A stretch of 64,000 bases of DNA from Geothrix edaphica. GTDB taxonomy: Bacteria; Acidobacteriota; Holophagae; Holophagales; Holophagaceae. The stretch spans positions 62,001 through 126,000 of the forward strand of contig NZ_BSDC01000001.1 of assembly GCF_030268045.1 (NCBI RefSeq), written 5' to 3'. A program made the position numbers and the translations under genes. Shown here piece by piece: positions 1 through 64,000 of this stretch. Every line of letters begins with the position of its first letter. The first letter of the stretch is position 1. The notes under the pieces were generated by a model, which was not told the DNA's origin, did no database searches, and saw only the letters and a program-made list of their open reading frames with translations.

Positions 1-65
1 CTTTTTGAGCGGAGATCCGTACGCGTCCACTCGTTCATCGTTCGATTGCCCCGGCAAATGATGTC

Positions 66-437
66 TCAGCTTCGATCCCGGCCCAGCCGCCTCACTTCGA
101 CCTTGGGTGACCCGAAGTTCAAGAGCAGGCAGGTCTGCAGCCCAGTCGCCGCGAGATAGTTCAACGCCTGGGCTACGTGGGCATCGCTCAAAGTCCGGCA
201 GGCTTTCAACTCCACGAGGATTCGGTCTTCCACAAGAAGATCGGCGATGAAATCCCCTACCAGGATCCCGTCGTACCAGACTTCAACGCTTTTTTGGGCC
301 TGCACCTTCAGGCCAGATTTCCGAAGTTCGTGGAGCAGAGCATTTTCATAGACCTTCTCCAGAAACCCCGGTCTGAGCGTATGTGCCACCTTGAAGGCGC
401 AACCGATGATTTGTTCAGAGATGGGGTCATCCAGCAT
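66..437 (-). CDS. GxxExxY family protein (PD-(D/E)XK-like fold)
   Basis: A 123-residue protein with the family-defining G24-F-L-E27-K-V-Y30 motif. The nuclease-like core signature follows: an aspartate in FIADLL (D66), then V-E76-L-K78. This is the usual size for the family (PF13366). Such proteins are widespread in environmental bacteria and have no proven role; a nuclease-like or nucleic-acid role is inferred from the fold only. It stands alone on the minus strand, and about 200 bp separate it from the next gene. Family assignment is firm, function is not. Confidence 0.85.
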   Translation of the reverse strand: MLDDPISEQIIGCAFKVAHTLRPGFLEKVYENALLHELRKSGLKVQAQKSVEVWYDGILVGDFIADLLVEDRILVELKACRTLSDAHVAQALNYLAATGLQTCLLLNFGSPKVEVRRLGRDRS

Positions 438-641
438 GGTGGGCTCCAGAATCCTGTCATCGGGTGAATGAAAGATTCATTTTGCCGGGGATGGGCGGGA
501 ATTGGCGGGGATGGAAGGGATGCGGCTGTGACAATTGGGGGGGAGCTGCACCTTTACCATGGCTGTTCCCGCACCTCACCCAGTGCTTCAAGGCCATCGA
601 GGTGAGATAAATTCAATTCGTGATGCGGTGGTACCGGAGGG
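438..641. other. intergenic stretch, nothing recognised
   Basis: This region lies between two divergent genes. I found no convincing RNA, repeat or clear promoter pair, only G-rich sequence with one short AT island near 605-615. It presumably holds both promoters. Confidence 0.4.
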
Positions 642-1205
642 ATGATGCGATTCAAGCAATGGATCTCAAGGGTTTTGAGTGGTGCGCAGGATGCCTCCAG
701 GCTCCTTCGCATTTCTGGTGCCTCTGCGGCGATTCTGCTCCTGGCCGGCTGCGATGCCATCAATCCCGCCCTGCAGTACCAGGAGGCGGCCCGCCAGCTG
801 CGCTTCTCGCTGGACCGTGTGGAACCCCAGCTGGAGTTGGCCTTCCCGCTGGAACAGTCGCGCCTGCGCCTGCGCCTGGATGTGGGCGTGGACAATCCCA
901 CGGACCAGCGCCTGCGCACCCGCCGCGTGCGCGGGGACCTGCGCCTGGCCGCGCAGGGCGGGGACCACCCCCTCGGAGCCATCGGCTTCCCGGAGGGCAT
1001 GGATCTGGCGCCGAGGGGCCGCAGCACCCTGCACACCGAAGTGGTGCTGAGCTACGCCGACCTGAAGAGCGCCTGGGGACCCCTCACCGCCGCCGCCTCC
1101 CGCCGCGAACCCGCCACCTGGAGTCTCAACGGCGAGGCCCGCTTCGAGGTCATGGGCATCGAGTTCGGCGTGCCCTTCCGCACCTCGAAGGCCTCCGGGC
1201 GATGA
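642..1205 (+). CDS. LEA14/WHy-like lipoprotein
   Basis: A 187-residue protein with a basic N-terminus, a hydrophobic segment and a lipobox L34-A-G-C37, so it is probably lipidated at Cys37. The body after residue 50 has the alternating beta pattern of LEA type 2/WHy domains, including the RLDVGVDNPTDQ stretch typical of LEA14 proteins. These domains are linked to desiccation or stress tolerance in plants and some bacteria; here only an envelope-anchored beta-sandwich is supported. The HAD gene starts 13 bp downstream, so the two may be cotranscribed. The long N-region before the lipobox (about 30 residues) leaves a shorter start possible. Confidence 0.7.
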   Translation: MMRFKQWISRVLSGAQDASRLLRISGASAAILLLAGCDAINPALQYQEAARQLRFSLDRVEPQLELAFPLEQSRLRLRLDVGVDNPTDQRLRTRRVRGDLRLAAQGGDHPLGAIGFPEGMDLAPRGRSTLHTEVVLSYADLKSAWGPLTAAASRREPATWSLNGEARFEVMGIEFGVPFRTSKASGR

Positions 1206-1218
1206 CCTTCGGGGCCGC

Positions 1219-1899
1219 ATGATCCGAGCAGTCGTCTTCGACCTCTGGAACACGCTGGTCTTCAGCCCGGCGGGCAGCCCGTTCCAGCGCCTGAAGGGCC
1301 TGCTGAAGCCGGAGCAGGAGCATCTGCACCCGGCCCTCATGCGGGATGGCATGATCCGCCCCTACGCGTCGGTGGAGGCCTTCCTGGAAGCCTGGCGGGA
1401 GCCTGCGGGACTCGATCCGGAGCAGCTGGAGGCCATGGCCCTGGCCTTCCGGGAGGCGGGCGAGCAGGCGGAGTGCTTTCCCGGCGCGCCGGAGACCGTG
1501 GCCGCCGTGCGCGACCTGGCGCGGGTGGCGCTGCTGTCCAACACCCAGAGCTTCGGCCTGGAGCTGCTGGACCGCCTGGGCATCTCCGAGCGCATCCGCC
1601 TGCAGCACCGCAGCGCCGATCTGGGCGCCCTCAAGCCCGAAGCCGCGGCCTACGAGGCCGTGCAGCGCCGGCTGGGCCTCTTCCCCGGCAACCTGGCCAT
1701 GGTGGGCGACAGCTGGACCGACGATGTGCTGGGCGCGCTCGCCGTGGGCTGGACCGCCATCTGGGTGAACCGCGATGCCAAGCCGAGACCCGACCACGAC
1801 CCGGACGCCCCCCTCTACGAGGTGCGAAGCCTGGACCGTGTCCCCGAGCTCATCGAGAACCTCCAGCTGGGGATGCGCTGTCCCACCTGCCTGGGGTGA
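1219..1899 (+). CDS. HAD-superfamily hydrolase
   Basis: A 226-residue Rossmannoid HAD protein. Motif I is VVFD8-L-W10-N-T-L, with the nucleophile Asp8. Motif II is LLSNTQS, followed by a motif III lysine in GALKPE and motif IV VGDSWTDDVLGA. The second aspartate of the usual DxD motif is replaced by tryptophan, a variant found in a subgroup of HAD proteins; it removes the normal acid/base residue, so substrate class and activity are uncertain. The cap looks small and helical (residues 16-85), as in phosphatases of the haloacid dehalogenase type. It converges on rng, with 3 bp between the stop codons. Confidence 0.85.
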   Translation: MIRAVVFDLWNTLVFSPAGSPFQRLKGLLKPEQEHLHPALMRDGMIRPYASVEAFLEAWREPAGLDPEQLEAMALAFREAGEQAECFPGAPETVAAVRDLARVALLSNTQSFGLELLDRLGISERIRLQHRSADLGALKPEAAAYEAVQRRLGLFPGNLAMVGDSWTDDVLGALAVGWTAIWVNRDAKPRPDHDPDAPLYEVRSLDRVPELIENLQLGMRCPTCLG

Positions 1900-1902
1900 A
1901 GC

Positions 1903-3429
1903 TCAGGCGGTGGCGCTGTTCTGGCCGGAGAGCTGCACATCCATCACCACGGCATGCCGCGGGGCATCCTGGCGCTCGATCCACTGGACGCGGGCGCCGA
2001 GGAGGCGGGCCAGCTGCATGAGGCCTTCCCGGGCTTCCTGGTGCAGGGCGCCGGACAGGTCGGGATGCAGGGTCAGGCGCACGTCGGCGCCGCTCAGCCG
2101 CTCGCCCTGGCGCACCAGCTCGCGGTAGGCCTTCAGCAGCGACGTCTCCGGGCTCGGGTGGCGGCCCGTGCCGTTGCAGGCGGGGCAGGGCTGGGTGAGC
2201 TGGCGTTCCAGCGAGGGGCCCGTGCGCTTGCGGGTGAGCTCCACCAGGCCGAACTCGGAGATGCCGCCGGCCCGGGCGTGGTTGCGGTCCCGCTTCAGCT
2301 CCTCCTGGAGCCGCGCCAGCACTTCGTCCCGGTGGGCCGAATCCACCATGTCGATGAAGTCGATGACCACGATGCCGCCCAGGTTGCGCAGGCGCAGCTG
2401 CCGCACGATCTCGGGGATGGCCTCCAGGTTGGTGAGGTAGACCGTCTCCTCCAGATCCTTCTTCCCCACGAACTTGCCGGTGTTCACGTCCACGCTGACC
2501 AGGGCTTCGGTCTGGTTCAGCACGATGGAGCCGCCGTGCTTGAGGAAGACCTTGGGCTGGCGCGCCGCCTCGATCTCCACCTCGATGCCGAAGGCCTCGA
2601 AGATGGGCAGGTCCGAGGTGAAGTGCTTCACCCGGTTGGCCCACTCGGGATGCAGCTTCTCCACGAAGGCCAGCACCTCCCGGTAGGCGTCGGGATCGTC
2701 CACCCAGAAGCTGGAGACCTCCTCGCGGAAGATGTCGCGCAGCACCTTCTGGAGCAGGCGCAGGTCGTGCCAGACCAGGCCCGGCGCGGGCACGGTCTCG
2801 GCCTTGGCCTGGATCTCCTGCCAGGCCTGGCGGAGGAAGGCCACGTCGCCCACCAGGTCCTCGTCCTTCTCGCCGATGGCGGCGGTGCGGACGATGAAGC
2901 CCTCGCCCGGCTGGGCATGGCTGCGGATGAGCTCGCGCAGGCGCTCGCGCTCCTCGGGATCGGTGATCTTGCGGGAGATGCCGATGTGGTCGATGCCCGG
3001 CATGAAGACCAGGAAACGGCCGGGGAAGCTCAGGTGGCGCGAGAGCCGCGGCCCCTTGGAGCCGATGGGGTCCTTCACCACCTGCACCAGGGTCTCCTCA
3101 CCCTCCTTGAGGGGGGGCAGGGGCGGCGGTGGGGGCGGCAGGTCCTCGGCGGCCTCCTCGCCCTCCTCTTCGGCGGACAGGTCGGTCCCCAGGCGCTGGG
3201 CCACGGGATCGTCCAGGTAGAGGAAGCCGTCCTTGGCGCCTCCGATGCCCACGAAGGCGCTCTGCATGCCGGGAAGCAGCTTGGCCACCCGGCCCTTGTA
3301 CACATCCCCCACCTGGCTCTTGTTCATCGTCCGCTCGAGGAACAGCTCGCAGAGCTGGCCGTTCTCAAGCAGGGCGATGCGCGTCTCCAGGGGGGTCGAA
3401 TTGACCACCAGGGACTTGCGGACTTCCAT
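1903..3429 (-). CDS. rng: ribonuclease G/E family endoribonuclease
   Basis: A 508-residue single-strand endoribonuclease of the RNase E/G family, acting in rRNA 5' maturation and mRNA turnover. The N-terminal S1 domain (GDVYKGRV...AFVGIG) is interrupted by an acidic and poly-proline insertion (about residues 85-112). The catalytic metal ligands lie in SVDVNTGKF and VIDFIDM, and a zinc-link CPACNGTGR follows. The length fits RNase G; there is no long degradosome-scaffold tail. The ATG is preceded by an AAGG box at good spacing. It is apparently monocistronic. Confidence 0.95.
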   Translation of the reverse strand: MEVRKSLVVNSTPLETRIALLENGQLCELFLERTMNKSQVGDVYKGRVAKLLPGMQSAFVGIGGAKDGFLYLDDPVAQRLGTDLSAEEEGEEAAEDLPPPPPPLPPLKEGEETLVQVVKDPIGSKGPRLSRHLSFPGRFLVFMPGIDHIGISRKITDPEERERLRELIRSHAQPGEGFIVRTAAIGEKDEDLVGDVAFLRQAWQEIQAKAETVPAPGLVWHDLRLLQKVLRDIFREEVSSFWVDDPDAYREVLAFVEKLHPEWANRVKHFTSDLPIFEAFGIEVEIEAARQPKVFLKHGGSIVLNQTEALVSVDVNTGKFVGKKDLEETVYLTNLEAIPEIVRQLRLRNLGGIVVIDFIDMVDSAHRDEVLARLQEELKRDRNHARAGGISEFGLVELTRKRTGPSLERQLTQPCPACNGTGRHPSPETSLLKAYRELVRQGERLSGADVRLTLHPDLSGALHQEAREGLMQLARLLGARVQWIERQDAPRHAVVMDVQLSGQNSATA

Positions 3430-3590
3430 GGAACCAACCTTTCAGAACTGTGCAGGGGAGCGCCGTGCCCCGACTGCGGGCCCCAGGGCCGTCCCAGGCC
3501 GAAGGGTAGGTCATTTCTACCATGACCCTAGGATGCCGCGCCAACGGTCGAAGGTTCCGCCATCGGCGAAATCGGTGGCGAAAAAGCGCT

Positions 3591-3989
3591 TCAGTCCGTG
3601 AACGCCGCCACGCAGAGGGGGGTCCGCTCCTGGCGCCGGCGCTCGGTGATGCGGTTGCGCTCGTCCACGAAGACCACCTTGGGGGCCACGGTCTCGGCCT
3701 CCTCGGCGGTCATCCAGCCGTAGGCGGCGATGATCACCAGGTCGCCCTTCTGGACCAGGTGGGCGGCGGCCCCATTGATGCCCACCTCGCCCGAGCCCGG
3801 AATCCCCGGGATCACATAGGTGGACAGGCGCGACCCGTTGGTCACGTCGTAGATGTCGATCTTCTCGTTCTCCATGAAGCCGGCGGCCTCGATGAGCAAC
3901 GGATCGAGCGTGATCGACCCCACGTAGTCCAGATCGGCCCTCGTCACGGTGGCGCGATGGATCTTACCGAGCAGGAAGTGGCGCAGCAT
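3591..3989 (-). CDS. panD: aspartate 1-decarboxylase (pyruvoyl)
   Basis: Makes beta-alanine from L-aspartate for pantothenate and CoA. The 132-residue proenzyme contains the self-cleavage site Y-V-G24-S25-I-T; Ser25 becomes the pyruvoyl group. I chose the internal ATG at 3989 because it has a GGAGG box 4 bp upstream and gives the normal N-terminus [16 protein letters not shown]; the longer frame adds 25 unlikely residues. It lies about 1.2 kb from panC and 2.1 kb from panB on the same strand, separated by two small secreted-protein genes, so pantothenate genes are clustered but not contiguous. Confidence 0.95.
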
Positions 3990-4092
3990 GCATCCTCCGG
4001 TCCAGGCTCCGTCGGGAGTCCCGGCCAACGCATAAGAATGGACCCAGGTGTACCCCGGGTCCATCCTCGATTTTCACCTAGTCAAATCACGG

Positions 4093-4617
4093 TCAGTTGA
4101 AGAGCACCACGTGGAGGTCCACGCCCAGCCGGGGCGGGGCCACCGGTGGCGGGGCCACGGGCAGCCGGAAGGCGCCCTCCAGGTCCAGGCGGGCCCGGGG
4201 GTCGCGGATCTGGCGCAGCACCCAGCGGCCATCGAGGAAGACATAGCAGCGGGAGGGATCGCCGGGCACCAGGGCCACGTAGCGGCGGGTGTCGCCCGGG
4301 CGCCAGTAGCCGTCCATCCAGGCCGGGGCCCGGTAGCGGCGGTGCCCGCGGTCGCCCTGGTCGTCATCATCGCGCTCGTAGCGGTGGCGCTCGTACTTGC
4401 GCGCCTCCTTGTCCCTCTCCTTCCAGTACTTGCGTTCGGCCTTGTCGCGTTCCTTCCAGTACTTCCGGTCATCCTTGCGGTCCTCGCGCCGGTCATCCCG
4501 GCGCTCCTCCCGCTCCCCGCCGCGACCGCGGCGTTCGTCGTCGGGGCGGGCGGTGGCGGGCAGGGCTGACAGGGCGAAGGCGGCCACGAGGCCGGCACTC
4601 AGCAAACGGCGGAACAT
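4093..4617 (-). CDS. secreted highly charged protein, paralogue of the next gene
   Basis: A 174-residue protein with a clear signal peptide (MFRRLLSAGLVAAFALSALPATA), then an Arg/Asp/Lys-rich region (residues 24-95) with a repeated KYWKERDK unit. A C-terminal domain follows that carries a 'Y.W..G' pattern and ends GVDLHVVLFN. The start at 4617 has GGAGG upstream. The C-terminus, down to its last ten residues, matches the neighbouring gene, so the two arose by duplication. The layout resembles RcnB-like periplasmic proteins but the resemblance is weak. Function unknown; location probably periplasmic. Confidence 0.75.
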   Translation of the reverse strand: MFRRLLSAGLVAAFALSALPATARPDDERRGRGGEREERRDDRREDRKDDRKYWKERDKAERKYWKERDKEARKYERHRYERDDDDQGDRGHRRYRAPAWMDGYWRPGDTRRYVALVPGDPSRCYVFLDGRWVLRQIRDPRARLDLEGAFRLPVAPPPVAPPRLGVDLHVVLFN

Positions 4618-4630
4618 GGAGCCTCCTTGT

Positions 4631-5011
4631 TCAGTTGAAGAGCACCACATGGAGGTCCACGCCGATCCGGGGCAGGGGCACCGGTGGCGGCACGGGGGCC
4701 AACCGCAGGGTGTCGCGGACCTCGGCCTGGAGGCCCACGTTGAACCCCTGGCGGAGCTCCCAGCGGCCGTCGATCAGGAAGTAGGCGCGGTCCGTGTGGC
4801 GGGGATCCACGGCGATGTAGGGATGCTCGGGGATCCGGGGGCCGAACTTCTTGGCCAGGCCCGGGGGCATGCCGCCCTTCTTGGCCAGGCCGGGGGGCAC
4901 CCCATCACCGCCACGGGCCTGCCCCGGCGGGCCCCCTTTGCCGTGCTTGTCATGGCCGCGGCCCTGGGGCATGGCGATCATGGCGGCGGAGAGCAGGATC
5001 GGGACGAGCAT
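4631..5011 (-). CDS. secreted Gly/Pro-rich protein, tandem paralogue
   Basis: A 126-residue protein. A short hydrophobic leader (MLVPILLSAAMIAMPQG) is followed by a low-complexity Gly/Lys region with two PPGLAKK repeats, then the same C-terminal module as the gene downstream, including the VxxDPRH...YFLIDGRWELRQ stretch and the ending GVDLHVVLFN. Start chosen at 5011, where GGGAGG sits upstream; the longer frame would begin in sequence without coding character. The two genes are 13 bp apart and probably cotranscribed. Exported protein of unknown role. Confidence 0.75.
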   Translation of the reverse strand: MLVPILLSAAMIAMPQGRGHDKHGKGGPPGQARGGDGVPPGLAKKGGMPPGLAKKFGPRIPEHPYIAVDPRHTDRAYFLIDGRWELRQGFNVGLQAEVRDTLRLAPVPPPVPLPRIGVDLHVVLFN

Positions 5012-5165
5012 GAAACCTCCCGGAATGGGCCCGCCGGGCCTTGCCTGGCGGGACCCGGCCATTCTAACCCCCGGCCCGGGCGGACGCCCCCAACCATCGG
5101 AGGAGGTACGGGTAGTCCAGAAGGTGGTGTTCCTTCTGGGGAGGCTGTTGCCGCTGTGAAACCTG

Positions 5166-6041
5166 CTAGGCGCTCTGGCCCGCCAGGCCGGGCGAGGGGG
5201 ACAGCAGCACGTTGTCGATGAGGCGGGTGCTGCCCACGTAGGCGGCCACGCACAGGACCGCCGAGCGGTCCACCGGGCCCTGGAGGGGCTCCAGGGTCTG
5301 GGCGTCCACCAGCTCCAGGTACTGGATGGAGTCCGCCCCCGTCATGAGCGTCCGCGCCAGCGCGACCAGCTTCACCGGCTCCAGTTCCCCCTCGTCGAAG
5401 GCCGCCTTCGCGGCCAGCAGGCCCTGGCTGAGGGTCAGGGCCCGCTGCCGGGCCTCCTCGTCCAGGTAGGTGTTGCGGCTGCTCAGGGCCAGGCCGTCCG
5501 CCTCCCGCACCGTGGGCACCACCACCACGTCCACGGGCAGGTTCAGGTCCCGGGCCATGCGGCGGATCACCGCAGTCTGCTGGAAGTCCTTCTGGCCGAA
5601 GAAGGCCAGGTCCGGCTGCACGATGTTGAAGAGCTTCGCCACCACCGTGGCCACCCCCCGGAAGTGGCCGGGCCGGTAGCGCCCGCAGAGCGTGTCGGCC
5701 AGGTGGCCGGGCTCCACGTGGGTCTGGAAGCCCGTGGGGTAGATCTCGGCGACCTCCGGAAGGAACAGCACCGTGGCGCCGGTCTCCAGGCAGAGGTTCT
5801 GGTCCCGCTCCAAGTCCCGGGGGTAGCTGGCCAGGTCCTCGCCGGGGCCGAACTGGTTCGGATTCACGAAGATGGATACCACCGTGGCGTCGCAGCGGGC
5901 GGCGCTCTGGCGGATGAGGGCCCCGTGGCCCTCGTGGAGGAACCCCATGGTGGGGACGAAGCCGATGCGCTTGCCCTCGTCCCGCAAGGGCCTCAGGAGA
6001 GAACGGAGATCAGCGATGGTGCGGACGACACGCATGGACAA
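5166..6041 (-). CDS. panC: pantoate--beta-alanine ligase
   Basis: ATP-dependent condensation of pantoate with beta-alanine, the last step of pantothenate synthesis. A 291-residue protein of normal length, with the nucleotidyltransferase HIGH-type motif in PTMGFLHEGH, NPxQF (FVNPNQFGPGEDL), the pantoate-binding FFGQKDFQQ region and the KMSKS-like LALSSRNTYL. A TTG at 6041 sits 8 bp after AAGGA; the in-frame ATG two codons later (6035) is the alternative. It follows panB with a 46-bp gap, so panB-panC form an operon. Confidence 0.95.
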   Translation of the reverse strand: MSMRVVRTIADLRSLLRPLRDEGKRIGFVPTMGFLHEGHGALIRQSAARCDATVVSIFVNPNQFGPGEDLASYPRDLERDQNLCLETGATVLFLPEVAEIYPTGFQTHVEPGHLADTLCGRYRPGHFRGVATVVAKLFNIVQPDLAFFGQKDFQQTAVIRRMARDLNLPVDVVVVPTVREADGLALSSRNTYLDEEARQRALTLSQGLLAAKAAFDEGELEPVKLVALARTLMTGADSIQYLELVDAQTLEPLQGPVDRSAVLCVAAYVGSTRLIDNVLLSPSPGLAGQSA

Positions 6042-6087
6042 AAACGGAATCCTTCAGAAAGCGCCTGTCAGTTTACCAAGGGCGCAA

Positions 6088-6951
6088 TCAGGGGTGCCAC
6101 TGGGTCAGAACCGGACGAACAGCTTCTGGAAGGGTATAGGATTCCCGGCCGTCGGGGAACCCTCCGGAGCGCACATCCTCGGCCCAGAGGGCCAAGGCGT
6201 CTCGCAGGTCTTGGAATCCTTCGGCATAACGCCGCACGAATTTCGGGGAAGAACCGGGCAGCAGGCCCAGCACGTCGTGGATGACCAGCACCTGGCCCGA
6301 GCACTGGGGGCCGGCCCCGATGCCGATGGTGGGGATCTCGACGGTTTCCGTCACCTTGGCCGCCAGGTCGGCGGGGATGCCCTCCAGCACCATGCTGAAG
6401 CAGCCCGCCTCCTGCAGCTTCTGGGCGTCCTCCAGCAGGCGCAGGGCGTCGCCCTTGTGCTTGCCCTGCACCTTGAAGCCGCCCATGGGGTTCACGCTCT
6501 GGGGGGTGAGGCCCAGGTGGCCCATGACGGGGATCTCGGCGTCGATGAGGGCATGGATCATGGGCAGGCGCTTGGCCCCGCCCTCGAGCTTCACAGCCTG
6601 GGCCCCGCGCTGGAGGAAGCCCCCGGCGTTCCGCAGGGTGTCCTCCACGCTCAGGTGGAAGCTCAGGTAGGGCATGTCCGCCACCAGCATGGCCGTGGGC
6701 TGGGTGCGGGCCACGGCCTCCAGGTGGTGGTTCATCATGGCCATGCTGACGGGCAGGGTGTTCTCGAAGCCCAGGCACACGTTCCCCACGCTGTCGCCCA
6801 CGAGGATGATGTCCACCCCGGCGGCGTCCGCGATGCGGGCCGTCACGGCGTCGTAGGCCGTGGTCATCACGAGCTTCCGTCCTGCGTGGTGCCAGGTGTG
6901 CAGCTGGGGAAGGGTGACGCGGGGGCGCGCGTCCGCAGGCAGGTGGCTCAT
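6088..6951 (-). CDS. panB: 3-methyl-2-oxobutanoate hydroxymethyltransferase
   Basis: Transfers a hydroxymethyl group from methylene-THF to alpha-ketoisovalerate to give ketopantoate, the first committed pantothenate step. A 287-residue TIM barrel with VTAYDAVTARIAD, the metal-binding LVGDSVGN, GGFKVQGK and the conserved IGIGAGPQCSGQVLV and HDVLGL. The start at 6951 is preceded by GGAGA; the upstream extension (to 7125) is not coding-like. Together with panC and panD this gives the ketopantoate and beta-alanine branches in one 3.4-kb region. Confidence 0.95.
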   Translation of the reverse strand: MSHLPADARPRVTLPQLHTWHHAGRKLVMTTAYDAVTARIADAAGVDIILVGDSVGNVCLGFENTLPVSMAMMNHHLEAVARTQPTAMLVADMPYLSFHLSVEDTLRNAGGFLQRGAQAVKLEGGAKRLPMIHALIDAEIPVMGHLGLTPQSVNPMGGFKVQGKHKGDALRLLEDAQKLQEAGCFSMVLEGIPADLAAKVTETVEIPTIGIGAGPQCSGQVLVIHDVLGLLPGSSPKFVRRYAEGFQDLRDALALWAEDVRSGGFPDGRESYTLPEAVRPVLTQWHP

Positions 6952-7101
6952 GGGGTCTCCGCTGGAAGGTCGAAGCCGTGGGCCTCTATGAAACCACCAA
7001 ATGGCGGAAGGAGGATGGACAGGATTAAAAACCTGATTAACAGGATTTAGACATAGATGGTTATATTCCAGAGAACATCTGCAGCCCTGATTCTGACTCT
7101 G
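6952..7101. other. panB upstream region with a small palindromic motif
   Basis: This 150-bp leader region is more AT-rich than its surroundings. At about 7014-7051 there is a CAGGATTAAAAACCTG / CCTGATTAACAGG arrangement with short inverted CCTG/CAGG arms, reminiscent of dispersed small repeats. It probably contains the panBC promoter; I could not assign -35/-10 boxes. Confidence 0.35.
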
Positions 7102-7142
7102 AAAAAAACCCTGATCCGGTGGCACTGAAATCAGGCGTTTTT
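7102..7142 (-). terminator. rho-independent terminator of the respiratory operon
   Basis: Read on the minus strand this gives CCTGAT (7135-7130), a spacer, ATCAGG (7114-7109) and then a run of seven T (7108-7102). The plus strand also ends in five T (7138-7142), so it could work both ways. It sits 30 bp beyond the stop of the last gene of the 17-kb operon. Confidence 0.75.
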
Positions 7143-7171
7143 GGAACTTTGTTGACCCTATTCCGGTTTTT

Positions 7172-10100
7172 TCACTCGCCTTCGGGCACGGCGGGCAGGT
7201 TCATCTGGGTGGGGGTCCAGTCCTGGAGGGGGTCGGCGCGGTCGGGGAGGACCCAGCGGAGGCCGGCGGCTTCGACGGTCTGGCGGAAGCGGTGCAGGTC
7301 CTCGCGGCCCAGGAAGGCCGTGCCCTGGGACTCGGGCAGGCGGGACCAGAGTTCCTGGAAGCTGGGGAAGGCGTCCTGCAGGCGGGCCTTGGCGCCCAGC
7401 TTCTCGCCGCGCTGGAGCAGGAGCTGCGCCCCCTCGGTGCTGGCCTCCACCACCTGGGCCGGGAACTGCAGGTCCCGGCCGGCGGCCAGGACCTCGCTCC
7501 AGGCGTGCAGTGCCTCCTCCGCCACGGCCTCGGTGGACGGCACCGTGGACAGCAGCAGGGCGTGGGCCCGGTGCCACTCCAGGTCCAGCCAGCGGGAGCC
7601 GGCGCCCTCCACCGGACCCTTCAGGTTCTCGAGGATGGCCCAGCCCTGCTCCGGCGCCTCCTGCCGGGCGCGCTGGGACTCCCGCGCCAGGGCCTGGGCC
7701 AGGCGGAGCTGGGCCAGGCGATGCCGCCAGAGCATGCCCGAGGCCTCGAACTGGTCCGCGGCGGCCTTGAGGAGCCGGGCCGCGTCCCGCCAGGCCCCGC
7801 GGAACCGGGCCACCTCGCCCTGCAGCATGGTGTGGTCGCCCTGCTCCTCCGGCGCCAGGAGCGTCCGGCTGGCGCCCACGGCCTGGAACTGCGCGTGGTC
7901 CGCCGCCACCGGATCGCCCATGGCCGCGAAGGTGCGGGCCCGCCAGATCTGGATCATGGCCACCTGGGCGGCGTCCCCCAGGCGCTGGGCCTGGCCCAGG
8001 GCGCGGTCGAGGTGGGTGCTGGCGGGGGCCAGGAACTGCTGGAGGCTGCGCACGGTGCCGAGGGCCAGGTGGCACTGGCACTGGAGGCCCAGGTCGCCCT
8101 GCATGCGGGCGGTCTGGAGGGCCTCCTGCAGCAGGGCGATGCAGGGCTCGGCCTGGCCCTGGCCGAGGCGCACCTGGGCCAGGGCGATCTGGGCGGGCAC
8201 CAGGCCGCGGAAATCCTGACCGTGCTCGAGCAGGCGCCGGGCCGATTCGAGGAGATCCGCCGCGCGCTGGAACTGCCCCTGGGCGCCCAGGGCTCGGCCC
8301 AGGGCCGTGAGCAGGGCGGCCTGGTCCTGGGGCTGGGGTCGGCCGCCGCCACTCTGGCCTTGGGGATGCAGGCCCTCCTCCAGGGCGCGGATCCCCTTGG
8401 TCAGGTGGCCCTGGAGCAGGTGGAGCTGGCCCAGGGCCAGCCGCAGCCGGGGCTGCTCGGGGTGCAGGGGGTGGTCCTTCAGGCGCTCGGCGGCGGCCAT
8501 GACGGGCTCCTGGGCCTCGGCGGGCCGGCGGAGCTGGAGCAGGAGCATGGCCCGCTTCCGCAGCACCCGGGCCTCGGCCAGGCGGACGCCCTCGTGGAAG
8601 GCGGCCCGGCCCAGGGCCTCGAGCGCGTGCTCGAGGGCCACCAGGGCGCGCTCCGCGACGGAGGGCGCGGAGCCTTGCCCTTCGGCGGGGGGCGCCTGGG
8701 AGCCCGCGGCCCAGGCATCCGCCAGATGCTCGTGCAGGCGGGCCTCGTCCCAGGGGCGGGGCTGGAGCTGGAGGGCCTGCTCCACCATGCGCTGGGCCTC
8801 CTGGGGCGGCGCGGGCGGGTGGTGGTCGAGGGCCTCCAGCACGGTGGCCAGGGCGGTGGCCTCGTCCGAGGCCAGGGCCTGGAGCGTGACGGAGTGGGCC
8901 ACGGGGCCGCCCTGCTCCTGGATCACGGCCAGGAGGGCGCGGGCCAGCCGCTTGAGCTCGGCCTGGGGCGTGTGGGCCAGCACCAGCTCCCGCCAGCGGG
9001 GATCCGGCAGCAGGGCCTGGCCGCCCTGCAGCTGCACCAGCCGCGAGCCCAGGGCGCCCTGCTGGGCGTCCTCCAGCGCATCGCCCGCGAGCCCCAGGAG
9101 GCGGCCGAGAGAGCTGGAGGGCATGGGCCGCTCGGCCAGGGCCAGCAGGCGCACCAGGGTGGCCGCCGCGGGCGTCAGGCGCTGAAGGCGGCCCAGGAAG
9201 ACCTGCTGCACCAGGTCGGCTTCGGCCTTCAGGGTGGTGGGCCGGCCGGGGGCGAGGGTCCAGTGGTCCTGCTCCCAGCCCAGGGCGCCCTCCTGCTGGG
9301 CCAGCTCGAGGAAGTTCCGCAGCAGGCCGGGGTTGCCGAGGCTCTGGGTGAGCAGGTCCGCCACGTAGGCGTCCGGCAGGGCGTGGCGGCCCAGCAGGTC
9401 ATCCAGGATGTGGCGCAGGTCCTCGTCCTCCAGGCGGTTGACGCCCACCAGGGCGGCGGCGGCCTCCTGGCGCAGGTCGGCAATGAGGGGCTTCAGCCCG
9501 GCGCCCTGGGCCCCGGTGGTGAGGGAGAGCAGCCAGGGCAGCTCCGAGCGGTGGACCAGCTCCCGCACCAGGGCCAGCACCTCGGGGGTGGCGCGCTCCA
9601 GATCCGAGAGGTGGATGAGGCGGGGATGCAGGAGGCGGGCGAAGTCCAGGGCCTCGAGGGCGGCCTTCACCTCCTCGGGCTCGGGGCCGGCCTCCTGGCG
9701 GTTCAGGTGGCGGCCGCCGGTGAGGAAGGCGAAGGCCTGCATCCGCAGGGACAGGGCCCGGGCGGCCTCGGGGCGCTGGGCGTAGAGGTCCGCCTCGCTG
9801 CCCGCCAGCAGGGCCTCCAGCAGCCGGCCCAGGAACCGCCCGGCGGGTTCCTCCGTGGAGGCCTCCAAGTGGTGCACCCAGATGCCTTCGCCCTCGGCCA
9901 CGGCGCAGGCCCAGGCGGCCAGGTGGGCCTTGCCGACGCCCTCCTCGCCCTGGAGGAGGACGATGCGCTCCATGGGGATGGGGGCGTTGAGGCCGAGCAT
10001 GAGGGACTTGAGGTAGGGCAGCTCCTGGACCCGTCCGCGGAGCGGCCGGGCGATGAGCTCGGACAGGTCCCGGGCGTGGGTCCAGGGCAGGTCCTCGGCC

Positions 10101-10600
10101 AGGGCGGGCGTGGGCACCGTGGCGGGCAGGAGGGCCGTGAGCCCGGGCAGGCCCCAGGGGGCATCGCCCAGGGTCCGGGGGATCTGGGTGAGGCCGGGCC
10201 GGAAGGTGAGGGCCTCGGGATGGAGGAAGCGGGGGTGGAGGTCGCGCTCCAGCTGCCGCGCCAGGTGGGCGACCAGGGCCTGGCGCTGGGCGGGGCCCCA
10301 GCCGGGCCAGAGGCGGGCGAGGGGCGTGCCCTGGAGGGCCTGGAGGTGCCAGGCCTGCTCGCCGTCGAAGCCGAAGTGGCCGATGACCGGATCGAGGGGA
10401 TCGGCGTCGAGGAAGCGGGCGAGGAAGGTGTCGCGCAGCTGGTCGAGCTCGCGGTCCGGGGGCAGGGGCGACCAGAGCTGGGCGAGGAAGCGGGCGCCGT
10501 CGAGCTCCCGCCGCAGCAGCTGGAAGGTGCAGCCCGGCCCCTGGCCCAGGTCCATGAGCCAGGTGTACCGGTGCGTCCCGAGAAAGCGCGTCACATCCAC
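7172..10600 (-). CDS. pseudokinase / ATPase / TPR multidomain regulator
   Basis: A 1142-residue protein. Residues 1-160 resemble a degenerate protein-kinase lobe (GTHRYTWLMDLGQG start, GTPLARLW, LHPRFLHPEAL) without recognisable catalytic HRD or DFG motifs. Residues about 180-460 look like an AAA_16/STAND ATPase, with a Walker A-like G218-E-E-G-V-G-K-A that lacks the usual Ser/Thr after Lys. The remaining 600 residues are helical, Ala/Leu/Gln-rich TPR-type repeats. The architecture recalls PknK-like or MalT-like STAND regulators, but no DNA-binding domain is visible. It begins 62 bp after ctaB and is the last gene of the respiratory operon. A scaffold or assembly role is only a guess. Confidence 0.65.
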   Translation of the reverse strand: MDVTRFLGTHRYTWLMDLGQGPGCTFQLLRRELDGARFLAQLWSPLPPDRELDQLRDTFLARFLDADPLDPVIGHFGFDGEQAWHLQALQGTPLARLWPGWGPAQRQALVAHLARQLERDLHPRFLHPEALTFRPGLTQIPRTLGDAPWGLPGLTALLPATVPTPALAEDLPWTHARDLSELIARPLRGRVQELPYLKSLMLGLNAPIPMERIVLLQGEEGVGKAHLAAWACAVAEGEGIWVHHLEASTEEPAGRFLGRLLEALLAGSEADLYAQRPEAARALSLRMQAFAFLTGGRHLNRQEAGPEPEEVKAALEALDFARLLHPRLIHLSDLERATPEVLALVRELVHRSELPWLLSLTTGAQGAGLKPLIADLRQEAAAALVGVNRLEDEDLRHILDDLLGRHALPDAYVADLLTQSLGNPGLLRNFLELAQQEGALGWEQDHWTLAPGRPTTLKAEADLVQQVFLGRLQRLTPAAATLVRLLALAERPMPSSSLGRLLGLAGDALEDAQQGALGSRLVQLQGGQALLPDPRWRELVLAHTPQAELKRLARALLAVIQEQGGPVAHSVTLQALASDEATALATVLEALDHHPPAPPQEAQRMVEQALQLQPRPWDEARLHEHLADAWAAGSQAPPAEGQGSAPSVAERALVALEHALEALGRAAFHEGVRLAEARVLRKRAMLLLQLRRPAEAQEPVMAAAERLKDHPLHPEQPRLRLALGQLHLLQGHLTKGIRALEEGLHPQGQSGGGRPQPQDQAALLTALGRALGAQGQFQRAADLLESARRLLEHGQDFRGLVPAQIALAQVRLGQGQAEPCIALLQEALQTARMQGDLGLQCQCHLALGTVRSLQQFLAPASTHLDRALGQAQRLGDAAQVAMIQIWRARTFAAMGDPVAADHAQFQAVGASRTLLAPEEQGDHTMLQGEVARFRGAWRDAARLLKAAADQFEASGMLWRHRLAQLRLAQALARESQRARQEAPEQGWAILENLKGPVEGAGSRWLDLEWHRAHALLLSTVPSTEAVAEEALHAWSEVLAAGRDLQFPAQVVEASTEGAQLLLQRGEKLGAKARLQDAFPSFQELWSRLPESQGTAFLGREDLHRFRQTVEAAGLRWVLPDRADPLQDWTPTQMNLPAVPEGE

Positions 10601-10662
10601 GGATGCGGCTTTCGCGCGGGTTCAGCGGGACGGAGGGGCATGGCCGAGAGTGTACCCGGCAC

Positions 10663-11556
10663 CTAGCGGCTGAAGAAGGGATCCAGGATGACGGCCGCGG
10701 TGAGGACGAGGGCGAAGAGGTTGATGTTCATGAAGACGCGGCGGTAGAGGGGGGCGTCCTGGCCCTCCTTCAGCAGCGGCAGGGAGCCGGCGATGAGCCA
10801 GGCGGCGCCGAGGCCCAGCATGATCTCCGCCGGCCAGGACACCAGCACCCGGAAGATGGGGAGCAGGCCGCAGGCGGCGGCGGTGCCGCAGGTCCAGGTG
10901 AAGGTCAGCCGCGACAGGCGCGCCCGGCCGAAGACCGAGACCAGCGTGGGGAAGCCCGCCTTCTCATAGCCCTCGGCATGGAGGCCCACCAGCAGCCAGA
11001 AGTGCGGCACCTGCCAGATGAAGAAGACGAAGGCCAGGGCCAGGACCGAGGGATGCGCCACGCTGCCGCCCGCGGCGGTCCAGCCGATGGCCGGGGGCAG
11101 GGCCCCGATGAGCGAGCCCGGCACCACGGCGAAGGCACTGAGGCGCTTCAGGGGCGTGTAGAAGCCGTTGTACCAGCCCAGGGCCAGGGCCCCCAGCAGG
11201 GCCGAGGTGAGGTTGTGGGCCGTCAGCAGGACCAGGAAACCGGATACGGCCAGGATCACCGCCACGAGGGCGGCCCGGCCTGCGGAGATGTCGCCGTGGG
11301 GGATGGGCCGGCCCGCCGTGCGGGGCATCATGGCGTCGTAGCGCCGCTCCTGCACCTCATTGAGGGCGCTGGAGCCCATGGCCAGGAGCAGGATGCCGAT
11401 GAGGGTCGTGATCAGCCCGGCGTCCGCCCCACGAAGGAAGGCCACATAGCCCGCCGCCGCCGTGAAGGTGGAGGCCCCGGAGATGCGCAGCTTGGTCAGC
11501 TCGAGGAAAGTCGAGACTGGGCTGGGCTTGGACAGGGGGAGGGCGGCCACGCTCAA
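10663..11556 (-). CDS. ctaB: protoheme IX farnesyltransferase (heme O synthase)
   Basis: A UbiA-family membrane prenyltransferase that converts heme b to heme o, the precursor of heme a for the adjacent oxidase. 297 residues with about nine hydrophobic helices. The first Asp-rich motif is N-E-V-Q-E-R-R-Y-D followed by MMPRTAGRPIP, and the second polar loop region is PHFWLL. It starts 10 bp after ctaC stops, so it belongs to the oxidase operon. Confidence 0.93.
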   Translation of the reverse strand: MSVAALPLSKPSPVSTFLELTKLRISGASTFTAAAGYVAFLRGADAGLITTLIGILLLAMGSSALNEVQERRYDAMMPRTAGRPIPHGDISAGRAALVAVILAVSGFLVLLTAHNLTSALLGALALGWYNGFYTPLKRLSAFAVVPGSLIGALPPAIGWTAAGGSVAHPSVLALAFVFFIWQVPHFWLLVGLHAEGYEKAGFPTLVSVFGRARLSRLTFTWTCGTAAACGLLPIFRVLVSWPAEIMLGLGAAWLIAGSLPLLKEGQDAPLYRRVFMNINLFALVLTAAVILDPFFSR

Positions 11557-11566
11557 GAGGATGCTC

Positions 11567-12523
11567 CTAGTTCAAGGTCTTGATGTAGCGCACGACCTCG
11601 TTGAGTTCCTGTTCCGTCATCGGCGTCCGGGGCATGGCGGGCGGATAGCCGCGCACCACCTGGTCCATGGGGTTGGTGATGGCCCGGCGCAGGTAGGGTT
11701 CGTCCACGGTGACGGCGCGCGCGGTGCCGGCCACGAGGACCTCCTGCTGCCGGCCGAAGAGGGCCTTGAGCGTGGGGCCCACCTTGGGCTTGCCGTCCAC
11801 GGAGTGGCAGGCGAGGCAGCCCTTGGCAGTCAGCACGGCGAGGCCGGGCGGCAGGTCCTTGAGGTCCGGGTGGGCCTCGGCGGTGCGGATGGCCTTGCCG
11901 GGTTCGGGAGCATCCTCGCCGCCGAAGTACCAGGCCTTGAACTCGTCCTCGGGCACCACGATGACCTTGCTCAGCATCAGGCTGTGGTCCACGCCGCAGA
12001 TGACCGTGCACTCGATGTCGTACGAGCCCAGCTTGGTGGCCTGGAACCAGGTGGTGTTGGTGCGGGCGGGCACGGCATCGATCTTCAGGCGGAACGAGGG
12101 GATGAAGAACCCGTGCACCACGTCGGCGCTGTGGACGTCCATCTTCATGGGCTTGTTGATGGGGGCGAAGAGGACCTTGCTCTTCTTGCCGTTGGGGTAT
12201 TCGAAGGACCAGCTCCACTGGCGGGCGGTGACGTTCACGACCATGGCGTCCCGGGGGGCCTGGCGCATGTACTCGTAGTTGGTCCAGCCGTAGTAGAAGA
12301 TCGACAGGAACAGCACGAGGGGGATGCTGGTCCACAGGATCTCGAGGCCCAGGTGGCCCTCGATCTGCTCGGCGACCGGGTGGCGCTTCTTGCTGTAGCG
12401 CACCACGAAATAGATCATCAGCGCCGTGATGAAGATGAGGAACGCGACGGAGAGGCCGAACACGTAGAAGAAGACCGCATCGGACTTCTGGGCCGAAAGG
12501 GCGGCTTGATTCATCCAGTCCAT
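11567..12523 (-). CDS. ctaC: caa3-type cytochrome c oxidase subunit II with fused cytochrome c
   Basis: 318 residues. Two N-terminal membrane helices (about 18-40 and 60-82) precede a cupredoxin domain with the CuA motif C-T-V-I-C-G-V-D-H-S-L-M. A C-terminal cytochrome c domain follows, with heme site CLACH and a later MPRTPM region that can supply the axial Met. The fusion defines a caa3 oxidase that takes electrons directly through its own heme c. There is no obvious cleaved signal peptide. The gene comes after subunits I, III and IV, whereas most caa3 operons start with subunit II. Confidence 0.95.
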   Translation of the reverse strand: MDWMNQAALSAQKSDAVFFYVFGLSVAFLIFITALMIYFVVRYSKKRHPVAEQIEGHLGLEILWTSIPLVLFLSIFYYGWTNYEYMRQAPRDAMVVNVTARQWSWSFEYPNGKKSKVLFAPINKPMKMDVHSADVVHGFFIPSFRLKIDAVPARTNTTWFQATKLGSYDIECTVICGVDHSLMLSKVIVVPEDEFKAWYFGGEDAPEPGKAIRTAEAHPDLKDLPPGLAVLTAKGCLACHSVDGKPKVGPTLKALFGRQQEVLVAGTARAVTVDEPYLRRAITNPMDQVVRGYPPAMPRTPMTEQELNEVVRYIKTLN

Positions 12524-12530
12524 GGGTGCC

Positions 12531-12854
12531 TCAGTGGAAAGCGACGTCGGAGAAGAGCAGGGCGAAGAAGATCAGCAGCGTGCCCAGGGTGACCAGGACC
12601 ACGATCTTGAGCAGCGGTCCCTCGTATTTCAGGTGCATGAAGAAGTAGAAGACCAGGCCGGCCTTGAGGGGGGTCAGCGTGAGCAGGCCCCAGACGGCGT
12701 AGGTCTGGCTGACGTGGCTCATGCCCACCAGACAGGCGGTGAGGACCAGGAGGGCCACCCAGACCTTGATGAAGGTGCCGTAGCCCGGGTGTTCGTCCGG
12801 GTGCTCGGGCTGCGGTACGGTGTTGAGGTCGGCGGAGTGCGCGTGTTCGCTCAT
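12531..12854 (-). CDS. ctaF: cytochrome c oxidase subunit IV (small prokaryotic type)
   Basis: 107 residues with three membrane helices, of the COX IV / CyoD-like family (VWVALLVLTACLVGMSH, LKAGLVFYFFMHLKYE). The FFMHLKYE stretch is typical for this subunit. The ATG at 12854 is preferred because AGGG then sits 7 bp upstream; the ATG at 12860 would place it too close. It lies between subunits III and II with gaps of 10 and 7 bp. Confidence 0.88.
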   Translation of the reverse strand: MSEHAHSADLNTVPQPEHPDEHPGYGTFIKVWVALLVLTACLVGMSHVSQTYAVWGLLTLTPLKAGLVFYFFMHLKYEGPLLKIVVLVTLGTLLIFFALLFSDVAFH

Positions 12855-12864
12855 GGTCATGCCC

Positions 12865-13467
12865 TTACGCGGCCAGGTAGAACAGCGGGAGGAGGAAGAT
12901 CCAGATCACGTCCACCAGGTGCCAGTAGAGGCCGCCGTTCTCCAGGTGTACGTAGCGGTCCTGGCGGATGCGGTCCGTGGCCACCCACCAGAGCATGACG
13001 CCCAGGACCGAGAGCCCGGCGATGACGTGGAGGCCGTGCAGCCCGGTCATCGTGAAGTAGAGGCCGAAGAAGACCTGCTCCCCCGGGGGCAGCGTGGCCA
13101 GGTGGGCGGAGTTGGGATAGAGGCCGTGGTGGAACTTGGCGGCCCACTCGAAGGACTTGATCACCAGGAAGGTGAGCCCGAGGACCAGGGTGGTGCCGAG
13201 GAAGGCCATGGCCCGCTTCTTCTCGGCCCGCTGGACGGCCACGATGGCGAGCACCACCGTGAGGCTGCTGGTGAGCAGCACCAGGGTGTTGATGACGCCC
13301 AGGGTGGCGTTCAGCTCGGCGCCGCCGTGGTGGAACTCCATGGGGTACTTGTACCGCATGTACGAATAGCCGATGAAGAGGCCGCCGAAGAGGACGATCT
13401 CCGTCACCAGGAACAGCCACATGCCGAGCCGGGCGCCGAAGTCGTCGCGGTGGACGTGCTCGCTCAT
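12865..13467 (-). CDS. ctaE: cytochrome c oxidase subunit III
   Basis: A 200-residue five-helix subunit III (short bacterial form), starting MSEHVHRDDFGARLGMW and including GLHGLHVIAGL and the C-terminal WHLVDVIWIFLLPLFYL signature. The start at 13467 overlaps the stop of ctaD by 4 bp (ATGA); the longer frame reads into ctaD sequence. It supports oxygen delivery and stability of subunit I. Confidence 0.95.
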   Translation of the reverse strand: MSEHVHRDDFGARLGMWLFLVTEIVLFGGLFIGYSYMRYKYPMEFHHGGAELNATLGVINTLVLLTSSLTVVLAIVAVQRAEKKRAMAFLGTTLVLGLTFLVIKSFEWAAKFHHGLYPNSAHLATLPPGEQVFFGLYFTMTGLHGLHVIAGLSVLGVMLWWVATDRIRQDRYVHLENGGLYWHLVDVIWIFLLPLFYLAA

Positions 13468-15083
13468 TTGGACTCCTGCTCGAACTCGTAGGGGCCGTGG
13501 GTGATGGTGGGGATGGTCTCGAAGTTCTCCTGGATGGGCGGGCTGGCGATGGTCCACTCCAGCGTCACGCCGCCCCAGGGGTTGTCCTCGGCCTTCTCAC
13601 CCTTGAACAGCGCGTAGAGCAGCGTCCCGAAGTAGATCAGGAGGCCCAGCACCAGCAGCCAGCTGCCCACGGTGGCCACGACGTGCATGGTGTGGAACTG
13701 GGGCAGGTGGACATAGTAGCGGCGGGGCATGCCCATCATGCCGAGGATCAGCATGCCGAAGTAGAGCAGGTTGAAGCCGATGAACATGGGGAACCAGGAA
13801 ACGTAGATGGCCTTCTTGGAATACATCCGCCCGAACATCTTGGGGAACCAGTAGAGCAGGGCCGCGAAGAACCCCATGCCGGTGCCGCCGAACATCACGT
13901 AGTGGAAGTGGCCCACGATGAAGTAGGTGTCGTGGATGTGGACGTTGATGGCCAGCGCGCCCTGCATGACGCCCGTGAGGCCGCCGATGGCGAAGAGGAA
14001 GATGAAGGTCAGCGCGAAGAGCAGGGGCGGCTGGAAGTCGATGCTGCCCTTGTAGAGGGTGCCCACCCAGTTGAAGACCTTGATGGCGCTGGGCACCGCC
14101 ACGATCATCGTCAGCAGCGAGAACAGCATGGTGGCCAGGTTGCTCATGCCGGACGTGAACATGTGGTGCGCCCACACCAGGCTGCCCACGCCGGCGATGG
14201 CCATGCTGGAGAACGCGATGGCCTTGTAGCCGAAGATCGTGCGCTTGGAGAAGGTGGGGATGATCTCGGTGATGGCGCCCATGGCCGGCAGGATCATGAT
14301 GTAGACGGCCGGGTGCGAGTAGATCCAGAACAGGTGCTGGTAGAGCAGGGGATCCCCGCCCTTGGCGGGATCGAAGATGCCGATGCCGAAGAAGCGCTCG
14401 AGGATCACCAGCACCAGCGTGATGGCCACGATGGGGGTGGCCAGCAGCTGGATCCAGGACGTGGAGTACAGCGCCCAGCACATGAGGGGCATGCGGAACC
14501 ACTTCATGCCCGGGGCCCGCAGGCGGTGGATGGTGGTGATGAAGTTGATGCCCGTCAGCATGGACGAGAAGCCCAGGATGAATGCGGCGAACACCGCCAG
14601 GCTCACGTTGGTGCCGGTCTTCAGGCTGAAGGGGGCGTAGAAGGACCAGCCGGTATCCGGGGCGCCGCCGCCGGTGAAGAGCGACAGGACGGCGAGGATG
14701 GCTCCGGCCATGAAGAAGTACCAGGACGCCAGGTTCAGGCGGGGGAACGCCACATCCTTGGCGCCGATGAGGATCGGCAGGAAGAAGTTTCCGAAGACGG
14801 CGGGCAGGCCCGGGATGACGAACAGGAAGATCATGATCACGCCGTGCAGCGTGAACAGGGCATTGTAGGTCTGGGCGGTGATGAGCTTCTGGAAGGTGGT
14901 CAGCTGCACCAGGCGCATGACGAAGCCGACGCCCATGGCGATGAGGAAGAAGCTGATCATCGAGTAGAGGTAGAGCACCCCGATGCGCTTGTGGTCGGTG
15001 GTGGTCAGCCAGGCCAGGAGGCCCTTGCGCTTGCCGGTGTCCACCAGATAGCTGGGCTGTGCGGTGGCAGCGTGGGTGGTCAT
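13464..15083 (-). CDS. ctaD: caa3-type cytochrome c oxidase subunit I
   Basis: A 539-residue heme-copper oxidase catalytic subunit with twelve helices. Heme and CuB ligands are visible: FTLHGVIM (low-spin heme His), SHPAVY (CuB His and cross-linked Tyr), the HH pair in WAHHMF, and HIHDTYFIVGHFHYV. The sequence before the CuB histidine reads Y-S-H-P-A-V-Y instead of G-H-P-E-V-Y, which is the A2-type signature known from Rhodothermus and Thermus caa3 enzymes. A 4-bp overlap joins it to sco upstream and to ctaE downstream. Confidence 0.96.
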   Translation of the reverse strand: MTTHAATAQPSYLVDTGKRKGLLAWLTTTDHKRIGVLYLYSMISFFLIAMGVGFVMRLVQLTTFQKLITAQTYNALFTLHGVIMIFLFVIPGLPAVFGNFFLPILIGAKDVAFPRLNLASWYFFMAGAILAVLSLFTGGGAPDTGWSFYAPFSLKTGTNVSLAVFAAFILGFSSMLTGINFITTIHRLRAPGMKWFRMPLMCWALYSTSWIQLLATPIVAITLVLVILERFFGIGIFDPAKGGDPLLYQHLFWIYSHPAVYIMILPAMGAITEIIPTFSKRTIFGYKAIAFSSMAIAGVGSLVWAHHMFTSGMSNLATMLFSLLTMIVAVPSAIKVFNWVGTLYKGSIDFQPPLLFALTFIFLFAIGGLTGVMQGALAINVHIHDTYFIVGHFHYVMFGGTGMGFFAALLYWFPKMFGRMYSKKAIYVSWFPMFIGFNLLYFGMLILGMMGMPRRYYVHLPQFHTMHVVATVGSWLLVLGLLIYFGTLLYALFKGEKAEDNPWGGVTLEWTIASPPIQENFETIPTITHGPYEFEQESK

Positions 15084-15946
15084 TCGGCCTCCTCGGACTT
15101 GGACTTGCGCCCCCGGCGGACGAGGGTCACCACGAAGGCCAGGGCCGCCAGGATGATCACGGTGGCGCCGACGCTCGTGGTGTTCAGGACGTACTTGCGT
15201 CCCGCGGGGTCATAGCTGAAGCAGAACTTCAGGAACTTGTTGATGGTGGGCTGGGCCTCGCCGCGGGCGGCCTCCTGGGCGGCCAGCTGGAGGTCGGCGG
15301 GCAGGTAGGTCACCCCGTACATGTACCGCGTCACCTTGCCCTGGGGGCTGATGAAGATGATGGCGGCGGCGTGGACGAAGTCCTCGCCCACCTTCTTGTA
15401 TTTGAACCCGACGGCATCCGCCAGGGCCCGGGTGGTGGCGCCGGGGCCGGTGAGGAAGCGCCAGGCGGCCGGGGGGAAGGGCCGGGTGAGCTCACCCAGG
15501 TAGTTGGTGCGCTTCTGGGTGGCGATCTCGGGTTCATCCCGCTCGTCGAAGCTGACCGTGATGACCTGGAAGTCCTTCCCGGGCTCGGCCTGGGTGCGGT
15601 TCAGCACCTCGACCACGCCGTTGAGCTGGGGTGTGCAGATGCCCGCGCAGCGGAAGTAGTTGAGGGTCAGGATGGTGGGCTTGTCGATGAGCTGGCGCAG
15701 GGTGACGGGCGTGCCGTCCTCGGCCTTCAGGACCAGGTCCAGGGGCAGGGTGGCGCCGAGCTTCTCGTCGATGCCCACTTCCTGCGGGGTGAAGGAGGGC
15801 GTGGCCGGGCCTTGGACGGGCGCGGGGGCGGGGACCGGAGGCGGCTTGGGGGCCTGGGCCTGGGCGGGTGTGCCGAGGAGGGCGGCGGCCAGGGCCAGGG
15901 TCAGGGCCAGGGGCGAGAGGGTGGCGCGGATCGGGCGGAGGTTCAT
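15080..15946 (-). CDS. SCO1/SenC copper chaperone for the CuA site
   Basis: 288 residues. A signal peptide (residues 1-30, ending AQAQA) and a proline-rich linker precede a thioredoxin-like SCO domain with C-A-G-I-C and the distal His in EDFVHAAAIIF, the three copper ligands. Unlike many SCO proteins it has a C-terminal membrane helix (VGATVIILAALAFVVTLV) followed by a basic tail. It delivers copper to subunit II and lies directly before ctaD with a 4-bp overlap. Confidence 0.93.
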   Translation of the reverse strand: MNLRPIRATLSPLALTLALAAALLGTPAQAQAPKPPPVPAPAPVQGPATPSFTPQEVGIDEKLGATLPLDLVLKAEDGTPVTLRQLIDKPTILTLNYFRCAGICTPQLNGVVEVLNRTQAEPGKDFQVITVSFDERDEPEIATQKRTNYLGELTRPFPPAAWRFLTGPGATTRALADAVGFKYKKVGEDFVHAAAIIFISPQGKVTRYMYGVTYLPADLQLAAQEAARGEAQPTINKFLKFCFSYDPAGRKYVLNTTSVGATVIILAALAFVVTLVRRGRKSKSEEAE

Positions 15947-16659
15947 GGCCGGGCCTCCGTCCGGGGCTGGGGCTGAGGATGGGGATGGCTCTCGGCGTAC
16001 TCGCGGCAGAGGAGGTCGACGGCGCGGGCGACGGGGATGCGGTTGGGGATCACCTCGCCGGCGCTGGCGAAGAGCTGCTCCATGGCCGCGAGGGCCTTGG
16101 GGTCGCTGGTGCCGTGATCGAAGGCGCCCAGGGACTGCACCACATGGACCAGGGCCATGCGGTCCTTCTTGGAGAGATCGTTGTAGGACACCATGGAGCT
16201 GCCCTTGATCCCCTCATTGAGGGTCTTGTAGATGTCCTCGACGCGGGTGCCGTTCTTCCAGCCCGCGTTCAGGGCGAAGTTCCGGGGCTTGGGGGTGAGG
16301 CCGGTGCCCCCGGGGCCGTCGCCCTTGCCGTCCGGGCCGTGGCAGGTGGCGCAGGTCTGGGCGTAGATCGCCTTGCCCCGGGCCATGAGGGCGGGATTGG
16401 GCGTCATCACCGTCTTGGGATCGATGGGCGGGATGGTCTGGCTGGCCTGGGCGGGGTAGTCCGTGGGATCCAGCCAGCCGGTCTCGCCCTGCACGGCCTT
16501 CACGGGAGTCCCGGTGGTGGCCGTGTGGGCCTGGTAGCGCAGGCCGGGCAGCACGGTGAAGCCGAAGAACGCGGCGATGAAGATGAAGCAGATCACCACC
16601 AGCAGGGCGGAGAGCAGGCGCTTCAGCTCCTCGGGGGAGAGGTAGTCTTGGATCTTCAT
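15943..16659 (-). CDS. membrane-anchored monoheme cytochrome c, extra to ActDE
   Basis: 238 residues. One N-terminal helix (LLSALLVVICFIFIAAFFGF) anchors a periplasmic class I cytochrome c with heme site C-A-T-C-H and a GPGGTGLTPKPRNF region; candidate axial Met residues are in SSMVSY. Start at 16659 overlaps actF by 4 bp; the longer frame upstream is actF read out of phase. Because actD already carries a cytochrome domain, this is either a second ActE-like subunit or the carrier between complex III and the oxidase. Confidence 0.88.
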   Translation of the reverse strand: MKIQDYLSPEELKRLLSALLVVICFIFIAAFFGFTVLPGLRYQAHTATTGTPVKAVQGETGWLDPTDYPAQASQTIPPIDPKTVMTPNPALMARGKAIYAQTCATCHGPDGKGDGPGGTGLTPKPRNFALNAGWKNGTRVEDIYKTLNEGIKGSSMVSYNDLSKKDRMALVHVVQSLGAFDHGTSDPKALAAMEQLFASAGEVIPNRIPVARAVDLLCREYAESHPHPQPQPRTEARP

Positions 16660-17804
16660 AGGCGGAACTCCAGGCCCTCGCGGAGGAAGGGATCGCCGAC
16701 CGGCATGTCCTCGCCCTTCTGCATGGCGCCGCGGATCCACAGGAGGATCCCGCCCAGGAAGAAGAGGGCGAAGCTGAGCTCGGGCCAGGAGAAGTGGGGA
16801 CCGGCGCCGAGGACAGGGAAGATGAGCCAGTAGATATCGAGCACGTGGGCCCCGAGCATCAGGTAGGCCACGCGCCGGAGGCGCTTCGGGTCCTTCTTCG
16901 AGTCCCGGGTCACCAGGGCGAAGAAGGGCAGGACGAAGTGCAGGCCGGCCAGGAGGATGGTGATGAGGCGCCAGGAACCGGCCAGGCGGACCTTGTACCA
17001 GATGACCTCGTCCGGCAGGTTCGCGTACCACATGAGCATGTACTGGGCGAAGCCGATGTAGGACCAGAACACCGTGAACGCGAAGAGGAAGCCGCCCAGG
17101 TTGTAGAGGTGGTCGCCCTTCACGCCCTCCAGCCGCCCTTCGTCCTGGAGGTGCAGGACGCAGAGGGCCGTGGCCGCCAGGCCGCTGAGGAAGGCGCCGG
17201 CGAAGACGTAGACGCCGAAGATGTCGCTGTACCACTCGGGCGTGAGGCCGGAGAGCCAGTCGAAGGCGATGAGGGTGATCACCAGGGCGAAGATGGCCAT
17301 GAAGGCCGGCGCGAACTTGCGGGCCCGGAAGTTGAAGGCGGGATCCTTGGTGGTGTCCTGCTTCAGCGAGCCGCCCACCAGCACCCAGAGGCCCAGGAGG
17401 CAGAGGGCGAGGCTGATGACCGTGCGCACGGAGAAGAAGGGCAGGCTCAGCCAGAAGGCCTTGCCGGCCAGGAGCGGATGGTGGGCCGCCTCGGGCCGGG
17501 CGCCGGGGTAGAGCACCGGCACCGCCGCCAGGGCGATGAGGCCGATGGGGACCGCGGGGATCAGCAGGGTGGCCAGGCGCTCGGGGATGCGCCGCACGGG
17601 CACGCTCCACTTGGCGCTGACCAGGTGCTCCAGGGCCACGATGAACAGCGAGCCCAGGCCCAGGGTGAAGAGGAGCACGAACCAGAGGATCCAGTTGGCC
17701 CAGAAGCGCTCGGGGCCGGCGGCGGCGTAGGTGCCGAGGACGCCCAGGGCGCCCAGGGCCACGGCGCCCCAGAGCAGGTTGGAGGTGTTCTTGGTCTGGC
17801 TCAT
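16656..17804 (-). CDS. actF: alternative complex III membrane subunit ActF
   Basis: A 382-residue, about ten-helix protein homologous to ActC/NrfD-like subunits, called quinol:cytochrome c oxidoreductase membrane subunit 2. Features include the WANWILWFVLLFTLGLGSLF start, FDWLSGLTPEWYSDIFGVY and YMLMWYANLPDEV. In alternative complex III, ActF packs beside ActC in the membrane. It overlaps actDE and the next cytochrome gene by 4 bp each. Confidence 0.93.
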   Translation of the reverse strand: MSQTKNTSNLLWGAVALGALGVLGTYAAAGPERFWANWILWFVLLFTLGLGSLFIVALEHLVSAKWSVPVRRIPERLATLLIPAVPIGLIALAAVPVLYPGARPEAAHHPLLAGKAFWLSLPFFSVRTVISLALCLLGLWVLVGGSLKQDTTKDPAFNFRARKFAPAFMAIFALVITLIAFDWLSGLTPEWYSDIFGVYVFAGAFLSGLAATALCVLHLQDEGRLEGVKGDHLYNLGGFLFAFTVFWSYIGFAQYMLMWYANLPDEVIWYKVRLAGSWRLITILLAGLHFVLPFFALVTRDSKKDPKRLRRVAYLMLGAHVLDIYWLIFPVLGAGPHFSWPELSFALFFLGGILLWIRGAMQKGEDMPVGDPFLREGLEFRL

Positions 17805-18943
17805 CGGGTGGCCACCTTCAGGTCCTCGTCCTTGGCGTTCTGGGCACGCTGGAGGGCGCGCACGTAGTGCACCACGGCCCAGCGCTCCGGCTCAGAAAGG
17901 TAGGGGGCGTGGGAGGGCATGGAATTCTTCCCGTTCACGATGGCCCAGTAGATCTTGCCGTCCGGGTAGTCCCGGAACTGCTGGGCCTGCAGGTTGGCGG
18001 GCTTGGCGCCGTAGGCGGCGGTCAGGCTGCCCACGCCGTTGCCGACGGCGCCGTGGCAGACCTCGCAGCGGTTGGTGTAGACCTTGCGCCCGGTGGCGAA
18101 GACCTCCCGGGTGCGGGGCAGGGGGTTCACCAGGCTCGCGGCCTCCTCCTGCGTGCCGGTGGCCGTGGGCAGGTGCCCCCGGGCCACGGTGCCCGCCACG
18201 GGCTGCTGCATGCCGTGGCCGTCCTTGAAGAAGGTCGAGGCCTTCTGGGCGTTGAGGCGCGGCTGGTCCTGCATGTACTTCATGGGGGCCAGCAGGGGGA
18301 ACCACTTGGTGGCGAAGTACATCGCCAGTCCGGCGACCACGCAGGCGGCGAAGATGCCGCCGAGGGCGCGGAGGATGTTGTCGCTGGTGAGGAAGGGGCT
18401 GCGGTCCGGCGCGGGCAGGGCCTCGACCTCGATGGCGCCGGCGGCCTGGAGGGCCCTGGCCGCGGCGGCGCTGTCGAAGGCCTCGCTCTCGGCTTCGAGG
18501 GCCAGGACGTAGCGGTCCCGCGTGATGCCCTTGATGGACTTGGACGAGAGCACCGGATGGCCGAAGAAGGGCAGCTTGTTCAGGAGGAACAGCATCCCCA
18601 GGCCCGCCGTGAAGGTGGCGAAGAGCACCGTCACTTCGAACATGATGGGGATGAAGGCTTCCCAGGAGCCGGCCCCCTTGCCGCCGGTGATGATCGGGTA
18701 GTCGATGGCGCTGATCCAGTACTGGAAGCCCAGGGCCGTGATGGCCCCCAGGACGCCCATGACCAGCACCATGCCGCCCAGGGGCGACTTGCGGAGGCCC
18801 AGGGCCTCCTCGATGCCGTGGATGGCGTAGGGGGTATAGGCCTCCACGGTGCCCAGCTTGCTGGCGCGCACCTTGGGGATGGCCTTCATCAGGGCATCAG
18901 GCGTCTCGAAGACGCCAAGGACGGCGTAGGACGTCTCAGGCAT
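17801..18943 (-). CDS. ActD-ActE fusion: DUF3341 subunit with C-terminal cytochrome c
   Basis: 380 residues. The N-terminal half is ActD (DUF3341; SYAVLGVFETPDALMKAI, two helices around residues 60-80 and 105-130). A third helix near residue 210 is followed by a monoheme cytochrome c domain with C-E-V-C-H and a distal Met in KNSMPSHAPYL. In Rhodothermus ActD and ActE are separate proteins; here they are one chain. Start at 18943 is favoured by GGAGA 8 bp upstream. It overlaps actC by 8 bp and actF by 4 bp. Confidence 0.9.
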   Translation of the reverse strand: MPETSYAVLGVFETPDALMKAIPKVRASKLGTVEAYTPYAIHGIEEALGLRKSPLGGMVLVMGVLGAITALGFQYWISAIDYPIITGGKGAGSWEAFIPIMFEVTVLFATFTAGLGMLFLLNKLPFFGHPVLSSKSIKGITRDRYVLALEAESEAFDSAAAARALQAAGAIEVEALPAPDRSPFLTSDNILRALGGIFAACVVAGLAMYFATKWFPLLAPMKYMQDQPRLNAQKASTFFKDGHGMQQPVAGTVARGHLPTATGTQEEAASLVNPLPRTREVFATGRKVYTNRCEVCHGAVGNGVGSLTAAYGAKPANLQAQQFRDYPDGKIYWAIVNGKNSMPSHAPYLSEPERWAVVHYVRALQRAQNAKDEDLKVATR

Positions 18944-20342
18944 GGTGATCGTCTCCATGGTGAGAGGGCTGCGCGTCCGGCAGGATCGCCTTCACTTCCG
19001 TGGTGGCGATGACCGGCAGCACGCGGGCGAAGAGCAGGACCAGGGTGAAGAAGATCCCGAAGGTGCCCAGGAGCACGCCGAAGTCCACCATGGTGGGCTT
19101 GTAGATGCGCCAGGCGGAGGGCAGGAAGTCCTGGTGCAGCGAGATCACGATGATCACGAAGCGTTCGAACCACATGCCGATGGTCACGCCGACGGCCACC
19201 AGGATCATCCAGAAGTAGCTGGTGCGGGCCTTCCTGAACCAGAGGATCTGGGGGATGAGGATGTTGCAGCTGATGGTGACCCAGCCGGCCCAGCCGTAGG
19301 TGCCGGTGATGATGTTCATGAAGCCGTGGTGGAGGAACTCGTTCATGGAGTACCAGGCCGTGAAGCCTTCCATCATGTAGCTGTAGCCCATGATGCAGCT
19401 CATGGCGAGAATCACCTTGTTCATCACGTCCAGGTGGCGCATGGTGATGAGGTTCTTGAGCTGCATGGTCTCGCGCACGACCACCAGCACCATCACCACC
19501 ATGGCGAAGCCGGCGAAGATGGCACCCGCCACGAAGTAGGGCGGGAAGATGGTCATGTGCCAGCCGGGCACCACCGAGGTGGCGAAGTCGAAGCTCACCA
19601 CCGAGTGCACGGAGAGCACCAGGCCCGTGGCGAGGCCCGCCAGCAGCAGGTAGGCCTTCTCGTAGTGCTGCCAGTGGGTGGCGGCGCCGCGCCAGCCCAT
19701 GGCCAGCACGGTGTAGATGAGCTTCCGCAGCTTGCTGGTGGTGCGGTCACGCATGGAGGCGATGTCGGGGATGAGACCCAGGTACCAGAACATCAGGGAC
19801 ACGGAGAAGTAGGTGTTCACCGCGAAGACGTCCCAGAGCAGGGGCGACCGGAAGTTGGTCCAGAGCGCACGCTGGTTCGGGTAGGGGAAGAGCCAGTAGG
19901 CCAGCCAGGGGCGGCCCACGTGGATGAGGGGGAAGATCACGGCGCAGATGACGGCGAAGATCGTCATGGCCTCGGCGAAGCGCGCGATGGCGTTGCGCCA
20001 GCGCTTCCGGAAGAGGAAGAGGATGGCCGAGATCAGCGTGCCGGCGTGGCCGATGCCCACCCAGAACACGAAGTTGATGATGTCGAAGGCCCAAAAGACG
20101 GGGCTGGTGTTGCCCCAGGCACCGATGCCGATGTAGAAGGTGTAGCCGATGGAGACGACGCCGACGAGGGCCGCCGTCAGGGTGATGGCCAAGGCGATGT
20201 ACCACTGCCTGGGAGGCCTGGTCTCGGGGAAGGCCAGCACCTGGTCGTCGAGGCTGCCGGGTGTGACCTTGCCCACGTAGAGCGAGGGTTCAACCAGGCC
20301 TTCCGGGATGTCGCCGGCGGACGTGGCGGCATCAAGCTTCAT
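18936..20342 (-). CDS. actC: alternative complex III quinol-binding subunit ActC (NrfD/PsrC family)
   Basis: 468 residues with about ten membrane helices; an integral membrane quinol oxidoreductase subunit. Family stretches include FWVGIGHAGTLISAILFLF, HVGRPWLAYWLFPYPNQR and SFDFATSVVPGWHMTIFPPYFV. It forms the quinol site next to the iron-sulfur subunit ActB. Its start overlaps the 3' end of actB by 11 bp, showing translational coupling. Confidence 0.95.
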   Translation of the reverse strand: MKLDAATSAGDIPEGLVEPSLYVGKVTPGSLDDQVLAFPETRPPRQWYIALAITLTAALVGVVSIGYTFYIGIGAWGNTSPVFWAFDIINFVFWVGIGHAGTLISAILFLFRKRWRNAIARFAEAMTIFAVICAVIFPLIHVGRPWLAYWLFPYPNQRALWTNFRSPLLWDVFAVNTYFSVSLMFWYLGLIPDIASMRDRTTSKLRKLIYTVLAMGWRGAATHWQHYEKAYLLLAGLATGLVLSVHSVVSFDFATSVVPGWHMTIFPPYFVAGAIFAGFAMVVMVLVVVRETMQLKNLITMRHLDVMNKVILAMSCIMGYSYMMEGFTAWYSMNEFLHHGFMNIITGTYGWAGWVTISCNILIPQILWFRKARTSYFWMILVAVGVTIGMWFERFVIIVISLHQDFLPSAWRIYKPTMVDFGVLLGTFGIFFTLVLLFARVLPVIATTEVKAILPDAQPSHHGDDHHA

Positions 20343-23325
20343 GGTGACCTCCCTCGATGGCGGGATTCTTCAGATCGGCCAGGTAGGTGATGGCGGGCTT
20401 GACGCCCAGCTCCTCCAGGACGCGGTAGGCGCGGGTGGCGGCCACCAGCTGGGAAACCTTGCTCTTGGGATCCTTCAGGTCGCCGAACACGATGGCGTCC
20501 GAGGGGCAGCCGGCCATGCAGGCCGTGGTGATCTCGCCGTCCAGGATGGCGCGGCCATCGCCCTTGGCGCGGATCTTCACGTCATTGATGCGCTGCACGC
20601 AGAAGGAACACTTCTCCATGACGCCGCGGGGACGGACCGTGACCTCGGGGTTGTAGGCCAAGGTCTCCGGCTCGGTCTTGTAGGCGGTGTATTCCAGGAA
20701 GTTGAAGCGGCGCACCTTGTAGGGGCAGTTGTTGGCGCAGTAGCGGGTGCCCACGCAGCGGTTGTAGGCCATCTGGTTCAGGCCGTCCGGGCTGTGGTTG
20801 GTGGCGTTCACCGGGCAGACGTTCTCGCAGGGCGCGTTGTCGCAGTGCTGGCACAGCATGGGCTGGTGCACGACCTTCGGATTCTCCAGCTCGCCCTCGT
20901 AGTAGCGGTCGATGCGGATCCAGTGCATCTCCCGGCCGCGGGCCACCTGCTCGGGACCCACCACCGGCACGTTGTTCTCGGACTGGCAGGCCACCACGCA
21001 GGCGGAGCAGCCCGTGCAGGCCGCCAGGTCGATGACCATGCCCCACTTGTGGTCGGGGAACTTCTGGTCCTCGTAGAGGCTCACCAGCTCGGGGATGTGG
21101 TGGTGGCCCTGGGGGTTGTGGGCGAACTCGTCCATGGTGAGGGAGCGGACGAGGTCGCGGCCCTCCATGCGGTGGTGGCTCTGGGTGCGGGAGAGCTCCT
21201 TCTTTCCGCCGGCCTTGGCCAGGCGGGCGCCCTTGCGCACGTGCGCGGAAGCCGGTTCCAGGCCCAGGAAGGGGAAGGCGTCGACGCCCACGCCCTTGGC
21301 CACACCGCCGGTCGTGCGGCCATAGCCGAGGGCCAGGGCCAGCACGCCCTTGGCCTGGCCGGGCTGAATGACCGCGGGCAGCTTGAGGGTGGTGCCGTCC
21401 AGGGAGAGGGTCACGAGGTCGCCCTCGTCGATGCCCAGGGCCTTGGCATCCTGCACGGACACGGCCACCGGGTTGTCCCAGGTCATCTTGGTGATGGGAT
21501 CCGGGGTCTCCTGGAGCCAGCTGTTGTTGGCGTGGCGGCCGTCGTGGGTGGCGAAGCCGGGGAAGAGCACCAGCTCCAGGCCCTCGGCCCTGCTTGCGGC
21601 GGCCCGCTTCGCGGCGGCGGCCACGGAGGCGCCCTTGAAGGTGGGCGAAGCAGCCTTGGCCTCGACCTTCACCAGGCCATCGTGGAGAGCCTGCTCGAAG
21701 GACGTGCCGAGCGGCAGCTCCTTCTTCCAGCGGGCCTGCAGGTAGGCGTGGTAGCCCTCGGGGGCATTGGCGCCCAGCGACCTGAGGGCACCCAGGAGGA
21801 TGTCCTCGCCCTGGCGCGTGTCGTAGAGGGTGCCGATGGCGGGCTGCTGGAGCACGGCGGCAGCGGGCGTGCTGAAGTCGCCCCAGCTCTCCAGCCAGTG
21901 GTTCTCGGGCAGCAGCAGCTGGCACTGGGCGGCGGTCTCGTCCTCCACCTGGCCGATCCAGGCGCGGAGGGGCACCTTGGCCACGGCGGCCTTCCAGGTG
22001 GCGGCCCTGGGGAAGGTGTAGGCGGGGTTCACGTCCCAGAAGATCGCTGCGGCATAGGCGCCAGAGGCCATCTTCTGGGCGGCGGTTTCGAGGTCCTTCA
22101 CCGTGGCCAGGGGCTCGGCCGGAACGGCGGCGACAGCCTCGGAACCCAGCATGGCGTTCAGCAGGTGGGCGGCCTGGTGGGCCTCGGCGGGCATCTGGGC
22201 CCCGCAGAGCACCACGGCGTTGCGGCCCGCGTGCTGCAGATCCTTCACGAGGTTCGACCAGACCTTGGCGGGAATGTCACTCTGCGCCGAAATGGCGGAG
22301 AGGTCCGTGCCGGCGGGCAGGGAGACGCCCTTGGCCGCCAGGTCCTTCGCCAGGGCGAAGGCCACGGCGCCGAGGCGCGAGGGCGCCACAGGCACGCGCT
22401 GGTCGGCGTTGGTGCCGGTGAGCGTCAGGGGGCCTTCCAGCACCCACAGGCGGTTGATGGGATCGTGGGCGCTCTTCAGGCGGCGCTGGGCGCCCCAGGC
22501 GGCCTGGGCCTCTGGCTCCTCGCCGTTGAGGAAGTCCGCGCCCAGGGACAGGATGACCTTGGCCCTGGCCAGCCGGGGCTGGAGGTCCACCGGCTGCCCG
22601 AAGCTGGCCTGGGCGGCCTCCTCGGCGGCGTCGCCGGCGGCGGGCTCGTAGGCCAGGTGCTCCAGGGTGGGCAGGGCGGCCTTGAGGTCCGCCAGCAGGG
22701 CCTTGCGGCTGGGCGAGACCACGGCTCCGGAGATCAGCAGCACGGGCTTGCCGGCGGCCTTGGCGGCCTTGAGTGAACCGTGAAGCTGGTTTTCGACCTC
22801 GGACCATCCGACGATCCGACCCCCCGACTTCGGGCTGCGCAGGCGGTCCGGATCGTAGAGGCGCAGCACGTCGGCCATGGTGCGGGGGCTGGTCTTGCCC
22901 TTCACGCCGGGGTGCTCGTCGTTGCCCGTCAGGTGGATGGGACGGCCCTCGCGGGTCTTCACCAGCACGGGGTAGACGCGGCGGCCCTCGTGGGTGGCGC
23001 TGGCGTAGTAGTTGGCCACGCCGGGCACCACTTCCACGGGGCGCTTGGTATAGGGCACCACGGTGCCCTGGCCCTTGCGGTCGCAGGCCACGGTGGCCGC
23101 CAGCGCCGCGGCGGCGCTCACCAGGCCCAGGAAGTCGCGGCGGGAGACGCCACTCTGGGGCGGCAGGCCGTGGACGTCGTCGTAGTCCGGGCCCGAAGGA
23201 ACGGCGCCGGGTAGGAACTCATCGTGGGCAGCCTGCTGGGCTGCGGGCGTTTCGAGGCATTCGTCGAGGGTCCGCCAGAAGCGCGGGGTCTCGAGGGGGC
23301 CATGTTCGGGAAGTCGTGTCTTCAT
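20332..23325 (-). CDS. actB: alternative complex III iron-sulfur subunit ActB
   Basis: 997 residues. The N-terminus has a twin-arginine motif S-R-R-D-F-L-G followed by a hydrophobic stretch. The middle (about 80-720) is a molybdopterin-oxidoreductase-like domain that in this complex does not bind the cofactor. The C-terminal 250 residues are a ferredoxin-like domain with four cysteine clusters: CTGCSACVVACQ, CQHCDNAPCENVCP, CVGTRYCANNCP and CSFCVQR. It carries electrons between ActC and the ActA hemes. Normal length for ActB. Confidence 0.95.
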   Translation of the reverse strand: MKTRLPEHGPLETPRFWRTLDECLETPAAQQAAHDEFLPGAVPSGPDYDDVHGLPPQSGVSRRDFLGLVSAAAALAATVACDRKGQGTVVPYTKRPVEVVPGVANYYASATHEGRRVYPVLVKTREGRPIHLTGNDEHPGVKGKTSPRTMADVLRLYDPDRLRSPKSGGRIVGWSEVENQLHGSLKAAKAAGKPVLLISGAVVSPSRKALLADLKAALPTLEHLAYEPAAGDAAEEAAQASFGQPVDLQPRLARAKVILSLGADFLNGEEPEAQAAWGAQRRLKSAHDPINRLWVLEGPLTLTGTNADQRVPVAPSRLGAVAFALAKDLAAKGVSLPAGTDLSAISAQSDIPAKVWSNLVKDLQHAGRNAVVLCGAQMPAEAHQAAHLLNAMLGSEAVAAVPAEPLATVKDLETAAQKMASGAYAAAIFWDVNPAYTFPRAATWKAAVAKVPLRAWIGQVEDETAAQCQLLLPENHWLESWGDFSTPAAAVLQQPAIGTLYDTRQGEDILLGALRSLGANAPEGYHAYLQARWKKELPLGTSFEQALHDGLVKVEAKAASPTFKGASVAAAAKRAAASRAEGLELVLFPGFATHDGRHANNSWLQETPDPITKMTWDNPVAVSVQDAKALGIDEGDLVTLSLDGTTLKLPAVIQPGQAKGVLALALGYGRTTGGVAKGVGVDAFPFLGLEPASAHVRKGARLAKAGGKKELSRTQSHHRMEGRDLVRSLTMDEFAHNPQGHHHIPELVSLYEDQKFPDHKWGMVIDLAACTGCSACVVACQSENNVPVVGPEQVARGREMHWIRIDRYYEGELENPKVVHQPMLCQHCDNAPCENVCPVNATNHSPDGLNQMAYNRCVGTRYCANNCPYKVRRFNFLEYTAYKTEPETLAYNPEVTVRPRGVMEKCSFCVQRINDVKIRAKGDGRAILDGEITTACMAGCPSDAIVFGDLKDPKSKVSQLVAATRAYRVLEELGVKPAITYLADLKNPAIEGGHHEA

Positions 23326-23329
23326 CGGG

Positions 23330-23524
23330 TCATCCGCGGCGCTTGATGGCGTGTTCAGGGGGCGTGACGGTGAGGCGGAGCGGCGTGAGCTCCGGAGGAG
23401 TCTCCGGCGGCGCCTCCTGGTCCGGCCGGAAGGCGAGGCTCACGGCCTCGCGCCCCAGCAGCAGGGGGCCCGCCACCAGGGCGGCCAGGCGGTCAAGAAT
23501 CGGCTTGCGGGTCTCGTCGGCCAT
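23330..23524 (-). CDS. small protein encoded between actA and actB
   Basis: A 64-residue frame with GGGAGA 9 bp before the ATG. It is basic and amphipathic at the N-terminus (residues 12-33, LAALVAGPLLLGREAVSLAF), then Pro/Glu-rich. It fills the gap between the stop of actA and the start of actB almost exactly (17 bp and 4 bp), which supports translation. I do not recognise a family. It might be a small membrane-associated accessory or assembly peptide of the complex. Confidence 0.6.
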   Translation of the reverse strand: MADETRKPILDRLAALVAGPLLLGREAVSLAFRPDQEAPPETPPELTPLRLTVTPPEHAIKRRG

Positions 23525-23541
23525 CGTCCAGCTCTCCCGGT

Positions 23542-24105
23542 CTAGCGGTGGCAGGCGGCGCAGTTCTCGGCGCCCCGGGTGATCTTGGAGCCGGCGGGCA
23601 GCGCGGCGTGGGGATCCCGGTGGCAGGCCAGGCAGTTGCCCATGCGCATGCCCATCTCGCGGGTGACCACCTTCATGGTCTGCACCTCGCCGTGGCAGCT
23701 CTGGCAGGTGATGCCCGCGTTCACGTGGGGCCGGTGGTCGAAGAAGACATGGTCGGGCAGGGTGTGGACCCGCTGCCACAGCATGGGCTGGCCGGAGTTG
23801 GCGACCTGGGTCAGCTTCTGGATGGCGGGGGTGTCGGTCTTGGTGACCTTGTGGCAGCCCATGCAGAGATCCACGCTCGGAATGCCCGCCACCCGGGACT
23901 TGTCCACGCCGGAGTGGCAGTACTGGCACTGCATGCGGAGCGTGCCGGCGTGCAGCTCGTGGGAGAAGGGGATGGGCTGCTCGGGGGCGTAGCCCTTGGC
24001 GAAGCGGTCGGGCTGCGTGAACCAGCCCACGGAGAGAACCGTGAGCAGAACCGCCACGGCTCCGGCCGGCAGGACGAAGCGGAACGCCTGGTCGAATCGG
24101 TGCAT
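23542..24105 (-). CDS. actA: alternative complex III pentaheme cytochrome ActA
   Basis: 187 residues with one N-terminal helix (FVLPAGAVAVLLTVLSVGWF) and five CxxCH heme sites: CQYCH, CMGCH, CQSCH, CLACH and CAACH, the last at the very C-terminus. Five hemes match the described ActA. It is the first gene of the operon. The start is uncertain: ATG 24105 follows a TGGGG box, and ATG 24117 is four codons earlier. Confidence 0.93.
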   Translation of the reverse strand: MHRFDQAFRFVLPAGAVAVLLTVLSVGWFTQPDRFAKGYAPEQPIPFSHELHAGTLRMQCQYCHSGVDKSRVAGIPSVDLCMGCHKVTKTDTPAIQKLTQVANSGQPMLWQRVHTLPDHVFFDHRPHVNAGITCQSCHGEVQTMKVVTREMGMRMGNCLACHRDPHAALPAGSKITRGAENCAACHR

Positions 24106-24610
24106 GCACAACCCCATGGAAAGCGCGGTCTCACGAAGGAGCGGGAAGGCCATCGGGAAACGGTGGTACGGGTGACGCGGGTCGGGTCTGGAGGGTGCGG
24201 ATCGCCGGAGATTCTGGCACGCGCCGAGATCCGGGGAAGGGTTTTCCCCGAAATCCGGCGCCTCCGCCCGGGAGTGTCGGTGAGATGTTGTCCAAATCAA
24301 TAAGTGGGCAGCATCTGGAACCAGGGGCTGGGCCCGCTGGGGCGACATTCTGATGAGTTGTGTCGCAGGTCACGATCATAGATCAATGGACCTGTATTGT
24401 TTACCTATTTTTTCTGAGGAAGTTGCAGACATTAAGAGGATTTTAGGGTGTTCTATCTTGACCAGCCTGGAGGGGGCGATTTCCTCCAGGGCCGGTGCTG
24501 ACGGCTCCTGCCCGCGGCCCCCGATGGCGGCGGGGCAGGCGGGGGGCCGAGATTCCTCCCCAGAACCTCGTCTTTGCCAGTGATTTCGGGGATCTCCGAC
24601 GGATCCCGGC
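24106..24610. other. leader of the act operon and tail of the maf operon
   Basis: 505 bp without a gene. The part at 24270-24470 is AT-richer and must contain the promoter of the 17-kb respiratory operon (minus strand); I could not fix its boxes. At 24466-24490 there is a perfect 8-bp inverted repeat (CCTGGAGG ... CCTCCAGG, 9-base loop) without a following T run. A TGTG...TCAC-like element near 24360-24374 is too imperfect to call. Confidence 0.4.
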
Positions 24611-25234
24611 CTATCTGGGCAGGCCCATCCAGGGCCAGAGGAGGCCGAGCTGGAGGAACAGGTCGCCCATCCGCTCCACCGGCAGGCCCATGACGGTGGA
24701 GAAGCTGCCCTCCACCCCCTCGATGAAGAGGGCCCCGATGCCCTGGATGGCGTACGAGCCCGCCTTGTCCATGGGCTCGCGGGTGGCGATGTACCAGCGG
24801 ATCTGGGCCTCCGTCAGGGGCCGGAAGACCACCTGGGCCGTGTCCACGAAGCTGTGGGTGTCGTCGTTCCGCTGGAGGCAGAAGCCGGTGTGCACCTGGT
24901 GGGCCCGGTCCTGGATCAGGGTCAGCATCCTGACGGCATCCTCCACATCCACGGGCTTGTTCAGGGTGTGGTGGTCCACGGCCACGGTGGTGTCGGCGGC
25001 CATGACCCAGCGGTCGGGGTTGCGGCGGGCCACCACCTCGGCCTTCAGCTCCGCCAGGCGCAACACCAGGTCGCCGGGTTCCTCGTCCAGCAGGGGCGTT
25101 TCATCGACTTCGGGAACCTGGATCTCGAAGGGGATGCGCATGGCCTCCAGCCAATGGCGGCGGCGGGGGCTGCTGCTGGCCAGGATCAGAGGTTGCTGGG
25201 GCATGGCCGGTAGGCCGGGTTGGGTCTCGGTCAT
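24611..25234 (-). CDS. maf: Maf-family nucleoside triphosphate pyrophosphatase
   Basis: 207 residues. The Maf signature LASSSPRRRHWLE opens the domain (residues about 17-29), followed by the conserved acidic/lysine motif VDE...LAELKAE and AADTTVAVDHHTLNKP, and GSYAIQGIGALFIE near the end. Enzymes of this family hydrolyse dTTP/UTP or modified nucleotides (house cleaning). The start at 25234 overlaps the acetyltransferase stop by 4 bp. Confidence 0.92.
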   Translation of the reverse strand: MTETQPGLPAMPQQPLILASSSPRRRHWLEAMRIPFEIQVPEVDETPLLDEEPGDLVLRLAELKAEVVARRNPDRWVMAADTTVAVDHHTLNKPVDVEDAVRMLTLIQDRAHQVHTGFCLQRNDDTHSFVDTAQVVFRPLTEAQIRWYIATREPMDKAGSYAIQGIGALFIEGVEGSFSTVMGLPVERMGDLFLQLGLLWPWMGLPR

Positions 25235-25731
25235 CGCAGGCCCCGCTGCTCGAGCTCGGCGAGGCCCACGCGCATGTGGAAGCTGTCGACCTCCGCCCCC
25301 AGGCGGAAGCCGAAGCGCGGATAGAAGTCCGCCGCGTCCCGGGTCTCGAGGACGTAGCGCTGGACCTCGCCGGCCCAGGGGTGCCGCAGGGCCCACTTCA
25401 CCAGCTCCGTGGCAATGCCCTGGCCCATCAGGTCCCGGGCGGTCACCACGTCGTAGAGCTTGGCTTCGTAGGCGTGATCGGACCAGAGCCGGGTGGCGCC
25501 CACCAGGCGGCCGCCCCGGTGCCCCTCGGGCACGAGCCGGGCCGTGAGGAGGCGGGAGCAGGCCAGCAGCCGCCGCCACTGGCCGATGGTGCGGTCCGCG
25601 GTCCAGTAGACCTCCTCCGCCTGGAAGAAGATCTGGAGCTCGCGGGGGTCCACGCTCCAGGTTTCGTCGAAGAAGGCCACGGTGCCGTGGGGGGTCGACA
25701 GAGGCTCAGGTACGAGGAGATCGCGGTCCAT
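25231..25731 (-). CDS. GNAT-family N-acetyltransferase
   Basis: 166 residues with a GNAT fold. The acetyl-CoA pyrophosphate loop is in TARDLMGQGIATELVKWAL, and the C-terminal strand-helix is YVLETRDAADFYPRFGFRLG. Substrate unknown. The ATG at 25731 shares one base with the lnt stop (TGATG), so the gene is translationally coupled between lnt and maf. Confidence 0.85.
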   Translation of the reverse strand: MDRDLLVPEPLSTPHGTVAFFDETWSVDPRELQIFFQAEEVYWTADRTIGQWRRLLACSRLLTARLVPEGHRGGRLVGATRLWSDHAYEAKLYDVVTARDLMGQGIATELVKWALRHPWAGEVQRYVLETRDAADFYPRFGFRLGAEVDSFHMRVGLAELEQRGLR

Positions 25732-27233
25732 CAGGCCTTCCGGGGCAGAGCCTTCCAGCCTAGCAGCACCGTCACGAGCGCCAGCCCCGCCAGGAGTCCC
25801 GGCAGCAGCCACGCGGAGCGGGCCGGGGTGCGAATGGGCCGCCAGCGCAGGGGCACGGCGTAGGCGCCCTCGCTGAGGGGCTCGCCCCAGAGTTCGAAGC
25901 GGCCATCCTCGTGGAACACGCCGGACTTGCCCGTGAGCGTGGCCCGCAGCAGAGGCACGCCCAGCTCCGGCGCCCGCAGGCGGATCTGCGCGGCATGCAG
26001 GTCCGTGGCGATGCTGCGGTCGAACCAGCCGTCATTGGTGTGGTTGCTCAGCAGGTCTGCATGGCCCAGCTCGAAGCCCCGGCGCGCCCGCCCGGGCATG
26101 AGGGCCTCGCTGCAGATGAGGGGGTGGACGCGCAGGTCGCCGGCGGGGGTCGGCACGGCGAAGGCGCAGCCCTCCTGGAGTTCCCCGGGCTCCTGGGACA
26201 CGAAGCCCATCTTCTGGTCCATCCACCCGCGGAAGGCCCCAGGGCCCGGTGTGCGCTCGCCGAAGGCCATGGGCTCCGTCTTGGCGAAGACGAAGGGGGA
26301 TCGTCCGGCCGTTTCGCCGCACACCAGGTTGTACGGGCCGCCCTCAGTGCCGAAGAGCCAGGCCACGCCCCGGGAGGCCGCCTCGGCGGCCAGCCGCGGC
26401 TCCGGGCGCCGGTCATCCCGGCCCAGGATGGAACTCTCGGGCCAGAGCAGCAGGGTGGGGCGCCCGGTGCGGGGCCAGCCCTGGGCGTGCAGCAGCGCAT
26501 CGCTGCGCCGCCACATCTCGGCTTCCATGCCCGGCCAGCGCACACCCGCGGCGAAGTTGGGCTGGATCATGGCCACGTCCAGGGTCCGCTCCGGTCCCCG
26601 CGGCAGCAGGAACCAGGCCCCGCCCAGGAGGACCATCAGCCCCACGGCGAAGCCCGGGCCCGCCAGCGTCCGCCGCAGGGAGGCGCCCGCCGCCAGCCCG
26701 GCCGCCGTCCAGGCCCCCGCGCCCCAGGCCAGGGCCGACAGGCCCGAGGCGCCGAGGAAGGCCGCGGAGCGTGCCGGCCAGGGCAGGGAACCGAAGGCCG
26801 CGCCCCAGGTCCAGGGATAGACGTGGAAGCCCCAGGCTTCCCAGCCCAGCAGGAGGAAGGCTGCCACGCAGGCCGCGCCCGGGGCCCCGAGGCGTCGGAA
26901 GGCCCACCGGGAACCCAGAGCCACCAGCCAGAGGCCCGTGGCCTCCCAGAGGCTCAGCAGGACCATCCCCAGCAGGGCCAGGCCGAAGGGCAGCCCGCCC
27001 TTGGAGGCCAGGGTCTGGGGCACCCAGATGTATAGAAGGAGCAGGCCCGCCAGGATGGCCGCCCAGGTCCAGGCCGCGTGCCGCCCCTTGAACAGGCCCT
27101 CCAGCAGCAGCAGGGGGAAGAGCAGCGCCATGGCCGGCTCCAGCCAGCCCCCCAGCGCCCCGGGAAAGCGGAAGGCCAGCACGAAGATCCCCGCCAGCAC
27201 GGCGGTTTCCAGGGGGCGGAGGAGGGAGGGCAT
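25731..27233 (-). CDS. lnt: apolipoprotein N-acyltransferase
   Basis: 500 residues. N-acylates the lipid-modified cysteine of lipoproteins in the inner membrane, diagnostic of diderm bacteria. About six N-terminal helices are followed by a nitrilase-like domain with the expected Glu in LLLWPESSILG, Lys in VFAKTEPMAFGE and the nucleophilic Cys in LICSEALMPG. A C-terminal helix (WLLPGLLAGLALVTVLLGW) closes it. An upstream TTG (27239) is an alternative start. It begins 2 bp after trmH. Confidence 0.92.
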   Translation of the reverse strand: MPSLLRPLETAVLAGIFVLAFRFPGALGGWLEPAMALLFPLLLLEGLFKGRHAAWTWAAILAGLLLLYIWVPQTLASKGGLPFGLALLGMVLLSLWEATGLWLVALGSRWAFRRLGAPGAACVAAFLLLGWEAWGFHVYPWTWGAAFGSLPWPARSAAFLGASGLSALAWGAGAWTAAGLAAGASLRRTLAGPGFAVGLMVLLGGAWFLLPRGPERTLDVAMIQPNFAAGVRWPGMEAEMWRRSDALLHAQGWPRTGRPTLLLWPESSILGRDDRRPEPRLAAEAASRGVAWLFGTEGGPYNLVCGETAGRSPFVFAKTEPMAFGERTPGPGAFRGWMDQKMGFVSQEPGELQEGCAFAVPTPAGDLRVHPLICSEALMPGRARRGFELGHADLLSNHTNDGWFDRSIATDLHAAQIRLRAPELGVPLLRATLTGKSGVFHEDGRFELWGEPLSEGAYAVPLRWRPIRTPARSAWLLPGLLAGLALVTVLLGWKALPRKA

Positions 27234-27235
27234 CT

Positions 27236-28000
27236 TCAAGGTCTGGACCTTCTCGCCACTTCATAGCACGCGATGCCCGTGGCCACGGCGGCGTTGAGGC
27301 TCTCCACCCCTTCGATGGGGATGGCGAGGCGCTGCACGCCTTCGGGCAGGGTCACGCCCTGCCAGCCGTGACCCTCGTTGCCCACCCAGAGGCGCAGAGG
27401 CTCGGAGAGATCCGCTTCCGCCAGGGGCACGGCGCCCGGGCCGCCGTCCAGGGCGTACCAATGGCCGCCATCCGGCTCCAGGCGCGCCACCCGGCGCAGG
27501 GGCAGGAGGAAGGCCGCGCCCATGCTGCCGCGCAGGGCCTTCGGATGGAAGGGATCGGCGCAACCGGGGCCCAGCAGGACCTCCTGGAAGCCGAAGGCCG
27601 CGGCGCTGCGGAGCACGGCCCCCAGGTTGCCGGGATCCTGGATGCCCCAGGCGCCGAGGACGCGGCCGGGCAGGGCCCCCGCGGGTTCCGGGCCCAGGTC
27701 CGCGAGCAGGGCATGATCGGGCGGACTGCCGGCATCCGCCAGCTCCCGCATGAGGGCCTCGCCCAGGACCAGGGTCTCCGTGCCCAGGACCTCCTCCAGG
27801 GAGTGGGGAGCGGTCTGTTCGAGCCTCAGCCAGAGGGCCGGGCGCAGGCGTTTCCCGGCGGTGGTCTGTCGGGCCTCGGCCCAGGCCTCGATGAGCTTCC
27901 CGCCCAGCAGCAGCGTGGCCTCACGCCGGGCGCCACCCGGCCGGAGGCGGGCCAGGAGGTCTCTGAAGCGCGGATTGGCCTTGCTGGTGAGGGTGGGCAT
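27236..28000 (-). CDS. TrmH/SpoU-family RNA 2'-O-methyltransferase
   Basis: 254 residues. The C-terminal SPOUT domain has motif 1 NLGAVLRSAAAFGF, motif 2 WVGNEGHGW and motif 3 IPIEGVESLNAAVATGIACYE, the trefoil-knot SAM site. The N-terminal 95 residues form the usual substrate-binding domain. Probably 23S rRNA or tRNA ribose methylation; the exact target cannot be told. First gene of trmH-lnt-GNAT-maf, divergent from the OPT transporter across 83 bp. Confidence 0.88.
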   Translation of the reverse strand: MPTLTSKANPRFRDLLARLRPGGARREATLLLGGKLIEAWAEARQTTAGKRLRPALWLRLEQTAPHSLEEVLGTETLVLGEALMRELADAGSPPDHALLADLGPEPAGALPGRVLGAWGIQDPGNLGAVLRSAAAFGFQEVLLGPGCADPFHPKALRGSMGAAFLLPLRRVARLEPDGGHWYALDGGPGAVPLAEADLSEPLRLWVGNEGHGWQGVTLPEGVQRLAIPIEGVESLNAAVATGIACYEVARRSRP

Positions 28001-28083
28001 GGGATGGATCAAACGGTGATGTATTAGACTATCCGCTCCATCCTGCCTTCTCGTTTTCCTCTCGTGCCTTTTCAGGAGCACCG

Positions 28084-30198
28084 ATGCAACCCTTTGTCCC
28101 CTCCGACCAGAACCTGCGGGAGTTCTCCCTGCGGGCGGTGCTCATCGGCCTCGTCATGGCCGTGGTGCTGGGTTCCGCCAACGCCTACCTCGGCCTCAAG
28201 GCCGGCATGACCATCGCCGCCACCTATCCGGCGGCGGTCATCGGCATGGCCCTCATCAAGCTGATGAAGGGCACGATCCTGGAAGAGAACATGGCCCGAA
28301 CGGTCGGCAGCATCGGCGAGTCCGTGGCCGCCGGCGCCATCTTCACCATCCCGGCCTTCGCCATCAGCGGCATCTGGCCCAAGTTCTTCACGGCCGGCAA
28401 CTACGTCACCAGCGCGCTGATCATGTTCGCGGGCGGCGTGCTCGGCATCATGTTCGTGGCCCTGCTCCGCCGTGTGATGGTCGAAGACGCCGAGCTGCCC
28501 TACCCCGAGAGCGTGGCCGCCGCCGAGATCCACAAGGCCGGCGCCCGCGGGGGCAGCGGCACGAAGTTCCTGTTCGGCGCCATGGGCATCGGCGCCGGCA
28601 TCCAGGCCCTGGTCCAGATCTCGGTCTTCGCCAGCACCTGGGAGAAGTTCGTGGCCTTCAAGACCACCACCATCAACCTCGTCGGAACCTGGAAGGCCAA
28701 GGTGGCGGGCGGCATGCTGCTCAGCTCCCCCGGCATCAGCCCCGCCTACATGGGCGTGGGCTACATCATCGGCCCCAAGCTCGGCGCCCTGAACTTCTCC
28801 GGCGGCATCATCGCCTGGGGTCTGCTGGTGCCCATCATCACCTACTTCCTGGCGCCCGGCGTCCTGCCTGAGGGCGCCTCCCAGGGGGACTGGATCGCCC
28901 TGTCCTACTCGGTGTGGAAGTTCATCGTCCGCCCCATCGCCATCGGCGGCATGCTCGTGGGCGCCGGCTTCACCCTCTTCAAGATGCGCAAGAGCCTGGC
29001 CACGGGCCTCACCCGTTCCGTCTCCGACATGAAGAAGGCCGCCTCCGGCGAGCACGTGGTGGACCGCGTCAACAAGGACCTGCCCTTCACCAACGTCCTG
29101 TTCGGCCTCGGCTTCGCGGCCCTGGTGACGTTCTTCATCACTTGGCGCATCTTCCAGGTGAGCCCGCTGGTCTCCTTCGTGGCGGCCCTGGTGGTGGTGA
29201 TCCTGGGCTTCTTCTTCGCGGCCATCAGCGGCTACCTGGTCGGCATCATGGGTTCGAGCAACAACCCCATCTCCGGCCTGACCCTGACGGCCCTGGTGAT
29301 CACCGCCCTCGTGATGGTGCTCCTCGGCGTGAAGGGCAAGGAGGGCGTCGCCGCAGTGTTGGGCGTGGCCGCCGTGGTTTGCGTGAGCGCGGCCGTGGCC
29401 GGCGAGATGCTGCAAGACCTCAAGGCCGGGCACATCCTCGGCGGGACCCCGTGGCGCATGGAGATGGGCGACCTCATCGGTGTGGCCCTGGCCTCCGTGG
29501 TGCTGTTCATCCCCCTCATGGTGCTGCACGAGGGCGACATCTCCGCCCAGGGCACCAAGCGCATCGCCGAGCTGACCGCCCAGCAGGTTCAGGTCGTCAC
29601 GGCGCCTGACGGCCAGACCTACACCCTGGACCAGGTGAAGCAGCTGCCCGCGGACCAGAAGAAGGCCGTCCTCTCCCTGGATGCCGGCTTCGGCTCCAAG
29701 CAGCTGGCGGCGCCCCAGGCCGGTCTCATGGCCCTGCTCAGCAAGGGCATCGTGGAAGGCAAGATGGCCTGGCCGCTCATCATCGTCGGCATGATGATGG
29801 GCCTCGCCTTCATCCTCATGCAGGTGAAGAGCCCCATGCTGGTGTCGGTGGGCATGTATCTGCCCCTGGAGACCACCTTCGCCATCTTCCTGGGCGGCCT
29901 CATCAAGGGCGCCGTGGAGATGTTCGGCGCCAAGCGGGGCCTCAACGAGGCCCAGAAGGTGCGCGTGGAGAACAACGGCGTGCTCCTGGCCGCGGGCCTC
30001 ATCGCCGGCGAGGCCCTGGTGGGCCTGCTCTTCGCGTCCTTCGCCTTCTTCGAGGTGAAGTACAAGATCTTCGCCGACCCGGGCATGTTCTGGATCAGCC
30101 TGCTGATCCTCGCCGGCATCGCCGTCTACCTGGTGAAGGTGCCCCTGGCCAACGCCGGCGAAGCCGACGAGCCCGCGCCGCCGAGTGCGAATTTCTGA
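28084..30198 (+). CDS. OPT-family oligopeptide/metal-chelate transporter
   Basis: 704 residues with about sixteen membrane helices. The N-terminus contains the family-typical GSANAYLGLKAGMTIAATYP, later AELPYPESVAAAEIHKAG and LLSSPGISPAYMGVGYIIGPKLG, and near the C-terminus GMYLPLETTFAIFLGGLIK. OPT proteins import peptides or peptide-like metal chelates by proton symport. A CAGGAG box lies 6 bp before the ATG. The gene is followed by two strong hairpins and appears monocistronic. Confidence 0.93.
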   Translation: MQPFVPSDQNLREFSLRAVLIGLVMAVVLGSANAYLGLKAGMTIAATYPAAVIGMALIKLMKGTILEENMARTVGSIGESVAAGAIFTIPAFAISGIWPKFFTAGNYVTSALIMFAGGVLGIMFVALLRRVMVEDAELPYPESVAAAEIHKAGARGGSGTKFLFGAMGIGAGIQALVQISVFASTWEKFVAFKTTTINLVGTWKAKVAGGMLLSSPGISPAYMGVGYIIGPKLGALNFSGGIIAWGLLVPIITYFLAPGVLPEGASQGDWIALSYSVWKFIVRPIAIGGMLVGAGFTLFKMRKSLATGLTRSVSDMKKAASGEHVVDRVNKDLPFTNVLFGLGFAALVTFFITWRIFQVSPLVSFVAALVVVILGFFFAAISGYLVGIMGSSNNPISGLTLTALVITALVMVLLGVKGKEGVAAVLGVAAVVCVSAAVAGEMLQDLKAGHILGGTPWRMEMGDLIGVALASVVLFIPLMVLHEGDISAQGTKRIAELTAQQVQVVTAPDGQTYTLDQVKQLPADQKKAVLSLDAGFGSKQLAAPQAGLMALLSKGIVEGKMAWPLIIVGMMMGLAFILMQVKSPMLVSVGMYLPLETTFAIFLGGLIKGAVEMFGAKRGLNEAQKVRVENNGVLLAAGLIAGEALVGLLFASFAFFEVKYKIFADPGMFWISLLILAGIAVYLVKVPLANAGEADEPAPPSANF

Positions 30199-30204
30199 TG
30201 CTGT

Positions 30205-30273
30205 CCGGGGGTGTGCGCGACAGCGCACACCCCCGGATCCCCACGAGAAGGCCCGGCCAAGCCGGGCCTTCTC
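30205..30273 (+). terminator. two consecutive perfect hairpins after the OPT gene
   Basis: Hairpin 1 (30205-30236) has a perfect 14-bp stem, CCGGGGGTGTGCGC, with a GACA loop. Hairpin 2 (30245-30273) has a perfect 13-bp stem, GAGAAGGCCCGGC, with a CAA loop, and is followed by TATCCTC rather than a pure T run. Hairpin 2 has the usual form of terminators in this type of genome. Both lie between the OPT stop and the next gene. Confidence 0.75.
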
Positions 30274-30303
30274 TATCCTCACCCTTGAGATGTCTGGATC
30301 CCT

Positions 30304-30636
30304 ATGACCTCCTTCCCCGATGAACCCTTCCTCGCCCTCGTGCCGGTCCAGGCCCTGGCTTCAGAGCCCGGTGAGGGCGGGACGGTGGTGCTGATCCGGC
30401 CGAAGATCCTGTCGCCGCGCTGGGCCTGGCTGGTGCGGCTGATGAAGCGGCCCAACTTCCGGGTGAAGCTGGATGCCCGCGGCACGGCCGTGTGGCAGGC
30501 CTGCGACGGGACCCGCACCGTCGCCCAGGTGATGGAGGCCATGGCTCAGGCCCACCCCGGCGAGCCCGATGCCGGCTTCCGGGCCGCCCTGTTCCTCCGG
30601 GAACTGGCCCGGGGCGGGTTCGTGCGTTTCGCCTAG
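30304..30636 (+). CDS. PqqD-family protein
   Basis: 110 residues. The central RPKILSPRWAWLVRLMKRPNFRVKLDARGTAVWQACDG region and TVAQVMEAM give the PqqD winged-helix pattern (RiPP recognition element-like fold). No PQQ biosynthesis genes or radical SAM partner are nearby, so it is a free-standing RRE-like domain of unknown partner. It is 22 bp before clpS and may share its transcript. Confidence 0.75.
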   Translation: MTSFPDEPFLALVPVQALASEPGEGGTVVLIRPKILSPRWAWLVRLMKRPNFRVKLDARGTAVWQACDGTRTVAQVMEAMAQAHPGEPDAGFRAALFLRELARGGFVRFA

Positions 30637-30658
30637 ACTGGACGCGGAGGCATCCCTC

Positions 30659-30968
30659 ATGGCCAGGCAGGTGAAGGAGGCGGGCCAGGTCCTCACCCGC
30701 CAGCGGGCGAAGGTGAAAGAGCCTGGCCTGTGGAAGGTCCTCCTCCACAACGACGACTACACCACCCAGGAGTTTGTGGTGTGGCTGCTGAAGACGATCT
30801 TCCGCAAGAGCGAGTCCGAAGCCACGGCCATCATGCTGGCGGTCCACAAGGCGGGCGTGGGCGTGGCGGGCGTCTACACCAAGGACGTGGCCGAGACCCG
30901 CGCCGAGCGCGGCCGCCAGCTGGCTGAGCGCGAGGGCTTCCCCCTGCTGCTCACGGTGGAGGCGGAAG

Positions 30969-30976
<8 letters not shown>
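30659..30976 (+). CDS. clpS: ClpS adaptor
   Basis: 105 residues. Contains LHNDDYTTQEFVVWLL, the substrate-binding signature for N-degron residues, and MLAVHKAGVGVAGVYTKDVAETR, the ClpA-contacting part. The start at 30659 has GGAGG 8 bp upstream. It delivers N-end-rule substrates to ClpA, encoded immediately downstream with an 8-bp overlap. Confidence 0.95.
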
Positions 30977-33202
<2,226 letters not shown>

Positions 33203-33221
<19 letters not shown>

Positions 33222-33271
33222 CCAGGGCCCTGGTCTTTCCGGACCCGGAGCTGGCGGAGGCTCTTCGTTGA
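33203..33271 (+). pseudogene. aat 5' remnant carried by the island
   Basis: A GTG-started frame overlapping the clpA stop, coding for 22 residues (VPVFRLTRALVFPDPELAEA...) that match the first residues of intact aat at 53199. It then diverges and stops at 33271. Homology ends near 33259. It shows that the donor of the cap had the same clpA-aat overlap. Confidence 0.85.
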
Positions 33272-33646
33272 GAAGGGCCAGAGGTTTGCCCGGCTCTAGA
33301 CGTTTGGTCCAAATCTGGTACCAGGTAAGGGCTTCAAGCCACGTCCTGACTCGCTTGGCGAAGTCTGGTTAGATGCAGATTTGCCCAGAGGGTACCGGAC
33401 CGGGAAGGTTACATCCAAGCACTTGCTTGAACTGCAAGGAGAATGGTGAAACCCTAGGCGGAAATCTTGTCAATTCGTCCCGGGGTGCTCATTATCGACG
33501 AGCAGTTCGTTTGATTCGGGGTAATAAGTAGAAATTAAGGTCGTGGGAAGATCCAAATCAACTTGGCTTGGTAAGGAACTAGTGGGAGATGAGACTTATG
33601 GCCAGATTGTCTTCACGTGTTGGTACTATTCGAAAAATTAAGATCC
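33272..33646. other. left-end non-coding region of the island
   Basis: 375 bp in which base composition falls from GC-rich to AT-rich. It contains a short palindrome CAAGCACTTGCTTG near 33416 and a small GCTC...GAGC inverted repeat near 33487. No tRNA or gene is visible. It presumably holds the promoter of the following defence operon. Confidence 0.4.
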
Positions 33647-34894
33647 ATGCCTAATGGCATGACTCCGTCCCCTGACACTGTCCCAGCAGTTGGGGATCCG
33701 GGGGATGATACTGCTCGACGATATCGATACCAGTGGACATATGCTGCAATTTGTTGCTGCATGTTGCTGGATGAGACGGAGGATGTTGAAGAAGTATTTT
33801 GTGAACATCATGAAGATATAGTGTTGAGACACACTGGTGGGATGTTTTCAGGATTACAGATAAAAACTCGTGAATCAAATCAAGATGTATGGAAAGCCAA
33901 TGAAGCCACTGTAATTAATTCATGTGCCCGTTTTGCAAAACTGGAAAACCAATTCCCTGGCCAATTCCGTGTATTCCGTTTTCTTACAAATCACCCATTA
34001 TTTGCAGCAGAGAACGGAAAAAATCTTCGATATGTCCTTAATAAAATAAAGACGACTCACTCAATACAGGATCTTCCTGGGCCCGTTGCAAGATTTCTGC
34101 GTCGTGTTGCCCAGGAAGCCGATCTATCGCAAGAAATTGTATTTACAGCACTTTCCAAAACTGAGGCTAGTGATGATCTGCCTAAACTCGCCGACATTGA
34201 TGTCAGGCTAGTCGCCACCCTCACGGAAGTTTGGACTAGGGCTGCCGATTGCGCCCATTCCTTAATCGTGAAAGTTGGGAGCAATTTGACATGGGAATGT
34301 GGGAAAGCTTCTTCCCTCGCGCATCAAGATGTATTGCCCGCCTATATTTCAGCAACTATCGACCCAGAGGGGAGAGAATTACTTATTCGCATTGAATCTA
34401 AATGTATCAACCGTTCGCATTTTATTGATTTGCTTGAGGCCGGCTTAAATTTGAACGCCACACTTGAAGGAGCCCCTGAGGCATGGTCGGAACCTGGTGT
34501 CGGCAATAGGGACCTTCTTCTAAAAAAACTTGATGCAGGTGGTTTTTCGGCAATATCTCGCAATTCTGCCTTAGATCTTCGAGATAAAGCCGATTATTTA
34601 GGAATCGTTTGGACCAGGAAGCATGGCCGTGAATCGGGCCTTCAGCGATACGGGCATGTTCGATCGCTCGTTCTCAGCGACGCGGCGCGCGTATTCGAGA
34701 TAGCAAAATCAGAAGAGCATTTGTTTGGGTTGGAGATGCTCTCAGAACTACGCTCTCGTTTTCTTCAGCGCCGGATGGATGGTAGTCAATTATACGAATG
34801 TAGTAACGAGCATCTAGAGGGTGTTGCTTATTCGTTGACGTCAGAGTGTCTAGTTCAATGGAGCCTCGACCGGCCATGGGAGGTCCAGGGATGA
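33647..34894 (+). CDS. DUF4297/Cap4-type nuclease effector, LmuA/DdmA-like
   Basis: About 415 residues. The N-terminal 200 residues match the DUF4297 (Cap4 dsDNase) pattern: DDTARRYRYQWTYAAICCC, then EHHED57I and FSGLQ71-I-K73-T, the D...QxK core of a PD-(D/E)XK nuclease. The C-terminal half is a partner/sensor region without known motif. The gene is the first of three AT-rich genes joined by 4-bp overlaps, the order and make-up of Lamassu-Cap4/DdmABC systems. Start uncertain: ATG 33647 fits the domain edge; GTG 33617 and ATG 33659 are alternatives. Predicted to cut DNA when released by the SMC partner. Confidence 0.75.
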   Translation: MPNGMTPSPDTVPAVGDPGDDTARRYRYQWTYAAICCCMLLDETEDVEEVFCEHHEDIVLRHTGGMFSGLQIKTRESNQDVWKANEATVINSCARFAKLENQFPGQFRVFRFLTNHPLFAAENGKNLRYVLNKIKTTHSIQDLPGPVARFLRRVAQEADLSQEIVFTALSKTEASDDLPKLADIDVRLVATLTEVWTRAADCAHSLIVKVGSNLTWECGKASSLAHQDVLPAYISATIDPEGRELLIRIESKCINRSHFIDLLEAGLNLNATLEGAPEAWSEPGVGNRDLLLKKLDAGGFSAISRNSALDLRDKADYLGIVWTRKHGRESGLQRYGHVRSLVLSDAARVFEIAKSEEHLFGLEMLSELRSRFLQRRMDGSQLYECSNEHLEGVAYSLTSECLVQWSLDRPWEVQG

Positions 34895-35439
34895 ATTATG
34901 TTGAGATGATCGCAAATCTCGATCAATCTCCCGAGTTGCATGCTGCTAGGGTTCTTCTTCTCTTGGATGCATTTGCAGAGGAGGGGCAAGCTGGAGTAAT
35001 TGAAGGGATGACAAAGCTCGCAAAGCTCGATTTTCTGCTGCGCTACCCGTTAATGCTCGAAAGAGCGCTAGAAGCAAAGGGTCGCTCTCCTCATGCGGTT
35101 CAACTGGAAGACCATGAGCGTCATAGTGTCGAGTCCAAAATGGTTCGATACCGATTTGGCCCGTGGGACCATCGATACCGTGAGTATTTGAACATATTGG
35201 TAGCCAAAAATCTTGCTACTGTCAGAATCGACGGTCGAAAGGTGATTATTTCTGCTACCGATATGGGTGGTGATGTTGCACGACAACTTAGTGATTTAGG
35301 TATTTTTAAACAATATTCGATACGAGCCAAATTACTTAAAACACATTTTAATTTGACAGCAACCCACCTAATGAAATTTATTTACGAAACATTTCCAGAG
35401 GTCATTTCTTTGAAATCAAATTCTCCGATATCAATATGA
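34891..35439 (+). CDS. ABC-3C middle component, LmuC/DdmB-like
   Basis: 182 residues; ATGA overlap with both neighbours. Rich in helices, with a winged-helix-like LAKLDFLLRYPLMLERAL...MVRYRFGPWDHRYREYLNILVAKNLATVRIDGRKVII, ending in a possible HTH-like tail. This is the pattern of the small middle component of ABC three-component systems, which bridges the SMC-like ATPase and the effector. The identification rests mainly on context and size, with partial sequence resemblance. Confidence 0.65.
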   Translation: MNYVEMIANLDQSPELHAARVLLLLDAFAEEGQAGVIEGMTKLAKLDFLLRYPLMLERALEAKGRSPHAVQLEDHERHSVESKMVRYRFGPWDHRYREYLNILVAKNLATVRIDGRKVIISATDMGGDVARQLSDLGIFKQYSIRAKLLKTHFNLTATHLMKFIYETFPEVISLKSNSPISI

Positions 35440-37373
35440 AAATTCATCTCAAGAAACTTCTGGTTCGTACTCGAAGAACGGTTGAGCAAATCGACTTTTC
35501 GGATTCTGTGACATTCTTGCATGGTCCGGTTAGTACGGGAAAGTCAACCATAGCCCGTCTAATTGACTATTGCTTCGGCGGAGAGTTAGAGCGTACTCCT
35601 GCGATTCAGCTGGAATTTGTAGCGGTAGAACTTTCTCTTAAACTTGGTGGCTACGATTGCACAATCGAGCGAGCAGCAAATGATAACCAACGTGTAAGAG
35701 TTACTTGGAATGGTATAGATAATAACATCGGATCCGTTAATGCTCCACTCGTGGCCCAGTCCGAATCGTTGCTAGATGCAGAAGTGTATTCATTAAGTGA
35801 TTTAATATTTTATCTATGTGGTATTACTCCGATTAAGGTGCGTCAACGGAGTCGTGACCCGGAATCACCATTAATTCGCCTAAGCTTCCGTGATATATGG
35901 TGGTACTGCTATCTCGATCAAGCTCATTTGGACTCCTCATTTTTCAGGCTTGAAGATCCCTTTCGTGGTCGTAAAAGCCAAGATGCCATGAAATTTTTTA
36001 CAGGTTTGCATTCCGAACGATTGAGTCAACTGGAAACTGAATTAATGCAAATTATTGATGAGCAGCGGACAAAAAGAGAAGCTGTGTTGCAAATTCGTTC
36101 ATTTATAAGCCGGTTTGAACTTGGATCAGAACTCGATATGGCTGGCCAGCTTCAAGAAACAGAGCTAGCATTAAATATGGCCAAAACCGAGCGTGCTAGA
36201 CTTGAAATCACGAGGTATTCCGAAACTCATCCGACTGATGAACTCAGGAGTACTTTGCGACGATTGAGTTCAGATATCGAAAGTATCAGTTTGGCAATTG
36301 CGGAATCAACTGAATCTATTGAAGAACAAAGGGCACTTCGCGCCGAATTTATTACTACCAAGACGAAAGCGGAGCGAGTCACTCAGGCCTGGGAAATTCT
36401 GGAGGGTGTTCACTGTCAACGCTGTCCGGATTGTGGGGCCGATGTCTTGGGTAGGCCTCAAATGGAAGATCAATGCAGGCTGTGTGGTAGCCCGAAGGTT
36501 GATAACAGAATCACCAGTTCTTTGGATCAAGAAGTGGCGCGCCGCGATCTTAATGAGCGTATCGATCAAATTGCTGATTCTATTGCCCGAAGAGAACGCG
36601 AATTGAACCGTATGAAAAAACAGCTAGTTAAAGCGAAAACATTAAAAGAATCCCTAGATGCGCAACTTCAAGAAGAATTGGCAAGATATGATTCTGCATT
36701 TGTAGAAAATATTCGCGCGATTGAGGGGGAAATTGCCACTCTCAGCGAACGAATTCGATCTCTACAGCGCCTTCAACAGATGCCTCATGCCATTAACGCC
36801 CTAGAAGAGGAAGCTGGTGCTTTGCAAGGACGAATAGATAGATCTAGGAGGAATCTTGCTGAAGAGCGTGATCGCCTACATAATGCTGACGAAAATATTA
36901 TTGCTATAGCTAGAGAATTCAAACGAATAATGCTTGCAATTTCTTTCCCTGGTGTGTCTGAGCAGGATCATGTTTTGATTGATCCGCGCAACTGGAAACC
37001 CGCAGTTGTACATGGTGATCAAGATTGGACTTTTTGGGATACTGGTAGCGGCGGGAAGAAAACTCTTTTCAATGTGTGCTATGCCTTGGCTATTCACCTG
37101 GTTGCACGGGGCCGTGGATTGCCAGTCCCTACACTTTTAATAATGGATAGCCCAACCAAAAATATCAGTGAAGATGAAAACCCAGAGCTAATTCAATCTC
37201 TTTATAGGGAGATTTATCAAATCTCCAGAGATCAGGATGAACCCAAGTTGCAGTTCCTTCTTATAGACTCCGATCTGGTTCATCCTGACCCGCCAATACA
37301 GGACTTCTCCGAGAGGAGAATGGCAGGTGAACCTGACGCGCCGAGTTTAATCCCTTACTATACTGGCCCTTGA
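35436..37373 (+). CDS. SMC/Rad50-like ATPase, LmuB/DdmC-like
   Basis: 645 residues. Walker A G30-P-V-S-T-G-K-S-T near the N-terminus; two coiled-coil arms (about 200-325 and 360-480) flanking a cysteine-rich hook with C327, C330, C333, C347 and C350; ABC signature S538-G-G-K-K; Walker B LLIMD571 followed by Ser572 instead of the usual catalytic Glu. It is shorter than most SMC proteins, so the arms are short. Predicted sensor of foreign or aberrant DNA that releases the nuclease. Codon use is clearly AT-rich compared with the host. Confidence 0.8.
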   Translation: MKIHLKKLLVRTRRTVEQIDFSDSVTFLHGPVSTGKSTIARLIDYCFGGELERTPAIQLEFVAVELSLKLGGYDCTIERAANDNQRVRVTWNGIDNNIGSVNAPLVAQSESLLDAEVYSLSDLIFYLCGITPIKVRQRSRDPESPLIRLSFRDIWWYCYLDQAHLDSSFFRLEDPFRGRKSQDAMKFFTGLHSERLSQLETELMQIIDEQRTKREAVLQIRSFISRFELGSELDMAGQLQETELALNMAKTERARLEITRYSETHPTDELRSTLRRLSSDIESISLAIAESTESIEEQRALRAEFITTKTKAERVTQAWEILEGVHCQRCPDCGADVLGRPQMEDQCRLCGSPKVDNRITSSLDQEVARRDLNERIDQIADSIARRERELNRMKKQLVKAKTLKESLDAQLQEELARYDSAFVENIRAIEGEIATLSERIRSLQRLQQMPHAINALEEEAGALQGRIDRSRRNLAEERDRLHNADENIIAIAREFKRIMLAISFPGVSEQDHVLIDPRNWKPAVVHGDQDWTFWDTGSGGKKTLFNVCYALAIHLVARGRGLPVPTLLIMDSPTKNISEDENPELIQSLYREIYQISRDQDEPKLQFLLIDSDLVHPDPPIQDFSERRMAGEPDAPSLIPYYTGP

Positions 37374-37518
37374 GGAAATATATTTTGGGAAACTCCTAGT
37401 CTTTTACTTTCTTTCAATCTGATTTATCGATTAAAGCTGTCTTTACCTTCAGGATGTGCGGGTTGAATTATTATGCCTTTTTTTAAAAACACTATTATAT
37501 TGTAAATCTGGAGTTTTG

Positions 37519-38775
37519 ATGAATGCGATTCTAAGAATCTTATTGGCGGATTCTATTTCGACAACCTTCAGGACATTCGGCCAACTCTCGGATGAGCTGG
37601 CTCACGGCGTTCTAGAAGGCTCCGGGGTCGATCGTCACCTGATCAACCTCTTGGAGGATCCTCCTAAACCAAGCTCACGAACACGCCCGGAAAACAGCAT
37701 CGTGCTCAAGCCTCTATCAAGGCTCATCTCTGAGGTGTCAGGTGATGCTCCCGGGACCCGTGTATTTGCCCTGTCTCATTGCAAGAAAGCACCTAAGAGG
37801 AAGGAGAAGGAAGGCGGGGAAAGTGCCCTTCGCTCAAGGTGGGATGGATCTATGGAAGACCTTGAAACCCATCTCGATCAAGTTCATTCATTCAACCTCG
37901 CCCATTTGATGCTGGAGGAGGAAGGGAGGAGAGATGAGGGGGCTGAACCCTCCCTTCGGTATTTCGACCAGAAGGAAGCGCGAAAGGTAATGAGTCTCGT
38001 CGGAGAGCATCAGCACTCTGCTTGGCAATCGGGACAGGAACGGCCCGACAAGGACCACTTGGAATTGATCATCCGTGAGAGCACAGGGAAGAAGCGAATT
38101 CCATGGGAGTGCACGCAGGTCCACCTTGTCATCACGGATTGGAAACCGGCGCTACCCCTTACGCGGAAGAAGAAGGTCCCCGAGGCAAATCCTGTCCTAG
38201 CTGAGGCCAAGTCGGCAGAGAAGGGCGTCTCTGATTCTAGAAAATGGGCTTCAGGTCAGGCACCCCTTCTCCTTGTAAACAAGGACAAGGATGGGAGGGC
38301 TCTCGCATCAAAGAAGCGCTTCTTCCAATTCGAGGGCAACACCAACCCGAAAGCCCAGCTGTCACAGCGGGCTCTCCGTCTTGCGATGACAGTCTTAGAT
38401 CAGCCGAATGCCGAATGGTTCTTGGCTCAGTCGGAGATCTCCAAAATTCCTCGGGCATTCATTGAGTCAGCAAAGCCATGGGCCCTGGTCGCAGTCATCA
38501 AAGAGGCTCAGAGGTTAAGCTCGGAAGACCCAGAGTTCTCTTCCAAGCCGAGGAGGAAGAGCACCGATCAGCGAGAAGTTGAGGAGCTTGCCCAGATCCT
38601 GATCAACCTGGAACCTGGTAAATCACCGAGAGAGTTGGCCGAGCGGCTTCAACACCTCATGCGGAACTTGGAGAAGGCCATTCAGCAGGCCGAGGCCTGG
38701 GAGAGGGTGAATGAGCGCGATGAATCGGGGAAGATCCGCCAGCGGTGGCCGAAAAACAAACCGCGTTCAAATTGA
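37519..38775 (+). CDS. unrecognised island protein
   Basis: 418 residues; the ATG at 37519 has GGAG 5 bp upstream, whereas the 21 residues before it in the longer frame are not convincing. The protein is charged and mostly helical. It has a Lys/Glu-rich segment (KRKEKEGGESALRSR), a VHLVITDWKPALPL strand-like patch and a helical C-terminal third (VEELAQILINLEPGKSPRELAERLQHLM). Composition returns to moderate GC directly after the AT-rich defence operon, suggesting separate origin. I do not recognise a family. Confidence 0.55.
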   Translation: MNAILRILLADSISTTFRTFGQLSDELAHGVLEGSGVDRHLINLLEDPPKPSSRTRPENSIVLKPLSRLISEVSGDAPGTRVFALSHCKKAPKRKEKEGGESALRSRWDGSMEDLETHLDQVHSFNLAHLMLEEEGRRDEGAEPSLRYFDQKEARKVMSLVGEHQHSAWQSGQERPDKDHLELIIRESTGKKRIPWECTQVHLVITDWKPALPLTRKKKVPEANPVLAEAKSAEKGVSDSRKWASGQAPLLLVNKDKDGRALASKKRFFQFEGNTNPKAQLSQRALRLAMTVLDQPNAEWFLAQSEISKIPRAFIESAKPWALVAVIKEAQRLSSEDPEFSSKPRRKSTDQREVEELAQILINLEPGKSPRELAERLQHLMRNLEKAIQQAEAWERVNERDESGKIRQRWPKNKPRSN

Positions 38776-38784
38776 AAGTCCGGC

Positions 38785-38814
38785 CTGTCCGTAGTCTACG
38801 GAGACTACGGACAG
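38785..38814 (+). terminator. perfect 12-bp hairpin after the unknown gene
   Basis: CTGTCCGTAGTC pairs with GACTACGGACAG across a TACGGA loop, ten bases after the stop codon at 38775. Only a mixed T-containing tract follows (CATTGATTTCATTG), so it is a probable but not typical terminator. Confidence 0.5.
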
Positions 38815-39051
38815 CATTGATTTCATTGTGGTTGGAGAGGTCGAATCCAATCCGGTTTGGACGCGCGGTCGTAAGACATATAGATACTGGCCCAATTGCC
38901 GATATATGCGAGTAGATTCCTTCTGGGGTTCGGCGGGGACAACCCGTCGGCCCTGAACCACCCGGTCCTAGCGATCAGGTTTCATGGGGGGCCTGCTTGG
39001 GGGAGGGTTCGTTCAGCGCCTCGGTGCAGGCGTGGCCGGTTAGCTGCATTC

Positions 39052-39322
39052 GTTAGGCGCTCACCATCCAAGTCAAGTAAATTCTTAATCGGCAGAGCCA
39101 AAAGGAGAAAATCATGGGAATCAAGCCGGGTCCAAAAAGAATCGCCAAATCAACAGGTAAGCCAGATAAGCGTCAACGTGACAACAAAGAAACTCCAAAG
39201 AATACGCCATCGCTCAAGCCTCACAAGCACAAGAAGGGCGATTAGATTTGGTGCAACCGCACCTAACAATTCATTCAAGCCGACCCCGCTTCGCGGGCCG
39301 GTTTAACTTCATTTCGTTAGGC
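39052..39322 (+). mobile_element. integron-cassette-like segment with attC site
   Basis: At 39261-39322 there is an attC-like site. Its R'' box ACCTAAC (39261-39267) and R' box GTTAGGC (39316-39322) flank an imperfect inverted repeat around CCCGCTTCGCGGG. A second GTTAGGC at 39052-39058 is preceded by a similar half-site (GGCCGGTTAGCTGCATTC). The interval between the two GTTAGGC boxes would be one cassette, holding a 43-codon gene. No integron integrase is in the window. Confidence 0.6.
39114..39245 (+). CDS. 43-residue basic protein in the cassette-like segment
   Basis: The ATG follows AAAAGGAGAAAATC, a strong ribosome site. The product is 43 residues, extremely basic and hydrophilic (15 Lys/Arg), beginning MGIKPGPKRIAKSTGKPDK and ending PHKHKKGD, with no hydrophobic core. 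It is probably disordered and nucleic-acid binding, or a small antitoxin-like or structural peptide. The stop is 15 bp before the R'' box, as expected for a cassette gene. Confidence 0.6.
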   Translation: MGIKPGPKRIAKSTGKPDKRQRDNKETPKNTPSLKPHKHKKGD

Positions 39323-39365
39323 GTCTCATGCACCTTCTCAACTTGTTGAAGAAAGCGCTGATCCC

Positions 39366-39842
39366 CTATTTTGCCGGGGCTCGTTCCTGAGGGTACATAT
39401 TCAGAGCCTGCGCTGCGGCTCGATAGCGAGCAGCCCGCTCATGGTTTTCTCGATAGATCGCCTGATAGAGCTTCAGCATGTCAAAATCATCATCCCTTTG
39501 TTTAATGCCTGCCGTTTTGAGCCCGTCAAGGCGGCGTTGTTCCCTCTGGATTTGCTCGGCATAATAAGTAACGGCCCTATCAGCGCGATCCAGTTCAGCC
39601 AAACAGGACGCCTGGATTTTTAGCATGGTCTCCGCGTTTGTCGGCTCGACTTTCTTTGGAATCATCCACCAGATACCCGCGCCAAGAGCGCCAAGTAGGC
39701 AGGTGAGAAGAAGAACGGCCTTGGTGACCTCTCGAATTGGGTGTTGTGCCCGGTTCCCATCGCCATCGCAGTAGCCGAAGAACTCTCCAAGGCGCTGGAA
39801 TTTCATTGGCGCTGCGCTGGGTTGGAGTCGTACGGGTGTCAT
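39366..39842 (-). CDS. single-span membrane protein of unknown function
   Basis: 158 residues. The ATG at 39842 has GGAGA 8 bp upstream. One membrane helix (residues about 43-62, AVLLLTCLLGALGAGIWWMI) is followed by a periplasmic or cytoplasmic helical region rich in Arg, Gln and Glu (coiled-coil-like, LAELDRADRAVTYYAEQI). It lies opposite to the cassette gene. No family recognised. Confidence 0.55.
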   Translation of the reverse strand: MTPVRLQPSAAPMKFQRLGEFFGYCDGDGNRAQHPIREVTKAVLLLTCLLGALGAGIWWMIPKKVEPTNAETMLKIQASCLAELDRADRAVTYYAEQIQREQRRLDGLKTAGIKQRDDDFDMLKLYQAIYRENHERAARYRAAAQALNMYPQERAPAK

Positions 39843-39892
39843 TGGAATATCTCCTGAGACTTCTACGTCGCTGATGGTTAAGTTTCATAAAC

Positions 39893-40816
39893 TCATTGCA
39901 ACCAATTGATCCTGGTAGAGCCGTAGAGCGTCAAAGCCCCATGTGCGAACCGAGCTGTGATCATGTGAAGCCCTACCAGGGTTTCGACCGACGCGTATCC
40001 ACCCGCATGAACGTAAGCCACAGGCACCTTCTGGTTCGATAGAACCTCGAACACGAAGGCCTCGCGCTTCTCTATGTCTGGGATCTTCAGCCGCAACGGA
40101 GGATTGGGAGTTCCGGAGAAAACATCCATTCCCGCGACGTAGAGACACGCTTGAGGCTGGAATTCATCAATCACCGTCGGCAATTCCTTGCGGAGCGCCT
40201 GCAGGTAGAGCCTTGCGTCAGGCTCAACTCTGAAGTTCTTGAAGAGATGCGGCGTATCTGGGTGCCCGAAGTCCGAAGCGTGCCCGTGAAAATCGAAGAG
40301 GAACAGATCGGGATCATCGGGAAATGAGGCTACCGTGCCATTGCCAAAGTGAGCGTCGAGATCTAGGACGAGCACCCGGCGGAGTCCCTTAGACCGAAGG
40401 TAGTGGACCCCAATCGCGATGTCGTTCACTGGAGACAACGCTCCTCCGTGGTCCGGGTAGGCGTGATGGCCACCACCTCCGAGCATTCCGGAGACTCCAT
40501 GCACCAAGGCCGAATCGATAGCGTCCAGGAATGCCCCGAGGACTGAAAGCGATACATCGATCCAACTCGGGAACCACACTCCCCCCGAGGAAGCCAATTC
40601 AGGGGGTTCACCGCTCCGCAGAGCTCCGATGTATTTGGGGGTGTGGACGAGGAGAAGATCCTCGATCCTGGCCGATCGTGAAGGCGTGAGTGTCGCGATC
40701 CCCTCCGCCTTGGCACGTTCTCCAGTGACGATGTGTCGGCGGTAAACATCCTTTTCGGCAAGAGGGCCGAAGTCGGGAAGGAACAGATGAAGCGTTTTTA
40801 TCAAACGATTCTCCAC
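39893..40816 (-). CDS. histone-deacetylase-family (AcuC-like) amidohydrolase
   Basis: 307 residues with the arginase/deacetylase fold. Active-site features: G-G-G-G-H-H-A-Y-P-D-H-G (catalytic His pair), zinc ligands in LDLD-A-H-F-G-N-G-T and in AGMD-VFSGTP, and C-terminal H-A-G-G-Y-A in place of the GGY loop. Bacterial members deacetylate acetyl-polyamines, acetoin-pathway proteins or other acetyl-lysines; the substrate here is unknown. It is cotranscribed with the DUF6896-like gene (5-bp gap). Confidence 0.85.
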   Translation of the reverse strand: MENRLIKTLHLFLPDFGPLAEKDVYRRHIVTGERAKAEGIATLTPSRSARIEDLLLVHTPKYIGALRSGEPPELASSGGVWFPSWIDVSLSVLGAFLDAIDSALVHGVSGMLGGGGHHAYPDHGGALSPVNDIAIGVHYLRSKGLRRVLVLDLDAHFGNGTVASFPDDPDLFLFDFHGHASDFGHPDTPHLFKNFRVEPDARLYLQALRKELPTVIDEFQPQACLYVAGMDVFSGTPNPPLRLKIPDIEKREAFVFEVLSNQKVPVAYVHAGGYASVETLVGLHMITARFAHGALTLYGSTRINWLQ

Positions 40817-40821
40817 CTAGG

Positions 40822-41277
40822 CTAAGCGCCGTTGCTGGGCTCAGGGTAATAGAGGACGTAGCCCGAAAACCGAAGCGAACCGCTGTCCACGGCTTGCTTG
40901 AATATGCTTTCGAAATCAGCTACTGAGGAGAACCCATACGAGTGAAGCCTATCGCCAGCAAATCGCAAAAGCCGTCCAGAATCGAAGCCGTTAGTTTGTC
41001 CTTCAAATCCGAAATCAAAATCCACAGGGCTTCCTGGCAGTTCCACAAAGCAACCAAACCCGTGTTTGAAGTAAGGAACGCCACCGGGAAGGACTCCCTT
41101 CTGGGGAATCTCATACCTGGACCACTCTATGTTGCTTGATGGTTTCGGTAATCCTCCCTTCTGCATCAAGGCGACGGCTGAATTGACCGCGCGGGCATAG
41201 TCCTGAATGAGGAGGTTTAGATGAGTGTCCATGGGGTTCCCGTTCAGAGTGTAGGCTTCGCCTCTCTCAACAGCCAT
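40822..41277 (-). CDS. DUF6896-like protein
   Basis: 151 residues (136 if started at ATG 41232). The stretch PYFKHGFGCFVELPGSPVDFDFGFEGQTNGFDSGRL resembles DUF6896, a family of unknown function often found near toxin-immunity or phage-related genes. Assignment is from pattern memory. It is directly upstream of the deacetylase gene. Confidence 0.55.
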   Translation of the reverse strand: MAVERGEAYTLNGNPMDTHLNLLIQDYARAVNSAVALMQKGGLPKPSSNIEWSRYEIPQKGVLPGGVPYFKHGFGCFVELPGSPVDFDFGFEGQTNGFDSGRLLRFAGDRLHSYGFSSVADFESIFKQAVDSGSLRFSGYVLYYPEPSNGA

Positions 41278-41451
41278 CCCAATAAAGCCCTGCTATAGTC
41301 GCCCGCAGCCTATGAGGTGCCCTGATGGTCGCGGAAATCCGCAGGTTGGGGCGTGCCAGGAGTGCAAGGCGTCGTGAATATCCAGGTAGGGGAGAGCAGA
41401 GCTTCCCCATCTCCTTGGGCAGATCGCCCAAGCAGCCTGGAGGATCGAATC

Positions 41452-42045
41452 ATGGCCATCACCCAGCCCATCACCCCCAAGAAGGACCTGGCACCCAAGG
41501 CTCCCAACGCAGCCCCCGACAAGCGGACGCCCCTGCTGCTTGTGACCAAGCCTGGGAAGAAGGTCGAGATCTCCTACTACCTCTTCGAGGGAAGCGAGGA
41601 TACCAAGGACAACCGGCTCGCCCGAATCGTGGCCACGAAGGCGGCCAATCGGGTGCTGAAGTACCCCAACGCGGAAGACATCCTGAAGGACGAACTCCAG
41701 CCGGGCTTCGTAAAGCTGGCCTGGGAGAACGGGTGGACCCTGGTGGAGGTCATCAAGAAGACCGCCGAGGAGAGCGCAGCGCTGAAGCTGATCCCGAGGT
41801 GGAAGAAGGCCAAGGCCGCTCGGACGGGTCTCCATGATCGTGCGAAGGCCCGCGTGGTGAGCCTCTTCAACCCCAAGGCCCCTGCCGGGGAGATGGTGGA
41901 CCTTCTCATCACTCAGCTCACCGAGCAGCGGGATTCCCTGACCCGCACCCTCACCAAGTACGAGCAGGAGCTTGGGCGGCGGGATGATGGCACTCTTCGG
42001 TTCCGACTGGAGGAGAAGGTCAAACCCGAAAAGGTGAAGTTGTAG
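41452..42045 (+). CDS. unrecognised basic protein
   Basis: 197 residues; a GGAGG box lies 7 bp before ATG 41452. Residues 25-110 look folded (RTPLLLVTKPGKKVEISYYLFEGSEDTKDNRLARIVATKAANRVLKY), and the C-terminal 60 residues form a charged helix (LLITQLTEQRDSLTRTLTKYEQEL). No family recognised. It opens a small plus-strand group with the next two genes. Confidence 0.55.
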   Translation: MAITQPITPKKDLAPKAPNAAPDKRTPLLLVTKPGKKVEISYYLFEGSEDTKDNRLARIVATKAANRVLKYPNAEDILKDELQPGFVKLAWENGWTLVEVIKKTAEESAALKLIPRWKKAKAARTGLHDRAKARVVSLFNPKAPAGEMVDLLITQLTEQRDSLTRTLTKYEQELGRRDDGTLRFRLEEKVKPEKVKL

Positions 42046-42185
42046 CTCAGAAGGGGCGCCACCTTGGTCCCCAAAAACCCCCTTCGATGCTCCCAGCCCA
42101 ACCCAACCCCCTCAGGGGCGCCAAAAGCGCCCCTGAGCCCGTTTTGGAGGGCAGCAATCCACCACCTAAGGGCCGATTCACCGGC

Positions 42186-42812
42186 ATGAACGAGGACCGA
42201 CTGTACCGTTCACTCCTTCGGGCGGGCCTGGCTCCCTTTGAAGCGCTGGTGGCCATCCTCCAGGAGGAATCTCATGTCGCCTACAGGGTGGCTCTTCTCG
42301 CCCATCTAATGCCCCGAACCCTATCCCAGGAGGCCCTCCAGGAACTCCTGGCGAGATTTGGCATCCATCCTCTTTCTTTGGCCCTGCAATTCCAGGATCG
42401 ACGACGGGCCCTGAGGTTCCTCCGAAGGTTTGAGCAGCGGGATCAATTCATCCAGTGGATTGGCCCGGGAGGAAAGTTGCTCATTCAAGGTGACGCCGAG
42501 GTTCGCATCCTTCCTCCGGGCCTCGTCCTACGCGGAGATTCGTGGATCACGGACTGCCCCAACCTGGCTGACCTCGGAACCGGGCTCACATCCCTGTTCA
42601 GTCGCATCCACGTTGAGCGATGCGAATCCCTACAACGGCTCCCAGACGGACTGGAGACCCATTACCTCGGGGATGTCCAGGTCATCGACTGTTCGAGGTT
42701 TGTCGGTCTTGGCGTGGGCTCACAAATCCGTGGGCGTTTGATGGTCCGTGGATGCCCGTTATTCCAGGTTGCTACTACACAAGGAGCCCTCGATGTGGAC
42801 TCGACTTTGTAG
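42186..42812 (+). CDS. unrecognised protein with short LRR-like C-terminus
   Basis: 208 residues from ATG 42186. The N-terminal 110 residues are helical, with many Leu/Arg. The C-terminal half has repeated beta-turn units of the type 'VxDCPxLxxLGxG' (ITDCPNLADLGTG, VERCESLQRLPDG, VIDCSRFVGLGVG, VRGCPLFQV), suggesting a small solenoid. Function unknown. Confidence 0.5.
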   Translation: MNEDRLYRSLLRAGLAPFEALVAILQEESHVAYRVALLAHLMPRTLSQEALQELLARFGIHPLSLALQFQDRRRALRFLRRFEQRDQFIQWIGPGGKLLIQGDAEVRILPPGLVLRGDSWITDCPNLADLGTGLTSLFSRIHVERCESLQRLPDGLETHYLGDVQVIDCSRFVGLGVGSQIRGRLMVRGCPLFQVATTQGALDVDSTL

Positions 42813-43080
42813 AAGGCCTCACTCAGATGAGCCCCTCCGCCCCTGGGAAGAACGGGCTTTGGAGCAGGCCAAGCTTGGGGTCTTCACTCCGTATGTGGAA
42901 TTGAACTTCTCCTACCTTGTGTTGGATAGCCCACGAAGCGATCTCCTCCTTCGAGCGTTCAAGGTGCTCATGCGGGACAAGGAGGTATCGCTGAACTTCC
43001 AAGCCTATTGCCGACACCATCAGCTGGGCGGGTTGACCAGGCATGACCGGATGAAAGCCAAAGGCGAAGCGGAAGATTGA
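42793..43080 (+). CDS. small unknown protein overlapping the previous gene
   Basis: 95 residues. AAGGAG lies 6 bp before ATG 42793, inside the end of the preceding gene (20-bp overlap), which suggests coupled translation. The sequence is basic and helical with a YLVLDSPRSDLLLRAFKVLM segment. No family recognised. Confidence 0.5.
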   Translation: MWTRLCRRPHSDEPLRPWEERALEQAKLGVFTPYVELNFSYLVLDSPRSDLLLRAFKVLMRDKEVSLNFQAYCRHHQLGGLTRHDRMKAKGEAED

Positions 43081-43108
43081 GCTAAGGTCGATGGCCGCTC
43101 GATCACCG

Positions 43109-43495
43109 CTACAACTTCAGTGCTTTCCAGAGCTGAATGGATTGGAAGTGCTCGTCACGCTCTAGGGGTACTCGGGTCAACACGCCATCGATCTTGATGG
43201 CCCTCCTGACACCTAGTAAACGCATGTACGGTATGACACCCCATCGCCCTCCAGGATCAGAGGAATGGTCCCTGGAGAATCCGACAAAATTACCAGACTG
43301 ATAGTCCGCAGCCGCTGCCCAAAAGGAGTAGCTTCCAGCGAAGAGGTGGAGATGCACCACCTGATCTTCGATGACTCTTGAGGCCTTTGGCAGGTTCGTC
43401 CAATCCGGTAGACGGAGTAGGTCCGGTTCCGAGAGTAGGGTTTGGGAGGAATTCAATCGGACCTGGGTGAGCCATAGGCCGGGATGCTGGGGCAT
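43109..43495 (-). CDS. unrecognised small protein
   Basis: 128 residues, minus strand. Contains VVHLHLFAGSYSFWAAAADYQSGNFVGF, a beta-rich segment, then RWGVIPYMRLLGVRRAIKIDGVLTRVPLERDEHF. It looks like a compact globular protein without signal peptide. I do not recognise it. It is divergent from the AlbA_2 gene. Confidence 0.5.
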   Translation of the reverse strand: MPQHPGLWLTQVRLNSSQTLLSEPDLLRLPDWTNLPKASRVIEDQVVHLHLFAGSYSFWAAAADYQSGNFVGFSRDHSSDPGGRWGVIPYMRLLGVRRAIKIDGVLTRVPLERDEHFQSIQLWKALKL

Positions 43496-43611
43496 GCGGT
43501 CTCCCTGAGGACCAATATCCCCAGATCCCGGTCCGGATTCACCGAGGCCCCTGATCGGAAGATAATTACCGAGGCATTCAACCCATCAAGGCTCGCCTAC
43601 ATGGAGATTCC

Positions 43612-44799
43612 ATGAGCACTCCCCTAGACCAGAAAAGCCTGGAGGAACTGGACGCGACGGATCTTCGCCTACTCATCGAGGACCAGGTCTCCGAGTGCAA
43701 AACCATCGACTACAAGCGCACCCTCCCTGGCAGGACAGATGCGGATCGCAGGGAGTTCCTGCACGATGTCAGTTCGTTTGCGAATGCATCCGGTGGACAC
43801 CTTCTCTTCGGGATGAAGGAGGAGCGAGGGATCGCAATGGAGATTCTTGGCCTCCGTGACATCAACCCGGATCAGGAGATCACTCGACTGGAGGAGATGC
43901 TTCGGAGCGGCCTTCGCCCGCGAATCTACGGACTTCAAATGAAGGCGGTCCTCATCGAAGAAGGTTCATGGGTGCTCGTCCTGCGTATCCCCAGGAGCTG
44001 GAACCCACCACACCAAGTCACCTTCCAATCGGACATGCGGTTCTCTGCAAGAGGCCTGACAGGGAAATACTTGATGGACGTGGATGAGCTTCGATCAACC
44101 CTGGAGGTCTCGGATGTCTTGGGAGAGAGGGCTCGAAACTTCCGCCTGGAGAGGATTGCCAAGGTGAAGGCAGGAGAGACACCCTCTGAGGAAATAGATG
44201 GTGCTCATATCGTGCTGCACCTTCTCCCACTGTCGGCCTTCACGGGGAAGAGAAGGCTGGACTTCGCTCGGGGAGCTGGTCACTGGCCCTTCGATCCGCC
44301 TCCGTTCATGGGTTCGGGCTTCTCATCTCGATACTGCTTCGAAGGCTACGCTTTCACCTCCGGCTATCCCAAGGTAGACACCTATCGCCTTTACTTTCGC
44401 TCGGGTGCGATGGAGTACGTCGATTTCCGCCCCTCCCACATTGGCCAGAATGATCGCTTCGACCGGATGCTTCCATCGACCGTGATAGAGAAGATCACAC
44501 GGCAGAACCTGGAGCATGCCCTGATAACTGCGAAGACTTTGGAACTCGAACCGCCTGCCTTCCTCTCACTCAGCATGGCGGGTGCGAAAGGTTGGATATG
44601 GGCGGCTGGAGATCGTTTCCTCCAGCGGGAAGTACCCTTCGACCGTGATCCCCTGCTTTTCTCGGAACAGTTCGTGGAGAGCTTCGATGGCGACATTGAA
44701 GGACTCCTCAAGGCTCTCGTCGACCCCGTTTGGCATGCAGCAGGTTGGGAGCAGTCCCCGAATTTCATCGAAGGGAAGTGGGCACCGGACCACCGATGA
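43612..44799 (+). CDS. AlbA_2 (Schlafen-type) domain protein
   Basis: 395 residues. The N-terminal 165 residues show the AlbA_2/divergent AAA-4 pattern: E-C-K-T-I-D-Y-K-R, EFLHDVSSFANASGGHLLFGM and VLVLRIPRSWNPPHQV...FSARG. The C-terminal 200 residues are unassigned. AlbA_2 domains occur in Schlafen-like nucleases and in putative regulators, often inside defence islands. The E...DYK placement is compatible with an RNase-type active site, but that is inference. ATG 43612 follows a GGAGATTCC sequence. Confidence 0.75.
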   Translation: MSTPLDQKSLEELDATDLRLLIEDQVSECKTIDYKRTLPGRTDADRREFLHDVSSFANASGGHLLFGMKEERGIAMEILGLRDINPDQEITRLEEMLRSGLRPRIYGLQMKAVLIEEGSWVLVLRIPRSWNPPHQVTFQSDMRFSARGLTGKYLMDVDELRSTLEVSDVLGERARNFRLERIAKVKAGETPSEEIDGAHIVLHLLPLSAFTGKRRLDFARGAGHWPFDPPPFMGSGFSSRYCFEGYAFTSGYPKVDTYRLYFRSGAMEYVDFRPSHIGQNDRFDRMLPSTVIEKITRQNLEHALITAKTLELEPPAFLSLSMAGAKGWIWAAGDRFLQREVPFDRDPLLFSEQFVESFDGDIEGLLKALVDPVWHAAGWEQSPNFIEGKWAPDHR

Positions 44800-45430
44800 T
44801 CCTTCAGTCCCTTCATCCACGCATTCTGGTCTCAATACTCATCCGGGAGCATCAAGGTCCCAACGCCCCCTGATCTGGTCACGGGGAACCCGCTGGTCCA
44901 AACAACCCAGGATTCCCCTTTGTCTGCGCATAACCCCCTCAAGACAGCACGGAAGGGGCTCGGCCGGGGGGATGGAGGGGGAAGGCATCCGATGGGCTTC
45001 GACGAGCAGTCCCAGTCAAGACGAGTACAAATGAAGGTTGGGTCGATTAACACAAAGGTTGTTATTGATAAGGAATTATTGAACTGAGAACATTATGCAT
45101 CTATCTGCTGTTCATAATCCTTCGGTGGAATTATTGAAACGAAGCATTGAGGCCATAGGTCGACCTGAAGTTGATGAGCAGAGAGCTTTATTTGGGATAA
45201 TAGTCTTTTGGGATAATAGTCTTTATTGGGATAATAGTATTTGCCCCCTACAACGAGATCATAGTTCTCCATATTGTTCCACTATGTCGCCGTAGTGAGT
45301 GGCAAAGACTATTATCCCATTTCAAGATGAACTGGAGACTGGAAACTGGAATCAAACCTACGGGGTAAGTTTCAATGATTTAATAATATGAAATGAAAAT
45401 TCTCATATCCCACTTACGGAGATATGAGCA
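44800..45430. other. long non-coding region with iteron-like repeats
   Basis: 631 bp without a credible gene. The first 250 bp are GC-rich. From about 45050 the sequence becomes AT-rich, carries the 16-bp repeats annotated separately and runs into an AT-rich stretch (45370-45420) just before the next gene. This is the arrangement of a plasmid-type origin or a multi-site operator. Confidence 0.5.
45192..45320 (+). repeat. 16-bp iteron-like repeats, three direct and one inverted
   Basis: The unit TTGGGATAATAGTCTT occurs at 45192-45207 and 45208-45223 (back to back). It recurs with one change (TTGGGATAATAGTATT) at 45226-45241, and inverted at 45305-45320 (AAGACTATTATCCCAT, 15 of 16). The units lie 111-240 bp upstream of a 376-aa gene. 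Tandem spacing of 16 and 18 bp suits cooperative protein binding. Confidence 0.85.
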
Positions 45431-46561
45431 ATGAATGCAGCCACAGAACATGCCCTTACAGTAGACGGATCGCCTGTCTTATACACGATACCTGAAGAGA
45501 TCAAGGGTAGATATCGCAGTTTTTATAACGATACGTTTATAAAACAACTAACCAAGAATACAGTTAAAAAATATCGTCCTCGATTCAACTTCTGGAGTTC
45601 TCGAGACCCAATCGTCATCGCGGATTTCGATGCCAAACACCTCCCCGCATCTTTTCAATCTTGGGAGAAATTCCGGGAGCACCTTCGGGATCGATTCAAA
45701 GGTGTTGGCTTCGTTGTTCCGTCACCTAGTGGTTACGCCAAGGTCTTCTTCAAGGTGAGAATGCCTGTCGGCTTGCAGATGAACGTCAAGATCGCTCACG
45801 CCACACTCCGTACCCTCCTAGAGGGGACAGGATGGGAGTTCGATACTGAGTCGTCTGCTTGCCAGTACTGCTTCATGGACGAGCCCATGTATTCCCTCTT
45901 CGCCAGGGGGCGGGTTTTCGATGGCCTGGAGCTGGTCTCTCCCTCTCAACCGGAAGTGACGGCCAATGAGGCGAAGAAGGCGTGGACGGTGTACGAACTC
46001 CCCAAACCAGCCATTGAGGCCATCCAAGAGGCTTTCTTGCTCTCGACAATCCGCAGTCCTGCCATCAAGGAGGTCATGTGGTTCCTGGTCCGCTGGGTTT
46101 GTAGCAGCCCCAAGCGGGCCATGGAAAGCATCGGGATCGCTCAAATGGCCGTGATCGCGAGCGCGGAGGCGAGCCTGGGAGCCAAGTTTCCACAAAAGAA
46201 CGTGAGCCTGGCCCTATCCGCTTTGAAGAACATTGGCCTTCTTGAGGTGGTCGATGAGACCTACATCATCGGCCAGAGGAGCAAGCTCTACCGGGTCAAG
46301 GGTGACCTCGAACTGATATGTGCAGGCCTTTTCGCCACTTTCGGGAATAAGGACATCAAATTGCCAGACTCTGTAGAGGATGGCACTTGGCATCACACCC
46401 TGCTGGAGGTGATCCCCCAGTTCTATCGCAGGGGCAAGGATTACCAAGGGTTAAAGGATTGGTTTATGGCGTTACCGGGGAGTGATCTGGGAGATAGGTG
46501 TGGGCAAATGAAGTCAATATGGGAATGGTTTGAACGCAAGTGGGGGCAAGAAGATTCATAA
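45431..46561 (+). CDS. possible replication-initiation protein
   Basis: 376 residues. No family match I can name. The N-terminal half includes a GVGFVVPSPSGYAKVFFKVRMP segment and SSACQYCFMDEPMYSLF. The C-terminal half has winged-helix character (VSLALSALKNIGLLEVVDETYIIGQRSKLYRVKGD). The order (AT-rich DNA, 16-bp direct repeats, then this gene) resembles a rep gene behind its iterons. Initiator function is inferred from context; an autorepressing regulator is the main alternative. Confidence 0.45.
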   Translation: MNAATEHALTVDGSPVLYTIPEEIKGRYRSFYNDTFIKQLTKNTVKKYRPRFNFWSSRDPIVIADFDAKHLPASFQSWEKFREHLRDRFKGVGFVVPSPSGYAKVFFKVRMPVGLQMNVKIAHATLRTLLEGTGWEFDTESSACQYCFMDEPMYSLFARGRVFDGLELVSPSQPEVTANEAKKAWTVYELPKPAIEAIQEAFLLSTIRSPAIKEVMWFLVRWVCSSPKRAMESIGIAQMAVIASAEASLGAKFPQKNVSLALSALKNIGLLEVVDETYIIGQRSKLYRVKGDLELICAGLFATFGNKDIKLPDSVEDGTWHHTLLEVIPQFYRRGKDYQGLKDWFMALPGSDLGDRCGQMKSIWEWFERKWGQEDS

Positions 46562-46647
46562 TAATAGATTTTTAAAAATGCAAAACTAATATATAAAATT
46601 GCATATTATAATAAATTATTACTCATAAATATGGCGGTATCAATACG

Positions 46648-46983
46648 ATGAAATATCCGAACCACCCAACCCAGGACCGAATTGCCCTAAGCACACTCCT
46701 CGCAGCCCTCGGCGATCCCACCCGACTAGCGATCGTGAAACAGTTAGATCATCTGGGAGAGCAAAGTTGCGGTTCCTTCGGGCTCCCAATCTCCAATAGC
46801 ACCCTTACTCACCATCTCAAGGCGCTTCGAGAGGCCGGCGCGATAATGACCCGGATACAGGGGACCAAACGGTTCGTCTCACTTCGCCGAGATGACTTGG
46901 AAATGCGTTTCCCCGGCCTCCTCCTGGCCATCCTGAATGCACCACGAAAAGTACGAGTCCCGCAAACGGCTAACAACCTATGA
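46648..46983 (+). CDS. ArsR-family transcriptional regulator
   Basis: 111 residues with the winged helix of ArsR/SmtB proteins: LLAALGDPTRLAIVKQLDHL, then SNSTLTHHLKALREAGAIMTRIQGTKRFVSLRRDDLEMRFPG. There is no cysteine-rich metal site (single Cys42 only), so metal sensing of the classical type is unlikely. It overlaps the next gene by 4 bp, so the two are probably functionally paired. Confidence 0.88.
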   Translation: MKYPNHPTQDRIALSTLLAALGDPTRLAIVKQLDHLGEQSCGSFGLPISNSTLTHHLKALREAGAIMTRIQGTKRFVSLRRDDLEMRFPGLLLAILNAPRKVRVPQTANNL

Positions 46984-47546
46984 CCGCGAATGCTCTTGCC
47001 CATATCGTCGATGATTGGACCGCACGTTCCGTAGTGGCCTCTCGGTTCCTCATCCGCCTCTACCGAACACTAGGAGATGAAAAGCAACTCAACCATGCGG
47101 TTCAGGCGGGTGCCCCATCGGAGGAGCGAGCCCAGCGCCTTGGGCTTTCTGACCGCCTCAAGGCCATGCGGGACATCTTCGGGGATCAGGACGAGGAGAA
47201 ACTGCTCGGAGAAGCTAGAGCCTGGCAGATCCTCGTGGAAGCTCAGGCTGGCGTCTGTGCGTTCCATGCGATGACGGGAGATGACCCAGGGAAGGCTAGG
47301 GGATTGCGTGGCGCCAGGACCGCTTCGACGAAAGCCCTGGACCGCGCAGTTCACGGATATCGGGTTGCATTTCCTGATGTGATGGCCGAAGCAGGCATCA
47401 GGTCGGCACTCGAAGGCGCAGCCAGCACCTGCGTCCGAGGATTCATGGAGGACCTTGAAGGAGATGGCCCAGCTGAGGACCGCGAGGTGCTTCAGGAAAG
47501 CATCTATCGAGACATCCTGGGCGCTCTCACCAAAGCCACCGAGTAG
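46980..47546 (+). CDS. unknown helical protein paired with the ArsR regulator
   Basis: 188 residues, almost wholly helical (LGDEKQLNHAV, LLGEARAWQILVEAQAGVCAFHAMTG, LEGAASTCVRGFMEDLEG). No signal peptide or membrane helix. The ATGA overlap with the ArsR gene shows coupled translation. No family recognised. Confidence 0.55.
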   Translation: MTANALAHIVDDWTARSVVASRFLIRLYRTLGDEKQLNHAVQAGAPSEERAQRLGLSDRLKAMRDIFGDQDEEKLLGEARAWQILVEAQAGVCAFHAMTGDDPGKARGLRGARTASTKALDRAVHGYRVAFPDVMAEAGIRSALEGAASTCVRGFMEDLEGDGPAEDREVLQESIYRDILGALTKATE

Positions 47547-47671
47547 GCACGATCAACCTGGGTTCATTCCCTGATTTTTGGACTCCGCAGGGTGCGAATA
47601 CACGGTGCCAGCCTCAGGCTCCTGATGGGAAAAGGGGTCGGGGCAGGGCCCCCGAAGCCTGGGGTGCTGGG

Positions 47672-48718
47672 ATGGCACGAGAGACATCATCAAACACCAC
47701 TTCGCTGGTGGACGGGTTGCGCTTTGATCGGGATGGAATCTATCGGTATCGATTTATGCACGAGGGGATGATCCACCAAGGCAGTACTGGATTTAGTGAT
47801 TTCATGGGTGCAACGCAGCGCCTTGGTGAAATTCGCCAAAGGTTGAGATCGGAACGACGGGATCAAGAATCTCAAGCCAAACCCGCGCCGACATTTGGGG
47901 ACGCCTACTACTTCTGGCTAAAGGTCATGGGACCTCGTGTGTCCTGGAAGTCCGTCCAGATGATGGAAAGCCACTGGAGACAAACCTGGCATCAGTGGCG
48001 CGATCTGGATCTAGAAGGTCTTCAACCGGTCCTTGATGCCCACTACAACAAATGCCGAACCAAGTACGCGCAGTCCACGATGGCCGCCCACTTCAACCGG
48101 ATCAGCGCCATCCTGAAATTCTCGGGTGAGCGGGGGCTCCACCGGATCGAATTCGATCTCCCCAAGATCAAGGTCCCCCACACACCGAAGTTGGTGCTCA
48201 CAGAGGATCAGGTGAAAGTGTTTTTCGCTCACCTGGACCAATTCGCCAACCTTCACCAGAGCGTGATGGTGAGAACGATGTATTACCTAGGCCTTCGGGA
48301 ACAGGAATCCTATCGGCTTCGGTGGTCCTGCTATGACGATAAGCACCAGACCTACACCATCGATCAACAGAAAAGCGGAGAGGTCTCAGTGCTCCCGGTA
48401 GTGGAGGAGATGGCGGATTGGTTTGCTCGACTCCCGCGTTTGGGTACCTACATGTGCCCCCGGGACAAACGGGACGAGCCACATGGTTCGAAGTACACCA
48501 CCCGCCCCTTCAAGCGAGCTGTCGCAGAAATGGGACTCCCCAGCACCTTTTGCCATCATCGCCTCCGAGCAACACTGGCCACAGTTCTGGTTAAGAAAGG
48601 GGTGCCGCTGGAAATGATCCGGAAGCTTCTTCGACATGCGAGCGTTGAAACCTGCGTGGCCTGGTACATCGAGACAGATATTCAGGACATGCGTAGTGCG
48701 CTGGCGAAGCTCTCATGA
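47672..48718 (+). CDS. tyrosine recombinase/integrase, copy 1
   Basis: 348 residues. N-terminal Arm-type beta domain (GLRFDRDGIYRYRFMHEGMI), a SAM-like core-binding domain (about 75-165), then the catalytic domain with Arg in YLGLREQESYRL, H-H-R-L-R and nucleophile Tyr in CVAWYIETD. Related to copy 2 at 51246 over its full length, including the N-terminal domain. It is not at an island edge; it may mark an older element nested in the island or help excision. Confidence 0.9.
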   Translation: MARETSSNTTSLVDGLRFDRDGIYRYRFMHEGMIHQGSTGFSDFMGATQRLGEIRQRLRSERRDQESQAKPAPTFGDAYYFWLKVMGPRVSWKSVQMMESHWRQTWHQWRDLDLEGLQPVLDAHYNKCRTKYAQSTMAAHFNRISAILKFSGERGLHRIEFDLPKIKVPHTPKLVLTEDQVKVFFAHLDQFANLHQSVMVRTMYYLGLREQESYRLRWSCYDDKHQTYTIDQQKSGEVSVLPVVEEMADWFARLPRLGTYMCPRDKRDEPHGSKYTTRPFKRAVAEMGLPSTFCHHRLRATLATVLVKKGVPLEMIRKLLRHASVETCVAWYIETDIQDMRSALAKLS

Positions 48719-49348
48719 ACTGCTTGGCTCTCCCTCGCGATGGATGACTACCTCGCCTCGGAAGAATCTCCGAAGGTCTGTCTCTTTGATTGGCTTGAGC
48801 CGAAGGGCAGACCTAAGAAGAAGTTCGAAGACTTCCTTGCTGCCGGTCGAATAGGTCGGAACACCTGGGATGGCTTCTCGGTGGGCATCGCGGAACCTCT
48901 GCTCGATGCCACCTGGGGCTCCGGTCCTCCCGCAGAGTCCGAACTCGCTAAGGTTCATGCCAAGGTCTTCGAGCATCGCAAGGCGCCAGCGTAAACGAAG
49001 AGATTGAGCGACCCGGTAGTGAGGAAGGCCAAGACGCCGCTGTAATTCGATAGTCGTTAGTCGGCTGCCAACCGTGAGCCACCAGGCCGATAGGAATACC
49101 ACCTTCAAGGGAGTGTGGAGGCCGTCGAGAAGGGTTCCCGAGGTGGGCGAGAACTGGGCACGGCACTTCCGGCAAATCAGTCGCCGACCCCGGGATGGAC
49201 GCCATGGAGGCTCCGTTGGGTAGCAGTGTGACCCCGGGCAACCAACTCCTTGGGGCCAGCGCAGCTCCTCCAGGTAGGCCTGACAGGCCTCATCGTTGGG
49301 AAATCGGCGCTCGAACTGCTTGAGGCTGAAGAGCATGGCATTAACCAT
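48713..49348 (-). CDS. IS1595-type zinc-ribbon protein without DDE domain
   Basis: 211 residues. The N-terminal 120 match the IS1595 transposase head: RRFPNDEACQAYLEELRWPQGVGCPG, then ICRKCRAQFSPTSGTLLDGLHTPLKVVFLSAWWL, and an HTH (TIELQRRLGLPHYRVAQSLRLRWRLAM). The DDE (ISXO2-like) catalytic domain that should follow is missing; the last 80 residues are unrelated. It is either a truncated transposase or a domesticated DNA-binding protein. It converges on recombinase copy 1 with a 6-bp overlap. The first zinc-ribbon pair is degraded (CPGSHC). Confidence 0.65.
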   Translation of the reverse strand: MVNAMLFSLKQFERRFPNDEACQAYLEELRWPQGVGCPGSHCYPTEPPWRPSRGRRLICRKCRAQFSPTSGTLLDGLHTPLKVVFLSAWWLTVGSRLTTIELQRRLGLPHYRVAQSLRLRWRLAMLEDLGMNLSEFGLCGRTGAPGGIEQRFRDAHREAIPGVPTYSTGSKEVFELLLRSALRLKPIKETDLRRFFRGEVVIHREGEPSSS

Positions 49349-49534
49349 TCCTACCTGTGGTGGATACAGGGGGCGGGAGAAGAGTCGCCTTCATTGGTGG
49401 CACCAACAGCCTATTATGAAACGGCATAAATATAAATAAATAGATGTTTTAGACAGATAAACATTCTGATTTCAGGTGCTCAAAGCTTATCAGGCCCAGC
49501 GCGGGATCACCCCGCCCGCTGAAAGGGCTTGGAC
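49349..49534. other. AT-rich spacer before the transglycosylase-like gene
   Basis: 186 bp with an AT-rich patch at 49410-49475, the likely promoter region. A small GCGGG-ATCAC-CCCGC hairpin lies at 49501-49515, close to the start codon. I see no match to preQ1 riboswitch consensus sequences. Confidence 0.35.
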
Positions 49535-50752
49535 ATGGGCTATACCTGGATCCCCTCTGGGGCGACACCGGCGTTCCTGCAATGGCACTTGTGGGTTCGC
49601 GAAGGGAAGGGCCGAAGGATTGAATACCGGCTGGACGCAGGATCGGTGATCCACGATCCGCGCACTCAGGCTGCCCGCCTGGGAGAGGGATTCACCCTTA
49701 GGCGCATCGGACCTTATTTCCACCGCGACACCATCCTCAGGAACCATAGCGAGTGGTGGATGGCCAGTGCGCACCACCTGAAACCCGGAGAGGGCAGATT
49801 CGCCGCCGATGCTGGGGTGAAGATGCTTTGCGACTCTGGCGGGTGGCAGATCAAGTCGGGTGCTTCCGATTACGTGGACCCCCACAAGGTCATCGAGGTC
49901 TACAACGCCTGTGCTGACGCTGGGATGGCCCTTGATTACCCCCCTCGTAGGGATGTGGACACCACCTCAGAGGTCTTTCGCATCCTGGCGAAGATTCAGA
50001 AAGGGCACAACGGCATCTTTCTGGCCAAGAGGCGAGAGGGCTTGGAGCTGATCAATGTAGCCCACGGTGTCACGGGCGATCAGTGGCGTGCTTGGATCGA
50101 GTCCGTCAATGCTCCAGCTGGGTTTCAAGGCTGGGCGATCTCCGAGGACTCGAATGCCGACCCCCACTGCATGTTGAGAGGGGCCGCCGTCCTCTACCGT
50201 GACTTTGGCGTACGCGAGCAGCGGGTGCATCTCTTCGGGATCAGCGGTCCACTTCAAATTCCAGTGGCAGCTTGGCTTGGGCGCTACTTCCCGAACCTGA
50301 CTTCGGATTCCAGCAGCTGGCAGGGAGGGCGGTTCGCCTCGTACTTGTACAACAGCCAAGGTGCCTTGCGGACCTTGAAGATTGGCCGCAAAGACCCAGA
50401 GGTCGCAGATGGCGATGCGCTGAATGACTATTGCCAATGCGAGTTCTGTTCCGTCCTGGGGACCTTCGGCGCGTACCGAGCCCCCGGAGCCTACTCGGCG
50501 CTCAGTGCTCACTCTGTGATCGCCATCCAGTCTTCAGTCGCCTTGTGGAATGACCTCGCGACCAAGGTCGGAAGGGCAGAGTACGAGCGTGAAATCCGAG
50601 ATCGCTTCAGCTATCCCGGCCGTAAGCGAAAGATGGATCGGCCAGCCAAGATCATCCGGCAGCTGGACTATCTCGAAGAGGCGATGGCCAAGGGGCCGGA
50701 AGCGGCTGATCGGTTGATGGCAAGGTCGCGCGGCCTCAAAGGCGCGGCCTAG
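49535..50752 (+). CDS. tRNA-guanine transglycosylase superfamily protein, DpdA-like
   Basis: 405 residues from ATG 49535 (AAAGGG box upstream). TGT signatures in order: LCD100-S-G-G-W-Q, the base-binding acidic loop; VDPHKVIEVYNACADAGMALDYPP, like the VDP...MALDE region of TGT; the GFQGWAIS loop; a candidate nucleophile Asp258 in T-S-D-S-S-S-W; and a zinc site C300-x-C302-x2-C305 with His326. The divergence from housekeeping Tgt and the island setting suggest a DpdA-type enzyme that inserts 7-deazaguanine into DNA. No preQ0 synthesis genes are nearby. Confidence 0.75.
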   Translation: MGYTWIPSGATPAFLQWHLWVREGKGRRIEYRLDAGSVIHDPRTQAARLGEGFTLRRIGPYFHRDTILRNHSEWWMASAHHLKPGEGRFAADAGVKMLCDSGGWQIKSGASDYVDPHKVIEVYNACADAGMALDYPPRRDVDTTSEVFRILAKIQKGHNGIFLAKRREGLELINVAHGVTGDQWRAWIESVNAPAGFQGWAISEDSNADPHCMLRGAAVLYRDFGVREQRVHLFGISGPLQIPVAAWLGRYFPNLTSDSSSWQGGRFASYLYNSQGALRTLKIGRKDPEVADGDALNDYCQCEFCSVLGTFGAYRAPGAYSALSAHSVIAIQSSVALWNDLATKVGRAEYEREIRDRFSYPGRKRKMDRPAKIIRQLDYLEEAMAKGPEAADRLMARSRGLKGAA

Positions 50753-50756
50753 ATCT

Positions 50757-50918
50757 ATGGCTTCGATCTTCGACGGGTCAGGACACCCGTCCTCCTGGAG
50801 GGCTGCGTTTGTAAGCGCACGCGGTCCACCTGGACTCAGACAGAACTGCAATTCCACTCAGACCCGCTTAGTAACCCAACAGGATCCGGGCTGTCCGGAC
50901 CAAGGAGGAAAGACATGA
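50757..50918 (+). CDS. possible 53-residue leader ORF
   Basis: An ATG 4 bp after the transglycosylase stop opens a 53-codon frame that ends exactly in an ATGA overlap with the next small gene. Ribosome site weak. The product is polar with three Cys and no recognisable fold. Only the precise overlap argues for it. Confidence 0.25.
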   Translation: MASIFDGSGHPSSWRAAFVSARGPPGLRQNCNSTQTRLVTQQDPGCPDQGGKT

Positions 50919-51091
50919 AATACCACAAGAAACTCAACCCCATCACTGCACTCCGATCCCTCGAGAGTGAAATCCGGGATTACCGTTGGATGGCCAAGCA
51001 GCTCGAAGCCGAACGGGACTTCATCGCGAACTTTCTCGGTGTTCAGCCTCGTGACGATCGCGGCCGGTTTCTCTCTCTCCGTCGGAAATGA
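50915..51091 (+). CDS. 58-residue small protein with strong ribosome site
   Basis: AAGGAGGAAAGAC directly precedes the ATG, among the strongest ribosome sites in the window. The product is a basic amphipathic helix (ITALRSLESEIRDYRWMAKQLEAERDFIANFLG) with an Arg-rich tail ending FLSLRRK. The size and charge suit an excisionase-like or small regulatory protein, and it sits just before recombinase copy 2, but no HTH is evident. Unrecognised family. Confidence 0.6.
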   Translation: MKYHKKLNPITALRSLESEIRDYRWMAKQLEAERDFIANFLGVQPRDDRGRFLSLRRK

Positions 51092-51173
51092 TGTTCATGG
51101 CTGTTGAAGGGTAGTGAAAGCCGTGTGGATCTGCCCACGCGCAAGCCGCTCGACTGCTCGCTACTGGTGCCGG

Positions 51174-51205
51174 GGCCGCCCCCCTGTGGGAAAAGGGGGG
51201 TGGCC
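51174..51205 (+). terminator. GC-rich hairpin upstream of recombinase copy 2
   Basis: GGCCGCCCCCC pairs with GGGGGGTGGCC (one G-T pair) across a ten-base loop. It lies between the 58-aa gene and recombinase 2. No T run follows, so it could be an attenuator or recombination-related structure instead of a terminator. Confidence 0.4.
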
Positions 51206-51245
51206 TCGACCTGCCTTGTGCAGCCCCATGGCCCTGGGGTGACTG

Positions 51246-52322
51246 ATGCCCATCCAGGCGAAGAAGGATTCCGGTCTCAAGGATGGACTTCGGCTGCGCC
51301 GAGGCATCTACCACTTCCGGTTCATGTATCACGGGAAGTTAAAGACTGGTTCGACAGGCTGCCGGGACCTCAGGTCTGCCAAGGCCTACCTGCTGAAGCT
51401 GCGTTCAGCACTGGCCTTGGAGTCCATCGATGTCCGGACGATCTCAAAGGCCACCTTCCAGGAGGCCTTCGACCTGTACCTGAAGGTTCAAGCTCCGCGA
51501 CTAGCAGCCAGGACGGTTCGCCTCTTCCGCAGCAATCACCAGCACCACTGGTCGCACTTTCAAGATGCACCACTCAAGGATATGCAGATGCACCTGGACG
51601 AACTCTTCCCAAGGCTTGCAGCGAAGATGAAGCCTGGGAGCCAGAGGCTCGTCTTCGCAAGGCTGAGAAGTGTCCTTGAACTCGCCCGGAAGCGTGGGCT
51701 TCACAACACACCACTGGAGTATCCCACTATCGATGTGCCCAGAGACCCCAAGCAAGTGCTTAGCGAAGAGCAGGTAGAAGTCTTCTTCATTCATGTGGAT
51801 CGGATCGGAAGCCTTCACGCCCGGATCATGATTCGCAGCCTCTTCTACCTTGGCCTTCGAGTGTCCGAGGCCCAGCGCCTTCACTGGGACGACTACGACG
51901 AAGATGAGATGACCTATCGCATCGACGAACGCCAGAAGAACGGGAAGATCCTCTACCTGCCGGTCCTTCCCGAGATGGCCGAATGGTTCGCAAAGCAGCC
52001 CCGAAAGAAAGGGGAGCTGATGTGCCCGGGACGATGGGGGTGCCACAACACCAGGTACACCGATCTCGTGGTCAAAGCCGCTTCGAAGTCCATGGGGCTA
52101 GAGGTACCAATGACTCACCATCGCCTGCGGGCTAGTCTCTCGACTTCGCTGCTTCGAAGAGGGGTTCCCCTTGCTGTGGTTCAGCGTATCCTTCGCCATG
52201 CTGATCCTGCCACGACCACCAAGTACTACTGGGAAGAGGGCCTACAAGACATGCGGGAAGGATTGATGGTGCTTTCCAAGGTTAACGGCTCACCACTGGA
52301 TGAGGATCGCCATGTTAGCTAA
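51246..52322 (+). CDS. tyrosine recombinase/integrase, copy 2, next to attR
   Basis: 358 residues. Arm-binding N-terminal domain (GLRLRRGIYHFRFMYHGKLKTGSTG), SAM-like core-binding domain (about 70-160), catalytic residues Arg in YLGLRVSEAQRL, H-H-R-L-R, and nucleophile Tyr in TTTKYYWEE. Complete. The stop codon is 229 bp from the right junction, the usual place for the integrase that made the insertion, so it probably recognises the clpA core. Paralogous to copy 1. Confidence 0.92.
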   Translation: MPIQAKKDSGLKDGLRLRRGIYHFRFMYHGKLKTGSTGCRDLRSAKAYLLKLRSALALESIDVRTISKATFQEAFDLYLKVQAPRLAARTVRLFRSNHQHHWSHFQDAPLKDMQMHLDELFPRLAAKMKPGSQRLVFARLRSVLELARKRGLHNTPLEYPTIDVPRDPKQVLSEEQVEVFFIHVDRIGSLHARIMIRSLFYLGLRVSEAQRLHWDDYDEDEMTYRIDERQKNGKILYLPVLPEMAEWFAKQPRKKGELMCPGRWGCHNTRYTDLVVKAASKSMGLEVPMTHHRLRASLSTSLLRRGVPLAVVQRILRHADPATTTKYYWEEGLQDMREGLMVLSKVNGSPLDEDRHVS

Positions 52323-52550
52323 GGCGGCCAAAGGCATGGGGCCCCGCCCTCTGGACCCAGGCCCTCGCCATTGGACCCCCCGGCGTCTATCCCTGATGCC
52401 AGGGCCTCCCGTCAGGCGCCGGGCGGGATGTCGCCTCATCGAACGACGAGGGGGAAAATTCACGGACTTCTTCCTCAACACCTGGCTCGGGACCCCACAA
52501 ACCCACGGAGATAACTCGAAGAGGCGCCAAAACCCTGGGTTGGCGGATTC

Positions 52551-52571
52551 CCAGGAGAAGCACACGGTGGC
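52551..52571 (+). other. right attachment core (attR)
   Basis: The same 21-bp block as at 32555-32575. To its left lies island-specific sequence (52323-52550, no gene seen); to its right clpA sequence begins at once. A second identical 20-bp stretch follows after one mismatch. Confidence 0.75.
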
Positions 52572-53217
52572 GCGGCTCATCGGCGCGCCGCCCGGGTACG
52601 TGGGCTACGAGGAGGGCGGCCTGCTCACCGACGCCATCCGCAAGCAGCCCCATGCCGTGCTGCTGCTGGACGAGCTGGAGAAGGCCCACCCGGACCTCTT
52701 CGGGATCCTGCTCCAGGTCATGGATCACGCCGCCCTCACGGACAGCCACGGCCGCAGCGCCGACTTCCGCCACACGGTGCTGGTGATGACCACCAACGTG
52801 GGCGCGCGCGAGCTCTCGGCCCGGCAGGTGGGCTTCGCCGAGGTGGGGGCGCGGCGTTCGGCCAAGGGAACCATCGAAAAAGCCTTCAGCCCCGAGTTCC
52901 GTAACCGTCTGGATGCCATCCTCCAGTTCGCGCCCCTGGGCCGGCCCGAGATGGAGCGCGTGGCGGACAAGCACCTGCGGGAGCTGGAAGCGCAACTGGC
53001 CGAGAAGTCCGTCACGTTGACCTGCACGCCCAAGGCCCGGGCCTGGCTGGCGGAGAAGGGCTATGACCCCGCCTTTGGCGCCCGGCCCATGGCGCGGCTC
53101 ATCGAGCGGGAACTGCGGCGGCCGTTGGCGGAGGCCATCCTCTTCGGGCCCCTGGCCAAGGGCGGCGAGGCCACCGTGGATCTCAAGGACGGCCGGCCGT
53201 GCCTGTCTTTCGGCTGA
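52551..53217 (+). pseudogene. displaced host clpA 3' fragment
   Basis: Codes for the last 222 or so residues of ClpA (from QEKHTVARLIGAPP to CLSFG), about 90 percent identical by eye to the corresponding part of intact clpA, without gaps. It has no start or N-terminal domain of its own; the frame merely stays open upstream into island sequence. It is the original host 3' end, cut off by the insertion. It keeps the aat start codon inside its last 19 bases. Confidence 0.9.
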
Positions 53218-53879
53218 CGGAGCGGCTGGTCTTCCCCGATCCGGAGCTGGCGGAGAACGGCCTGCTGGCCATCGGCGGCGACCTCAGTGTGGAGCGCCTC
53301 TTGCTGGCCTACCGGAGCGGCATCTTCCCCTGGTACGGCGAGGGCGACCCGCTGCTCTGGTGGTCGCCAGCCGAGCGGGCCCTGCTGCGCCCCGGCCACC
53401 TGCACCTGTCGGCCCGCACCCTTCGGAGCCTGCGTCACCAGCCTTTCGAGATCCGCTTCGACATGGCCTTCGCGCAGGTCATTGAACGCTGCTCCGCCGT
53501 GCCGCGTCCGGGCCAGGACGGCACCTGGATCACGCCGGAGATGCGGGAGGCCTACCTCGCGCTCCACCACGCCGGTCACGCCCACAGCGTGGAGGCCTGG
53601 CGGGACGGCGAGCTGAAGGGCGGCCTCTACGGCGTGTCGCTCGGCGGTACGTTCTTCGGCGAGAGCATGTTCAGCCTGGAGCCCGAGGCCAGCCGCGCCG
53701 CCCTCCAGGCGCTGGACATGCGGCTCGCGGCGTGGGGCTTCACGATGCTCGACGGCCAGCTGCCTCATGAGGGGCTGGTGGGATACGGGTTCCAGTGCAT
53801 CCCGCGGGCCCTGTTCCTGGCGGAGCTGACGGAGGCTCTCCGCAGGGAAGGGCGGACGGGGTCCTGGAAACACATGTAA
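53199..53879 (+). CDS. aat: leucyl/phenylalanyl-tRNA--protein transferase
   Basis: 226 residues. Transfers Leu or Phe from tRNA to N-terminal Arg/Lys of proteins, creating N-degrons for ClpS-ClpAP. Family motifs: FPDPELAENGLLAIGGDLS, YRSGIFPWYGEGDPLLWWSP, HSVEAWRDGELKGGLYGVSLGGTFFGESMF and MLDGQLPHEGLVGYG. GTG start, overlapping the clpA fragment by 19 bp. Before the insertion it must have been the third gene of clpS-clpA-aat; its present promoter is unclear. Confidence 0.95.
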   Translation: MPVFRLTERLVFPDPELAENGLLAIGGDLSVERLLLAYRSGIFPWYGEGDPLLWWSPAERALLRPGHLHLSARTLRSLRHQPFEIRFDMAFAQVIERCSAVPRPGQDGTWITPEMREAYLALHHAGHAHSVEAWRDGELKGGLYGVSLGGTFFGESMFSLEPEASRAALQALDMRLAAWGFTMLDGQLPHEGLVGYGFQCIPRALFLAELTEALRREGRTGSWKHM

Positions 53880-53967
53880 CGACGCGGATTCGCATCAAGA
53901 TTTCAGGGCGGGTGCCAGACCGGGGCCTATGGTGGGGAGGGGAGCATGTCGGCTCCCAGGATGCTCT

Positions 53968-55119
53968 GTGAACAAGCGAACCCCCCGTTCCTGGCTCAAC
54001 ACCCTCTTCCTCTTGGGGACGCTGGCCTTGGCCCTGATCTGCGTGCCCTGGAAGCTGGCGACGCAGGGGCTGCGCTGGAGCGAGGTGGTGGTGCTCCTCA
54101 CCATGTACACCGCCACGGGGCTCGCCATCACCGTGGGCTACCACCGCCTCTTCAGCCACCGGGCCTTCCAGGCGGCCTGGCCCGTGCGGCTGGCCGTGCT
54201 GCTCCTGGGGGCCGCGGCCTTCCAGAACTCCGCCCTCGCCTGGTGCAGCGACCACCGCCACCACCACCGCTTCGTGGATGATCCCGGGCGGGACCCCTAT
54301 CCGGTCAAGCGGGGCTTCTGGTACGCCCATTGGCTCTGGGTGATGGAGGGCGGGGACCGTCCCTTCGATGGTGTCGCCGATCTGCTGCGGGATCCCCTGC
54401 TGCGGTGGCAGCGCCGCTACCACTTCTGGATCGGCGGTGTGGTTGCGGCCCTGCCGGTGCTGGTGGTGGGCTGGGCGACCGGGAACCTCGTCGGCCAGCT
54501 CGTCATGGGCCTCCTGCTGCGCATCGTCCTGACGCACCACAGCACCTTCCTCATCAACTCCGCCGCCCACTGGTTCGGCAGCCAGCCCTACACGGACGCC
54601 AACAGTGCCCGCGACAACGCCCTGCTGGCGCCCTTCACCTTCGGCGAGGGGTACCACAACTTCCACCATATGTGGCAGTGGGACTACCGCAACGGCCCCC
54701 ACTGGTACCAATGGGACCCGGCCAAGTGGCTCATCGCCGCCGGCGCCTGGGTGGGGCTCACCCGGGGCCTGCGCCGCGTTCCGGCCACGGAGATGCAGCG
54801 CGCCCGCGTGGCCATGGAGGCGAAGCGCCTGGCCGCGCGCTTGGCCCGGGCCCTCCCCGCGGATGCCCTCCAGGCCAGGACCGCCCTGGAGGCGGCCCAT
54901 GCGCGGCTGGATGCGGCTCTGACCGCCTTCCAGGGCTGCCTTGATGCCTGGCGCGTGAAGAAGGCCGGGTGGCACCAGAAGGGCCAGGCCAAGGCCGAGG
55001 CCTGGCGGGGGGCCCGGGCGGAATGGAAGGCCCAGCGCGCCCGCTACCGACAGGATCTCCGCGAAGCCTGGATCGCCTGGAGGCGGGCGCGGCTGGTGGC
55101 GCGGCAGGCCGCGGCCTGA
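53968..55119 (+). CDS. acyl-CoA/fatty acid desaturase with long helical tail
   Basis: 383 residues. A membrane di-iron desaturase of the delta-9 type, with histidine boxes H-R-L-F-S-H, D-H-R-H-H-H and G-Y-H-N-F-H-H, and four hydrophobic helices. The residues after about 275 form an Ala/Arg/Lys-rich helical extension of about 105 residues (ARVAMEAKRLAARLARALP and onward), absent from typical bacterial desaturases. GTG at 53968 follows AGGA and removes unlikely residues; ATG 53929 is an alternative. Likely introduces double bonds for membrane fluidity. Confidence 0.88.
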   Translation: MNKRTPRSWLNTLFLLGTLALALICVPWKLATQGLRWSEVVVLLTMYTATGLAITVGYHRLFSHRAFQAAWPVRLAVLLLGAAAFQNSALAWCSDHRHHHRFVDDPGRDPYPVKRGFWYAHWLWVMEGGDRPFDGVADLLRDPLLRWQRRYHFWIGGVVAALPVLVVGWATGNLVGQLVMGLLLRIVLTHHSTFLINSAAHWFGSQPYTDANSARDNALLAPFTFGEGYHNFHHMWQWDYRNGPHWYQWDPAKWLIAAGAWVGLTRGLRRVPATEMQRARVAMEAKRLAARLARALPADALQARTALEAAHARLDAALTAFQGCLDAWRVKKAGWHQKGQAKAEAWRGARAEWKAQRARYRQDLREAWIAWRRARLVARQAAA

Positions 55120-55150
55120 GGCTGGCAGGATCGAACGTGCAGGGCGGAGG

Positions 55151-55174
55151 AGCCAGTTCCTGGCGGAATTGGCT
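55151..55174. terminator. hairpin between convergent genes
   Basis: AGCCAGTTCC and GGAATTGGCT pair (one G-T) across TGGC, midway between the desaturase stop (55119) and the nucleotidyltransferase stop (55198). There is no T run on either side; possible bidirectional terminator. Confidence 0.35.
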
Positions 55175-55197
55175 GGGGCGCTTCGAGCAAGGCATGC

Positions 55198-55716
55198 TCA
55201 GAGGGATGAGATCTTTTCCCAGAAGGCCTGCGCTTCTGGTGTGAGCTTCGGAACGATGGAAGCCGCCTCTTCTTTCATGGATGGGCGACCCAGAGTCTCC
55301 GCATTGCTGAGCAGAGCCAGGATATCGGCGGCGTCCTGGGGACTGGCAGCTTCGAGCTTGAGGAGGATGAGGCCCAGGGGAGAAGCCACGGGACAAGGGA
55401 AGGCTTCGCGCCGCTCACGGGTTTCCAGGGCGATCAGGGCGGCCGCGCCACGCCCCAGGATGAGGTCCTGGTGGGGTGGGCCAGGGAAACGCACCACCCC
55501 CCCGAGCGGATCCTCGGCATCGCCCTTCGTGATGTGGGGAGGCGCTCCCTTCCAATCCGACCAGAAGCCGGAATCGAGGATTCGCGGGTCCATGGCGAGC
55601 AGATCCGCGTCTGCGGTATAGCGCGCCACGCCCCAGGCTGCGAGGGCCAGCCCGCCAATGAGGCAGAAGGGAATGTGCCGCTGTTCCATGTAGGCGATGA
55701 GGCGGGCATCGAGCAT
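55198..55716 (-). CDS. nucleotidyltransferase-fold protein (AbiEii/MNT-like)
   Basis: 172 residues. The N-terminus has CLIGGLALAAWGVARYTADADLLAMD, a nucleotidyltransferase G-G ... D-x-D motif, followed by a variable region and ASPLGLILLKLEAASPQDAADILALL as in AbiEii/AbiGii-type proteins. The start at 55716 overlaps the preceding small gene by one base (TGATG). Usual interpretation is the toxin or modifying half of a type IV or MNT-HEPN-like module; chromosomal orphan enzymes also look like this. Confidence 0.7.
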   Translation of the reverse strand: MLDARLIAYMEQRHIPFCLIGGLALAAWGVARYTADADLLAMDPRILDSGFWSDWKGAPPHITKGDAEDPLGGVVRFPGPPHQDLILGRGAAALIALETRERREAFPCPVASPLGLILLKLEAASPQDAADILALLSNAETLGRPSMKEEAASIVPKLTPEAQAFWEKISSL

Positions 55717-55925
55717 CAGTCCTCCGCCTCGTCCTGTTCGGCCATGCACCTGCTTGGGCGGCGCTGGGCGCGTTTCAGGCGGTTCCGCAGTCTCAGCGCG
55801 TCGATGTCCGTGGCCCCTGCTGGGAGGAGGTGACGCATGAGCCGGAGCCCCTCGCCTTCCCGGTACAACCGCTCGCAGAGGGCCAGGGCCTCCGCGGGCG
55901 TGGGGATGGGATCGAGGCGTCGCAT
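55716..55925 (-). CDS. small partner protein of the nucleotidyltransferase
   Basis: 69 residues, basic and helical (PTPAEALALCERLYREGEGLRLMRHLL), ending in a polar tail. One-base overlap with the nucleotidyltransferase gene suggests a paired module. It could be an antitoxin or adaptor. No clear HTH. Start at 55925 by position. Confidence 0.55.
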   Translation of the reverse strand: MRRLDPIPTPAEALALCERLYREGEGLRLMRHLLPAGATDIDALRLRNRLKRAQRRPSRCMAEQDEAED

Positions 55926-55967
55926 GGCATCAGGGTAGGCGCAGCCAGGGCTATAGACCAGATTTCC

Positions 55968-56008
55968 TACTCGATGGGCAGCCGCGCCGCTACTCGATGG
56001 GCAGCCGC
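55968..56008. repeat. 22-bp tandem duplication of the ftsZ end
   Basis: CTACTCGATGGGCAGCCGC occurs at 55968-55986 and again at 55990-56008. The second copy encodes the last residues and stop of FtsZ (R-L-P-I-E-stop); the first is a duplicate just beyond the stop, placed 43 bp from the following gene's start. Confidence 0.85.
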
Positions 56009-57264
56009 CCCTGGCCCAGCCGGATGATGGCGGGGACGTGGAGGTCGTCGTTGCCGCCGGGCAGTTCGCCGCTGGGGGTGGGGGCCTGGGGCAGGAGGCG
56101 GGTGGGCGTGGGACCCTGCTGCTCGCCGGCGGGCACTTCACCGTAGACTCGGCCGCTGACGCCGTTCACGGGCAGGACGGCCTGGCCGTCGACGGGCTGG
56201 ACCACCAGGGTGGGGGCATGCAGGGGCGCGGAGTTGGACTCCACGGCGCCGCCCAGGTGCAGGCTCTGGCGGCGATCCTCCAGGAGCTTCTCCTCCTGGT
56301 CGAAGCCGCTGGCCAGGACGGTGACGAGCACGCGATCCTCCATGCCCTCGCCCTCCACGGTGCAGGCCTTGATGTCGGGCCGGCCGCTGTAGTGGTCCTG
56401 CAGGTAGTTCATGGCGGTCTCGATGGCCGAAGCCTCCATGACCTCCCAGTCGGCGGTGATGGACACCATGACGTTGGCCGCCGCGCCGGTCTGGGCGCGC
56501 TCGAGCAGGGGACAGGCCAGGGCCTTCTTGAGGGCGTCCATGACGGCCTCCTCCCCGCGGCCCGCGCCGGTGCCGATGAGAGCCTCGCCGCCGTTGCGGA
56601 GCACGGCCTCGACGTCCGCGAAGTCGCCGTTGATGATGCCGGGCTTGAGGATGAGGTCCGCGATGCCCCGCACGCCCTGGATGAGCACGCCGTCCGCCAC
56701 GCGGAAGGCCTCCTTCATGGTCACGCGGGCGTCGCAGACGGCCTTCAGGCGCTCATTGCTCACCACGATGACGGTGTCGGCGGTGTCCCGCAGGTTGGCC
56801 AGGCCGGCGAGGGCGAGGTCGCCCTTCTTGCGGCCCTCCCAGGCGAAGGGCGTGAGCACCACGGCCACGGTGAGGGCCCCCAACTCCCGGGCGAAGCTGG
56901 CCAGCACCGGCGCGGCGCCCGTGCCCGTGCCGCCGCCCATGCCGCCGGTGATGAAGATCATGTCGGCGCCCTGGAGGGCCGCCAGCACTTCCTCGCGGCT
57001 CTCCTCGGCGGCCACAGCCCCGCGTTCGGCGCTGCCGCCCGCGCCCAGGCCCCGGCTGCTCTGGGGTCCCAGGGGCAGCTTCACGTGGGCCTTGCTCTGG
57101 GAGAGGCTCTGCTGATCCGTGTTCATGGCGATGAACTGCACGCCGGTGACACCGCTCTCGATCATGCGGTTGATGGCGTTGCAGCCCGCGCCGCCCACGC
57201 CGAGCACCTTGATGTTCGCGCCGGGCAGGCTGTGGGGGCAGGGGAGGAAGGGGGTCTCGGACAT
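55990..57264 (-). CDS. ftsZ: cell division GTPase FtsZ
   Basis: 424 residues. Tubulin-like GTPase forming the division ring. N-terminal GVGGAGCNAINRMI, the G-G-M-G-G-G-T-G-T-G GTP-binding loop and the synergy-site NGDFADVEAVLRNGGEAL (T7 loop region) are present. A Pro/Gln/Gly-rich linker follows (residues 320-400), then a C-terminal peptide HVPAIIR that corresponds to the FtsA/ZipA-binding motif. Start 57264 with GGGAG upstream. It follows ftsA by 35 bp. Confidence 0.97.
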   Translation of the reverse strand: MSETPFLPCPHSLPGANIKVLGVGGAGCNAINRMIESGVTGVQFIAMNTDQQSLSQSKAHVKLPLGPQSSRGLGAGGSAERGAVAAEESREEVLAALQGADMIFITGGMGGGTGTGAAPVLASFARELGALTVAVVLTPFAWEGRKKGDLALAGLANLRDTADTVIVVSNERLKAVCDARVTMKEAFRVADGVLIQGVRGIADLILKPGIINGDFADVEAVLRNGGEALIGTGAGRGEEAVMDALKKALACPLLERAQTGAAANVMVSITADWEVMEASAIETAMNYLQDHYSGRPDIKACTVEGEGMEDRVLVTVLASGFDQEEKLLEDRRQSLHLGGAVESNSAPLHAPTLVVQPVDGQAVLPVNGVSGRVYGEVPAGEQQGPTPTRLLPQAPTPSGELPGGNDDLHVPAIIRLGQGRLPIE

Positions 57265-57299
57265 CGGAACTCCCGAAGAGGGCAGTGCTGAAGGCATGG

Positions 57300-58514
57300 C
57301 TAGAACATCTTCTTGATGCGGCCGAGGAAACCATCGCCCCGGTCCTGCTTGCCGCGGGTCTCGGTCATGTCCCGGGCGAGGGACTTCACCGCGCCGAGGG
57401 CATTCACGAAGTAGGGGTTGCCGGTGGCCTGGGGCAGGCCGGAGACGCCCAGGATGCGGCCCAGCACCACGCGGGGGCGGCCCAGGATGGTCTGCGCCAG
57501 AATGGCGAGGTGCGTGAGGAGCGCGCCGCCGCCCACCAGGTGCACGCCGCCGTGGATCTCGTGCATGAGGCCCGTGCGGCCCATCTCCGCCAGCACCAGG
57601 TTCAGCAGCTCCGCGGCCCGGGCCTGGAGCACCTCGGCGATCTCGCGGCGGGAGACCAGGCGGCCCTCCTCCTCGAGTTCGACGGATTCCTCGGCGGGCA
57701 CGTGGGCATGCAGCACCGTGCCGAACCGGATCTTGATGCGCTCGGAGGCGGCGATGCCGCCCAGGTGCTTGGTGATCTCCAGGTCGCGGGTGAAATGCAT
57801 GCCGCCGATGGGGATCACCGCGGAGTGGAACAGGGTGCCGTGCAGGAAGATGCCCAGGTGGGTGAGGTGCTCGCCGATATCCACCACCACCGCGCCGTTC
57901 TCGCGGTCCTCGCGGCTCAGCACGGCCTCGGCGCTGGCCAGGGGCGAGTACATCAGCTCGGCGCCGTGGAGCCCGGCGTTCTTGAGGGCCAGGTTGATGT
58001 TCATGATGACGGGGCTGGGCGCGACGATGATGCGGACCTCCGCCTCCAGCGACTCGCCGAACATGCCCACGGGGTTGCGGATGTCCCGCTGGCCCTTGAT
58101 GTGGAACATCTGGGGGATGCGGTGGAGGACCAGCTCCTCCTTGGCCAGCTTGCAGCCGTTGGTGGCCTGCTCCAGCACCCGGTCGCGGTCCGAGGCGGTG
58201 ATGATCTTGTCGCCACTGCTGATGGTGATGGAGTCGCGGAGGTTCTCGCCCTTGAACTGGATGCCGTCCACGGCCACGCGGATGCCATCCACCTTGGTCT
58301 GGCCCGCGGTGTTCATGGCCTCCTCCACGGCCCGCACGATGGCGCGGGTGCAGAGGTCCATGTCGGTGATCTGGCCCTGGGTGAACCCGCCCTGAGGCGA
58401 GGCCTGGCCCGTGCCCGTCACGTTCAGCGTCCCGTCTTCCTCCTGGACGGCCACCACCGCCACCACTTTGCTTGCACCAAGGTCGAGCCCTAGGAGAACG
58501 GCGCGCTGAGGCAT
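57300..58514 (-). CDS. ftsA: cell division protein FtsA
   Basis: 404 residues. An actin-fold protein that tethers FtsZ to the membrane. N-terminal phosphate-1 loop GLDLGASKVVAVVA, 1C-domain region following, VVDIGEHLTHLGIFLHG (phosphate-2), and VHLVGGGALLTHL (adenosine motif). The C-terminal amphipathic targeting helix (DGFLGRIKKMF) is intact. Start 58514 with AAAAGGA upstream. Confidence 0.96.
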   Translation of the reverse strand: MPQRAVLLGLDLGASKVVAVVAVQEEDGTLNVTGTGQASPQGGFTQGQITDMDLCTRAIVRAVEEAMNTAGQTKVDGIRVAVDGIQFKGENLRDSITISSGDKIITASDRDRVLEQATNGCKLAKEELVLHRIPQMFHIKGQRDIRNPVGMFGESLEAEVRIIVAPSPVIMNINLALKNAGLHGAELMYSPLASAEAVLSREDRENGAVVVDIGEHLTHLGIFLHGTLFHSAVIPIGGMHFTRDLEITKHLGGIAASERIKIRFGTVLHAHVPAEESVELEEEGRLVSRREIAEVLQARAAELLNLVLAEMGRTGLMHEIHGGVHLVGGGALLTHLAILAQTILGRPRVVLGRILGVSGLPQATGNPYFVNALGAVKSLARDMTETRGKQDRGDGFLGRIKKMF

Positions 58515-58607
58515 GAAGATCCTTTTCCTTGCTCTAGGTTTACACCAGTTCCGTGCCAGGTTCGAGCCTTTGCGCACGGAAAAAACGCCGCTTTCTTCCC
58601 GCGGAGG

Positions 58608-59396
58608 TCAGCGTGGGGTCTTGGTGGAGGCCGGGGCCTCCTCAGGCTCCCCCACGGCCACCTCCTCGTCCCAGCGGAGGTCGACGTAGCGGAGCCGGGC
58701 CAGATCCGGCCGCTGGGAGAGGCGATCCACGAACAGGCCCTGGAAATTGGGCACGTTTTTCGTCACATCCTGGCGGGACAAGTAGATCGGGGCCGGGAGC
58801 CCTTCGATGTAGGCCACAGGCCCCTTCGAGCTCCATCGGAACTCGGTCACCCGATCGTAAAAGCCGGCCTGTTTTTCCCGCAAAGTCCGTGCAGCGCTCA
58901 CCAGACGGGCCAGCCCCTGGTCCGTCTGGCTGGCCGGGTCCACCACCACCGGAATGGGGCTTAGGTTCGCCTGGTTGACCCGATCCAGCAGGATGCCGTC
59001 GTCGGACACAAGGAACACACCGTTGCTGCGCACCAGCCAGAGGACGGGGCGCCGCTCCTCCACCACCAGGCTGAGGCGGTCGGGCGGATCCTTCCGGATC
59101 TGGAGGTTGCGCACCCAGCGCTTGGCCTCGATCCGGCTCCGCAGCTCCTCCGCATCGACCCAGAAGAGGGGCTTGCCCAGCACCAGCTTCTCGGCGAGGG
59201 CCTGGATCTCCGCCTGGCGCTCGCCTCGGCAGCCGCTCACGTTGACCTGCTCGATGGTGAGCTTCTGCAGCCCGAAGTACCGCGTGCCCAGCTCCATCAG
59301 GCCCCAGGCGCCCCCACCCAGCACCGCCACCGTGAGTCCGGCCCGCACCCAGGGGAACCAGGGGCGCTTCGGGCGGGTGCGGGGGAGCATGGACAT
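58608..59396 (-). CDS. ftsQ: cell division protein FtsQ
   Basis: 262 residues. Short basic N-terminus, one membrane helix (AGLTVAVLGGGAWGLMELG), a POTRA domain (LQKLTIEQVNVSGCRGERQAEIQ, VRNLQIRKDPPDRLSLVVEERRPVLWL) and the FtsQ beta domain with YIEGLPAPIYLSRQDV. It links the FtsBL divisome part. Order ftsQ-ftsA-ftsZ is the conserved dcw order. Confidence 0.93.
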   Translation of the reverse strand: MSMLPRTRPKRPWFPWVRAGLTVAVLGGGAWGLMELGTRYFGLQKLTIEQVNVSGCRGERQAEIQALAEKLVLGKPLFWVDAEELRSRIEAKRWVRNLQIRKDPPDRLSLVVEERRPVLWLVRSNGVFLVSDDGILLDRVNQANLSPIPVVVDPASQTDQGLARLVSAARTLREKQAGFYDRVTEFRWSSKGPVAYIEGLPAPIYLSRQDVTKNVPNFQGLFVDRLSQRPDLARLRYVDLRWDEEVAVGEPEEAPASTKTPR

Positions 59397-59478
59397 GGGG
59401 GTCAGTCTACCGCCTGGAGGCGACAGTCCGGGTGGCCTGGAAGCCTCCTTTATCCTCTACAGAGCAAGAGGGAGCCCC

Positions 59479-60723
59479 ATGGCCTCGATCGTCCCCGAAG
59501 GCATTCCGGATCTCCTCGATTCCCTCTTCCGTGCGGAGTCGCGGCGCATCCTGGCCTCCCTGATCCGGCTGCTCGGGGACTTCGACCTGGCCGAAGACGG
59601 CATGCACGATGCCTTCGCGGCCGCGCTGGAGGCCTGGCCCAGGGACGGGGTGCCGGAGCATCCCCGTGCCTGGTTGGTGTCGACAGGCCGCTTCAAGGCG
59701 ATCGACCGCCTGCGGCGGTCCGCACGCTTCAACACCTCGCTTGAGACCTTGGCCGAGCTGCCCGACGAGGGCCCGCCCGGCCCCGTGGAGGAGGACGTCG
59801 ACGATGACCGCCTGCGGCTCATCTTCACCTGCTGCCATCCGGCCCTGTCCCCGGAAGCCTGCACCGCGCTGACGCTCCGGGAAGTGTGCGGCCTGACGAC
59901 GGAGGCCATCGCGCGGGCCTTCCTCACCGCCCCTTCCACGCTGGCCCAGCGGATCGTCCGGGCCAAGGCGAAGATCCGCGACGCGGGCATTCCCTATGAG
60001 ATCCCCAGCCGGGCCGAGCTGCCGGACCGTCTGGACGCGGTGCTGAAGGTCATCTACCTGGTGTTCAACGAAGGCTACTCTGCGTCCTCGGGGGAGGCGC
60101 TGACGCGGCCGGACCTTTCGGCTGAGGCGATCCGCCTGGGACGGCTGCTCCTTGAGCTGCTTCCGGATCCGGAGGTGACGGGACTCCTCGCCCTCATGCT
60201 GCTGCAGGAGTCCAGAAGGGCCGCGCGGGCCTCGTCGGGGGGCGACCTGGTGCTGCTGGAGGACCAGGACCGGTCCCGGTGGGATCGCGCCCTGATGGCC
60301 GAAGGGAGGGCGCTGGTGGAACAGGCGCTGGCGTCCCGCCGGGTGGGCGCCTACACGCTCCAGGCCGCCATTGCCGCCGTCCACGCCGAGGCCGCCGAAG
60401 CCTCGGCCACAGACTGGGACCGGATCGTCGGGCTGTACACCCTCCTGGCCCGGGTGGCGCCTTCCCCCGTGGTGGACCTCAACCGGGCGGTGGCGGTGGC
60501 CATGCGGGACGGCCCGCAGGACGGACTGGAGCTCACCGACGCCCTCCTCGTGCGCCGCGACATGGCGGAGTACCACCTGGCGCACGCGGTTCGCGCGGAC
60601 CTCTGCCGCCGCCTGGGGAGGACGGAAGAGGCGCTCACCTCCTACCGCCGGGCCCTCGGGCTGGTCCAGCAGGGGCCCGAGCGCCGGTTTCTTGAGCGGC
60701 GGGTGGCCGAGCTTCAAAAATAA
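59479..60723 (+). CDS. ECF42-type sigma factor with TPR-like extension
   Basis: 414 residues from ATG 59479 (GGGAG upstream); the longer upstream frame lies antisense to ftsQ. Sigma2 region residues 15-90 (LLGDFDLAEDGMHDAFAAALEAWP, RAWLVSTGRFKAIDRLRRSA), sigma4 region about 115-180 (LTLREVCGLTTEAIARAFLTAPSTLAQRIVRAK), and a C-terminal extension of over 200 residues with TPR-like helices (YTLLARVAPSPVVDLNRAVAVAM). This is the architecture of group ECF42, whose genes pair with DGPF proteins, exactly as here. Confidence 0.93.
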   Translation: MASIVPEGIPDLLDSLFRAESRRILASLIRLLGDFDLAEDGMHDAFAAALEAWPRDGVPEHPRAWLVSTGRFKAIDRLRRSARFNTSLETLAELPDEGPPGPVEEDVDDDRLRLIFTCCHPALSPEACTALTLREVCGLTTEAIARAFLTAPSTLAQRIVRAKAKIRDAGIPYEIPSRAELPDRLDAVLKVIYLVFNEGYSASSGEALTRPDLSAEAIRLGRLLLELLPDPEVTGLLALMLLQESRRAARASSGGDLVLLEDQDRSRWDRALMAEGRALVEQALASRRVGAYTLQAAIAAVHAEAAEASATDWDRIVGLYTLLARVAPSPVVDLNRAVAVAMRDGPQDGLELTDALLVRRDMAEYHLAHAVRADLCRRLGRTEEALTSYRRALGLVQQGPERRFLERRVAELQK

Positions 60724-60804
60724 TTCGCAGGCCCCTGTCGAAATGGGGCCTGCCCGAACGACCAGGGGTGAAGGCGGTCAGAACGACCCCCATAGGAGCC
60801 ACCC

Positions 60805-61197
60805 ATGAAATACATCTGCTTCGGGTACCTCGACGTCCAGCAATGGTCGACCCTTTCCCCAAGCGAACAGAACGCCAGGTTCGACGCGTGCTTCGCCTAC
60901 GATGAGGGCCTCAAGAAGGACGGCCACTGGGTCGGAGGGGAGGGGCTGCAGGGCCCGGATACCGCTGTCATGGTGCGCTATCAGAATGGCAAGGTGTCCG
61001 TGACGGACGGCCCCTATGCCGAGACCAAGGAGCTGCTGGGCGGCCTCCTGATCCTGGAGGCCAGGGACCTCAACCACGCCATCCACCTGATCTCGAACCA
61101 TCCGGGCCTGAAGATGGGGCCCTGGGAGATCCGGCCCGCGGCGGACCTGGACCAGATGATCCGCGAAAGCGAGCAGCGGCGCGCCGCGTCCAGGTAG
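60805..61197 (+). CDS. DGPF/YciI-family protein, partner of the ECF42 sigma factor
   Basis: 130 residues. YCII-related alpha-beta barrel with V-T-D-G-P-Y-A-E-T-K-E, the DGPF signature (Tyr for Phe), and MVRYQNGKVSVTDG. In ECF42 systems such genes are direct neighbours and likely targets or cofactors of the sigma factor; their chemistry is unproved. AGGAG lies 6 bp before the ATG. It converges on murB across 30 bp. Confidence 0.93.
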   Translation: MKYICFGYLDVQQWSTLSPSEQNARFDACFAYDEGLKKDGHWVGGEGLQGPDTAVMVRYQNGKVSVTDGPYAETKELLGGLLILEARDLNHAIHLISNHPGLKMGPWEIRPAADLDQMIRESEQRRAASR

Positions 61198-61227
61198 GCG
61201 GGCCGGGCGAGGGCTGATCCTCCAGAG

Positions 61228-62115
61228 TCAGCCCCGCCAGATCTCCACTTCGGGTTCCAGGGCCACACCTGAGCGTTCCCGCACCACGGCTTGCACCCGA
61301 TCCATCAGCTCCGCGAACTCGGCGGCGGTGGCGTGGCCGTGGTTCACCAGGAAGTTGGCGTGCTCGGGGCTCACCTCGGCGTCGCCCACGCGCAGGCCCT
61401 TGAGGCCCGCCTGGTCGATGAGGCGGCCGGCGCTCTGGCCCGGCGGGTTCTTGAAGATGCAGCCGGCGTTGCGCTTTGACAGCGGCTGGCTGGTGCCGCG
61501 CTTGGCCCGGTAGTCGGCCACCTGGGCACGGATGGTGGTGGGGTCGCCCGCTGCCAGCTGGGCCGTGGCCGACAGCACCACATGGCCTCCCGTGAGGAAG
61601 CTCCAGCGGTACTTGAACTCGCCGGGCTCCGGCGCCTTCTCCACCAGGTCGCCCTCGGGGGTGAGGAAGCGGTAGCGCGTGAGCACGTCCACCCACTCGC
61701 GTCCGTAGGCGCCGGCATTCATGCGGATGGCGCCGCCCAGCGAGCCTGGAATCCCGCTGGCGAACTCCAGGCCCGACAGCCCCGCGGCGGCGGCGGCTTC
61801 GGCCAGGGCGATGTGGCCGTGGCTGGCGGGGGCCGTGAGCTGATGACCCTCTCGGGAAACCGTCTTCGGCAGGGCCAGGCGCAGCACCGGCGTATCGATG
61901 TCGCCCAGCACCACCAGGTTCGAGCCGCCCCCCAGCACCCGCCAGGGCAGGCCCTCCCGGACGCAGGCCCGCACGAAGGTCTGGGCTTCGGTCTCGGTGG
62001 TGGGCTCGAAGAGCCAGCGGCAGAGCCCGCCCACGCCCAGGGTGGTGAGGCGCGCGAAGGACACGTCCCGGCGATGCGGGACTTTGAGCAGATCATCGGG
62101 GAGGCGGCGCGTCAT
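61228..62115 (-). CDS. murB: UDP-N-acetylmuramate dehydrogenase
   Basis: 295 residues. FAD-dependent reduction of UDP-GlcNAc-enolpyruvate to UDP-MurNAc. FAD-binding WRVLGGGSNLVV and GLEFASGIPGSLGGAIRMNAGAYG, catalytic C-terminal NAGCIFKNPPGQSAGRLIDQAGL (Cys at the proton-donor position, as in type II MurB), and the final Glu in EPEVEIWRG. Of a length that fits type II. In dcw clusters murB precedes ftsQ; here the ECF42 pair lies between. Confidence 0.96.
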   Translation of the reverse strand: MTRRLPDDLLKVPHRRDVSFARLTTLGVGGLCRWLFEPTTETEAQTFVRACVREGLPWRVLGGGSNLVVLGDIDTPVLRLALPKTVSREGHQLTAPASHGHIALAEAAAAAGLSGLEFASGIPGSLGGAIRMNAGAYGREWVDVLTRYRFLTPEGDLVEKAPEPGEFKYRWSFLTGGHVVLSATAQLAAGDPTTIRAQVADYRAKRGTSQPLSKRNAGCIFKNPPGQSAGRLIDQAGLKGLRVGDAEVSPEHANFLVNHGHATAAEFAELMDRVQAVVRERSGVALEPEVEIWRG

Positions 62116-62139
62116 CGGGTTCAGTATGGACGAACCGGC

Positions 62140-62721
62140 TCAGGCGCCCGCTTCCGGCGTGGGCCGGAGGGAGGCCAGCACCATCTCCAGCAGCCCGTCG
62201 ATCATGGCGCGGAGCTCCTCGGCGTCCTTGGCGGATTCCTTGAAGCCGTGGACGGCGCGGGTGAGGACGCGGGCGATCTGCCCGGGCGGGAGCGCCTTTG
62301 CGGGGGCCGTGGCGCTCAGGGGCGCGAGGATGCCCACCAGCTCGGCCTCGAAGGTGGCGATGGCCTGGTCGATGGCCTCCTTGGCGAAGGCGAGGCCGCC
62401 GTGGAGAGGTTCCCGCAGCTCCGGCGAGGCCTCGAAGAACCCGAAGGGACGCACGGCCCAGAGGTCGAAGGCGAAGCGGAGCTTTTCCAGGGGGGTGGGC
62501 CGGGCGTCCAGGCCCTGCCGGATCTCCTGCAGCGTGCGGGCCGTGAAGGCGCGGAGGACGGCCTCGAAGACCTCCTCCTTGTTGCAGAACACCAGGTAGA
62601 GGGCCGGCCGGGACATGCCCGCGGCGGCGGCGAGGTCGCCCATGGTGGTCCGCCGGTAGCCGAAGCGGAGGAACACGGATTCGGCGGCCTCCAGGACCCG
62701 GGCCTTCTTCTCGTTTCCCAT
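62140..62721 (-). CDS. TetR-family repressor
   Basis: 193 residues. N-terminal TetR HTH: RVLEAAESVFLRFGYRRTTMGDLAAAAGMSRPALYLVFCNKEEVFEAVL. The C-terminal ligand domain is not classifiable. Divergent from the SDR gene with palindromes between, so it most likely controls that gene and itself. It lies 24 bp upstream of murB on the same strand, so readthrough into murB is possible. Confidence 0.92.
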   Translation of the reverse strand: MGNEKKARVLEAAESVFLRFGYRRTTMGDLAAAAGMSRPALYLVFCNKEEVFEAVLRAFTARTLQEIRQGLDARPTPLEKLRFAFDLWAVRPFGFFEASPELREPLHGGLAFAKEAIDQAIATFEAELVGILAPLSATAPAKALPPGQIARVLTRAVHGFKESAKDAEELRAMIDGLLEMVLASLRPTPEAGA

Positions 62722-62731
62722 GAAAAGAGTG

Positions 62732-62756
62732 TTGACAAAATTTGTCTGATTGTCAA
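62732..62756. promoter_or_regulatory. divergent TetR operator and promoters
   Basis: GACAAA-A-TTTGTC (62734-62746) is a perfect 6-bp-arm palindrome, and TTGACA ... TGTCAA (62732-62756) forms a wider inverted repeat. On the plus strand TTGACA with a 17-bp spacer leads to AATATT (62755-62760). On the minus strand a mirror TTGACA also faces the tetR start. Binding would cover both promoters. Confidence 0.6.
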
Positions 62757-62810
62757 TATTGGCCTTCTGACATTATTAGTCATTGTGTCAAATCGATCAT
62801 GGAGAACGAC

Positions 62811-63728
62811 ATGGCTCAAGAAGGTTGGACCTGGGCCCAGGTCCCCGATCAGACCGGCCGGGTGGCAGTGGTCACCGGGGCCTCCTCCGGCACCGGTTTC
62901 GAGGCGGCCCGCATCCTGGCGGCCTGCCGGGCCACGGTGGTCCTGGCCTGCCGGAGCCTGCCCAAGGCCGAGGAGTCGGCGCGGCACATTCGGGCGCTGC
63001 ATCCCGGAGCCCGGGTGGAGGTCCAGGCCCTCGATCTGGCCTCTCTGGCCTCCGTGCGGAGGGCGTCCGCGGACCTGCTGGCCCGCTTCGACCGCCTGGA
63101 CCTGCTCCTCAACAACGCCGGGGTGATGGTCCCGCCCCATGGGAAGACCGAGGACGGGTTCGAGCTGCAGCTCGGCACCAACCACTTCGGCCCCTTCGCA
63201 CTCACGGGTCTCCTGCTGGAGCGCCTGCTGGCCACGCCGGGCTCCCGGGTGGTCACCATGAGCAGCGGGGCCCACCGCAGCGGCCGCATCTATGCCGACG
63301 ACATGGACTTTGACGGCGGCTATCGGGCCTGGGCCGCCTACGGTCAGTCCAAACTGGCCAACCTCCTCTTCGCCTATGAGCTCCAGCGCCGCCTGGAGGC
63401 GGCCGGTTCGACGACGCGTTCCGTGGCCGCCCACCCCGGCTGGGCGAGAACGGAGCTCCAGCGCCATGCGGGCTGGATCCGCTGGCTACGGGCCCTGGGC
63501 CTGGAGGCCCTGCTGAGCCAGGAGGCCTTCGGCGGCGCCCAGCCCCTGCTGCGGGCCGCCACGGATCCCGCCGTGACCGGGGGCGAGTATTTCGGTCCCT
63601 CAGGCTTCCAGGAGCTGAAGGGGGCGCCCGTGCGGGTGCGGTCCACGGCCCGGTCCCGGGACGAGGGCCTCCAGCGCTGGATGTGGCGGCGCTCCGAGCA
63701 GCGCACGGGGGTGGTGTATCCGATCTGA
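62811..63728 (+). CDS. short-chain dehydrogenase/reductase (retinol-dehydrogenase-like)
   Basis: 305 residues from ATG 62811, which has GGAG 6 bp upstream. Rossmann SDR: NAD(P)-binding VTGASSGTGFEAA (Gly-rich loop with Thr for the usual Ile), LLLNNAGVM, catalytic Ser in VTMSSGAH and Y-G-Q-S-K (Tyr-x-x-x-Lys), then AAHPGWARTEL. Resembles the light-dependent protochlorophyllide reductase/retinol dehydrogenase-like group; substrate unknown. Probably repressed by the TetR protein. Confidence 0.9.
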   Translation: MAQEGWTWAQVPDQTGRVAVVTGASSGTGFEAARILAACRATVVLACRSLPKAEESARHIRALHPGARVEVQALDLASLASVRRASADLLARFDRLDLLLNNAGVMVPPHGKTEDGFELQLGTNHFGPFALTGLLLERLLATPGSRVVTMSSGAHRSGRIYADDMDFDGGYRAWAAYGQSKLANLLFAYELQRRLEAAGSTTRSVAAHPGWARTELQRHAGWIRWLRALGLEALLSQEAFGGAQPLLRAATDPAVTGGEYFGPSGFQELKGAPVRVRSTARSRDEGLQRWMWRRSEQRTGVVYPI

Positions 63729-63744
63729 CCGTCTCCGCAAGACC

Positions 63745-64000
63745 GTGGCCCTGCTCTTTGCCGCCGCCGTGGCCGGGGGCTTCTGGGCCGCCGGCTCCTC
63801 CCCCGACTTTCTCAGGAGTTCCCGCATGGAACGATCTCCGCAGTGGCGCGATGGGCGCTTCCGCAACCCCCAGACCCTCTGGAACGACCCCTGGGGCGCC
63901 GTCGGCAGCCTCTTCCGGCGGGACCGGAACTCGACGCCCCGGGAGCCCCTGCCCGTGGCGCACCCGACCCGCGCCGACCTGGAAGCGGCCGCTCCTTCGG
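63745..64000 (+). CDS. metallo-beta-lactamase-fold hydrolase, N-terminal part only
   Basis: Open to the window end (about 85 codons). The N-terminus is hydrophobic (VALLFAAAVAGGFWAAG), probably a signal or anchor, followed by ERSPQWRDGRFRNPQTLWNDPWG, the typical start of NAPE-PLD/UlaG-like MBL hydrolases. The start may be GTG 63745 or ATG 63826 (AGGAG upstream). The catalytic HxHxDH lies beyond the window. Confidence 0.6.
   Translation, partial: MALLFAAAVAGGFWAAGSSPDFLRSSRMERSPQWRDGRFRNPQTLWNDPWGAVGSLFRRDRNSTPREPLPVAHPTRADLEAAAPS

Follow-up and report, generated by a model that had tools for sequence, protein, structure and literature searches.

What does a lone guanine transglycosylase gene do on an integrative island of an acidobacterium? 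DNA deazaguanylation in bacteria is known from multi-gene dpd clusters, and orphan DpdA proteins come mainly from phages. The window analysed here, a stretch of 64,000 nucleotides from Geothrix edaphica (C1:62001-126000 of a 3.16-Mb genome in 6 contigs), contains a gene that a sequence-only reading had described as an orphan DpdA-like transglycosylase on a mobile element. By examining the protein's motifs and predicted fold, its relatives in phages, the island that carries it and the queuosine pathway of its host, we ask which substrate this enzyme would act on, and where its base would come from.

The transglycosylase gene and its predicted fold

The gene is an open frame that begins with ATG (there is also an in-frame TTG 6 bases before it) and translates into a protein of 405 aa. 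The gene and its motifs are, in coordinates of the window:

49535-50752, + strand: orphan gene for a 405-aa guanine transglycosylase of jumbo-phage type (profile, tblastn and predicted fold)
49832-49849, + strand: DSGGWQ, residues 100-105, base-binding motif; D100 aligned to the Asp of DSGSFQ in archaeal TGT 1iq8
50063-50065, + strand: His177 in NVAHG (alignment with TGT and DpdA proteins)
50306-50308, + strand: Asp258 in SDSSSW (257-262), candidate catalytic nucleophile, aligned to the DSASY Asp of archaeal TGT
50432-50449, + strand: CQCEFC, residues 300-305, the TGT zinc site together with His326 at 50510-50512 (motif and alignment)
49349-49534, no strand: AT-rich intergenic region separating the transglycosylase gene from a divergent zinc-ribbon gene (sequence scan)

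The full set of TGT-superfamily signatures announced by the sequence-only reading was recovered, with D100, D258, C300/C302/C305 and H326 at exactly the residues it had given. Invariant in all 11 aligned members of the phage-type clade described below are D100, S101, G102, G103, Q105, D134, H177, H232, D258, C300, C302, C305 and H326; for D100, D134, D258, C300, C302, C305 and H326, equivalents in 1iq8 could be aligned. The gene has a GC content of 60.6% and a GC3 of 72% (flanking host genes have a GC3 of 91-94%), and a scan of the upstream intergenic region (49349-49534) found no sigma-70-type site.

An AlphaFold2 model built from a 24-sequence alignment (pLDDT 72, pTM 0.77, residues 264-299 poor) predicts the TIM-barrel fold of the TGT superfamily for the Geothrix protein. 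VIA-align matched the model to TGT structures with Z scores of 22-25 across some 300 residues, among them 1j2b (Z 24.9, rmsd 3.2 over 299 residues). In a Foldseek search of a viral library, the top entries are as long as the NCTB and GR11A phage proteins, with Motura fourth and nt-1 DpdA2 seventh (5e-10). The DNA-guanine transglycosylase 7ui4 is not among the best 50 matches listed by Foldseek or VIA-align, which has no bearing either way.

Relatives among jumbo phages

As a single sequence the protein has no match in Pfam, PHROGs, NCBIfam (even at E 0.1-1), PADLOC or the PDB. Searched by tblastn against 50,697 phage records it matches 18 (best E 7e-18, 22-30% identity), all of about 195-258 kb and all from jumbo phages; reciprocal searches with two of the phage proteins led back to these 18 records and no others, and plasmid records gave no tblastn match to the Geothrix protein. 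A profile built from the phage and viral-contig relatives only, leaving out the two Geothrix rows, gives the Geothrix protein 138 bits; 500 shuffles of that protein reach no more than -1.6 bits, and bacterial Tgts, nt-1 DpdA2, 9g DpdA and one bacterial DpdA no more than 29.5 bits. The membership of the Geothrix protein in a small clade with proteins of Achromobacter phage Motura, of NCTB and GR11A/GR7B and of Pseudomonas putida and Xanthomonas jumbo phages is well supported by these sequence comparisons. In the tree, the pair of Geothrix proteins forms a deep, isolated branch (length 1.77) with weakly supported neighbours. Scans of IMG/VR added a few more clade contigs (L011-L013, L015) and a larger related group that mostly has Gln at position 177, and further scans with clade members as queries returned the same contigs again.

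Three better-known assignments were tried and rejected. The housekeeping Tgt was excluded by a whole-genome PF01702 scan, which recovers only C1:707721 (503 bits) and not 49535-50752, and by the failure of TIGR00430 to match the Geothrix protein, in agreement with the strong divergence from Tgt that had been read from the sequence. The bacterial DpdA model NF041059 matches nothing in the whole genome at E up to 10, and no PHROG family, 9g-type DpdA (phrog_887) and DpdA2 (phrog_10773) included, matches the protein at E up to 1. The label "DpdA-like" thus holds for the superfamily and the phage-type relatives and fails for NF041059, phrog_887 and phrog_10773. In the profile comparison that had been proposed alongside it, the protein matched no DpdA family model; searches with the clade profile recovered archaeal TGT 1iq8 (E 8e-11 to 5e-12), Z. 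mobilis TGT and, weakly, 7ui4 (E 0.0033 and 0.029). Among eight other clade members, matches to PF01702 (5/8), TIGR00432 (6/8), NF041059 (2/8) and phrog_10773 (4/8, best 8e-5) are all weak; phrog_10773 is the family of nt-1 DpdA2 itself (704 bits). Judged by sequence, "DpdA" fits the Geothrix protein in a broad sense only, and its clade is separate from 9g, nt-1 and bacterial DpdA.

With the Motura / NCTB / GR11A / PpuM / PhiXhv type the protein shares the full catalytic and zinc motifs and the HG motif, but those jumbo-phage proteins are 456-568 aa long, mostly with a lysine-rich C-terminal tail, and stand in genomes with QueC, whereas the Geothrix protein has 405 aa and no tail, is chromosomal and orphan, and is 19-25% identical to them over the alignment. 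The nt-1 DpdA2 has the same fold, IFHG and DSSTH motifs and weak profile similarity (19.7-26.9 bits); unlike the Geothrix protein it contains no CxCxxC by pattern. In 9g DpdA the nucleophile motif CDSSSW and the motifs VHGFG and FHAG are similar, yet this protein has 317 aa, no CxCxxC and an insignificant score against the clade profile (1.4-2.2 bits). Bacterial DpdA of dpd islands (NF041059, 7ui4) is likewise bacterial, island-borne and of the TGT superfamily, with VAHG in 7ui4, but the Geothrix protein gives no NF041059 match, and dpd partners are missing from its surroundings. Bacterial Tgt and archaeal TGT (PF01702, 1iq8) have the barrel, the catalytic Asp set and the zinc site in common with it, and differ in that Tgt has FDCVLP at the nucleophile and Gln in place of His177.

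DNA or RNA as the substrate

The company kept by the phage relatives bears on the substrate. In six representative jumbo phages, QueC is above the family cut-off in all six and a PTPS/QueD-type match is present in five, three of them weak; for scale, one phage QueC searched by tblastn matches 328 of the 50,697 phage records, a comparison that is approximate because tblastn is less sensitive than a family search. In Motura the transglycosylase gene has a queC/gat-like pair on one side and queE/folE on the other, a cluster that has been interpreted as making deazaguanine and incorporating it into DNA (PMC7824862). Vibrio phage nt-1 DNA contains dPreQ0, DpdA of phage CAjan has been shown to be essential for base insertion, and phages with dpdA only are thought to take their precursors from their hosts (PMC6884629). 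The literature searched holds no biochemistry or measured DNA chemistry for any member of the jumbo-phage clade. In several jumbo phages a small unnamed gene lies 3' of the transglycosylase gene (L004:7169-7645, L005:7296-7700, L007:7119-7724, L008:7253-7705, L009:7193-7657); the L004 copy belongs to phrog_18980, and no counterpart was seen in the Geothrix island.

It is conceivable that the protein is a paralogue of phage origin acting on tRNA or some other RNA, into which it would insert preQ0 or preQ1: its closest solved structures by both profile and fold are tRNA TGTs, and its zinc site, DSxS nucleophile motif, fold and catalytic residues are those of archaeal tRNA TGT. We consider this unlikely, since the Geothrix protein is without the C-terminal tRNA-binding part (405 versus 582 aa, the match stopping at residue 360 of 1iq8), the host already has a Tgt, and the clade is accompanied by phage preQ0 genes, and QueA, QueG and QueH are reported by Hutinet et al. 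to be absent from the viruses that they analysed. A further point against an RNA substrate is His177, a position with Gln in each tRNA TGT inspected (1iq8, the Tgt of Geothrix and those of three other acidobacteria) and where 9g DpdA, nt-1 DpdA2 and S. Montevideo DpdA (7ui4) have His. Because a bacterial DpdA from another acidobacterium (L135, G102), above the NCBIfam cut-off, has Gln at this position, His177 is suggestive and not diagnostic of DNA-type enzymes. By eye, the gene of that DpdA (L135:622-2763) lies downstream of a QueD-like gene.

The integrative island

The transglycosylase gene lies in an integrase island of about 20 kb (about 32555-52550) inserted inside clpA. From about 33 to about 52 kb the GC content is 43-60%, down from about 70%. 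The main features of the island are:

30969-33221, + strand: clpA, left junction; its final 705 bp, starting at 32555, recur as a second copy at the right end
33617-37373, + strand: Lamassu-type defence operon (LmuA with Cap4 nuclease domain, LmuC/MC4 middle component, LmuB ATPase)
47672-48718, + strand: tyrosine recombinase 1 (domain searches)
48713-49348, - strand: IS1595-type zinc-ribbon protein, 211 aa, divergent (domain search), conserved in G. terrae
51246-52322, + strand: tyrosine recombinase 2, adjoining the right island end (domain searches)
52551-53217, + strand: displaced clpA 3' end adjoining aat, right junction

The right junction has in common with 32555-32575 an identical 21-bp core, CCAGGAGAAGCACACGGTGGC. 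The island carries its own 705-bp clpA 3' end, which shares about 86% identity with the displaced copy, so that clpA is restored and the displaced end left beside aat. Among 41 Geothrix genomes a second 705-bp copy occurs only in the source genome and in G. terrae (G017). In 35 of the 39 others a single clpA-aat match covers nearly all of a 900-bp query (the remaining four have none that long), and clpA is one uninterrupted piece in nine of ten empty-site loci examined, the tenth (L145) aligning in pieces. By the GC drop and the duplicated clpA 3' end, the island proposed from the sequence is borne out. No 12-mer is common to 48600-49560 and either island end, as separate att repeats of a smaller element between the integrases might have provided.

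In the zinc-ribbon protein the IS1595-type zinc ribbon is the sole recognised part, with a marginal match to a transposase model; it is possibly a DNA-binding regulator. Elsewhere the island encodes a histone-deacetylase-family protein (39893-40816, - strand, PF00850) and a Schlafen/AlbA_2-domain protein (43612-44799, + strand, PF04326), and Rfam gave no match at gathering threshold within 30000-56000.

The presence of Lamassu-type genes with a Cap4 nuclease domain in the same island raises the question of whether the transglycosylase acts on incoming DNA, or cooperates with the Lamassu nuclease in marking self and non-self, instead of shielding the island. The two sets of genes are separated by about 12 kb and several genes. 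Moreover, in G. terrae the island has retained the transglycosylase gene, but nothing there matches the Lamassu segment (a portion of the left arm is also unshared); the two are therefore not obligate partners, and we regard a role tied to Lamassu as very unlikely.

The gene itself is rare: it was found in two of the 150 nearest genomes and, as clear copies, in two of 396 acidobacterial genomes, where a third genome (G358) gave a weak partial match. Outside the phylum, one close-relative scan of genome contigs gave G. terrae alone. A different, 300-aa TGT-superfamily protein is encoded in another Geothrix genome (L136:1105-2004; G022, C60), with TIGR00449 at 97 bits and a weak NF041059 match, next to a protein weakly similar to DNA helicase.

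Such rarity (clear copies in only two genomes), together with the gene's orphan state and deep isolated branch, would fit a stranded phage gene with no current function, carried passively between two integrases. Against this stand full-length frames in both species, 95% protein identity with G. terrae SG184, the intactness of every catalytic position, and a dN/dS of 0.14 (0.025/0.181) between the two copies; the gene is under purifying selection, and we find a functionless passenger quite improbable. Between the source genome and G. terrae the right arm (44.9-53.9 kb) shows 91% identity, and dS is lower for the transglycosylase gene (0.18) and recombinase 2 (0.13) than for clpA (0.31) and aat (0.38), which fits sharing more recent than the split of the hosts.

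Host pathway and proposed function

No dpd or preQ0 gene was found beside the transglycosylase gene among all neighbours scanned, as the first description of the locus had it. That description had also suggested a search of the genome for queC, queD, queE and queF; in family searches for host pathway genes, QueC (231 bits) and QueF (121 bits) were detected on another contig, and preQ0 or preQ1 could come from there. The host's own housekeeping Tgt is at C1:707721.

DNA deazaguanylation with a host-made base is in our judgement the probable activity of the Geothrix transglycosylase, on account of the clade to which the protein belongs and the company which that clade keeps: clear relatives are found solely among the base-exchanging enzymes of giant phages, so that some guanines in DNA are probably exchanged, through the island's enzyme, for a similar base made by the host. 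The DNA (not RNA) substrate, the identity of the base and the protective role are what we infer. The enzyme would be a zinc-containing, barrel-fold transglycosylase of the clade that probably serves 7-deazaguanine DNA modification in some jumbo phages. Judging from TGT enzymology, Asp258 would attack C1' of deoxyguanosine in DNA and expel guanine, and preQ0 or preQ1, bound through Asp100, Asp134 and His177, would take its place. As the island has no synthesis genes, the base would have to be supplied by the queuosine pathway of the host. The modified guanines would most likely shield island DNA, host DNA or both from restriction, as with phage DpdA. Apart from the resemblance to tRNA TGTs, the missing lysine-rich tail counts against this reading; most phage relatives (445-568 aa) have one.

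We hypothesize that the locus is a one-gene DNA hypermodification module, in which an acidobacterial integrative island, having taken up a jumbo-phage-type guanine transglycosylase, draws on the host queuosine pathway to place 7-deazaguanine in DNA with no dpd or synthesis partner, a proposal for and against which we hold the case to be evenly balanced. If the enzyme is active, a single captured gene fed by a tRNA-modification pathway would suffice for DNA hypermodification in a bacterium, a clade without a name in current family libraries would be added, and the jumbo-phage clade would become testable outside phage.
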